Assembly: GCA_963921795.1 (NCBI GenBank) | Contig: OY997652.1 | Span: 55,611,838-55,675,837, forward strand | Source of the DNA: Nannobrachium achirus | Lineage: Eukaryota; Chordata; Actinopteri; Myctophiformes; Myctophidae | Length of the DNA: 64,000 nt | Reading direction: 5' to 3' | Shown here: piece after piece, positions 1-64,000 of the stretch | Numbering within the stretch: the stretch's first letter is position 1 | How the letters are laid out: every line of letters begins with the position of its first letter | Program-made: the position numbers and the translations under genes | Notes under the pieces: generated by a model | The model's database searches: none | Told to the model about the DNA's origin: nothing | Seen by the model: only the letters and a program-made list of their open reading frames with translations

Positions 1-459
1 TCCATAGAAGAGCTTCAATTGGTTGTTGAGTAGGCTACATCTAATGAGGTCCAGTTACTTAATTATCAATTTTACTTTATCTGTTTATTTAGATTGGGCA
101 GATGTAATGTATGGTAGGCTACTATGGGCTTAATGTAAGTAATGAAAATACACCGTGTGTGCATGTACACCAGGGGTCTTCAACAGGGGGTCCAGGACCC
201 CTATCGGGTCCTCAGAATTACTACAGGGAAAGGCACCAAATCTATGTGTGATAGGACCATTCTTTTGAGGAGAACTTTAGCCAAAAATAGAAGATCTACA
301 AGCTTGTAGATCTGCTATATTTGGCAATAGGTTTGGTGTTGAAGTGAAAAAGCCGGAAACCAAGTACAGAGTGAAAGGTAAAATGTACTAAGTAAAAGAT
401 GGAACAAGGATGTAAGGAGTTCAATGTAAAAAAAAGAAAACGCCCCCAAAAGCTCTAGT
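1..459. other. No gene; short palindrome
   Basis: No coding region is supported. Around position 171 the text resembles the start of an hAT-type repeat (CAGGGGTCTTCAACAGGGGG). Positions 281-325 form a short palindrome centred on AGATCTACAAGCTTGTAGATCT-like sequence, a motif that recurs at several other places in the window. Confidence 0.5.
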
Positions 460-489
460 GGGCACTAGACAGGCGTTGGCACTTTGAAC

Positions 490-2044
490 ACACGCAAAAA
501 AGTGACATTTTCAAACTCTAGTTGGCGCTGGAGAGCAGACGACTCTTTGCGTCGGCACTTTGGAGACACGCACGCGTTCGGGGAGACCTCCTCTATCACT
601 CCACACTCTCCGCTAAGCAGCAGAGGTGTAAAATCAATTTCTGTTGGCTGTCCAGTGCAGCCACTCGCTCAAAATAGTGACATTTTCAGGCATTTTCAAA
701 CTCTAGTTGGCGCTGGAGAGCAGACGGCTCTTTGCGTCGGCACTTTGGAGACACGCACGCGTTCGGGGAGACCTCCTCTATCACTCCACACTCTCCGCTA
801 AGCAGGAGAGGTGTAAAATCAATTTCTGTTGGCTTTCCAGTGCAGCCACTCGCTCAAAATAGTGACATTTTCAGGCATTTTCAAACTCTAGTTGGCGCTG
901 GAGAGCAGACGGCTCTTTGCGTCGGCACTTTGGAGACACGCACGCGTTCGGGGAGACCTCCTCTATCACTCCACACTCTCCGCTAAGCAGGAGAGGTGTA
1001 AAATCAATTTCTGTTGGCTGTCCAGTGCAGCCACTCGCTCAAAATAGTGACATTTTCAGACATTTTCAAACTCTAGTTGGCGCTGGAGAGCAGACGGCTC
1101 TTTGCGTCGGCACTTTGGAGACACGCACGCGTTCGGGGAGACCTCCTCTATCACTCCACACTCTCCGCTAAGCAGGAGAGGTGTAAAATCAATTTCTGTT
1201 GGCTGTCCAGTGCAGCCACTCACTCAAAATAGTGACATTTTCAGGCATTTTCAAACTCTAGTTGGCGCTGGAGAGCAGACGGCTCTTTGCGTCGGCACTT
1301 TGGAGACACGCACGCGTTCGGGGAGACCTCCTCTATCACTCCACACTCTCCGCTAAGCAGGAGAGGTGTAAAATCAATTTCTGTTGGCTGTCCAGTGCAG
1401 CCACTCGCTCAAAATTTTGACATTTTCAGGCATTTTCAAACTCTAGTTGGCGCTGGAGAGCAGACGGCTCTTTGCGTCGGCACTTTGGAGACACGCACAC
1501 GTTCGGGGAGACCTCCTCTATCACTCCACACTCTCCGCTAAGCAGGAGAGGTGTAAAATCAATTTCTGTTGGCTGTCCAGTGCAGCCACTCGCTCAAAAT
1601 AGTGACATTTTCAGACATTTTCAAACTCTAGTTGGCGCTGGAGAGCAGACGGCTCTTTGCGTCGGCACTTTGGAGACACGCACGCGTTCGGGGAGACCTC
1701 CTCTATCACTCCACACTCTCCGCTAAGCAGGAGAGGTGTAAAATCAATTTCTGTTGGCTGTCCAGTGCAGCCACTCACTCAAAATAGTGACATTTTCAGG
1801 CATTTTCAAACTCTAGTTGGCGCTGGAGAGCAGACGGCTCTTTGCGTCGGCACTTTGGAGACACGCACGCGTTCGGGGAGACCTCCTCTATCACTCCACA
1901 CTCTCCGCTAAGCAGGAGAGGTGTAAAATCAATTTCTGTTGGCTGTCCAGTGCAGCCACTCGCTCAAAATTTTGACATTTTCAGGCATTTTCAAACTCTA
2001 GTTGGCGCTGGAGAGCAGACGGCTCTTTGCGTCGGCACTTTGGA
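490..2044 (+). repeat. 185-bp tandem array, left arm (about 8.4 units)
   Basis: The unit contains the landmarks CTTTGCGTCGGCACTTTGG, CACGCACGCGTTCGG and TTGGCGCTGGAGAGCAGAC and repeats every 185 bp with very few differences. Variant positions (CACTCGCTC/CACTCACTC, AAAATAGTG/AAAATTTTG, CAGGCATTT/CAGACATTT) define unit types in the order a-b-c-d-e-c-d-e, so c-d-e is duplicated as a 555-bp higher-order repeat. Each unit holds an open frame of 84 codons with no ATG start. Because 185 is not a multiple of three, this frame does not run on between units, and I do not regard it as a gene. Confidence 0.95.
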
Positions 2045-3144
2045 CACATATTGGGATTTGCATTGCATAAAATCACATCCACATCTGTTGTCGTGAGAGC
2101 CGAATCAAAGCCAATATTTCCCACATTGTCCTCTATTGTGATGCATGCATTAAGTGGTGCGTCATTACATTTCACATAGAAATATATGCATCCATTTTCA
2201 TCTGTCACTTTCTTGGCACTTTCTAGTGATGTGCTTTCTATTTTGCTATCATCTGCTATAATTACTTCATTGCCATGAAGCAAATGTGCCCAGAGGTGTC
2301 CAGATCGGGCCGTATTCCCCGTATGACAAATGATTGAGCTTAACTTATACTTCTTTTTACTGCCGTCATGAATGGGAACTTCGATTATATCAGATGGGAC
2401 TATAGGGATGTGGAGTACAAACCCTTGATTATTAACACGGGACACAGAAATAGTAATGACATCAGGTGCTTCAATCCAACATGTTTGTCTCATCATTTCT
2501 GCACCACATCTACATCTCTTTACACCTTCCATGATTGATTGTTCGAAAAGAGAAGTGAGGGATTCATCTTTCTGTGGCAGCGGTAATGAAAATGTAGTCC
2601 TTTCAGAAGTGCGTGTGCTTTCATCTTTTGAGCCACATTTTTTACAGATGTCTGTATGTTCTGCATTAACAGTTACTTTGACAGAAATCCAACCAGGTTA
2701 ATAGTTTTTGTATCAAATCTAGTGGATCATTGTGCCTTAACAAGGACAATGCTGAGATGCTCTTGACTAATTCTTCAGTGACACCATGGATTGTTGTAGC
2801 ATCAAATGTGTGCCCTGGATCTTGTAAAAACTCCTGGATGAGAATTGCTAAATTGATGACATCTGAACCATAGAAGCAGCTGTCAAGTGTTTCAATTTAT
2901 CTTGCACTACTTGCAGATGTAGGATGGATTGTAATGTAGCATTGAGCCAGCAGTTATTCTCATTATTTTCAAACCTGCATATTCTATTGCATATTTCATT
3001 GTTTGTGTCTCTGTTTTGTGCCTTTGATTTATCTGGCACACTTTCTGGGACATCATTTTGTGAGAACATCTTTGAACGTGAAAATGGCCATACTTGAAAA
3101 GACTTTCTAAGTTGTTTCGGCACTTGTGCTGGTTTATCCCACCC
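2045..3144 (-). pseudogene. Ubiquitin-specific protease (C19) fragment
   Basis: Read on the minus strand, this contains the landmarks of a USP-family deubiquitinase in the right order. The Cys box (NNCWLNATLQSIL, about 2930-2975, catalytic Cys present) comes first. A finger region with CKKC (near 2640-2650) and CRC (near 2515) pairs follows. The His box (YKLSSIICHTG...SGHLWAHLL, about 2285-2350, catalytic His present; GHL instead of the usual GHY) is last, with a following Asp. USPs cleave ubiquitin from proteins. The frame changes near 2885 and again near 2680, so it is either a pseudogene or has unrecognised introns. The domain is much shorter than the usual 300+ residues between boxes. The frame runs directly into the 185-bp repeats on both sides, so no host-gene flank remains. 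Resemblance to the USP37/26/29 group is only my impression. Confidence 0.75.
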
Positions 3145-4147
3145 CTTAACGGAGAGTGTGGAGTGATAGAGGAGGTCTCCCCGAACGCGTGCGTGTCTCC
3201 AAAGTGCCGACGCAAAGAGCCGTCTGCTCTCCAGCGCCAACTAGAGTTTGAAAATGTCTGAAAATGACACTATTTTGAGCGAGTGGCTGCACTGGACAGC
3301 CAACAGAAATTGATTTTACACCTCTCCTGCTTAGCGGAGAGTGTGGAGTGATAGAGGAGGTCTCCCCGAACGCGTGCGTGTCTCCAAAGTGCCGACGCAA
3401 AGAGCCGTCTGCTCTCCAGCGCCAACTAGAGTTTGAAAATGTCTGAAAATGACACTATTTTGAGCGAGTGGCTGCACTGGACAGCCAACAGAAATTGTTT
3501 TTACACCTCTCCTGCTTAGCGGAGAGTGTGGAGTGATAGAGGAGGTCTCCCCGAACGCGTGCGTGTCTCCAAAGTGCCGACGCAAAGAGCCGTCTGCTCT
3601 CCAGCGCCAACTAGAGTTTGAAAATGCCTGAAAATGTCACTATTTTGAGCGAGTGGCTGCACTGGAAAGCCAACAGAAATTGATTTTACACCTCTCCTGC
3701 TTAGTGGAGAGTGTGGAGTGATAGAGGAGGTCTCCCCGAACGCGTGCGTGTCTCCAAAGTGCCGACGCAAAGAGCCGTCTGCTCTCCAGCGCCAACTAGA
3801 GTTTGAAAATGTCTGAAAATGACACTATTTTGAGCGAGTGGCTGCACTGGACAGCCAACAGAAATTGATTTTACACCTCTCCTGCTTAGCGGAGAGTGTG
3901 GAGTGATAGAGGAGGTCTCCCCGAACGCGTGCGTGTCTCCAAAGTGCCGACGCAAAGAGCCGTCTGCTCTCCAGCGCCAACTAGAGTTTGAAAATGCCTG
4001 AAAATGTCACTATTTTGAGCGAGTGGCTGCACTGGAAAGCCAACAGAAATTGATTTTACACCTCTCCTGCTTAGCGGAGAGTGTGGAGTGATAGAGGAGG
4101 TCTCCCCGAACGCGTGTGTGTCTCCAAAGTGCCGACGCAAAGAGCCG
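3145..4147 (-). repeat. 185-bp tandem array, right inverted arm (about 5.4 units)
   Basis: Same unit as the left array but reverse complemented. Variants alternate along the array: AAAATGTCTG with GGACAGCC versus AAAATGCCTG with GGAAAGCC, in the order A-A-B-A-B. The local period is therefore 370 bp, unlike the 555-bp period of the left arm. The GGAAAGCC type also occurs once on the left (unit near 832), so the arms share ancestry but have been re-amplified separately. Confidence 0.95.
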
Positions 4148-4164
4148 CCTCCTGTCCAGTGCCC

Positions 4165-5916
4165 AATTTGTAAAGGCTATGCACTCCAGTGAACTGCATT
4201 TATCCATTTATAATGTTTTTCTAATGTTAATAAAACTTTTTTTTTACCCAGAAACACAATTAGCATTTAGTGTGTTCGTTTTAATGCTTAATCTATATTT
4301 TGAATGTGCATATCATGGGACAATTACTCGTTTTTCAACATTTTTCAATTGCCTCAGGGGTACTCTTATTCTGAAGAGATCGGCACCGGAAGTCTTATTG
4401 CAGCTAACGCTAATGCAGCTGACTTCACATAGGCACTGGAGTGGACTAGTGGAGGAGAATACGTTGAATCTTGTCTTCATTTTACAATGTGAAGTTAATT
4501 TGAGCAACACAGCACTGTTTGTGTTTAGTGGACACACATACTGTACACATGCTGTTACCCAAACCACGCATGCACACCCACATTAATAAATAATTATGAG
4601 AATAAAAGTAATAATTATGAGAATAAAAGTAGGCTATGTAATCATTATTAAAATTATAATCATTATAGGCTTCACTAAATGGTCAGTCCATAAATGTAGG
4701 CCTATTTGCAAATGGAAAGGGGGGAAAACAGCTCGTTTACAATTCACTTTTGCTACCTCTGAAAGAAGTAAATATCATGGAATTAAATTTATATTGGAGG
4801 TGAGTGAGAAAAGGAACAAATATTGATGGTTAAACTTAAAACTTAAAAGTAAGACTGAACAATGACATCACACCGTTTAATCCTACTATTAAACGGAGGG
4901 AAGTAGGGGTGCTGGGGGTGCGGCCGCACCCCCTCCCCCACGTCCCACCGCACCCCCTAAAGGGGGGTTGGGGGGAAAATATTGCCGATCGGCAAGTAGA
5001 GGCTCTGACATCAGTGGCGTGAAGTAGGAGCTATTGGCTACTTCTATTTCCAGTACAATTTCAAAATAAACATGTGTTGAATGATCGATTGTATAGACAA
5101 AAAAAAAAAAGAAAGGCTCTTGTTTTGAAATGTGCTTCTGGGCACTGTTCAGAGAGGAAATGGCTTTCAAAGGACTTCCCTTTTAACTTGTCTGTCTGAA
5201 CGTCTGTCTCTCCGTGCGTAACTGATGCGTCATGGACTCGGTGGATTATAACAATACGGCCATAAAGGAATATACAGAACACCAAGACAACACAACCTAG
5301 GCTTTGAAGGCATTAAACATCGCCCTCTGCTAGCCCTGGCGTCCTCACTGGTGAGTCGTGGGCTCGTGGCTATAGACTTGTAATGATGAATGAATGCTAT
5401 GTTATGCTGCTGTGCTGCCTGGCTAGGCTAACGTTTGGGCTAGCTAGTGGCTAATGGCTATGGTGTACCAGAACCATCGCCAATGAAGCCTGGGTTTCCG
5501 AGGCTAGCTGTTTCCTAACACTGGGGTCTGGACCGATGTGGCGGACACGTTGTATGGGTCACAACGCACTGAACACAGTGCGAAGCAACTCGTTGTGAGC
5601 TTGTACATCTGCTATTTTCACTACTTGTTTGGTACAAGGTAGTAATGTCTCTTGGTTCACGGGCTAAAAAGTTTGGGAACCATCATACTTGCTGTTGTAG
5701 ACAGGTTCACGGGCTAAAATGTTTGCTTGCTGTTGTAGACAGTGGTGTAAAGTAACTAAGTAGATTAACTGAAAAGCTCTGGGAACTGAATGATTTTATG
5801 AAACTGGCACTTGTTGTCTGACTGTTGGTACCAAGAAATCCAGACTATATACCGAAAAATACCTGATTTAATATGATTTAATATAGGAAAATACTCGTTT
5901 TAGCCGACTTTATACC
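4165..5916. other. No gene recognised
   Basis: About 1.7 kb without supportable coding sequence. It includes a GC-rich stretch at 4910-4975, a poly-A run at 5100-5112 and a half copy of the recurrent CTTGTA(C/G)ATCTGCTATTTTCA motif near 5595-5625. Near 5741-5770 the text GTGGTGTAAAGTAACTAAGTA resembles the end of the hAT-type family seen complete at 15034-16737. Confidence 0.45.
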
Positions 5917-5980
5917 CGAAAAATAGGGCCCCCATAACTATGGGGGCCACCCCCATAACTATGGGGGCCCTATTTTTCGG
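5917..5980. repeat. 64-bp near-perfect palindrome
   Basis: CGAAAAATAGGGCCCCCATA is mirrored by its inverse at the right end, and the inner part holds two copies of CCCCCATAACTATGGGGG separated by a few bases. The sequence would form a strong hairpin or cruciform, or several alternative smaller ones. Confidence 0.8.
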
Positions 5981-6494
5981 CTAGAGGGACCCCATAGCTC
6001 TCGGAGTATAACTCGAACTCTGGTCTCAGTCATAAGTTGGCTGCGAATGCCATAAATAATGGTTTAAAAGTATGCCTAACATTGATGAGAGATGAGCGAG
6101 ATGAGAGGGGTCGCTTAACGAGAGGAGTCCTGTCAGTCCAGCTGCGCTGCTGTGCGCTGGGAGTTAATTGGTATTTGACCTAGTTTTACGTCTTTGACTG
6201 GTGATGTAATCAATTATTTTGGAGCAGATTCCAATAGTATAAACATTATTAAAAGGCCTTCATATACTCTTGATATCTTTTTCAAATGAGGTTTAGCCTA
6301 ATAGATTGAAATGTGCTAGATTTTGGATATTTGCTGCTTGTTAATGTCAATAAATAAATTCATCAATTAATTTTCCGAATATTCGGTTTCAAAATTGTCG
6401 TGTACACGTCAGTGAAATTAGTCGCTAGGAACATCCCTACCTCCGTCATCTCCATCGAAAACAAGCGCTCCGTCCTTGGTCCATTGTTGGAACC

Positions 6495-6903
6495 GGATCT
6501 CGAGACCAGTTTAACTCCAGACAGCATCAGTCGTCGTCCTGTTAACACGCTAAGGAGACGGTGCCACCTCTCAAAAATATGGAGTCATGGACTTCCTGAT
6601 GGATAGATTACCCTTTGGAGCAAGAAGGGAAGACCTTTTATTTTGTATTCGTGCATGTTTGGAACAGTAAGAGAATCAAACGAGCTCACCGACCGTCCAT
6701 GGGCTATGTTAATAAATAAATAAATAAATAAAACACGCACAAATGCAAAATATAAGTGCTCCATTCTTGCTCCAAGTGTAATCTATCCATCAGGAAGCTC
6801 TCCGGAAAGTAAGTACACATTTTTGGGCGGTGGCACCGTCTCCTTAGCGTGTTACCAGGACGTCGACTGACGCTGTCTCGAGTCAAACTGGTCTCGAGAT
6901 AAA
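6495..6903. mobile_element. Foldback MITE
   Basis: Left arm 6495-6625 and right arm 6763-6903 are inverted copies. Both contain AACACGCTAAGGAGACGGTG (or its complement), CTTCCTGATGGATAGATTA and the ATCTCGAGACCAGTTT edge. The spacer holds an (AAAT)n run near 6715-6732. No coding capacity; superfamily not determined. Confidence 0.75.
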
Positions 6904-6996
6904 CTATAACACTGGGATGCAGTTTTGATCCACGTGTGTGTGGCAGTGTGAGTGTCTTTTATTCTTCACTATAAATCCAGGCTATCCATTCCAGAC

Positions 6997-7279
6997 TAGA
7001 GTTCTCAAATTCTGCCCGAACCCGACCATACCCGAACCCGACTGACATTTAGGGTAGGGTAGGGCCTAAAATGTATGCTAATTAGTCGGCCGGGTAGGGT
7101 CTCGAGCTCAATGAAAAAATAAAATATTTGTTTTTATTATTTTATTACTATTACTATATGATAGACGACCCGAGGGCCGGGTAGGTCCTAAAATGTATGC
7201 TAACTAGTAGGGCCGGGTAGGGCCTCGGGCCTGCCCAGTTAGGGCCGGGCCTTAATTTTCAGGCCCGTTGAGAACTCTA
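6997..7279. mobile_element. hAT-type MITE (copy 1)
   Basis: Perfect 12-bp terminal inverted repeats TAGAGTTCTCAA/TTGAGAACTCTA are flanked by a perfect 8-bp target duplication TTCCAGAC (6989-6996 and 7280-7287), the hallmark of hAT insertions. The interior is rich in CCCGAACCCGACC on one side and GGGCCGGGTAGGG on the other. No ORF. A longer copy lies at 26809-27138. Confidence 0.9.
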
Positions 7280-7394
7280 TTCCAGACCTTAGTTTGGGCT
7301 AAAAATGGTTGCGCCAATAGGCCTGTCACAATTATTACATAATCCTCTAGCAGATCTACAAGATACTTTTTGACAGAGCACTTTCTGAATTAGC

Positions 7395-8165
7395 CCTAGA
7401 ATGTCTGTGATTATTCATATAGACTTTGTCAATATTTCATGTATCACAGCCATAGAACACCCCCATTGCGCGGCGGTTAGCAGCTAATCTGCGCGGCCCT
7501 AAAGTGCTGCGCATTACTTGTGTACTCACCCAATAATTTATTCCTCATCCTGGGAGAAAGACATTGTCCTATAGTGTCATATCCATTTGAAAGTTTTGGC
7601 TAAAAACGTGTACTTGTGTAAAATATCTCCACTTATCACGAGCCAACACGGACGACTTACACGACCGGGCGAGGGGCCCGGAATGACTGCTGGACTGAAT
7701 ATCAAAACTTCCTTTTGGAAGCACAAACCGTGCGGGGCACACAATCACGCAGGTGGTGTGATTAGTCACCCCACGTCAATCACAAGCACCTGACTGTCAA
7801 TTGTGTGCCCCATACGTTTTGTGCTTCCAAAAGGAAGTTTTGATATGTTCAGTTCAGCAGTCATTCCGGGCCCCTCGCCCGGTCGTGTAAGTCTGTGTTG
7901 GCTCGTGATAAGTGGTGATATTTTACAAAGTACACGTTTTCAGCCAGAACTTTCAAATGGATATGACACTACAGGACAATATCGTTCTCCCAGGCTGAGG
8001 AATACATTATTGGGTGAGTACACAAGTAACACGCAGCACTTTAGGGCCGCGCAGATTAGCTGCTAACCGCCGCGCAATGGGGGCGTTCTATGGCTCTATT
8101 TGAGGGATTACACAAAGTGTCAACCGACCGAAAATCAGAGACATTCTAGGGCTATTTCTGAATAT
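7395..8165. mobile_element. Long foldback element (about 355-bp arms)
   Basis: Arms at about 7395-7752 and 7801-8165 are inverted copies around a 50-bp centre. Shared landmarks are CATTGCGCGGCGGTTAGCAG, ACACGACCGGGCGAGGGGCC and CTTCCTTTTGGAAGCACAAA. The arms differ by scattered substitutions and a small indel near the outer edge. Apparent ORFs of 66-87 codons are read-through of the arms and are not gene-like. Confidence 0.85.
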
Positions 8166-8661
8166 GCAATTATTCATAACCTTTAAGGTCTCTTTTCACT
8201 TAAATATGTTTTGTCTTCATCACATTATATGTGGAAAATACAACTAATATCATAATGTTACTTAAATTTAAATTTAAGTAGAATGATTATTTTCTTTTTG
8301 GAAACATAACTCGATTATTTAGTGAATGCTTTGTGCAATGAGATATTTTATTCATTTATTTCAAGTAAACACTGTTCAGGTTCACAACCTAAATAGTGAA
8401 ATGCCTTTTACATTCTTTTTTTTTTTTTTTTAATATTAATTTTTATTATGATTTTTTTGAAAGACAGGACATCACAGACATCAACAAAACATAACAAGAC
8501 AAACACACCAGATTATCATACACAAGTCAAACACGGGTAATTCACCTATCATATAAAAATACAAAAGTACAAAACACGAGCAATTCACCGATCATATAAA
8601 TAGTACAAAAGTTAGCAACCTCTTGGAAAACGTGGACATCTACTAATGTAGCCATTATGGG

Positions 8662-11600
8662 CTAAACGTCCAGATGCGCCATAATAGGACCCCAGATGAA
8701 CTCGAATGCAGTATGACTGTCCTGTTTAAAGCATCGAAGCCTCTCCAAATGAATAATTGACACAAATTCTGTAAGCCATCTGTTGAAACAAGGTATAGTA
8801 GAGGATTTCCATTCAGTTAATATAATTCTTTTGGCTACTAGTGTACCAAGCATAAGTGTCTGTTGGACAGAGTACGGCAGAGAAAGAGAAGCTTCGGAGC
8901 AACCAAACAGGACAGTCAGTGCATCGGGCTCAATGCGAATACGATATACACTACTGTACCAAGCAAAAATGCTTTGCCAGAATGGAACAATCCTTGGGCA
9001 CGACCAGAACGTGTGTCCCAGCGTGCCCTTGGATGTGGTGCATCTGTCACAGATATCTGAAACGTTTGGATACATTTTATTCATTTTTACTTTGGAGTAA
9101 TGTAATCTGTGCATAACTTTAAACTGAACAAGCTGCAGTCTGGCATTGACTGAGCCTGAATGGATTCTCTTCAACCCCTCGCTCCAGATCTCGTCGGACA
9201 GTTCCAACCCAATATCAGCCTCCCAAGATGCCCTAATGTGGTTTGTTGACGGAATAGATGATTTGGAAAACAACGAGACAAATTTAGAGATGAGATGTTT
9301 AGAGTATGGATGCTGTCTCATCAAAGCATAAAAGCAGTGTTCTTCAGGCAAATTTTGATAGTTGTTAAAATTGTTTAGAACAAAATGTCTAACTTGAAAG
9401 TAATGAAAAAGGTGGGATTGTGGAAGTGAAAATGCTTCTTTCAGCTCTGAGAATGCAGCAAATTGGTTGTTTATGTATAAATCGGCAAAGGATATCAAAC
9501 CCTTCTCCTTCCACTCTGTAAAAGCTGGATCTGACTGAGAAGGAATAAAGTTGTGATTAAAACAAATTGGAGAGTATATTGACAGATCCGGAACCGAAAG
9601 TGCTCTTTTTACCTGTTTTAATATTTTTATTGAATTTTCCAAAACCCAATTGTCACCCAATAGGTGGGTTGGGTAGTCTTTAAATGAGAACAATAGAGCT
9701 GAAAGAGAGCTGTCCCTTACTGCCTGAGATTCGAACTGGAGCCATTTGGGGGCATCAGATGAAGTTTGAGGAGACTGGTTTTGCCAGTATATTAATGCTC
9801 TCAAATTAGTGGCCCAGTAGTAATGTTGAAATACAGGGAGGGAGAACCCCCCTAGTATCTTAGATTTTTGTAAATGACACTTTGAGATGCGATTGGTTTT
9901 ATACCCCCAAATAAAAGGCATTATTATTGAGTCGATTTGTTTAAAAAATGACAATGAAAGTTTAATTGGGATGTTTTGAAATATGTACATGAACCTGGGG
10001 AGAGAGACCATTTTAATGGCATTCACGCGCCCTATCATAGATAGCGGCAACGTTCTCCAATACTCAATGTCTGTCTTAAGTTTAGCTATTAGGGGAGTAA
10101 AATTATATTTAAACAGAGACATTGGGTTCAACGATATAGATAAGCCCAGGTATGTAAATTTATCAGTGGCTATTTTAAAGGGGAGGGATTCAAGATACGC
10201 TCGATCTAGATTGTTACTAAGGGGGATAAAGGCGCTCTTTTGCCAATTAATCGAGTACCCAGACAGCTTGCCAAAACGATTGATTAATGAGAGAAGCGGA
10301 GGGATGGATGAAGATGGATCCATCATAAAAATTAATAAATCGTCCGCGTAAAGCGATAGTTTACATTCCACATCCCCTACCTTAATTCCTTTAATATCAA
10401 TATGCTTTCTAATAGCAATAGCGAGCGGTTCAAGCATTAAATTGAACAATAAAGAGCTTGCGCAACAGCCCTGTCTCGTCCCGCGTTGTAGCTTGAAGGA
10501 CGCTGATTTATTACTATTAGTCAGAATGGAGGATGTGGGGGCAGCATAAAGCATTTTAATCAGCTTCAAAAAATAATCACCAAATCCGTAATGCCTTAAT
10601 GTGGCATGCATATATCTCCAGTCGATCTGATCGAAGGCGCGCTCTGCGTCGAGCGATATGACTACGGGTTTATCATCTGATTCATATTTAGCATACATTA
10701 TATTAAATAATCTGCGAGTATTAAAAAAAGAAAATCTCCCGGCCAAAAACCCATTCTGATCCGGGTGTAAAAGAGAATGCATGTGTCTAGCAAGCCTGGC
10801 AGATATAATCTTGGCTACCACTTTTTGATCAAAGTTTAAAAGACTGAGAGGTCTATATGCTGATGGCTCCGATTCATCCTTCCCCTTTTTAGGTAGCAAG
10901 CAAATATTGGCCTCGTAAAGAGACTGTGGAAAGATGTTACTATCAATAGAGTGTTTAACCATTCTGAGTAACAAAGGAGAAACAAGATCACTGTATGCCT
11001 TGAAAAATTCTGCTCCAAATCCGTCAGGCCCCGCGGCCTTGCCACTCGCGAGAGATTTAATAGCGTCCTTAACTTCATTGATAGTAATTTCAGAATCAAG
11101 GTCGGCCTTGGCGATCACGTTTATTTTAGGTAAATCAACAGATGTTAAAAATGATTCGATCTCGTCGTCAGTTGCAGTATTCTTAGCTTTATACAGATTT
11201 TCGAAGTGATCTCTAAAGTGGTTATTAATGGCTTGAGGATCAGTTAATAGTTCACCAGTCGAGGACTTAAGTTTAAGGATAGACCTGCTTGCCTGCTCAC
11301 CACGCAACTGTCTGGCCAACAGTTTACCAGGCTTGTCACCCAGTTCAAATTGTTTTTGTCTCAGTTTAAGTATCTGTTTGTTAACCTGGTCACTCAGAAT
11401 GGTATTATATTCATATTTCAATTTCATGACGGAACACAGATCTTTCACTAACAACGACGTTCTATAGAGCCTCTCAGCATCCAAAAGTTGCACCTCAATA
11501 TCAGCGAGTCGTTTACGCCGCGCTCTCTTTTTAGAAGCTTCGTAGGCAAATATTTTTCCTCTCGCCACTACCTTAAATGACTCCCATAATATAGAATCAG

Positions 11601-12465
11601 AAACGTCACCTTTATCATTAAATAACAAGAAATCATTAATGGATGTTTTCATGTATTCATTGAAATTACTATCCTGCAGTAGCAGAGAGTTAAAACGCCA
11701 AGGGAAAAAAGCTTTTGGAAGGGACCATTTAAAAGACATAGCGAGAGGACTGTGGTCGGCGATTACGATTCCCTGATATTTTGTATGCAACACATTTGAT
11801 ATCAACTTTGAATCAATAATAAAAAAATCAATACGTGTATACGATTTGTGAGCATGAGAAAAAAAGGAATATTCTTTGTCAGTAGGATGCTGTAACCTCC
11901 AAATATCAACTAAATTAAATGATTTCATTAGGTTAAGCATAGTACACGCCGCCTTGCTAGGAGGAGAAGGACGTGTTGACAAGCGGTCGAGGTAACCATC
12001 CAAAAATAAATTGTAGTCACCACCGATTATCAAATTAGTTGAATTCGGATCAGGCAATAAATTAAATAACCTCCGAAAAAACTCTGGGTCGTCAGTATTA
12101 GGACCGTAGATATTAACACAAGTAATGGGGATATTATTGATTTTACCAGAGATGATCAAATATCTACCATTAGTATCACTAATAAGAGAAGTTAATTGAA
12201 ACGGTACACTTTTTCTAAATAAAATAGCAACTCCTCTAGCTTTGGATGAAAACGTGGATTGATACACCTCGGAAAACCAACTCGCTTTAAGTCTACTTTG
12301 ATCAGATGGCTTGATGTGTGTCTCTTGTAAGAATATAATATCGGCAGATAGTGATTTTAAATAAGAGAAAACCTTTCCTCTCTTGACTTGACTTCCCAAT
12401 CCATTTACATTCCAAGTAACAAAAGTTAAATTTCCAATATCGGTGCTGTTATTGCTCGTGCTCAT
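8662..12465 (-). CDS. L1-type ORF2: endonuclease-reverse transcriptase
   Basis: 1,267 residues from an ATG at 12465. The enzyme nicks genomic DNA and reverse-transcribes the element RNA at the nick. Residues 15-245 are an APE-type endonuclease: FVTWNVNGLG, LQETH at 46-50, GGDYN at 148-152 and the catalytic ADHSPLAM at 236-243. The reverse transcriptase spans about 475-750: GKAAGPDGFGAEFF, a SLDAERAFD block with Asp605, RGTRQGC and the YADD active site at 706-709. A C-terminal zinc-binding motif C-x2-C-x8-H-x4-C lies at 1139-1156. No stop or frameshift interrupts it. The domain order is that of the L1/Tx1 group; the exact clade needs a tree. Open frames on the other strand here are shadows. 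Confidence 0.97.
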   Translation of the reverse strand: MSTSNNSTDIGNLTFVTWNVNGLGSQVKRGKVFSYLKSLSADIIFLQETHIKPSDQSRLKASWFSEVYQSTFSSKARGVAILFRKSVPFQLTSLISDTNGRYLIISGKINNIPITCVNIYGPNTDDPEFFRRLFNLLPDPNSTNLIIGGDYNLFLDGYLDRLSTRPSPPSKAACTMLNLMKSFNLVDIWRLQHPTDKEYSFFSHAHKSYTRIDFFIIDSKLISNVLHTKYQGIVIADHSPLAMSFKWSLPKAFFPWRFNSLLLQDSNFNEYMKTSINDFLLFNDKGDVSDSILWESFKVVARGKIFAYEASKKRARRKRLADIEVQLLDAERLYRTSLLVKDLCSVMKLKYEYNTILSDQVNKQILKLRQKQFELGDKPGKLLARQLRGEQASRSILKLKSSTGELLTDPQAINNHFRDHFENLYKAKNTATDDEIESFLTSVDLPKINVIAKADLDSEITINEVKDAIKSLASGKAAGPDGFGAEFFKAYSDLVSPLLLRMVKHSIDSNIFPQSLYEANICLLPKKGKDESEPSAYRPLSLLNFDQKVVAKIISARLARHMHSLLHPDQNGFLAGRFSFFNTRRLFNIMYAKYESDDKPVVISLDAERAFDQIDWRYMHATLRHYGFGDYFLKLIKMLYAAPTSSILTNSNKSASFKLQRGTRQGCCASSLLFNLMLEPLAIAIRKHIDIKGIKVGDVECKLSLYADDLLIFMMDPSSSIPPLLSLINRFGKLSGYSINWQKSAFIPLSNNLDRAYLESLPFKIATDKFTYLGLSISLNPMSLFKYNFTPLIAKLKTDIEYWRTLPLSMIGRVNAIKMVSLPRFMYIFQNIPIKLSLSFFKQIDSIIMPFIWGYKTNRISKCHLQKSKILGGFSLPVFQHYYWATNLRALIYWQNQSPQTSSDAPKWLQFESQAVRDSSLSALLFSFKDYPTHLLGDNWVLENSIKILKQVKRALSVPDLSIYSPICFNHNFIPSQSDPAFTEWKEKGLISFADLYINNQFAAFSELKEAFSLPQSHLFHYFQVRHFVLNNFNNYQNLPEEHCFYALMRQHPYSKHLISKFVSLFSKSSIPSTNHIRASWEADIGLELSDEIWSEGLKRIHSGSVNARLQLVQFKVMHRLHYSKVKMNKMYPNVSDICDRCTTSKGTLGHTFWSCPRIVPFWQSIFAWYSSVYRIRIEPDALTVLFGCSEASLSLPYSVQQTLMLGTLVAKRIILTEWKSSTIPCFNRWLTEFVSIIHLERLRCFKQDSHTAFEFIWGPIMAHLDV

Positions 12466-13087
12466 AGCAATCAGTTAACAGAAATGAGACATGTATGATA
12501 GGCATAGGCTTACTCGTTTTGAATAACATATAACACATAATGCAGTCTGGTACATTTAACATAAACCCCCCACCGCCCCCCACCCCTCCCACCAGCCAAA
12601 CGATTTGGCAATACCCCTTCCCACATAATCTAAATGAGACTACTAGGCCGTCGTATGGGTCAGTTAAGACCATTAAACGTCAAATTTAGTAGGCCCACTG
12701 CAGTGAGAAAATAAATAAAATATCAACGAAATCTAATTTACAAATTAATCACCCTAACTGTGCAATAATGAAATCGAACAAATATAATGATACTAAATAA
12801 TAATAATAATAACAACCACTAACCCCAAACAAATAGTGTACTACAAATGTTTTATTTATTTAAATAACACCCTCTTTATGTGATAACATCGTTAAAAACA
12901 AATATGGAGAAAAAAGAAATAGAAAAGAAAATAACGAAAACAAGAGACCAATTAATGAAAACAAAAAGGGAAAAGGAAAACAGCTACTTAGGGAAAATAA
13001 AACAAACAAAAACAGATAAGGAAAAAAAAGGCTAGTGCATTATATTACGTCTTGCGGTTCTGTGGCTTTTACCCTTGCTTGAAGAAA

Positions 13088-13999
13088 TCAGTCCGAGTCA
13101 GAAGGCAGATTGTCGGCAAAGGTTTTAGCCTCCTCAGGATCGGTGAAGATGGTGGTCTTTCCTTTATGCTCGACATGTAGTTTAGCTGGAAAACGGAGAG
13201 ATGTTTTCACACTAGCTTCGCGGAAAATCTTGATGGCCGAGCTGAAAGCTTGGCGTTGTTTCAGTACCTCTGGTGAATAGTCCGGGAAGATGTGAATTCT
13301 GGAACCGTTGTATTCCAGCTGGCCTTTCTCCCTGCTCAAACGTAGAATCAGCTCTCTGTCTTGATACCGGTGCATCTTGGCGATGAAGACCCGGGGACGT
13401 TTTCCTCCAGCTCCGCCGCCTCCGCCGCCGCCGCCGCCTCCGCCTCCCGCCGATGCGGGTCCAATGCGATGGGCTCTGTCCACCTCCACCGGCCTGGCAA
13501 AAGCATCCGGGCCAAAAAGTGAAGCGATCAGCTCAGTTATGAAGGTTGTAGGATTACCCTTCTCCAAGCCCTCGCCGATTCCAATGAACCGCAGGTTCGA
13601 GCGCCTGGAGCGCCCGATCAGGTCGATCACCTTCAGGCCAAGCTGCTCGTTAGCCGCTTGCAGTTCTTGGCAGGTTTTTTCCAGCGCGTCCAGTCGGGTG
13701 TCGTGAGATGACACGGCGGTGGCAATACCATTCACTTTCTTTGCTACTGCAGTTTGTTCCTTCTTCACAAGCTTGAGAGAGTTTTCAAGGGAGTCCAAAC
13801 GAGTGGTTATGGAACTCACAGACTGTTCGATTAACTCCCTCATTTCTTTACCCTGCCTCTCGATCGCGGCCATTATAGCTGTTGTAGATTCGTCCAAAGG
13901 CATGTTGAGGAAGCTGGCCACGCCGAGTAGGGCGTCGACTGATTGTTTGTTCAGTTCCTTTGTTCCTTTGTTTAATCTTGTGTTAGGCTTAGGCCCCAT
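13088..13999 (-). CDS. L1-type ORF1: RNA-binding chaperone protein
   Basis: 303 residues. I start at the ATG at 13999 (MGPKPNTRLNKG), since the frame further upstream has no ATG. In L1 elements ORF1p trimerises through a coiled coil and coats element RNA. Here a heptad-rich segment spans about residues 45-130. An RRM-like segment beginning SNLRFIGIGEG and a C-terminal domain ending near the acidic PSDSD follow. A run of about 12 glycines, encoded by a GGC/GGA triplet repeat (minus strand of 13417-13448), interrupts the RRM just after RAHRIGPASA. It looks like a microsatellite expansion inside the coding sequence. The partner ORF2 follows after 622 bp. Confidence 0.9.
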   Translation of the reverse strand: MGPKPNTRLNKGTKELNKQSVDALLGVASFLNMPLDESTTAIMAAIERQGKEMRELIEQSVSSITTRLDSLENSLKLVKKEQTAVAKKVNGIATAVSSHDTRLDALEKTCQELQAANEQLGLKVIDLIGRSRRSNLRFIGIGEGLEKGNPTTFITELIASLFGPDAFARPVEVDRAHRIGPASAGGGGGGGGGGGGAGGKRPRVFIAKMHRYQDRELILRLSREKGQLEYNGSRIHIFPDYSPEVLKQRQAFSSAIKIFREASVKTSLRFPAKLHVEHKGKTTIFTDPEEAKTFADNLPSDSD

Positions 14000-14158
14000 C
14001 AAAAGCAAGACAAATATCAGATGTTGTAAGGTAGCCAGACACTGATGAACCGCAAGTGTCGGATGATTAAAAAATATTTAAAACAAATTCCTCATGAGCG
14101 GAGCTACTGCACACACAGCTACTCCATACGTCACCGTAGGTCTGCCTTTTACATTCTT

Positions 14159-14235
14159 GATTGATTGATTGATTGAAGAATGTATTAGAAGTTTGCATAG
14201 AAAAGGGTAACAGTTTCATGAAAGTACAGTTCACT
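14159..14235 (-). mobile_element. LINE 3' tail with (CAAT)n, interrupted
   Basis: In minus orientation this matches the tails at 42300-42536 and 63760-64000, which end in CAATCAATCAATCAAT. It is split: the tail continues at about 17229-17320 (AGTTCACTGGTACAATGTCA...). The break is exactly at CAGTTCACT, where the 14236-17154 element inserted. Confidence 0.8.
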
Positions 14236-15089
14236 TAGCCGCAAATTGCAACAGTAGATTTTATTTTAATCGGACGAATCTAGGGTTGCAATACCTCCCA
14301 TAGGCAGCCAATGCATCAAAACAGTTTTTTTTGCTATCTGATTGTATTAAACGACGTCAAACTCACCAATATTGTGGCTCTATGGAAAGCTTGGAGTATC
14401 CTCTTTCTATCTGCAAAGTGTTTGTTTCAGAAACATCCACCGTAAACATGTTATGAGCCTGTTTCTATCAAGAAATTGGCTTCAGGTGATATTTTTTTCT
14501 AAGTGCTGGAGTGTGGAAGCACCTGTGGGAAGTCACTCAGCGATCCTGTGTACCACCTGGTTCTAAATGTCACATAATGCAGGAGGCAGCGGGACGCTGC
14601 GTAATAAAAGACGAGCGCTTCCTAAGTTCAACACTTAGAAAATAAACCATGTCTGCTCGGATTTCTTGACAGAAAGTAGCTCATAACATGTCTACGGTGG
14701 GGTTTTATGAAAGAAACTCTTTTCAGATAGAAAGAGGATTTCCATACAACCCCAATATTGGTGAGTTTGACGTTGTGTAATACATTCAGATAGTAAAAAA
14801 CTGTTTTGATGCATTGTCTGCCTATGGGAGGTATTGCAACCCTAGATTCATCCTAGTGATGTTACCGATCAATCGGCAATGGATCGGATTGGGCCGATCA
14901 AAGCGTGATCGGCGATAATCGTGGTTTAGATCAAAAGGTAAATTCACCGATCCGATCAATTACTTATTAAACATGCGCAAGGCAAGGGTTTGTTATGGTC
15001 CCGCTGCTCCTCGCTCCACTTCACTCAGTGTGGCAGTGGTGGAAAAATTACTCACATGTCTTACTTAAGTAAAAGTATCAATACTGTAA

Positions 15090-16318
15090 TTGCGACCGTA
15101 GGTCGCATTTACTACCAAAACCTCCACAGGCTGTCTGTCAGTGAGTCAGTCAGTCAGTCAGTCCGTCACACTTTTGCCCTGCTCATATCTCCACAACCGT
15201 TGCCCCCATCCATGCCAAATTTTGCACACACACTCCTTGACTGCCAAACTACAACCTCCAAGGACCCCCGGAGCCCCCAGATGTAAAAAATTACCAAATG
15301 TGCTCACACGTCACACTTTTTCCCTGCTTATATCTCCGCACCCGTTGACCCGCTCCATGCCAGATTTTACACACACACTCCTTGCCTGCCAAACTACAAC
15401 CTCCAAGGACCCCCGGAGCCCCAGGGACCTGGGGGTCCCTGGGGGACCCCCAGATGTAAAAAAATTACCAAATGTGCAAAAATGACCAAATGACCACCCC
15501 AACGGGGCTGCTCGCGGGGAATTCCCGGGGACCACCGACTCCTGGTGCTCCAGAACGGATGCAAAAGTGGTGGCGCCCCCAGTGGAGGACCCCCTGCCAC
15601 TGCAGCGCACATAAAATGCCGTAATTCGGGCTAGGAGCGTACGGGAGAGCCGGGGCCGGTACCTATTCGTCCGCCAAGGCAACGCGGAGACCCCACCCCT
15701 CATTTCTCACATGGCCCTATTCTAGCGCCACCTGCAGGCCGATTTTTAAAACACATTTTTGGACACTGCTCCTACAGTTTTTTAACCTGACTTTCGCCAG
15801 ATAGTTGCAGCAGTGCGTAACGCTCTGCCTTACATCTGGGATCTCTCGGCCAGACTCTATGTAAGGGGCGGGCCATTTTTTGAATTTCTGTAGCAGGTGA
15901 TTGGATGTGGCCGTTTCTATCACAGTCTGGGAGTGCCAACTCCAACCACTCATATTGGCCTGTCTGCATGACGTTGCAGACAGGCAACGTCATGCACTCA
16001 GGCAACGTCACTCTATTGGCTCAGAGCCGCTCAGAGCCCGCCCATAGCTGCCGCTGATTGGTCCGGCCCGGGACTTTACGAGTGTTATCAACGCTGGCGG
16101 ACCGAGCCCAGATGGTAAAGCAATGCAACGCAATGCTGCCACCATCTGGCGAAAGTCAGGTAAACAGTTTTTGCCCTAAAATCAATATCACTACACAGCA
16201 TGTCTACACTCATGTCATCAACATGGATCAGGAAGATTTTGGAAAAACTACTTTTTGCCCTATTTGTGGAGATAAGCCACCTACGGTCGCTTATCTCCCG
16301 ATTAGGGAGTCTTACTGG
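15090..16318 (+). mobile_element. Helitron-like element H1, fourth shell
   Basis: It starts TTGCGACCGTAGGTCGC (short hairpin) after A15089 and ends in a hairpin with CGGTCGCTTATCTCC followed by GGGAGTCTTACTGG before T16319. No target duplication is visible. The ends match H2-H5. A (GTCA)n-like stretch at 15138-15163 follows the 5' hairpin. It has no Rep/helicase ORF, so it is non-autonomous; it is interrupted by the hAT MITE at 15782-16163. Confidence 0.75.
15782..16163. mobile_element. hAT-type MITE, innermost shell
   Basis: About 20-bp inverted ends TTAACCTGACTTTCGCCAG and CTGGCGAAAGTCAGGTAA (one 1-base indel) are flanked by the 8-bp direct repeat ACAGTTTT at 15774-15781 and 16164-16171. 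382 bp, no ORF. Confidence 0.85.
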
Positions 16319-17164
16319 TATAGAAATACTCTGTTACAAGTAATATGCCTACAGTCCAGAATTCAAAATGTACTTGAGTAAACGTATGAAAGTATTGGCA
16401 TCAACATATACATAAAGTACCAAAAGTAAAAGTACAAAATGTTTGAAAATAGCAGATATACAAGCTCACAACGCGGAATGGCTATTTTCAAATAGGGCTA
16501 AAGTGGTTTATGTATATGTTTTATAATATAATCATTTATATTTACCAAGTAACTAGCAATGTTTTCAAATTAATGTAGTGGAGTGAAACTGTAAAAGTAC
16601 AATATTTGGATACGAGATGTAGTGGACTAGAAGTAAAAGTAATGTAAATTAGAAATACTCAAGTAAAGTACTAATGCCTCAAAATTGTACTTAAGTACAG
16701 TACATAAGTAAATGTACTTAGTTACTTTACACCACTGAACAGTGGTTCTCAAACATTTTCATGCCAAGAGCAAGGACCCCAAATGGGTACAATATACTGT
16801 ACAGAAAAAACAATCTTAAGGGCCTATTAGGCCAATTATTGATTCTGCTTTTAAATAGAAATGCTATTAACCAAGTAAGCTGAAATGTTATTGTATATAA
16901 TTGAAAGAGAGTGACATGGTTTGTTTTTTGCATTGAAAATAATGAATGGCAGACAATATTGCCACTGTCTTTATGGGAAAACGTTTTTTCTTTATTTATT
17001 TTTTTAATAAATAGAAATAATATTGCCCAACTTGATCGGATCGGTGATTGATCGGTATCGGTTGATTAAACGTAGGTGATCGGTTCCAAAAAACCTGATC
17101 GGACCATCTCTAATTCATCCCTAAAATAAAATCTAGTGTTGCAATTTGCGGCTACAGTTCACTG

Positions 17165-17219
17165 TAGCTCTGGTCCATAGCGTTAGTGGAGTTCTCCCTA
17201 ACGCAATGGACCAGAGCTA
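17165..17219. mobile_element. 55-bp palindromic mini-element
   Basis: TAGCTCTGGTCCATAGCGTT and its inverse flank a 10-base loop, giving one near-perfect hairpin. It is flanked by a 9-bp direct repeat AGTTCACTG (17156-17164 and 17220-17228). It sits inside the target duplication left by the 14236-17154 element. Confidence 0.7.
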
Positions 17220-17542
17220 AGTTCACTGGTACAATGTCAACTAAAAGGATAAGCTCAGGAAAGCCGTGGCTTATTTATTTTTATACTCTTAACATTGAAT
17301 GACAGACAGATAGAACACAGTAGGCCTGACTATGCAGACAGCAGAAGAGAAGATATCAAGGAGAAAAAAAAGGGAAAAATAAATAAAAAACTGTCGTAAA
17401 AATACAACACGCCAAAATAAATGGTATTAGAATGATCAGGGGGAGGGTAAGGTTAGATCTTACCCTCTAATGTTAGATCTATGTAATCAACAACAACAAT
17501 ATGGGGGGAGGGGTCAGGTGGAACAAAAAAAACATACCTTCT

Positions 17543-17725
17543 TCAGAACGTATCCTGGTAGAAAACACACTTTAACGCATCGCTAAAGTAAGGATTCTAG
17601 TCTCCACAGTTTAGAACGTATCCTGGTAGAAAACACGCTAAAGTAAGGATTCTAGTCTCCACTGTTTAGAACGTCTCCTGGTAGAAAACACACTTTAACG
17701 CAGCTCTGAAGTAAAGGCAGTAAGA
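17543..17725 (+). repeat. Short tandem repeat, about 3 units
   Basis: AGAACGT(A/C)TCCTGGTAGAAA occurs three times, followed by AACACACTTTAACGC- and AAGTAAGGATTCTAGTCTCC-type blocks. Unit length varies between about 60 and 75 bp. Confidence 0.7.
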
Positions 17726-17743
17726 TTACTTTCTCTGTATCGT

Positions 17744-17745
<2 letters not shown>

Positions 17746-17784
<39 letters not shown>
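17746..17784. repeat. (CT)n microsatellite
   Basis: About 19 CT dinucleotides. It is followed at 17812-17881 by a hairpin whose edges are GTTTCAACCCGGAC and GTCCGGGTTGAAAC. Confidence 0.95.
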
Positions 17785-17786
<2 letters not shown>

Positions 17787-18112
17787 TATCTTGTTTCGTG
17801 TTGTTTACGCTGTTTCAACCCGGACGAGAGAGAGGGCGGAAACGGTGCTCGTCCTTCCCTCTATATTGTCCGGGTTGAAACACAGTACACTACACGAAAG
17901 TTCCGGGACTGCAGAAGTACAAAAAACAAGCTGGTTTTGATTGATTGATTGACTGAATACGTTATTAGCCGTTTGCAAAGGAAAAGCACACCACAGGACA
18001 GTTCAGAAGGTCATTGAAACCAAAGAAAGCACTATGCCTTTTTTAATATGTTTTACATTGGGGTCCTTTTAAGGTCAACCTAAAACAAAGTCGACCCAAA
18101 CTCGTTTCCAAC

Positions 18113-18470
18113 GGGTCTGTGGCCTTAAGCTAGATGCAGAATAGACCAAAATCAAATCTTTGCTTCTGGGGGTCCCTGGAACAAAGTATTTTACGATGGG
18201 GGTCCGTGGCCAAATACATATCATTCTGTTTTTTTTTGTTTTTTCCAGGAAAACTGTTAGAATTTAAGACAATTTTAGAATGTGCCTATCTATATAGGGG
18301 TTAAGGACCCCCAAAATGTGTTTTTGGTGGCGGACCCCCATCTCAAAATATTTTGTTCCCAGATGGACCCCTATCGGAAAATATTTTGTTCCAGGTACCC
18401 CCAGAACTAGAAGCAAAGATTAGATTTCGGTCTATTCTGCAGTGCATCTAGCTTAAGGCCACAGACCATG
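18113..18470. mobile_element. Foldback MITE
   Basis: The arms at about 18113-18195 and 18390-18470 are inverted copies, sharing GTGGCCTTAAGCTAGATGCA and AATCTTTGCTTCT. The centre contains GGACCCC-rich direct repeats. No coding capacity. Confidence 0.7.
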
Positions 18471-19611
18471 TTATGGTGATGTCCCCTGACCGCGAGATCA
18501 ATGTATCAATGGGTTAATGCTACCCTCTAGTGGCGTGCGTGCGTGCATGCGTGCGCGTGTGTGCGTGTGCAGCAGAGGAGATGTTCAGATGTCTGTTCTT
18601 CATGGTACTGCCGATCAGCCGGATCAGGGTTGACCTCCAGTGCTGTTGCCTAAACCAGTGGTTCTCAACCTTTTCAGGCCGCGACCCCCAAAATAATCGC
18701 GACCGAAGGTCGCATATACTCTGAAGAATCGTGTCGCTTGAGTGTCCTTCCTTCCTTCCTTCCTTCCTTCCTTCCGTATCCTCGTCAAGGAATATCTACA
18801 AGGAACAGACAACACCCGGAAGTTGGCACGCCGGGTGGCCACTTTTGGGTGGCGGAAGTGACGAAGTGCTCATAGACGCTAATGTTAATTTTGGGTGGCC
18901 AAAGTGTCATGGCGGCGTCCCATGGAGCCTGAAATGACGAAAATGACGTTGGTGTCCGTTCCTTCTTTGATCTTCCTTGATCCTCGTGACCGTCCTTCCG
19001 TATCCTCTGTGATGTCAGTGTGATGTCAGCGAGTTGTGACATCACTTCCTGTACAGGGCGGCTACACGAAATGTGGATAACACTATAGACAACATGCCTG
19101 GCCACGCCCCCTACTTCCGACCGGAAGCCCTTTTTTGGGCTTGATCGTAGCGCGATTTCCTGTTTACGTTCATCTGATCTGATTCTCCTCTTAACTAATG
19201 AGACGGGATTGTTTTACTTTGTAATTTTACTTTGTAACTTATGTTAACAATGTCACTCATCCACTCTGCTGATAAATACATGAGTTGTGACGATACACAC
19301 CCGTTCTGCCGTCATTCAATGTTATGAGTTGGAGGGAAAAAAAAAGAGATCTCAATTGAAACAATGCCATAGGCTTTCTTGGGCGTATGCTTTTAGTTGA
19401 CCTTGTACTAGTGTACTGTCATGAAACTACCTTTTTTCATATGCAAACTTCTTAAAAAATAACGCTATTTAAATTGTTTCAAAAGCTTTATACCCTGTAT
19501 ATATATATAAAATGTCACAATGCGACATAGCTTTTTACACAATGCTGTACTCCCTCCAACTGCATGTCATATTATATGTTCGCCATTTTAAACTGTTTTT
19601 ATTGTGGGCTC

Positions 19612-22600
19612 GCCTATAAGGCGAGCACACTTTAGATGTTGTCATTATTTATCTATCAGTCATATCATACTGTAGACGGGAACTTCGGTTCCTTTCTACT
19701 CCTACATACTTAGTGAGAAAATGAAAATAAAAACATCAATGTGTTCAGTTTACAGTGGCGAAGTGTGCTATTATTGTGGGCTCGCCTATAAGGCGAGCAC
19801 ACTTTAGATATTGTCATTATTTCTATACTAGGCAGGCAGTCAGTGCAAGTATCAAAAAACTTCGGTTCCTTTCTACTCCTACATACTTAGTGAGAAAATG
19901 AAAATAAAAACATCAATGTGTTCAGTTTACAGTGGCGAAGTGTGCTATTACTTTTTACAGCAATCGGCCAAATGGTGGCGCTGTAGGAAGCCTTCGAAAG
20001 TGCGAACTTTGAACAGGTATAGCTCATGCTGTGTTTGAGGTACAGGCATGAAACCTGTATACACGTATGCGTCTCCTCATGCCGAACAACTTTTAGCCTC
20101 TGACTTTTGACCTCTGACCTTTAGATCTCCCACAATTCGGAATTATATGAAAAACAGTAAAAATCTATCTCCTCCTGGGTTTTTTTCGATACGCGCACAA
20201 AACTTTTTTCACATGAACTTTGGACCAATACGGTCAAACTAATCTCGGCGGATTTCTTTTAAAGTGAAATATATTTTTTTAATAATTCAATAAATATTGC
20301 AGTTTTATGCAAATTATTCTTCGGCCTCTAAATCATACATGCAAAGTTACACGTTCATGGCATTTGGCAAAGATGTAGAGGGTTAGTCAAGGTATCACTG
20401 AAACCAATTTTATTCCAATCGGCCAAAGGGGGGCGCTATACGAAGCGTCTGAAAATTCAAACTTCAAACGGGCATAAGTCATGACTCGTTTCGTTTGAAG
20501 ACATGCAACTTGTTACACGCGTGCTTTGACTCAAGCGGAAGACATCTGTGTCGTTGTTAAGTAAGCTCCGCCCTTCGATTTTCCGCCACTTTGAGCAGTT
20601 TGTAAAACGCGTAAACCCGCTTTTATTCTGGAATTTTCGCGTCACGTGCACAAAACTTTTTTTACGTGAACTTTGGACCGATATCTAAAGATCTGTCAGA
20701 TCGGATTTCTTTAACATTGAAACATGCTTTTTTAAATAATTCAAACAATATTGCATTTTTATGCAAATTATTCTTCTGCCTCTAAAACATACAAGCAAAG
20801 TCACATTTTCATGACAAAATAGTGTAGAGGGTTAGTTCAAATATCACTGAAACCAATCTTACCCCAAATGGCCAAAGGGGGGCGCTATATAATTTTGAGC
20901 AGTTTGTAAAACGCTTAAACCCGTTTTTATTCTAGGATTTTTTTTGCAATTTGCATGAAACATTCTACACGCAATCTAAGGACCTTTATCTAACATGCCT
21001 ATGAAGTGCACACAAAAAAATTATAAAATAATAATAATAAATATAGCTGCAAGCAGCGATAAAGTGTCCAAAGCCAAAAACACCTCAAATCATGAACACA
21101 GCCTGGGATGTGCGTGAAATCTTGCAAGCACATTCCCAATAGGTCAAGGAACAGATACCAACCTTCTCACATTGGCCTGTTATAGCGCCACCAGCGGGTC
21201 AACTTTTGCACAACACATTTTTGGAACAAAATGGACCAATCTTTGACGTCAGTAACGTCAAAGAGAGCACTGCCTGCGATCTTGACATTTTGTGCTTTTA
21301 TAGCCATTGTTTTCCGGCTTGAAGCGAGCCCACAATTGTTTCGAAGGAACAATATTTTTCTAGTTTTCTATAGCAATCGGCCAAATGGTGGCGCTGTAGG
21401 AAGCCTTCGAAAGTGCGAACTTTGAACAGGTATAGCTCATGCTGTGTTTGAGTTACAGTCATGAAACCTGTATACACGTATGCGTCTCCTCATGCCGAAC
21501 AACTTTTACCCTCTAACTTTTGACCTCTGACCTTTAGGTCTCCCACAATTCGGAATTATATGAAAAACAGTAAAAATCTATCTCCTCCTGGGTTTTTTTC
21601 GATACGCGCACAAAACTTTTTTCACATAAACTTTGGACCAATACGGTCAAACTAATCTCGGCGGATTTCTTTTAAAGTGAAATATAATTTTTTAATAATT
21701 CTATCAATATTGCGGTTTTATGCAAATTATTCTTCTGCCTCTAAATCATACATGCAAAGTTACACGTTCATGGCATTTGGCAAAGATGTGGAGGGTTAGT
21801 CAAAGTATCACTGAAACCAATTTTATTCCAATCGGCCAAAGGGGGGCGCTATACGAAGCGTTTGAAAATTCAAACTTCAAACGGGCATAAGTCATGACTC
21901 GTTTCGTTTGAAGACATGCAACTTGTTACACGCGTGCTTTGACTCAAGCGGAAGACATCTGTGTCGTTGTTAAGTAAGCTCCGCCCTTTGATTTTCCGCC
22001 ATTTTGAGCAGTTTGTAAAACGCGTAAACCCGCTTTTATTCTGGAATTTTCGCTCCACGTGCACAAAACTTTTTTTACGTGAACTTTGGACCGATATCTA
22101 AAGATCTGTCAGATCGGATTTCTTTAAAATTGAAACATGCTTTTTAAAATAAATTCAATGAATATTGCAGTTTTATGCAAATTATTCTTCTGCCTCTAAA
22201 TCATACATGCAAAGTAACATGTTCATGGCATTTGGCAAAGATGTAGAGTGTTAGTCCAAATATCACTAAAACCAATCTTACCCCAATTGGCCAAAGGGGG
22301 GCGCTATATCATTTTGAGCAGTTTGTGAAACACTTAAACCCGTTAGGATTTTTTTTTGCAATTTGCATGAAACATTCTACACACAATCTAAGGACCTTTA
22401 TCTAATATGCCTATGAAGTGCACACACACAAAAAAAATAATAATAATGAATATAGCTGCAAGCAGCGATAAAGTGGCCAAAGCCAAAAACACCTCAAATC
22501 ATGAACACAGCCTGCAATGTGCGTGAAATCTTGCAAGCACATTCCCAATAGGTCAAGGAACAGATACCACCCTTCTTACATTGGCCTGTTATAGCGCCAC

Positions 22601-22772
22601 CAGCGGGTCAACTTTTGCACAACACATTTTTGGAACAAAATGGACCAATCTTTGACGTCAGTAACGTCAAAGAGAGCACTGCCTGCGATCTTGACATTTT
22701 GTACTTTTATAGCCATTGTTTTCTGGCTTGAAGCGAGCCCACAATTGTTTCGAAGGAACAATATTTTTCTAG
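19612..22772 (+). mobile_element. Second Helitron-like family (TTGTGGGCTCGCC ends)
   Basis: The 5' end A/TTGTGGGCTCGCC has a CTCGCCTATAAGGCGAG hairpin and is tandemly doubled (19612 and 19774). The 3' end has a TTGTTTCGAAGGAACAA hairpin, then TATTTTTCTAG before T. The 5' sequence TTGTGGGCTCGC recurs inverted just before the 3' hairpin (GCGAGCCCACAA). The insertion splits the LINE tail that resumes at 22773. The interior is dominated by a 1.41-kb tandem duplication, listed separately. Confidence 0.6.
19955..22772 (+). repeat. 1.41-kb tandem duplication (two units)
   Basis: Units 19955-21363 and 21364-22772 are close copies: CAATCGGCCAAATGGTGGCG opens both and AATATTTTTCTAG closes both. Within each, the sub-block GGCCAAAGGGGGGCGCTATA-type is itself repeated. 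A diverged relative lies at 53930-54870. No gene. Confidence 0.9.
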
Positions 22773-22843
22773 TTTTATTTGACACTTGCTTTGGCAATAT
22801 AAACATGTCTTCTCATGCCAATAAAGCTCCTTTGAATTGAATT
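22773..22843 (+). mobile_element. LINE 3' tail (TTGAATTGAATTG end)
   Basis: TTTGACACTTGCTTTGGCAA...CCAATAAAGCTCCTTTGAATTGAATTG is the standard 3' tail of a common fish L2/CR1-like LINE. Its upstream part lies before the 19612 insertion. Confidence 0.65.
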
Positions 22844-23699
22844 GATATAGGCCTACAAATAAACAGATTTGTGTATTTCATGGAAGCGAATGTTGTATGA
22901 TTCTAGCTAGCAAACCTTTTCCCTTCAGAACGCTGGTTGATCATGTCAAACGTCATCTTCTCCATTCTCCACTCTTCTGGGATGTCACCATGAAGTCACA
23001 GTTGGCTTGTGTTGTGTGATATGCATTAATGTTTTTACAAATAGGCCTGTCAACAACTCAACCCACTCCAGAATAGACATAATACACATTAGCCCACCTA
23101 TTATGTGCATCCTATGCTGTGTTCATTTCACTATATCACTGTAAATCATCGATTTAATCCTAATCAAGGCAATATAAATATCCATTCATATTTAATGCTC
23201 ATTTAATCATTAAATCCTAAACTGTCACGTCAAAACAATGAATACATTTGGCTTTAATAGATACAAAAACAAACTGGATTAATTGAAAATGACAAGTGTT
23301 TAAAAGCATTCCTTCAAAGCATCATTGGGAACATTCCTTATCTCAATAACACAATATACAGTACAACATTTGAAACCCTCAACAGTTAAAAAAAAGGCAT
23401 GGACAAGTCAAAGAAAAGTGTGTATAAATATTTTATTGCAATAAATATGATGAGGAGATCTCGACCCTCACATCTGGCTTCATTGGTCCTGCATGGACGT
23501 ACAGTACAGGTCTGAAAGACAGAAAACAATTGCATTCACAGATACAACACAACAGCGAAGAGCTTTTATTTCAATTATAATCAATGTTGTGTTGTCACAA
23601 GTGAAAATAACTTTTACTTAGTTGTAACAAGAGTAGTAGTCACCATACAGTAAAAGATCGTAGCTAACAATGCTAATTAGCTAGCATGAGAGTTTTACC

Positions 23700-23736
<37 letters not shown>

Positions 23737-24080
23737 GAGTCGTGCTGCTTCTCTGGGGAGTTTGCTGAGTTTAGGATATGTTAAGGATGTCATCAATACT
23801 ATTAACTGGTGTAGATAGAATAAAAACATCGAAGATAGCGGTGGCTTGCATATCAAGAGACCATGACCGCACCGCACCATCTAGCTGACAGCTGGAAAAA
23901 AAAACCTCCGTTGGTTTAACCCTTTCAGTTCATTGTCATAATCTTTTACTGCAGCGCTGGGCAGTGTTGCCAAAATTTGTGAGAGAAATAAGCAAAACAA
24001 GCCAACTCTTGCAATATAAATAAGCAAAAAAACAAGATAGTTTAGGTAAATAAATTGACTTGGCAACACGTTTATATGCA
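22844..24080. other. No gene recognised; (TTG)n
   Basis: No convincing ORF, RNA gene or element end. A (TTG)n microsatellite lies at 23699-23736. Confidence 0.5.
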
Positions 24081-24149
24081 TGCCTGACAGAGAGAACCCG
24101 GAAGTTCCATTTCGACTTGGGGGCGGGGCCTCCCTCCTGCAATCGGCCA

Positions 24150-24600
24150 GGAATGTTGTCTATATATGGAGATAGTCCAGTCCATCATGTCATATGGGAC
24201 TACCGTCATAGAAAGTAGCCATTGTTAGGCCGGAGTCATTGGCTGTCTAAACATGGAGATGTGGATAACACTATATATGGAGATAGTCTAGTCCAATATG
24301 TCATATGGGACTACCGTCATAGAGAGTAGCCATTGTTAATCCGGAGTCAATGGCTGACTGTCTGTACAGGAAGTGATGTCACATGACATACTTTTTATGC
24401 CCATATATGAGTCCTAACATGGAGATGTGGATAACATTATATATGGAGATAGTCTAGTCCAATATGTCATATGGAACTACCGTCATAGACACAGCCATTG
24501 ACTCCGGCCTAACAATGGCTACTGTCTATGACGGTAGTCCCATTATGACATGATGGACTGGACTATCTCCATATATAGTGTTCTCCACATTTCCATGTTT
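24150..24600. repeat. Direct and inverted repeats with TATATGGAGATAGTC
   Basis: Three direct copies of a block containing ATATATGGAGATAGTC(C/T)AG and GGGACTACCGTCATAGA, plus an inverted copy at about 24495-24590. It lies inside H2. The same kind of TCCATATATGG sequence fills the H3-H5 elements. Confidence 0.8.
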
Positions 24601-25425
24601 AGGCCCCATCGCTCACACCCTCGATGGGGTTGGCGATAGGGCCTTTCTGTGTGGAGTTTGCATGTTTCCCCGTGTCTCCTAGGGTTGATACCCTCACAAA
24701 AACATGAACAAACTCCCCCCAGAATGATAACAACTAGAATCGTCAGAGAAACACTGTGGTTGGCCAGATAGTCAAGAATTGGCGCGACCTCGCCCTTTAG
24801 GGCGAGGTCGCATGTCACCCTGAGGTGTCTTACTAGTAATATTTTAACTGGGGACCCCCCCCCCCCCCCCACCCTGACAAGCACTTGGAGTTGGAGTTTC
24901 ACAATATCTGCCTCTAATATTTGACAATTTGTCCAATGTTTAATTTGTCATTTTAGAGGTATTAAACAGTCCTCAAATTGTCACTTTAGAAATGTCCAGA
25001 TACCCTCTATACACTTAAACTTTATGTTGGTTTGTTTACTGTTGAGTGATAAAACAATGTTGCACATTAAGTTAATCACGGTGATTAAGTTAATCACCGT
25101 GCAGAGGATGTTAAAGAGGCAGGGGCTGAAATTTCTGTGGAAATATTGAAAATGGCAGACCTCCAAGCTCACAACACGTACTTGTATTATATATCGACAA
25201 TTTTAAAACACAGGCCTAAGCCTGAAGTGGTTTTGTAACCAATCAAAATCTACAAAGTAACTATAACCAAAGTTTTCAAACACTTTAATATTTGCCTCCA
25301 AGATGTAGTGGAGTAGAAGTAAAAGTATTTAGAATTGGAAATACTCCAGTAAAGTACACATTCTGGGTACGCATTATTACATTAACCATTATTACTTGAA
25401 ACATTATTTTATGCTTTAGCTAATG

Positions 25426-25484
25426 AAAAATAGCAGATCTACAAGCTCACAGCGCGCTGCAAGCTTGTATATCAGCTATTTTTT
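25426..25484. repeat. Recurrent hairpin (duplicon A)
   Basis: AAAATAGCAGATCTACAAGC is followed by CTCACAGCGCGCTG and the inverse. The paralogous copy is 45271-45329. Confidence 0.85.
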
Positions 25485-25615
25485 GAAAAATCATGACAAT
25501 TTGAACAAGTCTTTGAATATATTGACAAGATTATCGTCGTTGTAGGGTGGAAACCTTTTATGTCCAAAACCGTTTTTTTTTTTTTTTTTTTTATTTATCA
25601 TTTTTAAAATGATTT

Positions 25616-25694
25616 AGTGAAAACAGCCGATCTACAAGCACACAACACCTCTCACCGCGAGGCGTTGTGTGCTTGCAGATCTGCTGTTTTAACT
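25616..25694. repeat. Recurrent 79-bp hairpin (duplicon A)
   Basis: AGTGAAAACAGCCGATCTAC and the inverse enclose an AACGCC/GGCGTT-type inner stem. Copies occur at 41064-41142, 45432-45510 and 51796-51872. Confidence 0.85.
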
Positions 25695-26808
25695 GCTTTT
25701 GTGCGCCTTGTACGATGAAGCAGGGCTTTACTTTGCGAAAGAACATACAAATTTGAAACTTGGAGATACAAGGTTTCCACCTGACAACGACGTTATGTAA
25801 ATGTATTCTAAGTCCTTCTTCTAAATCAGTGGTTCTCAAACGTATATGTATTTGTTGTTCCAGGAACCCCCCAGAAGCAAATATTTGAGTTACAAATGTT
25901 CGCTTTTAAAAAGATATATTCAAAGATTGGGTGTGTCCACTACCTTTTTTCACTGACGAAAACAAAAACTAAGCTATGATGACTAAAACTGACTAAATAT
26001 ATTGACAATTTTGTCAACAAATAAAAAATGTTAGGGAGGGGCTAGTGGAGAAGAGATCCAGTAGAACTAAAATACATACTGTAGAAAGGTCTTTTTTCAG
26101 CATGCAACCAAGTGTAAAATCAGGCATAAGGCCCCATCAAGGGCCGCCAAAATACATTTTATCGACAAAATCAACTGGTCTAGAATAACACTGAAACATT
26201 TGAGATGACTAAAATGTGACTAAAACTAAAATACATTTTATTCAAAAGACCAGTGATATGGAATCAGCTCCTGAGAAACATTTGCATTGACTAAGACTAA
26301 AACTTGCTAAAAATAAACAGTGGTCAACAGTAGTAAAATGTGATTAAAACCCTTCTAATTTCAAAGCCATCACTGTGACTTTCAGGATTCCACTTTTCCT
26401 GTGTGCCAACGGCTACTATCATACCATATGACAGTGTCAAAGTGAATTGTAAGAATACAATTAATTAACTAATGTGTAGCATGATGGTTTACAGGAGCAG
26501 GTAAGAGTTGAATAATGATAATATGTGTGCAATTCTGGGAAATAGCAATAATAATGGAACAAATACACAGAATAATGAGTTTTATTCATTTCAATACATT
26601 ATGTGAAACATTGTGAACTAAGCAGTGATATGGAATCAGCTCCTGAGAAACATTTGCAAGACGATCAATACAAACATAAATCCTTATTTGTCATGTATAA
26701 ATCTGTGTTCAAGTAGGCTACCATGATACCATGATAAAAGCAGTTCATGAGACATCTTTGAACACAAACACACACAGCACATAATTATACTAGTACTGAC
26801 ATTTCAAT

Positions 26809-27138
26809 TAGAGTTCTCAAATTCTGCCCGAACCCGACCATACCCGAACCCGACCCGACATTTAGGGTAGGGTAGGGCCTAAAATGTATGCTAATTAGTC
26901 GGGCCGGGTAGGGCTCGGGCTCAATGAAAAAAGAAAAGATATTTTTATTATTATTTCATTACTATTACTCTGTGATAGAGTAATGAGAACCCGACCATAC
27001 CCGAACCCGACCCGACATTTAGGGTAGGGTAGGGCCTAAAATTTATGCTAACTAGTAGGGCCGGGTAGGGCCTCGGGCCTGCCCAGTTAGGGCCCAGTTA
27101 GGGCCGGGCCTTCATTTTCAGGCCTGTTGAGAACTCTA
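26809..27138. mobile_element. hAT-type MITE (copy 2)
   Basis: Same TAGAGTTCTCAA/TTGAGAACTCTA ends as 6997-7279. The flanking octamers ATTTCAAT and AGTTCAAT match at 7 of 8 positions. It is longer because of internal duplication of the CCCGACC/GGGTAGGG block. Absent from duplicon B. Confidence 0.85.
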
Positions 27139-27147
27139 AGTTCAATT

Positions 27148-28145
27148 GACCGATCGCTATGCCCCTCCTAAAGCCGTGCTTGCCCAATGCCACGTTTAGC
27201 GACAGGTTACTAAGGCGGGTGCCTTGGCAAGCTGCCATGGCGGCGTGCAGCAATAGCACCCAGCTGCAGACTAACCTGCCACAAACGTCCAGGAAGAAAA
27301 CAATAGCATATACTAAAGTCAGATTAACATACAGTACACAAGTGTTACCAGTTATATTTTCTCATGAAGTGCTCCTAAATTATTCCCGTGGGTTTGTGTA
27401 GGTCAGTGCAATCCGTTCTGTTTTTGTTTCAGTGTTTGTGACACGGAAGCGAGTGGGTGGGACGTTCGCGAACGAATCAAGTCTTTTGAACGGCTCTTTG
27501 AAATGAACGATATGATTCGGTTCACAGTAGGGAGCCGTTCCTTTCTATGAACAGTGGTGGGAAAAGTACTACATTTCTTTACTTAGGTAAACATATCAAT
27601 ACTGCAATCAAGTTTGGAATGTTATTAATGTACTAGAGTAAAAGTAAAATAGTATTGGTATCAAAATGTACTTAAAGTACCAATATTAGAACGTACTCAT
27701 TATGCAGAATGTCCTGTTTCACAGGTTCTCTAATGAGTAAAATGTAGAAAAATCATTTGCAAATAGCTGATCTACAAGCTCACAATGCATCGCAACGTGA
27801 CACATTGTGAGCTTGTAGATCACCTATTTTCAAATGCCAGAAATGTATCCAATGGCCAAAATGTACAGGCCTATTTGGGTGGAAGTGATTTACAATCATA
27901 ATCAAAATCTACAAAGTAACCAGTAACTAAAATGAGCCAGTCTTTTGAACGGCTCTTTGAAAGGAACGGATCTCAGAGATCCGGTTCACTTCAAAGAACC
28001 ATAAATCCCATCTCTATCTAGCAGCCAGACTAGCGGTACACCGATGCGCGCCGCCATGGCAGCTTGCCAAGTCTGCTGCGTTAGTAACCTGTTGCTAACT
28101 TGGCATTGGACGAGGACGGCTTTAGGAGGGGCATAGCGATCGGCT
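27148..28145. mobile_element. 1-kb TIR element at the end of GIMAP A
   Basis: Inverted ends of more than 100 bp (27148-27260 and 28020-28145) share CCGATCGCTATGCCCCTCCT and AAGCTGCCATGGCGGCG. A direct AATT flanks both sides. The corresponding point in duplicon B (about 46548) is uninterrupted. It contains a nested AAGTACTT-rich hAT-like piece, the TTTTGAACGGCTCTTTGAAA inverted pair and a copy of the recurrent hairpin (27757-27834). Superfamily not determined. Confidence 0.75.
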
Positions 28146-29065
28146 AATTGCTGTTGCCGGTGTGAGATTACAACACTGCAAGTGCCCTTTATACATGACA
28201 AATCCAACTATGAGAGAAGCAACTCCCAATAGGATTAATGGAACTCCTACATAAAGGCCTATCCCTTCTACCATTACCGTAATGATAATTCCGGCGATAA
28301 ACAGCAGTAACCCCAGCACAAACGCAAATTTCCCACCACCCAACCTCATTCTCTTCTCATCTCGCCTCATTCTCTCCTCATCTAGCCACCTTTGCCTTTC
28401 CTCCGCTTTCTCTCTCTCCTCCTCGCGTACCCTCTTCTCCTCCTCCTCCCGCAGCTTCTGCTGAGCCTCCTTGAACATCTCGTTGGTGTAGTGCTCCCCG
28501 TGGTTGTCGTCGACCATTTTCCTGATCATCTCGATGAGGTCTTTGACCTGTTGGCGGTCGTCTCTGTCGCTGTTGTTGAAGGCGTGGTAACGGCCTCCAA
28601 ACTTGTTGACGATCCTCTGTATTTCCTTGCACTCCCTAATAGCCTCTTTAGGACGGTGTTGCTCTTTGCACGTGAACAGCACAATGCTGTACAGGGAGGC
28701 GTCCTCTCCAAAGTTCTCCTCGATCCATTTAACGGCATTCTGCTCCTCTTTGGTGAACCTCACCCCCAGCCTTATCACCAGCAGGAAGGCGTGAGGCCCT
28801 GGGACGGACTTCTTAACACACTCCCCTATGATTGACTTCAGGTCTTCATTGCTTATTCCTGTGTCAAACAGGCCTGGTGAATCAATGACATGCACCGTTG
28901 TCCCGTCCACTTCCCCGCGGTATTTAGTACACGTTTTGGTCACAGATATTGTATTACCGCCCACTTTACAGTCATTTGTTCCAAGGATTGTGTTCACTGA
29001 CGAACTCTTCCCTGAGCCAGTCTTGCCCACCAGGACTATCCTCAGCTCTCCTAACACATCTGAAC
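28122..29065 (-). CDS. GIMAP/AIG1-family GTPase, copy A (AIG1-domain exon)
   Basis: GIMAP proteins are membrane-anchored GTPases, in vertebrates mostly of immune cells. The exon carries G1 GKTGSGKSS (29027-29001), G3 DSPGLFDT (28883-28860) and the AIG1 core. A Glu/Arg-rich coiled coil (about 28472-28338) and two C-terminal hydrophobic segments (28328-28266, 28256-28191) follow, as in tail-anchored GIMAPs. I start the exon at a splice acceptor, CTCTGCTTTTGCAG; the open frame upstream has no ATG and is intronic. The 5' exon(s) are not identified. From 28145 the last seven codons and the stop lie in an inserted transposon, replacing the C-terminus seen in copy B. No frameshifts; intact but possibly altered at the tail. 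Confidence 0.9.
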
Positions 29066-30255
29066 CTGCAAAAGCAGAGATAAAATGAATGTAGCTGGTA
29101 GTGATAGGGGAGAGCGGGGTAAACTGAGACACTGGGTAAACCGAGACGGTAACACTTTATAATAACTATTCGTTATAAGTAGTTAATAAACTATTAGTTA
29201 ATGAGTTATTAATGCCTTGTTAAGCATTTGTTATTAGTTTTCTTAAGGATTATTAAGAAGGCCCTATATCCAGTTAATGGATACTTTTTATAAAACATTT
29301 ATTAATGTCTTTTTCAATATTTGTTAACAGTTAAGGAGTTATAAGTTATGCCTTATAAATATGTAATGGATTATGAACAAGCTATTAGTAAATCACTTAC
29401 TAATAGCTAGTTAAGTATTTGTTAATAGTTTATATGTAACTATTCCTAATTTACTCATAAGGAGTAGTCGCAAATTTACTCATGAGGAGTAGTCGCAACT
29501 TTAGAATAACGTCCCAATAGCACATATAAAAATATTTGATTAACATCTACTAATATAAGAGACACTTTACAACAGTGGTACAGAAAATGTGATTTTATTA
29601 TTTCCAAAATACACAATGAATGAATGGATGGTGTCTAAAATAACATTAATAACCAGTAAGACTCCCTAATCGGGAGATAAGCGACCGTTGGTCGCTTATC
29701 TCACCAGTAAGACTCCCTAATCGGGATATCACAACCTCCACCTCTCACGTCATACGGGTAGCCATAGTTACACCTGGAATGTTGAATCTCCATATATGGA
29801 GATAACCTACGCATCACACAAAGTCTGACCTCACCAGCCCATACTTGGGCATGGACGACTTATATCTCCATATACGGAGATGGCCATATATGGAGATACG
29901 ATGACATCACAGAGTCCACAGCTGATGATGTGGCGTGATGTCATACAATACACAAACAAGCCCTATATAAAGGGGCAATTCTCACCAGGGAAGAGAGCAT
30001 TGCCTGGAATGTTGAATCTCCATATATGGAGATAACCTACGCATCACACAAAGTCTGACCTCACCAGCCCATACTTGGGCATGGACGACTTATATCTCCA
30101 TATACGGAGATGGCCATATATGGAGATACGATGACATCACAGAGTCCACGGCTGATGATGTGGCGTGATGTCATACAATAAACAAACAAGCCCTATATAC
30201 TGATGCGATACGATGACATCACAGAGTCCACAGCTGATGATGTGGCGTGATGTCA

Positions 30256-31046
30256 TTGCGACCGTAAGGTCGCAGTTTAGTATGAAAACCTCCACCGGCC
30301 GTCCGTCGGTCACACGTGCGGTCGACCGCACGTCACACGTGCGGTCGACGTGTGATGAGGTCACGATGAGTCATCTATGCCCAAATATAGATTTCTAGGT
30401 CAGATGGCCCATAGAGTTTGTGATGTCAAACCTAGCAACCCAATATAAACAAACCTGATGTCAGACCTGAAGTATCCTTTTATACCCATATATGGAGATA
30501 CAGAGATCTCCATATATGGGCATATTAGAAAGCCCATATATGGGCATATACGGATGACATCAGGGATATCCATATATGGGCATAAAAGGGACAAGGGCTT
30601 ACAGTTAAGAGATCTCCATATATGGGCATATCAGAAAGCCCATATATGTTCATATACTGATGACATCAGGAATATCCATATATGGGCATAAAAGGGACAA
30701 GGACTTACAGTTAAGAGATCTCCATATATGGGCATAAAGGGACAAGGACTGTTACAGTAGATATAGAGATGTCCATATATGGGCATAAATGAACAAGGAC
30801 TGACAAACACTGAGATCTCCATATAACCTATGGGAATATAAGGGACGAGGACTGTCAGCTTGTAGACCTATTTTCTAAATATTGTTGTACATTAAAAACT
30901 TGAAATGGGTCGTTCTGCATAGTACTTGGGATTTGTTGATGTAAATGTTCACATAGAGTGTAATAATTGGTAAAACAAACTTTTGGCCTATTTGTGGAGA
31001 TAAGCGACCAACGGTCGCTTATCTCCCGATTAGGGAGTCTTACTGG
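30256..31046 (+). mobile_element. Helitron-like element H4
   Basis: It starts TTGCGACCGTAAGGTCGC after A30255 and ends CTTACTGG before T31047, with the hairpin GGAGATAAGCGACC/inverse upstream. The uninterrupted host sequence GATGTCATACAATAAAC is present at 30167-30183. Excising H4 rebuilds it exactly, with no target duplication. Confidence 0.85.
30506..30720 (+). repeat. 106-bp tandem repeat (two units)
   Basis: Each unit runs from GATCTCCATATATGGGCATA to GGACAAGG(G/A)CTTACAGTTAAGA. Further partial units follow to 30850. It is part of H4. Confidence 0.8.
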
Positions 31047-31799
31047 TACAATAAACAAACAAGCCCTATATACTGATGCGGAGATATGAGCAGGGCAAAG
31101 GTGTGACGTGTGACGTGTGACCGACCGACCGACCGACCGACCGACCGACCGACCGACGGACGGACGGCCAGTGGAGGTTTTCATAGTAAACTGCTCCCTG
31201 ACGGTCGCAATAAACATGAGGATATGGAGGAAGGGCATAAACAAAATCGTAGCTGTTCTTATCCTTATACTGGGATACAGCAAAAAAAGAAAGAAAATAA
31301 AAGAAGAAAAGGTAGGACTGCTAGTTATAGATTTAGCACAATTCAAATAAATGGATTAATGTGGACAAATTGCACATATAGGTGCACTTATTTATGCTTT
31401 CACACACTTAGCTTAAAACACCTCAATCAAGGAATTGTAAAGAAATAAACAGCTCCCTTCTCCCTGGAATTAGCCATGAATTCAACCCATTCACTTACAC
31501 TAAAAAAAAAAGAAAAAAAGAAAAAGCTAACATAGCTTGCTTGCAAACAGGCTGGGTCCTGCAAGCTCAACCACCACACTTTAGCATAGCAAATATAGAC
31601 AAAAAAACTAACTTTTTAAAGAACATATAAATGAATTCTGACCAACTAAATTGATACAAGATGAATTAATATTGCACAGTATAGACACATAATGAACTTG
31701 TGTGCATAAGGTTTACCATAGCTGCACAGAGAATGGAGTCCTGTATCAACAGCAGTGCCCAAATAAAAGCCTGTACTAAAATAGACAGCTGGGTCCCTA

Positions 31800-32085
31800 A
31801 ACAGCGTCTAGTGGATTACCAAGCATGTTTAGGGACGTGGTTTAGGACCCAAGCTTGTGATTGGCTGAACCGGAGGTAGGGAGCGCTCCACTGTAGTCAC
31901 TTGGACCGCGGCAGAGGTGCACCAAAACCTAAACCTAAACCTAACCCTAACCCTAACCCTAACCCTAACCTTAACCTAACCCAACCCTAACTCTAACCCT
32001 AACCTTAACCTCAGTAACCTGCCGACGCTGACCAAAACGAGCGCTCTACTCCTAAACATGCTTGGTAATCTGCTAGACGCCCCTA
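31800..32085. mobile_element. MITE with telomere-like core
   Basis: Inverted ends GCGTCTAG..GATTACCAAGCATGTTTAGG (31803-31834 and 32049-32082) flank a (CCCTAA)n-type tract at about 31926-32015 with some CCTAAA variants. Confidence 0.75.
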
Positions 32086-32935
32086 AACATGACTGGGTGC
32101 CTGAAAATAGGCCTGGACCAAAGAGTAAATTGAGCATTACTTACAGTATTGATGACCCTCTAGTCATGTTGGACCATTTTTCTATTTTAGTCTATGATTT
32201 TAGTATAGGCTTCTGTTTGGGCCCTGCTGTTGATAAAGGACCCCTCTGGAGTGAAGCTATTGTTTTTGACTACGCAATTCATTATTTGTTTATTCAGTGC
32301 AATATTAATTTATCTTGTATCAATTTAGTTAGTCAGAATTCATCAATATGTTCTTTAAAAAGTTTGTTTTGTGCCTATATTTGCTATGCTAAAGTGTGGT
32401 GGTTGAGCTAGCAGGACCTACAGTAGCCTGTTCGTAAGCAAGCTATGTTAGCATAACAAGGCCTACTCTGTGTATTTTAGCTAGCTATGTTAGTGAGAAG
32501 CGTGCTGTTCATTTCTTTACAATTCCTTGATTGTCTTTAAGCTAAGTTTGAAAGCTTAAATAATTATTTTTGATTGTGTACTAAATCTATAACTAGCAGT
32601 CCTACCTAAATTGTTTCTGCTGTATCCCAGTAAGGATAAGAACAGCTGTGATTCTGTTCATGCCATTTCTCCATATCCTCATCTTTATTATTCAGTCATT
32701 TATCACCATGTATGTTTGTTTATTTTGGAAATAATAAAATCACATTTTCTGTACCGCCCATTTTCTGTTGTAAAGTGTCTCTTATATTAGTAGATGTTAA
32801 TCAAATCATTAACAACTGATCTGTAAACAGCAAGTTAATATTTTTTAATCGTTTATGTGTGCTATTGGGACGTTATTCTAAAGTTGCAACTACTCCTCAT
32901 TTACTAACATGAGTTAAGTATTTGTTAATACTTTA

Positions 32936-33604
32936 TTGCGACCGTCAGGTCGCAGTTTAGTATCAAAACCTCCACCGTCCGTCCGTCCGTCCGTCCGTCG
33001 GTCACACGTCACACGTCACACCTTGTTTGGCTTGTTTGTGTATTGTATGACATCACGCCACATCATCAGCTGTGGACTCTGTGATGTCATCGTATCTCCA
33101 TATATGGCCATCTCCGTATATGGAGATATAAGTCGTCCATGCCCAAGTAGGGGCTGGTGAGGTCAGACTTTGTGTGATGCTTAGGTTATCTCCATATATG
33201 GAGATTCAACATTCCAGGTGTAACTATGGCTGCCCGTATGACGTGAGAGGTGGAGGTTGTGGATTGGCAGGCAATGAGTCGAGGAATGCTCTCTTCCCTG
33301 GTGAGAATTGCCCCTTTATATAGGGCTTGTTTGTGTATTGTATGACATCACGCCACATCATCAGCTGTGGACTCTGTGATGTCATCGTATCTCCATATAT
33401 GGCCATCTCCGTATATGGAGATATAAGTCGTCCATGCCCAAGTATGGGCTGGTGAGGTCAGACTTTGTGTGATGCGTAGGTTATCTCCATATATGGAGAT
33501 TCAACATTCCAGGTGTAACTATGGCTGCCCGTATGACGTGAGAGGTGGAGGTTGTGATATTTGTGGAGATAAGCGCTTATCTCCCGATTAGGGAGTCTTA
33601 CTGG
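32936..33604 (+). mobile_element. Helitron-like element H3
   Basis: It starts TTGCGACCGTCAGGTCGC after A32935, is followed by (CCGT)n at 32977-32999, and ends CTTACTGG before T33605. The GCGACC core of its 3' hairpin is deleted (AAGCGCTT remains). The body contains a tandem block of about 295 bp present twice. Confidence 0.75.
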
Positions 33605-34612
33605 TATATGTTATTGGGACGTTATTCTAAAGTTGCGACTACTCCTCATTTACTAACATGAGTAAATTAGGAATAGTTACATATAAACTATTAATGAATA
33701 CTTAACTAGTATTAGTAAATGATTTGCTAATAGCTTGTTCATAATCCATTAAATAGTTACAAGGCTAAACTTATAACTCCTTAACTAACTGTTAACACAT
33801 ATTGAACAAGACATTAATAAATCATTAACAAATGGTTCATAAATGATCTATTAATTGGTTATAGGGCCTCCTTAATAATCCTTAACTAACTATTAAATGC
33901 TTAACAAGTCATTAATAACTCATTAACTAATAGTTTATTAATGGTCTATAAACTGCTTATAACGAATAGTTATTATAAAGTGTTACCCTATGGGGTAAAG
34001 TGAGACGATTGCTTCGGGGTAAAGTTAGACACTATCTCACATTACCCCAACATAATAGACCAGGAGAAAGCTGTACAAACCTGATTAAAGGGTTTACCAA
34101 ACTTCTCTCAATTGATTCCTATGTATTTTTCCCTGTAGAATCTGCAAATTATCTTGAATAATTAATTAGACTAGCCCTTACCCGTTCAAAGATATGAGCT
34201 CCAAAATGATGTGCAGTGTGTGGGTTATGGGATGTGCACTGTGCATACAGTATATGAGGGATGGAAAGTAACTTTAACTGGTGCTTGCATGATAATATGT
34301 AGTATACAGTATATGATTTGTGAAAGTGACAAACAGGCTTCACAGTTATGTTAGGTGTGTTCATATGCTAATGGTGATGCGATTTCAGATCAATTGCTCC
34401 AGCCACTGAGGAGAAACGCTGTTTCAGACAGACACTCACTCACTCACTCACTCAGACATTCGCAAAATTATAGTATAGATAATTAGTATATTTGACTAAA
34501 TCAGAGCCTCTGTTCACCTCTTCATCCAGGACTTTGTGTCAGGTGAGTGGGTTTTACTGTGGGCAGTAGTAGAACCCCTCAGGTGGAGGCTGGTAGCATT
34601 CTGGACACTTAA

Positions 34613-35241
34613 AGGGATATAACACTTTCAAAACTTTTTTATCGTCTAATCAGGCTTTTATGAACAGCATGAACAGTTTTTAATTTACTTGATTCAATAT
34701 TTAGATATTTGATGTAAATGTTATCAGGCCCTCCACCTCCAGGCCCTTTCCCCACACACACACATTGTAACTTCAAACTTTATTTTAACCATGATAGATT
34801 CATTAAAAACACCCATTATTTTTTCTGGTGACTCACAATACCCTCCTAATACGTGAGCAGGCCGTGTTTTTTCAAAAACCTTTTTCATTTATTTTCAATA
34901 AAATACAATTGTATTTAATGTTTTCCATTTTCCAAAAGAATTATTAAAAATACATGAAAAACGTTATGGAAAAAACACGGCCTGCTCACGTATCAGGAGG
35001 GTAGTATGAGTCAGCAGAAAAAATAATGTGTGTTTTGAATGAATCTATCATAGTTAAAATGGAGTTTGAAGTTACAATGAGTGTGTGTGGGGAGAGGCCC
35101 TGAGAGGCAGGGGCGTGGTGGAGGGCCTGGTAACATTTACATCAAATATCTAAATACTGAATCAAGTAAATTAAAAACTGTTCATGCTGTTCATAAAAGC
35201 CTGATTAGACGATAAAAAAGTTTTGAAAGTGTTATATCCCT
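34613..35241. mobile_element. TTAA-target foldback (Kolobok/piggyBac-like)
   Basis: AGGGATATAACACTTTC and its exact inverse form the ends, with arms of about 300 bp. The element is flanked by TTAA on both sides (34609-34612, 35242-35245). Empty versions of the site (ACACTTAGTGGCTTCTGAG) are at about 36346 and 48156. TTAA targets are used by the Kolobok and piggyBac superfamilies. No ORF. Confidence 0.85.
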
Positions 35242-35351
35242 TTAATGACTTCTGAGACTTACCAGAACAACACACACGCACGCACACAAATACACGCAGG
35301 CAGGCAGACAGACAGACAGGCAGGCAGGCAGGCATGCACGCACGTTCGCGT

Positions 35352-35432
<81 letters not shown>
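35352..35432. repeat. (CA)n microsatellite
   Basis: About 40 uninterrupted CA units, preceded by (CAGG/CAGA)n at 35297-35332. A paralogous (CA)n run lies at 36379-36441. The Cys/Val- or Thr/His-repeat open frames here are artefacts. Confidence 0.97.
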
Positions 35433-35435
<3 letters not shown>

Positions 35436-35479
35436 TTCCAGAAATGGACCTGGGAGTTTTTTTTGCCTGGGTGACACCA

Positions 35480-35810
35480 GAAACATTGGTCATTGTGACC
35501 ATGTCTTTGTGTAATAAGGCTGAGAGTGCTCCAGGCACAAGCATTTCATTATATCTGTACCTGTATGGATGTGTGACAATAAAACTGAACCTGAACCTGA
35601 AACCCAAAGGTTACCAGAAACCCACAGTATTGCTCATAAGGCTGAGAGTGCCCCTGGGCTGGCACACGCATTATACCTGTAGGATGTGTGACAATAAAAC
35701 TGAACCTGAACCTGAAACCCAAAGGTTACCAGAAACCCACACCATTTCTGTCTCCATACTGCTGACTGCCGTAACTTTGAAAATGAAAAATAAAATCTAT
35801 ATCAAATAAA
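35480..35810 (+). mobile_element. LINE 3' tails, doubled
   Basis: GTATGGATGTGTGACAATAAA-type tails ending in AACTGAACCTGAACCTGAA occur twice here, with a paralogous pair at 48470-48675. This is a common fish LINE 3' end. Confidence 0.6.
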
Positions 35811-36377
35811 GAAGGACGCTGCTTATTCTCCCTTCAAAGACCCACCACACACAATCTTTCTTTTTTTTTCTAGCATTGTGTTGTGTTATTTGAAATAAGA
35901 TGAATAAAACGCAACCTTTAGCGTTAGTGACATTTAGCACAATTATTTTCATTGTGACAGTATAGACTAGAGACTGCTTGCTTTGAAGATAGTGTTGCTT
36001 GAGGACAGGAGGAGATCAGATTCTACCAGCTAAACTAGTTTTCTTTTTGGTAAGAACAGGTATTCTGTTGATGAGAAAGGCTTGGAACATTATAGTGTGG
36101 GGCCTTAAGGGGAGCAAATGCTAATTTCGTGCAATTTTGTCTTAAAGCGCCAAATTTTGCACAGATGTAGCCCAGGGCTTGCTCTAATGATTTAGCTAGG
36201 GCGCCCGAGTCTGCGACCTTCGGGGTCGCCACAGCGGCCAAATCAAGTTGGGCTCCCATTGACTTTCCATCCAGGACTTTGTGTCAGGTGAGTGTGTTTT
36301 ACTGTGGGCAGTAGAACCCCTCAGGTGGAGGCTGGTAGCATTCTGGACACTTAGTGGCTTCTGAGACTTCCCAGCAC

Positions 36378-36445
<68 letters not shown>

Positions 36446-37956
36446 CGTGTGTGTGCGTGTGTGCAGGCAGGCAGGCAGACAGGCAGGCAATATATTTTGC
36501 AGAAATGGATTCTATAGGACAAATTACATAAGGAACAACTGAGAAAAGTTTGGTAAACCCTTTTATAATATTTGTATAGGGTTTTTTCTTTCTGCTCATG
36601 TGTCATATTATTTGACACATGGGTGGAAATGACAGGACAAACACTATTAAAATAATTTCTGCTATGTACATTTTTGTATTGTGCATATTTAACCTGGTTA
36701 ACCTGTTATTTTGTGTTTTTATGGTAGTTATAAAGAGAAAAAAGTAAGTGGATGACCCCCTTTATTTATCTGGTCTGTCTCAGTTTACCCCGATGCTGGG
36801 GTAAAGTGAGACACACAAGACCACTTTTTAAAAAACAATCATATTTTCACTGCCTTTTGACTTGAATACATTCTGATCCACATGTCCCCATGTTCAACAA
36901 TAGAGGAGGAAAAAATCCTAAAAAAGAGCCTTAGTTTTTGAGGTACCCCTACCCGGGGTAGAACAAAACGCGACATAGTTTTTTCATATCTTTAGGATGT
37001 CCCCTTCATGAAATGGATTGTCCCAAGTTTTACTTTGACTGCAAAAGTCATGAAATTGATCCATGAAGGGACTCATCACATAGGCAAAAAAACGCCTATC
37101 CTGAAAGATGGAGTTCCAAGTCAATCCTTTGTCATTTTCTACCTGCAGGTTGTTTTTACCTCATACTTGCACAGATGGTCCACAGGTAGTGTCCTTACAT
37201 CCCAGAACAATCAGAATGCAAAAATATGGTTCTGTTTTGAATCTGCAGCCTTTTATATAAGGACTTTCTATAGGCGGAAATTACATTTCTAAGGAATGTT
37301 CCCCTGTAAGTCTGGTGATAATCTTCTATAAGGGGTAGAACAAAACGCGACATAGTTTTTTCATATCTTTAGGATGTCCCCTTCATGAAATGCACTGTCC
37401 CGAGTTTTACTTTTACTGCCAAAGTCATGAAATTGTTCCATGAAGGGACTCACCACATACTGTAGGCAAAAATCGCCTACCCTGAAAGATGGGGTTCCAA
37501 TTCAATCCTTTGTCATTTTCTACCTGCAGGTTGCTTTTACCTCATACTTGCACAGATGGTCTACAAGTAGTGTCCTTACATCCCAGAACAATCAGAATGC
37601 AAAAATATGGTTCTGTTTTGAATCTGCAGCCTTTAATATAAGGACTTTCTATAGGCGGAAATGACATTCCTAAGGAAGAATCCCCTGTGATCCTGGAGAT
37701 AATCTTCTATAAGGGGTAGTACAAACCCTGACAGTGTTTTTACTTGTCCTCTTCATGAAATGGATGGTCAGTAGTTTTACTTTTACTGCAGAAGTCATGA
37801 AATTGATCCATAAAGGTACCCACCATAAAAAAGCCTACCCTGAAAGATGGAGTTCCAAGTCAATCCTTTGTCATTTTCTACCTGCTGGTTGTTTCATCTC
37901 ATATTGCACAGATGGTCTACAGGTAGTGTCCCTACATCCCAAGGGGGAGGCTCTCT

Positions 37957-38105
37957 CCATTCCGACATGTCGCCACTCCGAAATGGACTTCTTATTGTCG
38001 GAGTGGCGACACTCCCATGGGCCTAAGGTTTAGGGTTAGGGGTAGAGATAGGGTTAGTGTCGGAATGCAGACATGTCGGAAAGGAGACATGTCGGAGTGG
38101 AGAGA
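37957..38105. repeat. Small palindromic element with TTAGGG-like core
   Basis: Copies of GTCGGAGTGGCGAC-type sequence in opposite orientations flank GGTTTAGGGTTAGGGGTAGA. No ORF. Confidence 0.6.
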
Positions 38106-38352
38106 TGCACCCATCCCAAGGCCTAATTCTCTTCACCTCAAAAGCAGCAAACATATTGTTCTATAAGCAGTCTATGGTATTCAGACTTAAATGCAGTACA
38201 TTATATATGTAAGCCTATATTCAGTAGAATACACTACACTTTGTGCGCCATTCTTAATGCCAAATAATCAGCAGCCTTTTCTCATTTTCATTTATTTCTT
38301 TTTCAATCAACAACTATTTTGAGCAGTGTAAGGGAGACTGACCAATGTTTGA

Positions 38353-38726
38353 TTATTTGGCATGCAGTAAGCCAAAGATTCTCAGATCCTGAAGTTCATG
38401 AATGTGCTTCGCCAGCTTGTTGAAAGCTGTATTATTGCTTATTCTGAACAGGCTGCTTGTTGCATTGCATCCAGTCAATGCGTGCCATGCTAGAAGACTC
38501 TCACACAAAGCCACTCCCAATGTATTTGTAATATCAGACATTGGGATGTATCGTTGTCTATCCCATGACCAGCATGCATGAAAATGGCAGCTATTCCAAG
38601 GAGTTGTTGACTGACATAGTAGGCGAGCAACACAAGTATATCCATAGTACTGTACATATAAATTAGGTCAGGGTCTGAGAACCTTTGGCTTGACAGATAG
38701 TCTACCAGAGGCTTCAGGATGTTCAA
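38353..38726 (-). pseudogene. Decayed ORF with HALTGC motif (5' part)
   Basis: Two overlapping minus-strand frames encode first a segment with MDILVLLAYYV and then WHALTGCNATSSLFRI, so there is one frameshift near 38530. The pattern DxDVLVLL...HALTGCDTTS is one I recall from uncharacterised, TE-associated proteins in fish and cnidarians; I cannot assign a biochemical function. No methionine start or flanking exon is evident. Confidence 0.5.
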
Positions 38727-39007
38727 GACAATATGCCCTCACTCTCTATGGCCTAAAAAAGAAGGCAAAGGGCCAGGTGTGTTCTAGTCTTGATGAGCTC
38801 CGTTGTATTCTTGCATCAACGACAGACATGCCAGTCTCACACCTGCCTCCCACTGAGGATATTTTTGAATGTTCAACAGGCTATGTACCAAACTGGTACA
38901 GTATATGGTGCCACAATCATGTCCCCAAACCCCTTTTGTGGAATCCAGTTGGGAAGGGTTGGATGCTAAAGGATACATCACTAAAGCCTGTCCTGTTCAA
39001 AAAATAG
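38690..39007 (+). pseudogene. Decayed ORF, inverted 3' part
   Basis: The plus-strand frame contains SLDELRCILAS, HLPPTEDIFECS and GKGWMLKDTSLKPV. This resembles the downstream part (LPPT...GW...L.P) of the same protein family as 38353-38726 but lies in the opposite orientation, so the gene appears split by an inversion. The assignment is by memory of the family. Confidence 0.4.
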
Positions 39008-41063
39008 CCTGCACCAAGCAGTAAGAGACCTCACCCAACTCTACTGCTATGATAAGGATTGTTGCAGTCAAAGTAGTACGTGCCTCAATGTCTCTCTGTG
39101 GGATTGTGTTGTACATAATATTGCTCCTGTATTTACAGTACATTGCCTGTAAACTAAAATAAACAAGAAATGACACAATCCTTTTATACCAGCTTGTGCC
39201 TTGTGGACCAGCCTTGAATGTAGAGCATTGTAGTGGCCCTTGGTTGTAATCCACTGGGAACTGAATTCCTTCTTACCGTATATATTATAATAATATATAC
39301 CATCATACCATATTTATTACCATAACATAAATAGTAAGACTGAATTCAATTAATCCATTGACCAGCCATTGACCAATTAGTCTCTCAAGAACAGCCTCAG
39401 AGAACGCTACGCTACCGATAGGTGTCGCCCTTTCTTCTTTGACGATGGGTTCCCAGATTGTTGACCAATAGATACACAGCCGATTACGTCACGAACAAAC
39501 TCCTGACAAAATTATGTCTGAATTTGGGAGATCACAGCTTTGTATCCATTGACCACCTTTGCAAATTGGTCAGTCCCCCTCACACTCAAATTAGTTGTTG
39601 ATATGAAAATATTGAAAAAGAAATAAACGAAATAAATTAAAATGAGAAAAAGCTGCTGTTTGATTATTTGGCATGCAGTAAGAATGGCACACATATATAG
39701 AAAAACTCCTGATTCACAATACAAGCATATTATGACATATTCTTCTGGTTTATTTTGGTTGTTGGTGTATTCCCTATTGACAATCTGAATGGAGTTTGTT
39801 AATTTGTATTGATAATGAGCACCTTATCGATCCTGCTTATTGACCCATGGGCTTTTATCGAGCCCACTGTTGAGCGCTTTATAATATTTTGTGGGAAGAT
39901 GTGAGATGTGAGATTCTGAACAGAACTGGTATCTTTTTGCATTGGCCAGTTGTTGTGAGTCTGAGTTTGTCTATGAGGATGAGAATTGACAAAAGTAAAA
40001 AATATTGTCATTTAATATCTTTAGAAAATCATTCATTAGTGTGCAGTAAGTGTTAAATGGCTATATATTATGAATAGTACTGTAACAATGTATTAATCGC
40101 CTCTTGTCTTGATTATCTAACATGATGTCATGGGCCGCTATGCTTAATAACAAGCTTGATAAGCCCAAAGCTTATTGATACCGGGATATCAAGTTTGTAG
40201 TAGGCCCTTGTTTCCAGCTCCTTCCCTACCAGTAAGTGGAAATTGTGTATGATTAACTTGTGGGGATATTTCTGCCCTTTCTTGGTAAATCACTTTTTTG
40301 CATTCTGATTATTTTGGGATTTAAGGACGCTACCTGTAGACCATCTGTGCAAGAATGAGGTAAAAACAACCAGCAATAGAAAATTACAAAGGATTGACTT
40401 GGAACTCCATCTTTCAGGGTAGGCGTATTTTTTGCCTATGTGGTGAGTCCCTTCATGGATCAATTTCATGACTTTTGCAGTAAAAGCAAAACTACTGACC
40501 ATCCATTTCATGAAGAGGACAAGTAAAAGTTATGAAAAAACTTTGTCATAGTTTGTACTACCCCTTATAGAAGGATTACAGGGGAATTTTCCTTAGGAAT
40601 GTCATTTCCGCCTATAGAAGGTCCTTATATAAAAGGCAGCAGATTCAAAACAGAACCATATTTTTGCATTCTGATTGTTCTGGGATGTAAGGACACTACC
40701 TGTAGACCTTCTGTGCAAGTATGAGGTGAAAACAACCTGCAGGTAGAAAATGACAAAGGTTTGACTTGGAACTCCATCTTTCAGGATAGGCGTTTTTTTG
40801 CTTATGTGGTGAGTCCCTTCATGGATCAATTTCATGACTTTTGCAGTAAAAGCAAAACTCGGGACAATCCATTTCATGAAAGGGACATCCTAAAGATATG
40901 AAAAAACTATGTCGCGTTTTGTTCTACCCCGGGTAGGGGTATGGTCAACTTCTGGCCTATTTTTTCCTCTACTACAAGGGTCCATGGCATAAACAAGTGT
41001 GAGAACTAACTGCGCTAAACAATAGATAGCAGTGCCTGTGCCATGGCATCATGACTCATGGTC

Positions 41064-41142
41064 AGTGAAAATAGCCGATCTACAAGCACACAACGCCACA
41101 CAGTGCGAGGCGTTGTGTGCTTGTAGATCTGCTATTTTCACT
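41064..41142. repeat. Recurrent 79-bp hairpin
   Basis: AGTGAAAATAGCCGATCTAC is mirrored by GTAGATCTGCTATTTTCACT with an inner AACGCC/GGCGTT stem. Same family as 25616-25694. Confidence 0.9.
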
Positions 41143-42018
41143 ACTCTAAATCATTTTAAAAATGATAAATACAAAACAAACGGTTTTGGACATACAAGGT
41201 TTCAATTCAATTAAATTCAATTTTATTAAAGTGTCAAATCAACAAGTTATCTCAAGGCACTTTTTCATACAGAGCAGAGACCCGAGCAGAGACCTCATGG
41301 TAGAAGACAACACAACGTAGTATCAAGCAGCAGCTGACGATGGAATCATTCTTAATGTTGTTGCTGTCAGACAGAAATTATAACTTTTCATAAATGAATA
41401 ATGCCCTATTGATCATATTATGCAGTGTTACACAAAAGGATCAAAAGTAGTGTACCTACTCTTATCTGCTACTTTTGATATTTTTTCTATTTGGAAAGTA
41501 ACATATCCACCTGACAGAGATGATAATATAGTTTGATGTATCGTCTTACCTTCAGCCATTTTTTGCTCACAGAATTACAGTCTTTATGCACAATGATCAT
41601 CCAAAAAAGATAACCGAATGAAAAATATTACAAAAAGAGTGTAGTGTAGTGGTAAAAAAAAAAAAAAAAAAAAAGATAATGAGTACAACTACTGTAGCAA
41701 CCACTTCAGTTAGCTAACTGAGGAGTAATTCCTTTACAAGAAGGGCATTAGCAGCTGCCCCTTTTTTCTATTTTTCCTACACCATGCATTTAAAAAATAA
41801 TTAATATAATATTGTCTCTTTCCCAAAAACGTTTTTCAAAAGGTTTGAGGCTAAATTACCACTACTGAATACAGAGCCCCTGTCATTTCTGCCTGACTTT
41901 CAGAGCTTTTTCAGCTGCAGTATGCCTATATAACTTGTCCTGCCTCTCCCAGTTCCTCCCCTTCTCCTTCTCAGGCCTGCCCAACCCCCACTCAGCACAG
42001 CACACAGCACATTAAGGA

Positions 42019-42536
42019 TGTCCATAATTACAACACCAGAGGCAGCGCCACAGATCACTTTCAACCCAGAGTCAAAACCAACAAAGGGTCAAACTCTTTT
42101 TTCTGCTATACCACCAAAATGTGGAAAGCCTTACCGAAGCCCATAAAGTAGTGTGGATCACTAGCATCCTTTAAAATTGCCCTGAAAAACCACTTACAGG
42201 CAGCAGCCGTTCGAACTGGTAAAAAAAAACTAACCTAGCCCAACCCTACCCTCCCCTGCCCCTTCTTTGTATATACTTACTTACTTACTGTTTAGACTCT
42301 TTTTTTTTGTTCTCTCATTTTTTTCTTTTCTTTACATATCTACTGCATAGTACTGTGTTCTATTCGTCTGTCATTCAATGTTATATGAGATACTTAAATG
42401 GTTTCCTGTGGAAATAAGCTTAGTCTTTTCATGGATCTCCTTTTAGTAGACCTTGTACCAGTGAACTGTACCGTCATGAAACTGTACCTTTTCCTATGCA
42501 AACTTCTAATAAAGTCTTCAATCAATCAATCAATCA
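42019..42536 (+). mobile_element. 5'-truncated LINE with RT tail
   Basis: The translated sequence includes KMWKALPKP, a stop, then SLASFKIALKNHL, the conserved C-terminal end of fish LINE reverse transcriptases. A 3' UTR and (CAAT)n tail follow. Duplicon B has the empty junction (GCACACAGCACAGCAG at about 52503-52518). It is a dead, truncated insertion. Confidence 0.8.
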
Positions 42537-44235
42537 GCAGCAGCCCGTTCTGACTCTGAGACCTGCTTACATAGATCTGCCCATAAACTGAGAAAGACAC
42601 ATTGGTCAGAAATAGGACATTGTGAGGAAGGTGCTGTGGGACATAAAAAAAAGACATAAACATGAGATTTGTGATGCCATTTGTTGCTCTCAAGTTATAC
42701 AATGAGACACACAACGGTTGCATGGCAAGGACAAAATGTAACCTAGGCGTGTCGATATTGCAACATAACATTTGTTCGACATCCCACTAGTTCGACGCAG
42801 GTGAACGCTAACCTGGTGAAATGCTTACCTGTCGACGCTGGTGAAAGCACCAGGTTAACCTGGTGAATGTTAACCACTATGCCTAAACCTAACCCAAACC
42901 CTAACCCTCACCCTAACCTCAGTAAAACTATGCCTAAACCTAAACCTAACCCTAAAACCTAACCCTAACCCTTAGTCAAACTAAGGGTTTTGCTTTAAGG
43001 TAACTTTTTTGTTTGTTTGGCACTGCATATGTTTTAAGTATTATGATGTGACACTTATGGGCTGGCTGTTTTTAATTAGTTTGTTTTTCCCCATAGGGTC
43101 TGGCCTGGCTGGTGTGTGGGCGTGTGGAGGTCTGCCTGGCCGGCGTTCTAAATTTCCCAAATCCTCCTGTTGGCTGGCTGCTCACCTGGGGTGGTTCTAG
43201 CCTGGTTAATAAACCAGACCGCACAACACCACCCCCTGGCGGTAGTGGTGGTGTAGTGTGGTCTGGCCCCTCACAATTGAGAATTCATTTCCACCAGCCA
43301 CCAGAAAGGGTTAGCCAATCAGGGCTGTAGGCTGTGTGGACACAAAAACATTCCCCCCTCCCCCTCCCCTCTATGACAAGCATCAAGCAGGTAGTCGTCT
43401 TTGATGCTTTCATTGATTCGAGAGAACACTAACGAGGTCTTGACACTTGTATGGCCCAGTCAATTACCTTATTGCACAACCCCTTTGAAGTTCAAAGGGA
43501 GCAATTAAGCCCCCCAGAAATGGAATCTCATCCTGCAATCCCAGATTCTCTTCCCAAAACGAAGTGTGTTATAGAGGCTGGCACCGCTAGGCTCGGGTGG
43601 TTCCTCTCAATCAAGCAGAGACGATAAAAGCCTGGCTCTCCACTCCAGCCCTTGCCAGTTTGTTCAGTTGCCGACCGGTATAAGTTATTGTGCCTCTGTT
43701 CCTCAGTATGTTTTCGACTGTGTTTTGCGCATTACTAATTCTCCCTGCCTTTCTCACTCAGATCGCTCCCATTACTCCACGCCTGCTGCCTGCCTGCTTT
43801 ATGAACTTAAAGCATTAAGTGAAGGTGGGGGCCGCATGTTGCCCATGTATGCCCTAGCATTAAGTGAAGGTGGGGGCCGCATGTTGCCCATGTATGCCCT
43901 AGATCACACATGGGCAACATGGGGCCCGGGGGCCAGACCCGGCCCTTTGACCATCTCAATCAGGCCCTCGAAGTCCTCAAAGTAAAAAAAATATATATTG
44001 TAGGCCAGAGTAGGCTACACCAGAGTGATACAGCTGTCTTGTTGTGAAAGGACCTCATTGTAAAGTAGTTTGCCGTGTCTACCAAATTCATGCACTTTGA
44101 ACATGATTGTTATGTGTCAAGTTTAAATTAAATTGTACAATGTTCTTATTTAGTTTTCAGTCAGTGAAAAAAGAAAGGTGTGGCGATGTTATTATGGCCA
44201 TGTCCCCTGACCTCGAAATCAATGTATCAATGGGT
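42537..44235. repeat. Segment C, copy 1
   Basis: Nearly identical to 58934-60168 plus 63167-63758. Includes a telomere-like tract (42888-42990), inverted GACCGCACAACACCACCCCC-type sequence near 43217, and a 53-bp direct duplication at 43810-43903 (GCATTAAGTGAAGGTGGGGG). A region reading CACACATGGGCAACATGGGG, resembling an hAT terminus, follows near 43905. The 105-codon open frame here is in repeats and is not gene-like. Confidence 0.85.
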
Positions 44236-44279
44236 TAATGCTACCCTCTAGTGGCGATTTAGGAAAATACATGCAGTAC

Positions 44280-44408
<129 letters not shown>

Positions 44409-45270
44409 AGTAGAGGAAATGTTCAGATGTCTGTTCTTCATGGTATTGCCAGTTGACCTCCGGTGAGCCTTTTTTCAACACTGCCTTTTCAGGCCGCGAT
44501 CCCCAAAACAATAATATTTTAACTGGGGACCCCCCCACACTGACAAGCACTTGGAGTTGGAGTTTCACAATTTATGCCTCTAATATTTGACAATTTGTCC
44601 AATGTTTAATTTGTCATTTTAGAGATATTAAAAAGTCCTCAAATTGTCACTTTAGAAATGTCCAGATACCCTAACCCTAACCCCAAGAATCAAGATACAT
44701 ACATGTCTCCAAAAATTATCATTCCAAAATTACGGAAATTGATAGACTCCTCTACTATAAACTTTATGTTGGTTTGTTTACTGTTGAGTGTCAAAACAAT
44801 GTTGCACATTAAGTTAATCATCTGGGGACCCCCCAAAATAATTTGAGGACCCCCCTGGGGGTCCTGACCCACATGTTGAGAACCACTGGCCTAACCTGTA
44901 GGAGCAGGGATGTGCAGAGAATGTTAAAGAGGCAGGGGCTGACATTTCTAAAAGGGCCTTTTGGTGGAAATATTGAAAATGGCAGACCTCCAAGCTCACA
45001 ACGTGTACTTGTATATCGACAATTTTAAAACATAGGCCTAAGCCTGAAGTGGTTTTGTAACCAATCAAAATCTACAAAGTAACTATAACCAAAGTTTTCA
45101 AACACTTGCAGTGGAGTCAAAAAAATATACAATATTTGTCTCCGTAGTATGTAGTGGAGTAGAAGTAAAAGTATTTAGAATTGGAAATACTCCAGTAAAG
45201 TACAAATTCTGGTACGCATTATTACATTAACCATTATTACTTTAAACATTATTGTATGCTTTATCTAATG

Positions 45271-45329
45271 AAAAATAGCAGATCTACAAGCTCACAGCGC
45301 GCTGCGAGCTTGTATATCAGCTATTTTTT
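45271..45329. repeat. Recurrent hairpin (duplicon B)
   Basis: Paralogue of 25426-25484 with AAAAATAGCAGATCTACAAG and inverse. Confidence 0.85.
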
Positions 45330-45431
45330 GAAAAATCATGACAATTTGAACAAGTCTTTATCGTTGTTGTCGGGTGGAAACTTGTCCAAACCGTTTGTTT
45401 TGTATTTATCATTTTTAAAATGATTTAAACT

Positions 45432-45510
45432 AGTGAAAACATCCGATCTACAAGCACACAACGCCTCGCGGTGCGAGGCGTTGTGTGCTTGTAGATCTGC
45501 TGTTTTCACT
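45432..45510. repeat. Recurrent 79-bp hairpin (duplicon B)
   Basis: Paralogue of 25616-25694. The inner stem here is a perfect AACGCCTCGCG/CGAGGCGTT. Confidence 0.9.
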
Positions 45511-46518
45511 TCTTTTGTGCACCTTGTACGATGAAGCAGGGCTTTACTTTGCGAAAGAACATAGACATTTGAAACTTGGAGATATGAGGTTTCCACCTGA
45601 CAACGACGTTATGTAAATGTATTCTAAGTCCTTCTTCTAAATCAGTGGTTCTCAAACGTATATGTATTTGTTGTTCCAGGAACCCCCCAGAAGCAAATAT
45701 TTGAGTTACAAATGTTCGCTTTTAAAAATATATATTCAAAGATTGGGTGCTACCTTTTTTCACTGACGAAAACAAAAACTAAGCTATGATGACTAAAACC
45801 GACTAAATATATTGACAATTTTGTCAACAAATAAAACATTTTAGGGAGGGGATAGTGGAGAAGAGAATACATACTGTAGAAAGGTATTTTTTCAGCATGC
45901 AACCAAGTGTAAAATCAGGCATAAGGCCCCATCAAGGGCCGCCAAAATACATTTTATCGACAAAATCAACTGGTCTAGAATAACACTGAAACATTTGAGA
46001 TGACAAAAATGTGACTAAAACTAAATTACATTTTATTCAAAAGACCATGACTGAGACTAAAACTTGCAGTGGTCAACAGTAGTAAAATGTGATTAAAACC
46101 CTTCTAATTTCAAAGCCATCACTGTGACTTTCAGGAGAAAGTTATTCCACTTTTCCTGTGTGCCAACGGCTACTATCATACCATGTGACATTGTCAAAGT
46201 GAAATGTAAGATCACAACTAATTAACTAATGTGTTGCATGATGGTTTACAGGAGCAGGTAAGAGTTGAATAATGATAATATTCTGGGAAATAGCAATAAT
46301 AATGGAAGAAATACACAGAATAATGAGTTTTATTCATTTCAATACATTATGTGAAACATTGTGAACTAATCAGCTCCTGAGAAACATTTGCAAGACGATC
46401 AATACAAACAGAAAACCTTATTTGTCACGTATAAATCTGTGTTCAAGTAGGCTACCATGATACCATGATAAAAGCCGTTCATGAGACATCTTTGAACACA
46501 AACACACACAGCACATAA

Positions 46519-47474
46519 TTATACTACTGATGTTTCCATTTCCATTCCTGTTGCCTGTGTGGGCTTACGACACTCACACTGCCCTTTATACAAATGCATG
46601 ACTAATGCAACTATGACAGAAACAAGTCCCAATAGGATTAATGGAACTCCTACATACAGGCGTACCGGTATGTTATCTACCACTGCTGTAATGATAATTC
46701 CGGCGATAAACAGCAGTAACCCCAGCCCAAACCCACATTTCGCACCAACCAACCTCATTCTCTCCTGACCCAACTTCATTCCCTCCTCCTTTAGCCACCT
46801 TTGCTTTTCCTCCGCTTTCTCTCTCTCCTCCTCCCGTACCCTCTTCTCCTCCTCCTCCCGCAGCCTCTGCTGAGCCTCCTCGAACATCTTGTGGGTGTAG
46901 TGCTTCCCGTCGTTTTCGTCGACCATTTTCCTGATCATCTCGATGAGGTCTTTGACCTGTTGGTGGTCGTCTTTGTCGCTGTTGTCGAAGGCGAGGTACC
47001 GGCCTCCAAACTTGTTGACGATCCTCTTTATTTTCTTGTTCTCCTTAATAGCCTCTTCAGGACGGTGTTGCTCTTTGCACGTGAACAGCACAATGCTGTA
47101 CAGGGAGGAGTCCTCTCCAAAGTTCTCCTCGATCCATTTAACGGCATTCTGCTCCTCTTCGGTGAACCTCACCCCCAGCCTTATCACCAGCAGGAAGGCG
47201 TGAGGCCCTGGGACAGACTTCTTAACACACTCCCCTATGATTGACTTCAGCTCTTCACTGCTTATTCCTGTGTCAAACAGGCCTGGTGAATCAATGACAT
47301 GCACCGTTGTCCCGTCCACTTCCCCGCTGTATTTAGTACACTGTTTGGTCACAGATATTGTATTACCGCCCACTTTACAGGCATTTGTTCCAAGGATTGT
47401 GTTCACTGACGAACTCTTCCCTGAGCCAGTCTTGCCCACCAGGACTATCCTCAGCTCTCCCAACAGAGCTGAAC
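46519..47474 (-). CDS. GIMAP/AIG1-family GTPase, copy B (AIG1-domain exon)
   Basis: Paralogue of 28122-29065 with the same layout. A splice acceptor CTCTGCTTTTGCAG precedes 47474. G1 GKTGSGKSS (about 47436-47410), G3 DSPGLFDT (about 47292-47269), a charged coiled coil and two C-terminal hydrophobic segments (about 46737-46675 and 46665-46594) follow. The C-terminus ends PTQATGMEMETSVV, presumably the ancestral tail that copy A lost. An open frame with ATG continues 121 bp upstream of the acceptor but is probably intronic, since the same stretch in A lacks the ATG. No frameshifts. The upstream exon(s) were not recognised. The high similarity between A and B indicates segmental duplication. Confidence 0.92.
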
Positions 47475-48184
47475 CTGCAAAAGCAGAGACAAAATTAATG
47501 TAGCTGGTAGTGATAGGGGAGACTGGGGTAAACTGAGACACCGGGTAAACTGAGACACCCCCTGGATCTAGGCATTGAAACACATTTGTGGTCATGTGAC
47601 CATTATATTTTCAAGACCCTTGAATTTCCCCCTTGCCATGAAGGAGAGGACCTGATAGTGCTGTGGAAAACACGCTTTTTTCCGTAAAAATGGAAAAGTA
47701 AATTGTCTTGCTGTCAACATAATCAGCTGTTGTGTCACAGCATGTATTGTTCATACATGTTGATGAACTACCAACTTATAAATCCTTGTGATAGATGCTA
47801 GCTAAACATTACCCTGAATTGATAAGAGATGTCCCTTTTCCCCAAAATGTGGCTATGGGGTAAAGTGAGACAATTGCTTCAGGGTAAAGTGAGACACTAT
47901 CTCACATTACCCCAACATGATCCAGGAGAAAGCTGCACAACCCTGATTAAAGGGTTTACCAAACATTTCTTGATTGATTCCTATGTATTATTCCCTGTAG
48001 AATCTGCAAATTATCTTGAATAATGAATTAGATAATCAGCATATTTGACTAATTCAGAGGCTCTGTTCACCTCTTCATCCAGGACTTTGTGTCAGGTGAG
48101 TGGGTTTTACTGTGGGCAGTAGAACCACTCAGGTGGAGGCTGGTAGCATTCTAGACACTTAGTGGCTTCTGAGACTTCCCAGCA

Positions 48185-48375
48185 CAACACACACGCACTC
48201 ACACACAAATGCACACAGGCAGGCAGACAGACAGGCAGGCAGGCATGCACGCATGTACGTACGCGGGCGCACGCACGCACGCACGCACGCATGTACTTAC
48301 GCGGGCGCGCGCACGCACACACACACACACACACACACGCACACACGCACACGCACACACACACACACACACACA
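48185..48375. repeat. CA/CG-rich microsatellite
   Basis: Interrupted (CA)n, (CAGG)n and (CGCA)n blocks, paralogous to 35265-35432. Confidence 0.95.
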
Positions 48376-49041
48376 ACTGTTCCAGAAATGGACCTGGGAG
48401 TACCGATAGGGTTTTTTTGCATGGGTGACACCAGGAACATTGGTCATTGTGACGATGTCTTTGTGTAATAAGGCTGAGAGTGCTCCTGGCACAAGCATTT
48501 CATTTTATCTGTACCTGTATGGATGTGTGACAATAAAACTGAATCTGAACCCCAAAGGTTACCGGAAACCCACAGTATTGCTTTGTGTAATAAGGCTGAG
48601 AGTGCTCCTGGCACAAGCATTTCATTGTATCTGTACCTGTATGGATGTGTGACAATAAAACTGAACCTGAACCCCAAATGGCAAGTACACCATTTCTGTC
48701 TCCATACTGCTGACTGCTGTAACTTTGAAAATGAAAAATAAAATCTATATCAAATAAAGAAGGATGCTGCTTATTCTCCCTTCAAAGACCCACCACACAC
48801 ACAATCTTTATTTTGTTCTAGCATTGTGTTGTGTTATTTGCAATAAGATGAATGAAACACAACCTTTAGCGTTAGTGACATTTAGCACAATTATTTTCAG
48901 AGTGACAGTATAGACTAGAGACTGCTGGCTTTGAAGATAGTGTTGCTTGAGGACAGGAGGAGATCAGATTCTACCAGCTAAACTAGTTTTCTTTTTGGTA
49001 AGGACAGGTATTCTGTTGATGAGAAAGGCTTGGAACATTAT

Positions 49042-50544
49042 TGTCTCCACCAGGCGAAGGCAGGGGGAGAGTATCTTTTCGCCCCTGTCCGTCCGTCCGT
49101 CCGTGCGTCCGTCCGTGCGTCTGTCCGTCCTCCGAGTTTGTGTACAGCTAATCTCCGGCGCCGTTGGCCCGGACGCTGCCAAAATGAGCACACACTCTCC
49201 CTGGATGCCAATTCAGAACCTCTGCCCCACATTTTTCAAATGGCCCTGTTCGAGCGCCACCATGAGGCCGATGTTTGCAAAACACATTTCTGTGCACTAC
49301 TCCTACAGGTTTGTCCAAAAATCATGCAAATCGGTAGACAGCATCTCTACAGTCATGTGATCGACACGGATCTGTCTGATTGTCCATATTCCTTCCTGAT
49401 TGGCTGATATTGGCTTTCAAAGTTTGTAAGATTGGTCCATTTTGGACAAAATGCCTCAAATCACAAATGCAGAGTGCAATTAACATGAAATCGCGCACAC
49501 AGGTTCCCACTAGGCCGAGGAAGAAATGCCACTTCAAATCTTTGAAATCAGCCTCATGGTGGCGCTATAACAGGCCGATTCGTGGTTTTACCTATAACTC
49601 CACCGATCAGTTTCTAACTTTGTAAGCGCACTCCCTGGATGCAATTTCAGAACCTCTGCCCCACATTTTTCACATGGGCCTGTTCTAGCGCCACCAGGAG
49701 GCCAATTTGTGCAAAACTACCTTTTGGCCAGTACTACTACAGATTTTGTCCAAAAATCACACAATCGGTAGACAGTATCTCTACAGTCATGTGACCGACA
49801 TGGATCTCTCTGATTGTCCATATTCCATCCTGATTGGCAGAGATTGGCTTTCAAAGTTTGTAAGATTGGTCAGTTTTGGACAAAATGCCTCAAATCACAA
49901 ACACAGAGTGCAATTAACATGAAATCGCGCACACACGTTCCCACTAGGATTAGGAAGAAATGCCACTTCAAATCTTTGAAATCAGCCTCATGGTGGCGCT
50001 ATAACAGGCCAATTCGTGGTTTTACCTATAACTCCACTGATCAGTTTCAAACTTTGTAAGTGCACTCCCTATAGGCCAAGGAAAAACCCTTTCCTTGCAT
50101 TTTTCACATCAGCTTTTATAGCGCCACCTGGAGGCCGACTTATGTAAGACACATTTTTGGATATTACTCCTTCAGATTTTACCCAAAATGAACACAAATC
50201 AGTACACAGTATCTCTACAGTCATATGATCAAGACCAGGTCTGTCCTGTATTAAATATTCCATCCTGATTGGCTAAGATTGGCCTCCAAACGTTGCAGGA
50301 TTGATCCGTTTCAAACAAAATGCCTCAAATCAAACACAGCGTGCGATTGTAATGAAATTGTGCACGCACATTCGCAAAAGGCCAAGGAAGAAATTACACA
50401 ACAAAATGTTCAAATCAGCCTCATGGTGGCGCCATGAAAGGCCTAAGATTGGTGAAGAACACATGCCACCCTTTTTACATTGGCCTATTATACCACCAGG
50501 ACGTGTGGCTGGTGGAGACCTGTGCTCGGAAGAGCACTTCTTCT
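49042..50544 (+). mobile_element. Third Helitron-like family (GTCTCCACCAG ends)
   Basis: It starts TGTCTCCACCAGGCGAAGG, followed by (CCGT)n (49088-49131), and ends GTGCTCGGAAGAGCAC (hairpin) TTCTTCTAG before T. The 5' sequence GTCTCCACCAG recurs inverted near the 3' end (CTGGTGGAGAC, 50504-50514). The body contains a roughly 434-bp tandem block, two close copies (49195-49628, 49629-50062) and a diverged third. No ORF of note. Confidence 0.65.
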
Positions 50545-51232
50545 AGTTGTGATTCCATTCTAGTTAAGTAATGGAACATCAGAGGAAGAATCTTGAACAC
50601 TGATTAAAATGACTGAGTGCTGTGGGCAGTAGAACCTCTCAGGGGCTGGTAGCATTCTGGACGCTTAATGGCTTCTGAGACTTCCCAGCACAACACACAC
50701 GCACGCACACACGCACACAGGCAGGCAGGCAGACAGGCAGGCAATATACTTTGCAGAAATGGATTCTACAGGAAAAAAATACATAAGGAACAACTGAGAA
50801 AGGTTTGGTAAACCCTTTTATAATATTTTTATAGGGGTTTTTCTTTCTGCTCATGTGTCATATTATTTGACACATGGGTGGAAATGACAGGACAAACACT
50901 ATTAAAATAATTTCTGCTATGTACATTTTTGTATTGTGCATATTTAACCTGGTTAACCGGGTTTTTTGTGTTTTTATGGTAGTTACAAAGAGAAAAGGGT
51001 AAGTGGATCACTTTACCCCCTTGATTTATCTGGACCACTTTTTTTAAAAAACAATCATATTTTCACTGCCTTACATATTGCCTTATACATACTGCCAATA
51101 CATTCTGATAACTTCCATTGTTAGGAAACATCCCAAATTACTGGGAAATGTGTCTAAATTTTTACTGATATATCTTTTAGTTCACCTAGAGGGGAGCAAA
51201 TGTGAAAAGTGTCTCAGTTTACCCCACTCTCC

Positions 51233-52599
51233 CAACTATAAAGAAAATACAATGGCGAACAATATAGTTAAATTAGCACTATTAAATTAAATTAGCCCGA
51301 TATAATTAAAATAGCCCTAGTGTTGATTTTGTCGACTAAAACTATGACGAAAAATGTTGGTCGACTACCTTTTTTCACTGACGCTTTTCACTGAACTAAA
51401 TAAAAACTAAGTCAATGTACATTTGAGTCAACTAAAATCTTATATTTAGTCGACTAAAATCATATATTTAGTCAACTAAAACTAAAACATTTCTGATGAC
51501 TAAAACTAAATGTAATTTTATTCAAATGACTATGACCAATGTTTTTAGTGTGCAACACCCGAGGGCAACCAAACATGAAATTGTCTTTTAGTTCTACTGG
51601 ATCTCTTCTCCATAAGTTCTAGTAAGATTTTCACGAATAATAAAACTAAAATCCAATGATTCCTCCATGGCATCATGACTCATGGTCAGAACATCACTGT
51701 CGGGCAGAAACCTTGTATCTCTGAGTTTCATATTTGTATGTTTTTTTTCTTAAAGTAAAGCCCTGCTTCATCATACATGGCTGTCACACAAGACTAGTGA
51801 AAATAGCCAATCTACAAGCACACAATGCCTCACAGTGCGAGGCGTTGTGTGCTTTAAATCTGCTATTTTCACAAATCATTTTAAAAATGTCATGATAAAT
51901 ACAAAACAAACGGTGTTGGACATACAAGGTTTCAATTCAATTCAATTCAATTTTATTAAAGTGTCAAATCAACAAGTTATCTCAAGGCACTTTACATACA
52001 GAGCAGAGACCTCATGGTAGAAGACAACACAACGTAGTATCAAGCAGCAGCTAATGATGGAATCATTGCTGTCAGAAATGAATGCCCTATTGATCATATT
52101 ATGCAGTGTTTGAATCCTGGAAAGTAACATATGAGGCTTCCAACTGACAGAGATGATAATATACTTTGATGTATTGTCTTACCTTCAGCCATTTTTTGCT
52201 CACAGAATTGCAGTCTTTATGCACAATGATCATCCAAAAAAGATAGCTGAATGAAAAATATTACAAAAAGAGTGTAGTGGTAAAAAAATAATAAATAAAA
52301 ATAAAATAAAAAAGATAATGAGTACAACTACTGTAGCAACCACTTCAGTTAGCTAACTGAGGAGCAATTCCTTTACAAGAAGGGCATTAGCAGCTGCCCC
52401 TTTTTTTCTATTTTTAGCTGCAGTAGGCCTATATAACTTGTCCTGCCTCTCCCAGTTCCTCCCCTTCTCCTTCTCAGGCCTGCCCAACCCCCACTCAGCA
52501 CAGCACACAGCACAGCAGTAGCAGCCGCGACCGAGTATTTCCCGGTGAATCTGTGCGCAAAGGTGGGGGCCGATGGGCAAGGAGGGTTGCGAGCTTTAA
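51233..52599. other. No gene; repeats
   Basis: No coding sequence. GTCGACTAAAACTA-type sequence at 51330-51500 is paralogous to 25970-26240. A copy of the 79-bp hairpin lies at 51796-51872, followed by the block shared with 41160-42015. Confidence 0.6.
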
Positions 52600-53086
52600 A
52601 GTGATCCCTGACTAATACGACAAATATGCCTTAATACATTATAATTGTCCTCTATAACTACAATGTAAAATTAAAAACACCTCAATTATTTTATTTCTTC
52701 TAGAAATAGCTAATCTTTCACTCAATAGGGGAAATGCCCGTCGCAAGTTGATGATGTCATAAATGTCAAGTGTGATCTATCCCTATGGAATTAATGGCAT
52801 GCATGTGAAAATAAAAACAAACCTAATACTTCCTATGGTTAATATGAGCATCAAATCAATATTTCAAATGTGTTTGTGTTTTGTTTTTTTGCACATGCAT
52901 GCCATAAAAATGACACATGACATTTATGACATCATCAACTTGCGACAGGCATTTCCCCTACTGAGTGAAAGATTAGCTATTTCTAGAAGAAATAAAATAT
53001 TTAAGGTGTTTTTAATTTAACATTGTAGTTATAGAGGACAATTATAATGTATTAAGACATATTTGTCGTATTAGTCAGGGATCACT
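52600..53086. mobile_element. TTAA-target foldback, second family
   Basis: AGTGATCCCTGACTAATACG and its inverse are the ends, with arms of about 220 bp and flanking TTAA on both sides (52596-52599, 53087-53090). The uninterrupted sequence is present, inverted, at about 58850-58880. Kolobok- or piggyBac-like by target only. Confidence 0.85.
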
Positions 53087-53096
53087 TTAAGAAACA

Positions 53097-53746
53097 ACTA
53101 AAATAAGACCTTAAAACCTGGCGAAGACAGTTGCGTGCATTAGCGCAAGATTAGATGAGGATAAAGGAAATCATTAAATGGAAAACATTAAATTAACTTC
53201 TGAAAAGCATACACAGCCTTAAAACATGGCAAAAACGCGACCGAGTATTTCCCGGTGAATCTGTGCGCAAAGGTGGGGGCTTGGGAGTGTGGGGGACACG
53301 CACCACCACTGACTATTGCTGATGATGATGAGGTTATATAGCTTAGCTTTTATGTATTGAAAATGAGAGGCACTCTTGCCGATTTAGTAAGAGACTCGTC
53401 TCCAATTGCAAGATATTTAAAGGTTATTTGGGGCCATGATGATGATGATATCCTTTTCTTCCCACAACTAGACTAAGGATTTTATATTGTCTGTGTTATT
53501 GTTTACAACCACTGAACCACAATTATTCACGTGTGGCAAGATTCACTCGTTTTAGTAGGCTATATAGTGTAGGCTTAGAAGAAGCCTTTTCAGAAGTTAA
53601 TTTAATGATTTCCATGATTTCCTTTATCCTCATCTAATGCACCGTTTGCACGCTGTTTAAAGGCCGTGTAGGCTTTTCAGAAGTTAATTGAATGTTTTCC
53701 ATTTGCGCTAATGCACGCAACTGTTTTCGCCAGGTTTTAAGGTCTT
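53097..53746. mobile_element. Foldback element
   Basis: Arms at 53097-53225 and 53590-53746 share AATAAGACCTTAAAACCTGG and GTTGCGTGCATTAGCGC as inverted copies. The right arm carries an extra duplicated block. No ORF. Confidence 0.75.
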
Positions 53747-53747
53747 A

Positions 53748-54885
53748 TTAGTGGCCAAGGCACGAAGTGCCCGAAGGCCACTTATTGATATTGGACTTCA
53801 GCACTATTATTATTATTATTCCGCCACTTTTTCTCTAGCGGCTAGACCGTGCAGTCGCTTTTTACGAAACTCGGCAGTATGGCAGAGGACTATGCCAAAC
53901 GGCGAAATCGCGAAGCTCGTAACAATCGGCCAAAGGGTGGCGCTGTAGGAAGCCTTTGAAAAATGCCAACTTTGAACTGGTGTAGCTCATGCCCTGTTTC
54001 AGGTACAGCAATGAAACCTGTATACACTTATGCGTCTCCTCGTGCCGAACAACTTTTACGCTCTGACTTTTGACTCCTGACCTTTACTTCTCCCACAATT
54101 TTGAATTATATGAAAAACAGTCAAAATCTATCTCCTCCTGGGATTTTCGCGTAACGTGCGCAAAACTTTTTTTTACATGAACTTTGGACCAATGCGGTCA
54201 TCGCACAGCGGCCGGATTTCTTTTAAAGCGAAACATTATTTTTTAATAATTCACTCAATGTTGCAGTTTTATGCAAATTATTCTTCTGCCTCTAAATCAT
54301 ACATGCAAAGTGACACGTTCATGGCATTTGGCAAATATGTCGAGGGTTAGTCCAAATATCACTGAAAGCAATCTTACTCGAATTGGCCAAAGGGGGGCGC
54401 TATACGAATTGTTTGAAAACTCAAACTTTAAAGGGGCATAAGTCATGCCTCGTTTCGTTTGAAGACATGCAACTTGCTTACACGCGTACCTTGACTCAAG
54501 CTGAAGACATCTTTGTCTTTGTTAAGTAAGCTCCGCCCTTAGATTTTCCGCAATTTGGAGCAGTTCGTAAAACACTTAAACCCGCTTTTATTCCAGAACT
54601 TTCGCGTCACGTGCACAGAACTTTTTTTACATGAACTTTGGACCAATATCTACAGATCTGTCAGATCGGATTTTTTAAAAATTGAAACATGCTTTTTTAA
54701 TAATTCCATGAATATTGCAAGTATTATGCAAATTATTCTTCTGCCTCTAAAACATACATGCAAAGTAAAATTTTCATGATGAACTACTGTAGAGGGTTAG
54801 TCCAAATATCACTGAAACCAATCTTACCCCAATTGGCCAAGGGGGGGGGCGCTATATCATTTTGAAAGAAGGCGTCAAGTACATT
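53748..54885 (+). mobile_element. Helitron-like body related to 19955-21363
   Basis: It opens with the hairpin GTGGCCAAGGCACGAAGTGC and its inverse near 53778. It then carries diverged copies of the GGCCAAAGGG(T/G)GGCGCT blocks of the 20-22 kb elements. The 3' boundary is unclear. Confidence 0.5.
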
Positions 54886-57800
54886 ACATGAAACTTTTTC
54901 TTTTTTCTTTTCTTTTCTTTTTAAATGACAGGTCCATTATGTGTGACTGCAGTAGTGTAGTGGGCAGTGCCTGTGCCTGGTATACGGATGGTTGAGTGTT
55001 CAAACCCCATGTCGGGTTGAGTTGACGTTAACATCCTGGATGCCCATGGCATGTGCGTATGTCAAACTCTTTAATGTTGACACGTCTGATCTAACTCCAG
55101 ATCACGTTCATGTTCAAAATGAGCCCTTCTCTACCGGCCGTTTTGAGTAAAAGAAAATATGATCACTCGAAAATGTCAGAAATACTCAGATTACATTTAC
55201 TCAGATTGATTTCACCCCAAGCCTCCAAAATATAAAAAAGAAATCAATAAAATCAAGGCACTCAGCCTACATAGAACTTTTTTTTTTAAACAAACATGGT
55301 TAACAGATTCTGTGGCTGCCTAGTGTAGTGGTCAGGGCACATGCCTTACATGCAGAAGCTTGTTGGATCGAATCCCACCTGGGGCTTGTATAAGCATAAA
55401 ACCATGACATAAATCCTGAAACCTGAAACAAGCATTATAATACAAACTGTCATGTCTACACCTATGTTGTGATTTCCAAGGATTGCGGTGATACCATGTA
55501 CCAGCTCAGTGGTCTAGTGGTTTGAGTGTCTGCCCTGAGACTGGGAGATCTGGGTTCAAACCTGGGTTGCGTCATACCAAATATTCTAAAAAATGGGACC
55601 CAGTTCCTCCCTAGCCTGACACTTCAGTCCACACATCACCACCACCTGCTGGTGGGTGGTGTGTAGTGTAGACTGAACCCGGAGATATTTTAATCTATTT
55701 CGAAAGCGCCCAAAGAGCGGGCGCATTGAATGGGCCAATCAGGGTTGTATGCTTGGGGCACGTGTGTGGCTGCTCCTGTCCCAGCCCCCTCCAAACAGAG
55801 CTCTTGAGCTCACGTGAGACTCGCTCGTGGACTCTGATTGGTGTCCTCTGCCCACGTGAGAGTCTAGTGGACTCTGATTGGTCTGTGAAAACTGTCATGG
55901 CGGAGTCAGACTCGACTCGTATTATTTTAATAAACTGTGAAATAGTGCCGTTTCTTCACGTTTTAATACCATTTTGCACTAACGTAAACATGCAGAAATA
56001 TCATATGTTATGAGAAATAACGTATTTTTGCAATGTCACGCCACGTCGACGTCGCGTGTGTGTGTGTGTGTGTGTATGTGTGTGTGTGTGTGTGCGTGAC
56101 GTCAATAGGCTTTAGCCCCCCCCCCCGCCGAAATAGAATGTCTGCCCGGAATCTCAGACTCTCCCCCCACGTAGTGGTGTGAGATGTCTGGCGCTCGCAG
56201 TCAGGCAAGTTCCTCCCTGCTTGAAACTCAACATCTAGGGTTGGATTGGGGGTAACTCCCTGCGACATACTAGCGTCATGTCCAGGGGGTGTACTTGTAC
56301 AACAAGTTACCTTACGCTACAGAAACAGGAGATAGGCTTCTGCCCTATGAGATTCATAGCCTGGCCGATTCATATGGTCTTCATAGCTCAGCAAGTCTTA
56401 CTATGTACATCATCAAACTGTCCAGGTGCATAGTATCACAGTTTTTTTTTATGTCTGTTGCATATAGGCCTACAGTCTTTTGCATACATGTTGTGTAGAG
56501 GCCAATTTGTGCTTTTACCTATAACCACCGATTAGTGTAAAACTTTGTATGCATGAAACTTTTTCTCTTTTTTTTAAATGACAGGTCCTTTATGTGTGAC
56601 TGCTGTAGTGTAGTGGTCAGTGCCTGTGCCTGATATACAGATGGTTGTGAGTTCATACCCCACGTCAGGTTGAGTTGATGTTAACATCCTGGATGCCCAT
56701 GGCATGTGCGTATGTCAAACTCTTTAATGTTGACACGTCTGATCTAACTCCAGATCACGTTCATGTTTAAAATGAGCCCTTCTCTGCCAGCCGTTTTTTT
56801 CTGTTCTGAGTAAAAGAAAATATGATCACTCGAAAATGTCAGAAATACATTTACTCAGATTGATTTCACCCCAAGCCTCCAAAATATAAAAAAGAAATCA
56901 ATAAAATCAAGGCACTCAGCCTACATAGAACTTTTTTTTTTTAAACAAACATGGTTAACAAATTCTGTGGCTGCCTAGTGTAGTGGTCAGGGCACATGCC
57001 TTACATGCAGAAGCTTGTTGGATCGAATCCCACCTGGGGCTTGTATAAGCATAAAACCATGACATAAATCCTGAAACCTGAAACAAGCATTATAATACAA
57101 ACTGTCATGTCTACACCTATGTTGTGATTTCCAAGGATTGCGGTGATACCATGTACCAGCTCAGTGGTCTAGTGGTTTGAGTGTCTGCCCTGAGACTGGG
57201 AGATCTGGGTTCAAACCTGGGTTGCGTCATACCAAATATTCTAAAAAATGGGACCCAGTTCCTCCCTAGCCTGACACTTCAGTCCACACATCACCACCAC
57301 CTGCTGGTGGGTGGTCTGTAGTGTGGACTGAACCCGGAGATATTTTAATCTATTTCGAAAGCGCCCAAAGAGCGGGCGCATTGAATGGGCCAATCAGGGT
57401 TGTATGCTTGGGGCACGTGTGTGGCTGCTCCTGTCCCAGCCCCCTCCAAACAGAGCTCTTGAGCTCACGTGAGACTCGCTCGTGGACTCTGATTGGTGTC
57501 CTCTGCCCACGTGAGAGTCTAGTGGACTCTGATTGGTCTGTGAAAACTGTCATGGCGGAGTCAGACTCGACTCGTATTATTTTAATAAACTGTGAAATAG
57601 TGCCGTTTCTTCACGTTTTAATACCATTTTGCACTAACGTAAACATGCAGAAATATCATATGTTATGAGAAATAACGTATTTTTGCAATGTCACGCCACG
57701 TCGACGTCGCGTGTGTGTGTGTGTGTGTGTATGTGTGTGTGTGTGTGTGCGTGACGTCAATAGGCTTTAGCCCCCCCCCCCCCCCGCCGAAATAGAATGT

Positions 57801-58195
57801 CTGCCCGGAATCTCAGACTCTCCCCCCACGTAGTGGTGTGAGATGTCTGGCGCTCGCAGTCAGGCAAGTTCCTCCCTGCTTGAAACTCAACATCTAGGGT
57901 TGGATTGGGGGTAACTCCCTGCGACATACTAGCGTCATGTCCAGGGGGTGTACTTGTACAACAAGTTACCTTACGCTACAGAAATGAGATTCATAGCCGT
58001 GCCGATTCATATGATCTTCATAGTTCAGCAAGGCTTACTATGTACAGTACATAATCAAACTGTCCAGGTGCATAGTGTCACAGTTTTTTATGTCTGTTGC
58101 ATATAGGCCTACAGTCTTTTGCATACATGTTGTGTAGAGGCCAATTTGCGCTTTTACCTATAACCACCGATTAGTTTAAAACTTTGTATGCACAC
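54886..58195 (+). repeat. 1,655-bp tandem duplication (two units)
   Basis: Units begin CATGAAACTTTTTCT at 54886 and 56549 and are almost identical; a 67-codon open frame in each translates to the same residues. Each unit has a (GT)n run (56059-56095; 57711-57748), a poly-C run and ATTGG-rich sequence near 55735-55885. Confidence 0.95.
55316..55392 (+). repeat. tRNA-like segment (SINE-like)
   Basis: TAGTGTAGTGGTCAGGGC resembles a pol III A box and GGATCGAATCC a B box at tRNA-like spacing. Stems are imperfect. Duplicated at 56971-57047. Similar A/B-box pairs lie at 54949-55020 and 55505-55570. More likely tRNA-derived repeats than functional tRNAs. Confidence 0.4.
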
Positions 58196-58750
58196 TTCCC
58201 AGAGGCCAAGGAAAAACCTGTGCCCTGCATTTTTCACATCTGCCATTTATAGCGCCACCAGAAGGCCGACTTACAGTATGTAAAACACATTCTTCAATAT
58301 TACTCCTTCAGATTTGATCCGAAAATCACACAAATCAGTACACAGTATCTCTACAGTGATGTAATCATGACGGATTTGTCAGATATCATATTCTATCTAA
58401 TTGGCTAACATTGAATTCCAAGGTTTGCAGGATTGCTCCTTTTTGAACAAAATGTCTCAAACGCAGCCTGCTATGTGTGTGAGATTTTGCACACACATTC
58501 CCACTAGTCCAAGGAACAGATGCCACCCTTCTCACATTGGCCTGTTATAGCGCCACCAGCGGGTACATTTTTGAAAAACACATTTTTGGAACAAAATGCT
58601 TCAAATCCCGCATGCAGCGTCCGATTGCCGTGAAAGGCCCAAGAACACGTGGCACCCTTTTCACTTTGGCCTATTATAGAGTCACCACTAGGCCAAAAAA
58701 AAAACCTACCTGACCTGCCGGAGTCCTGTTCGGAAGAACACTGCTTCTAG
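58196..58750 (+). mobile_element. Helitron-like 3' part
   Basis: It contains the GCGCCACC...ACACATTTTTGGA module shared with 15715, 21180 and 49260, and ends GTTCGGAAGAAC (hairpin) ACTGCTTCTAG before T. The 5' end could not be placed. At 58810-58845 a minus-oriented TATAGCTGCAAGCAGCGAT end follows. Confidence 0.55.
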
Positions 58751-61423
58751 TTTTTCTTTGATATTCTTCTTTGCTTTCCCTTGATGCCTTTTTGCTTTCC
58801 TGCTTTTTATGCCTTGGACACTTTATCGCTGCTTGCAGCTATATTTTTAGTTGTTTCTCATAAGCTCGCAACCCTCCTTGCCCATCGGCCCCCACCTTTG
58901 CGCACAGATTCACCGGGAAATACTCGGTCGCGTAGCAGCCCGTTCTGACTCTGAGACCTGCTTACATAGATCTGCCCATAAACTGAGAAAGACACATTGG
59001 TCAGAAATAGGACAATGTGAGGAAGGTGCTGGTGGGACATAAAAAAAGACATAAACATAGGACATTTTTTTAAATTCATGGTGTAGTCCCTTTAACCTTT
59101 GATCCAATGAGATTCATGATGCCATTTGTTGCTCTCAAGTTATACAATGAGACACACAACGGTTGCATGGCAAGGACAAAATGTAACCTAGGCATGTCGA
59201 TATTGCAACATAACATTTGTTCGACATCCCACTAGTTCGACGCAGGTGAACGCTAACCTAGTGAAATGCTTACCTGTCGACGCTGGTGAAAGCACCAGGT
59301 TAACCTGGTGAATGTTAACCACTATGCCTAAACCTAACCCAAACCCTAACCCTCACCCTAACCTCAGTAAAACTATGCCTAAACCTAAACCTAAACCTAA
59401 CCCTAAAACCTAACCCTAACCCTTAGTCAAACTAAGGGTTTTGCTTTAAGGTAACTTTTTTGTTTGTTTGGCACTGCATATGTTTTAAGTATTATGATGT
59501 GACACTTATGGGCTGGCTGTTTTTAATTTTTTTAGTTTGTTTTTCCCTATAGGGTCTGGCCTGGCTGGTGTGTGGGCGTGTGGAGGTCTGCCTGGCCGGC
59601 GTTCTCATTTCCCAAATCCTCCTGCTGTTGGCTGGCTGCTCACCTGGGGTGGTTCTAGCCTGGTTAATAAACCAGACCGCACAACACCACCCCCTGGCGG
59701 TAGTGGTGGTGTAGTGTGGTCTGGCCCCTCACAATTGAGAATTCATTTCCACCAGCCACCAGAAAGGGTTAGCCAATCAGGGATGTAGGCTGTGTGGACA
59801 CAAAAACATTCCCCCTTCCCCCTCCCCTCTATGACAAGCATCAAGCAGGTAGTCGTCTTTGATGCTTTCATTGATTAGAGAGAACACTAACGAGGTCACA
59901 GGCATCAAAAACGGGTAGTCGTCTTTGATGCTTTCATTGATTCGAGAGAACACTAACGGGGTCTTGACACTTGTATGGCCCAATCAATTACCTTATTGCA
60001 CAACCCCTTTGAAGTTCAAAGGGAGCAATTAAGCCCCCAGAAATGGAATCTCATCCTGCAATCCCAGATTCTCTTCCCAAAACGAAGTGTGTTATAGAGG
60101 CTGGCACCGCCAGGCTCGGGTGGTTCCTCTCAATCAAGCAGCGAGGATAAAAGCCTGGCTCTCCACTCCATAGATATATATAAAGGCTAGATAGCTCACG
60201 CCCGCTGTTGGCCAATGGGGACTGACGACGCTACAGGTCGGCCATCTTGGGACAGGACCGATCGCCCAGTTTAACATTCATTTCTATAGTGCATGAACTA
60301 TTTAAATGACCAGAGCTTGCTCAATTTTCAACCTATTTTGAAACGGATTGGTTTGTTATAAACCTAAGAAACGTAGCTACGTTACTGTATACTTAGAATA
60401 ATTATAACCATGGATTTCCATATGAAATAACATTAAGTATATAGGTAAAGTAAAGCAATTAGCTATACACACTGTATTTATATTGTAAATATAACATGTA
60501 ATAGTTCCATTATTAGTAATATTTATATTATTTAATACATTATGTATTAAATGTATCAATGTATTTATTTAATATAAAAAACTGTCTCATTTGGCTTATA
60601 TTTATTTCATATAAAATAGTCTCATGTTGCCATTCTGTAAAATATGAGATTAGAGATGGGGCTTCAAGGTTATTTTATTAAGGACATAACAAAACCAAAT
60701 AAACCTCTTTTTTAACTAAAATAATACATTTTATTTCAGCACTGCAACTGCAAGTCATTTCCCAATCAGTAACATGACCAATCCTCCCCTCCCTCTGAAA
60801 TCAGACCACTAACAGCTAGACGAGTACATACATAATATATACCAACTAGTCATAACAGCAATAATCATGATATATAATAATCTTTTTTTTTTTGTGTTAA
60901 ACCCCATGCTGCACAGGTAGCTTTTGGTGGCCCTTGATATTGAAGTAGGCTACATGCAGTACACCTGTTTGAAGGTTCAATGGACCAATATTGTATTGAA
61001 CAGCTCAACAATGATCAATGAGGTTGGGGGTTAGACTGGAACTGTTGGGGGCTGTTGAGAGGGCGGTGGTGTGGCAGTGTAGAGAGACAGACAGGATTTA
61101 CCATCATCAAGTATACCTGTAGCATTAACTGAATAGCAAAATCACAGTGGGTTCCTTTTCTCAGATGGCATTCAGTGCACTACTCATGGGCTCATACGTT
61201 CTTGCTTGGAGTCAACTTTAAATGTAAAGCCTAAAAAGGAGGTAAACCAGACTCAAATACATTCATTGGGGGAAAAATGACCCATTATTTAACATCTGCA
61301 TTACTTACAAGAAGACTACACAATTATAGAATGTAGAAGAATGTTTTATTTGATCATTGTTTGCCTGTTATCTCTCCTATGGTACCAGATCAATACAGCA
61401 TGGAATTGTGGATGAAATGTTTC

Positions 61424-61484
<61 letters not shown>

Positions 61485-61705
61485 TATAAACCACTGAGGA
61501 ACATTGGCTCGAAGCCAAAATTAGGCTTCCGTATGTGCACACAGAGTTTGAGCGAATGGCCTTTAAAAAGGACTGTTTTGGGTAGTCATGTTAGCAATAT
61601 GGTGCAGCCTCAGCTTAAAAAACAGGGACATAACTAACTTCATCAGTGTATGGTGGTGACTGTCAATGCCTGAGCAAAAACACATCCTCTGAACCTATCC
61701 TCCTA

Positions 61706-61928
61706 TCCTATGGGCTGTTTTCATCTGGATTCTGCAGATGCCTGGCGAACGACCCACTCTGCTGCCTTCACCATGCCTTCAGAACAGATGGTATCACCAG
61801 ACCTCCATTGCTTTTCAGGGTCAGCAGGTGGTAGCTCTTGTCCTTACAGGCAGATTCAGCATCGGTCACAAGGCTGGCCCGGCAGACATCACAGGACAGC
61901 TTCTTCAAAGAGCGTCGCACAACAAATC
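61706..61928 (-). pseudogene. P-like transposase exon, frameshifted
   Basis: After a splice acceptor (GCTAATTTCAG) the minus strand encodes GFVVRR, CDVC, SYHLLTLKSNGGLVIPS and, one frameshift later, MVKAAEWVVRQA. This matches the pattern GFVVRKL...C..C...LLxLKNNGGLVIPS of the C-terminal part of P-element/THAP9-type transposases as I recall it. No N-terminal THAP domain or catalytic core was recognised in the element, so it is inactive. Confidence 0.65.
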
Positions 61929-61983
61929 CTGAAATTAGCAGTAGACAGATTATTATAATATTATTAATATTATTATTACCCCA

Positions 61984-62060
61984 ATAAATTTACCCCCATT
62001 GATTCCGGAAGGGGACCCAAATGCATTCGTCCCCATCCGGAATCAATGGAGGTAAATTTA
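61984..62060. repeat. 77-bp hairpin
   Basis: TAAATTTACCCCCATTGATT and CCGGAA on the left are mirrored by TCCGGAATCAATGGAGGTAA on the right. It lies within the P-like element and could fold into one long stem. Confidence 0.85.
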
Positions 62061-63758
62061 CTATAATCATTTTTTTGTGAAGAATGTGACAAACACAAAA
62101 AGAAATTATTGAACTCAAGTCTCCATGGTGTGAATAATCTATATAAAAAAAGTCGTTTTGGGGGTGAACTACTCCTTTAAGGATTTATGTAGGATGTATG
62201 TAGGCCTATGTACACTATGTATGTATGCATGTATGCATTAGCCTATGCAAACTTTGAGAATAAGACAACCACAATAAAAGAGTTAAAAAGTGTGTAAACA
62301 GGTGGTAGAAATATTTCTAAAAGCCAGGGTCAACAACACTCTTGCAATGTTATTATCTCACAGCCCTGTTGTTCCTGTGAAGCAGAACTTGTATTGTACA
62401 TAATGATTATCCTAATTATAATATAATATTGTCATATTTGTGGCAGGTGATCCCACAGGTTCCATTTGGATAGGCCTACTCCTTTCATTGGAGCAGCCAT
62501 AGGCATTAGGCAGCAAAACAATCAGACTTAAGTTCACATACAGTAGCCTAGGCCTATTTCTGTAAACAAAAAGCCAGCAATTCCCTGTATCAATGTATCT
62601 AAATGTAAGATATTTTTAACAAACCAAACCGCTTGGAAATCATGTAATTCTGCCTCTCCCACCATTGTAACTTTGCTGTCAACTTTGTAATAAGATATAG
62701 GTCTAGCTCACACTCACAGCCTCTTTCTTGTCTCTTAGCCTGCAGCTAAAAAATACAACAATATCCACACAAAGAAATGTAATTTAGACAAAAGATTAGT
62801 TGTCATGAAATCGTTATTGGTCTCAGGAAAACCTGATAATATTTGAAAATCTCGATTGTTGTTGTCTTGATGAACTTGTGCAAGCAGCCATGCTGCATGC
62901 TCTTTTTTCGAAATGAAAAGCTTCAATTTCAACATGTCAACCAGCCTGAGCTCATAGCCACGCTAATAATGTTTGTAATAATCCAAACCGTTAGTAAATC
63001 GGTCAAGATTTCAGAGAGTAAAGAGTATTTAAGTGTGCAGATCACTCACCTTACAGGCACAATACAACGGCAGGACGCGGGGGATGGTCCTGTCCTAAGA
63101 TGGCCGCCAGTGAACGACGCCGCCGACTCCGCCTTGCGCCATCTAGCCTTCTTATATATATCTATGCTCCACTCCAGCCCTTGCCAGTTTGTTCAGTTGC
63201 CGACCGGTATAAGTTATTGTGCCTCTGTTCCTCAGTTTGTTTTCGACTGTGCTTTGCGCATTACTAATTCTCCCTGCCTTTCTCACTCAGATCGCTGCCA
63301 TTACTCCACGCCTGCTGCCTGCCTGCTTTATGAACTTAAAGCATTAAGTGAAGGTGGGGGCCGCATGTTGCCCATGTATGCCCTAGCATTAAGTGAAGGT
63401 GGGGGCCGCATGTTGCCCATGTATGCCCTAGATCACACATGGGCAACATGGGGCCCGGGGGCCAGACCCGGCCCTTTGACCATCTCAATCAGGCCCTCGA
63501 AGTCCTCAAAGTAAAAAAAATATATATTGTAGGCCAGAGTAGGCTACACCAGAGTGATACAGCTGTCTTGTTGTGAAAGGACCTCATTGTAAAGTAGTTT
63601 GCCGTGTCTACCAAATTCATGCACTTTGAACATGATTGTTATGTGTCAAGTTTAAATTAAATTGTACAATGTTCTTATTTAGTTTTCAGTCAGTGAAAAA
63701 AGAAAGGTGTGGCGATGTTATTATGGCCATGTCCCCTGACCGCGAGATCAATGTATCA

Positions 63759-64000
63759 ATTCCATTCTTTTCTTTTTTTTCCCCTTTTTCTTTACATATC
63801 TACTGCATAGTACTGTGTTCTATTTGTCTGTCATTCAATGTTATATGAGATACTTAAATGGTTTCCTGTTGAAATAAGCTTAGTCTTTTCATGGATCTCC
63901 TTTTAGTAGACCTTGTACCAGTGAACTGTACCGTCATGAATCTGTACATTTTCCTATGCAAACTTCTATTAAAGCCTTCAATCAATCAATCAATCAATGG
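63759..64000 (+). mobile_element. LINE 3' tail with (CAAT)n
   Basis: Same tail as 42300-42536, ending AATCAATCAATCAATCAATG at the window edge. Confidence 0.75.

Follow-up and report, generated by a model that had tools for sequence, protein, structure and literature searches.

A probable foldback-type transposon copy with tandem-repeat arms around an intronless USP pseudogene

The window analysed here, a 64-kb stretch of DNA from the fish Nannobrachium achirus to which all self-comparisons refer, contains at 459-4165 what is probably a damaged, non-autonomous copy of a DNA transposon of the foldback type, as judged from its sequence anatomy. Its arms are arrays of a single 185-bp unit in opposite orientation, and they enclose a USP (peptidase C19) gene on the minus strand (Table 1). 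We prefer this foldback-type reading over that of an ordinary satellite because both outer edges stop in phase and share four bases found only at the ends, because the flanks contain no satellite above shuffles, and because another element of the window (36944-40941), unrelated to this one, is built to an equal plan.

Table 1 Features of the putative foldback-type element and its core, in window positions.
Feature	Positions	Strand	Basis
Left outer terminus, TGGGCACTAGACAGG	459..473	+	14/15 match with right end, equal unit phase, four end-specific bases
Leftover of truncated outermost left unit	474..505	+	Unit matches confined to positions 44-67 and 165-183
Left arm, 8.3 copies of 185-bp unit	506..2048	+	TRF; per-unit variants
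Core, intronless USP (peptidase C19) gene	2049..3144	-	Pfam UCH match of read-through, 2e-16
ORF piece 3, CKKC, CRC, His and ADD boxes	1981..2697	-	ORF list, landmarks, UCH match; ends within left array
ORF piece 2, middle of domain, RHNDP box at 2723-2737	2666..2896	-	ORF list, landmarks
ORF piece 1, start and Cys box	2848..3240	-	ORF list, landmarks; open from within right array
Right arm, 5.5 copies of 185-bp unit, inverted relative to left	3145..4163	-	TRF; inverted repeats
Right outer terminus, TGGGCACTGGACAGG on minus strand	4151..4165	-	Match to left end

The earlier note had described two inverted arrays of a single 185-bp unit that abut a USP-like region on both sides, and our analysis agrees. 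TRF assigns a period of 185 to both arrays, with 98% matches in the left and 97% in the right. In inverted orientation, 709-1727 and 3145-4163 are 98% complementary over 1019 nt, and the remaining arm registers are 96-99% complementary where the array in both arms spans at least 114 nt. Chance assembly of the inverted arrays is ruled out by this length and identity. As in foldback elements, the arms are built of tandem repeats and are both long and highly alike. The core borders both arrays directly and occurs once in the window. The inner ends of the arrays are out of phase, with the break at position 63 of the unit on the left and at position 112 on the right. Apart from two short stretches in the truncated outermost unit on the left, BLAST (E ≤1) finds no match to the unit elsewhere in the window. 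The observed/expected CpG ratio is 0.80 for the unit, 0.34 for the core and 0.60 for the window.

Both outer edges read TGGGCACTRGACAGG (14/15): TGGGCACTAGACAGG, starting at 459, and TGGGCACTGGACAGG, starting at 4165 on the other strand, are identical at 14 of 15 bases. The two edges also lie at an equal unit phase, about position 18, which bears out the short matching termini that had been noticed outside the arrays. Four bases are common to both edges, and all 14 internal copies of the edge site lack them. The element therefore has defined outer termini common to both ends, as a foldback element should. The left end is damaged, since the outermost left unit is truncated and only 46 bp of it remain (460 to 505). 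In the flanks outside the ends, all six alignments to the unit fell within 300 dinucleotide shuffles each; the alignment of 400-505, the stretch that holds the left end, exceeded all 300. Immediately outside the left end, the heptamer CTCTAGT, together with a gapped CAAA, resembles an internal unit to a degree reached by 35 of 300 shuffles. Because CTCTAGT also matches the internal unit, the true left end could lie slightly further out.

When the ends were aligned for target-site duplications, neither the in-register scan nor a wider scan yielded a convincing one. In register with the ends, the longest among 31 registers tried was the 4-bp AAAG at 453/4171, a type of match of which about 0.12 would be expected by chance over the 31 registers (about one in eight scans). 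The unrestricted scan, run without a chance control, returned 13 weak candidates. Foremost among them were CAATG at 427/4484, whose inverted ends match at only 11/14 bases, and an 8-bp repeat at 430/4484 that contains one mismatch and whose inverted ends match at only 9/14. No likeness of the termini to the ends of zebrafish Pdre2 was seen by eye. Of the satellite-armed mobile element that the earlier note had proposed, the foldback-like anatomy is supported by the shared end phase and bases, the flanks and the neighbour of the same plan; its mobility is putative, neither scan having yielded a convincing target-site duplication.

The minus strand of the core carries three overlapping ORF pieces in different frames. 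Against the UCH profile PF00443, ORF piece 3 gives E=8.8e-10 (39 bits) and ORF piece 1 gives E=0.002 (18.2 bits, under the curated cut-off of 23.9), and ORF piece 2 alone has no match in Pfam. Joined into one read-through, with an X at both frame changes, the three pieces match UCH at E=2e-16 and 60.8 bits (cut-off 23.9) over profile positions 2-254 of 254. This search confirms the USP-like character claimed for the region, and it covers the profile at full length: the core holds a catalytic USP domain from end to end, free of introns. The frame changes lie at about 2890 and 2690, and the ORF pieces used for the read-through contain no further stops. The core copy is a pseudogene, its reading frame being no longer intact.

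The Cys box (NNCWLNA, 2938-2958), a CKKC pair (2632-2652), a CRC pair (2503-2520), the His box (SGHLWAH, 2284-2304) and the ADD box (ADDS, 2242-2256) follow one another in the usual USP order. We take NNCWLNA, SGHLWAH and ADDS to be the catalytic Cys, His and Asp/Asn boxes of a USP, the His box reading GHL in place of the usual GHY. A similar box pattern is known from the USP37 group, which makes that group a candidate affiliation. By this assignment the putative catalytic Cys, His and Asp/Asn of a USP are all present, and the Cys and His boxes have been kept through two breaks of the frame, just as the first look at the DNA had suggested. As a rule of thumb, two small indels and zero nonsense changes in about 1 kb indicate a recent gene loss. 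Because the read-through has two frame changes and no other stop, and because the catalytic boxes are kept, we infer that the USP frame was probably lost not long ago, a judgement from lesions and not from dating.

The read-through was compared with 177,635 distinct PDB sequences, and its closest match is USP28 at E=0.033. ORF piece 3 is closest to USP36 (E=0.23), and ORF piece 1 to an unrelated riboflavin kinase (E=0.17), followed by USP14 (E=0.72). Because no PDB USP is close, the core is a divergent USP, with the proviso that PDB lacks some human and fish USPs and a nearer host gene may exist. The absence of introns and the distance from PDB USPs speak against a host gene of the ordinary multi-exon kind having been captured recently, and do not thereby imply that the element owns the gene. 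Pfam scans of the ORF pieces and the read-through found no transposase domain in the core. An AlphaFold2 model of ORF piece 3 alone had a mean pLDDT of 39.4, too poor for a fold search. We also considered whether the core consists of degenerate array units and rejected this, as all four alignments fell within shuffles.

The ORF piece 3 protein returned one stretch by pattern in viral contigs and 136 in prokaryotic genome contigs, none of them confirmed in either collection, and one 29-base unit pattern had 0 matches in each. Comparison of 2000-3200 with plasmids at the DNA level gave no match. As all these sets cover viruses and prokaryotes, the misses carry little weight for a eukaryotic element. 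The tRNA and Rfam scans of the window gave 0 matches.

The unit variants retain traces of how the arms grew. Left units 3, 4 and 5 recur as units 6, 7 and 8 with one added difference, which points to recent duplication of a three-unit block; in the right arm, the variants form a two-unit pattern. From outside to inside, the markers 145T and then 185A occur in equal order in both arms. Units differ by 1.5% within the left arm, 1.8% within the right and 1.9% between arms, an excess reached by 126 of 2000 label shuffles in a test that masked 34 bases at the start of the outermost right unit and in which neither the partial inner-end units nor the truncated left unit took part. Any difference between the arms is small, in line with unequal exchange within arms and conversion between them.

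The foldback-like element at 36944-40941 is the second in the window: a core of about 2.3 kb lies between inverted arrays of a 381-bp unit, with copies of the terminus where units start. The left array holds 2.7 copies by TRF and the right array fewer than two by eye; the ends match over more than 30 bases, and the inverted arms are 96% alike over 366 nt. Its 24-base terminal GGGGTAGAACAAAACGCGACATAG, with up to 8 mismatches allowed, is found at five sites: the two ends, the second left unit, where the copy at 37332 is exact, and the inner positions 37713 and 40541, with 6 mismatches. Arms that hold a repeated end are thus not unique to 459-4165. TA adjoins the ends of this second element on both sides and may be a duplication or chance. 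Its core has ORF pieces on both strands, which presumably resemble a common transposon-linked protein; the two that were scanned gave no Pfam match above cut-off.

A third inverted structure lies at 29141-33994, with long nested arms, a 230-bp repeat, smaller inverted repeats inside and a 5-bp candidate duplication, GTAAA. Kinship among the three inverted-array elements was rejected, since six of six unit alignments fell within base shuffles. The window further contains six snap-back elements that are inverted about their own centre at 76-87% (6497-6900, 7383-8162, 14272-14853, 24247-24602, 34609-35245 and 52596-53090). A LINE-like element at 8662-14077 has a 1270-aa ORF that encodes a reverse transcriptase and an endonuclease domain, preceded by a 329-aa open frame that lacks a confident Pfam match. 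AIG1 (GIMAP-like) GTPase ORFs at 28122-29156 and 46519-47610 are open over the whole domain and, being about 91% alike in DNA, represent a duplication; along with the general look of the sequence, they suggest a teleost host. Direct tandem duplications are present at 54908-58192 (about 1.6 kb) and 19952-22776 (about 1.4 kb), both about 95% alike.

The same locus might be an ordinary dispersed satellite, an array that underwent an inversion and received a USP pseudogene or retrocopy, with no transposon involved. Such an origin would agree with the lack of a convincing target-site duplication in either scan, with array homogeneity of satellite grade and with the degenerate left edge, as the edges of satellite arrays often are degenerate. 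However, it would leave unexplained why both edges stop in one unit phase and share four bases seen at none of the 14 internal sites, why the flanks hold no more units above shuffles, and why a further, unrelated element in the window also has inverted arms with end-like units; we regard it as improbable.

If the element is instead a foldback copy, two accounts of it differ only in the origin of the USP. One is a transposon family, autonomous now or once, that owned a USP, the copy here having lost its transposase and then the USP frame. A full, intronless domain with Cys, His and Asp boxes, only two lesions and no close PDB USP would suit such a family, and the available parts of the literature describe deubiquitinase or Ulp1 transposons in zebrafish, Hydra and plants and cite a protist transposase-C19 protein. 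Yet one copy is seen, transposase is absent, and PDB is incomplete for USPs, so that the comparison with it covers only part of the host USPs; we consider this origin rather unlikely. The other account, to which we give tentative and limited credence, is that the retrocopied transcript of a host USP was captured in one copy or lineage. It would likewise yield an intronless domain, and array ends that break off out of phase, at unit positions 63 and 112, would be natural. By eye, the joints briefly resemble the replaced array (CTCCG.TAAG, and GGACACA beside GGAGACAC), as filler DNA does in break repair, although alignments of the core ends to the unit remain within shuffles. A poly(A) tract is absent from the 40 core bases at each joint, and with PDB USPs so dissimilar (best E=0.033) a capture would have to be old, which sits poorly with only two lesions.

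For the foldback-type element we propose the following model. A transposon end would have been duplicated in tandem, turning each arm into an array whose 185-bp units all contain a sequence close to the terminus. The arrays would have grown longer by unequal exchange, and exchange from one inverted arm to the other would have kept them alike. By analogy with Galileo, a transposase supplied in trans may bind the ends, with the arrays acting as extra binding sites. The full-length intronless USP gene between the arms would be cargo or the remnant of an element-borne gene. If that gene was ever active, it is tempting to speculate that it spared proteins needed for transposition from ubiquitin-dependent degradation, as proposed for the deubiquitinases of Helentron elements.

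If other copies hold an intact USP, they would add a further class of ubiquitin protease in fish transposons, beside OTU and VTD, and would support the idea that ubiquitin removal aids DNA transposition. A USP-bearing transposon family is, in our estimation, unlikely. We rate as likewise unlikely a vertebrate foldback family that regularly carries its own C19 USP, has arms formed by a satellite of its own end and has intact copies elsewhere in the genome. Regardless of the USP, the element seems to exemplify a satellite that arose from a transposon's own end, whose growth stages can be read in the unit variants.

Ubiquitin or SUMO proteases in transposons are already known, the accessible parts of the sources describing them for Helentron, Ginger1, Kaonashi and a transposase-C19 protein. 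To our knowledge, Helentron elements do not have inverted arms. Those with VTD or OTU, with which Helinoto is grouped among the nearest known systems, are fish transposons that, like the core here, carry a ubiquitin-cleaving protease, and zebrafish Helentron VTDs are active in vitro; in the sections available, they differ in being rolling-circle elements and in having VTD or OTU folds, not USP (PMC9741609). Ginger1 with OTU or Ulp1 is, like the probable transposon here, a cut-and-paste DNA transposon with a ubiquitin/SUMO protease, and the same paper cites a Trichomonas vaginalis protein that joins transposase_11 to a peptidase C19, the family of our core; both differ in that the protease domain sits on the transposase, and the inverted repeats of Ginger1 measure 44-270 bp, with no mention of tandem arms in the parts of the paper available (PMC2836005). 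Kaonashi MULEs with peptidase C48 represent a ubiquitin-like protease gene amplified in DNA transposons, but they are found in plants and carry C48, not C19 (Hoen et al. 2006, as excerpted in PMC6117577). Among the matches listed, we recognised no foldback transposon, nor any other with inverted repeats, that carries a USP or deubiquitinase, which is weak evidence of absence, as the literature search left most subscription journals uncovered.

The core contains no transposase domain of the P superfamily (Galileo) or of MULEs (FB-NOF) that would assign the element to either. Tetris, a foldback transposon of Drosophila virilis, has tandem repeats of about 220 bp in its arms, as the element here has, and 37 bp of its repeat are about 80% alike to its terminal domain, comparable to the near-terminus in the 185-bp unit; its repeats also grew into satellite arrays, and no autonomous copy was found, according to the portions of the paper at hand (PMC4079207). 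By the same description, on which the likeness rests, Tetris differs in its AT-rich repeats, in its identifiable target-site duplications and in the absence of a conserved ORF (PMC4079207). Galileo, a foldback-like member of the P superfamily, has long inverted arms like those here, with tandem repeats of about 210 bp in one subfamily, and its arms are 98-100% identical within one copy, for which exchange and conversion were proposed; in contrast to our element it has a P-type transposase, and the accessible text does not mention a USP (PMC3573991). Together, the arms resemble those of Tetris and Galileo, and the anatomy fits a non-autonomous foldback element with a USP pseudogene.
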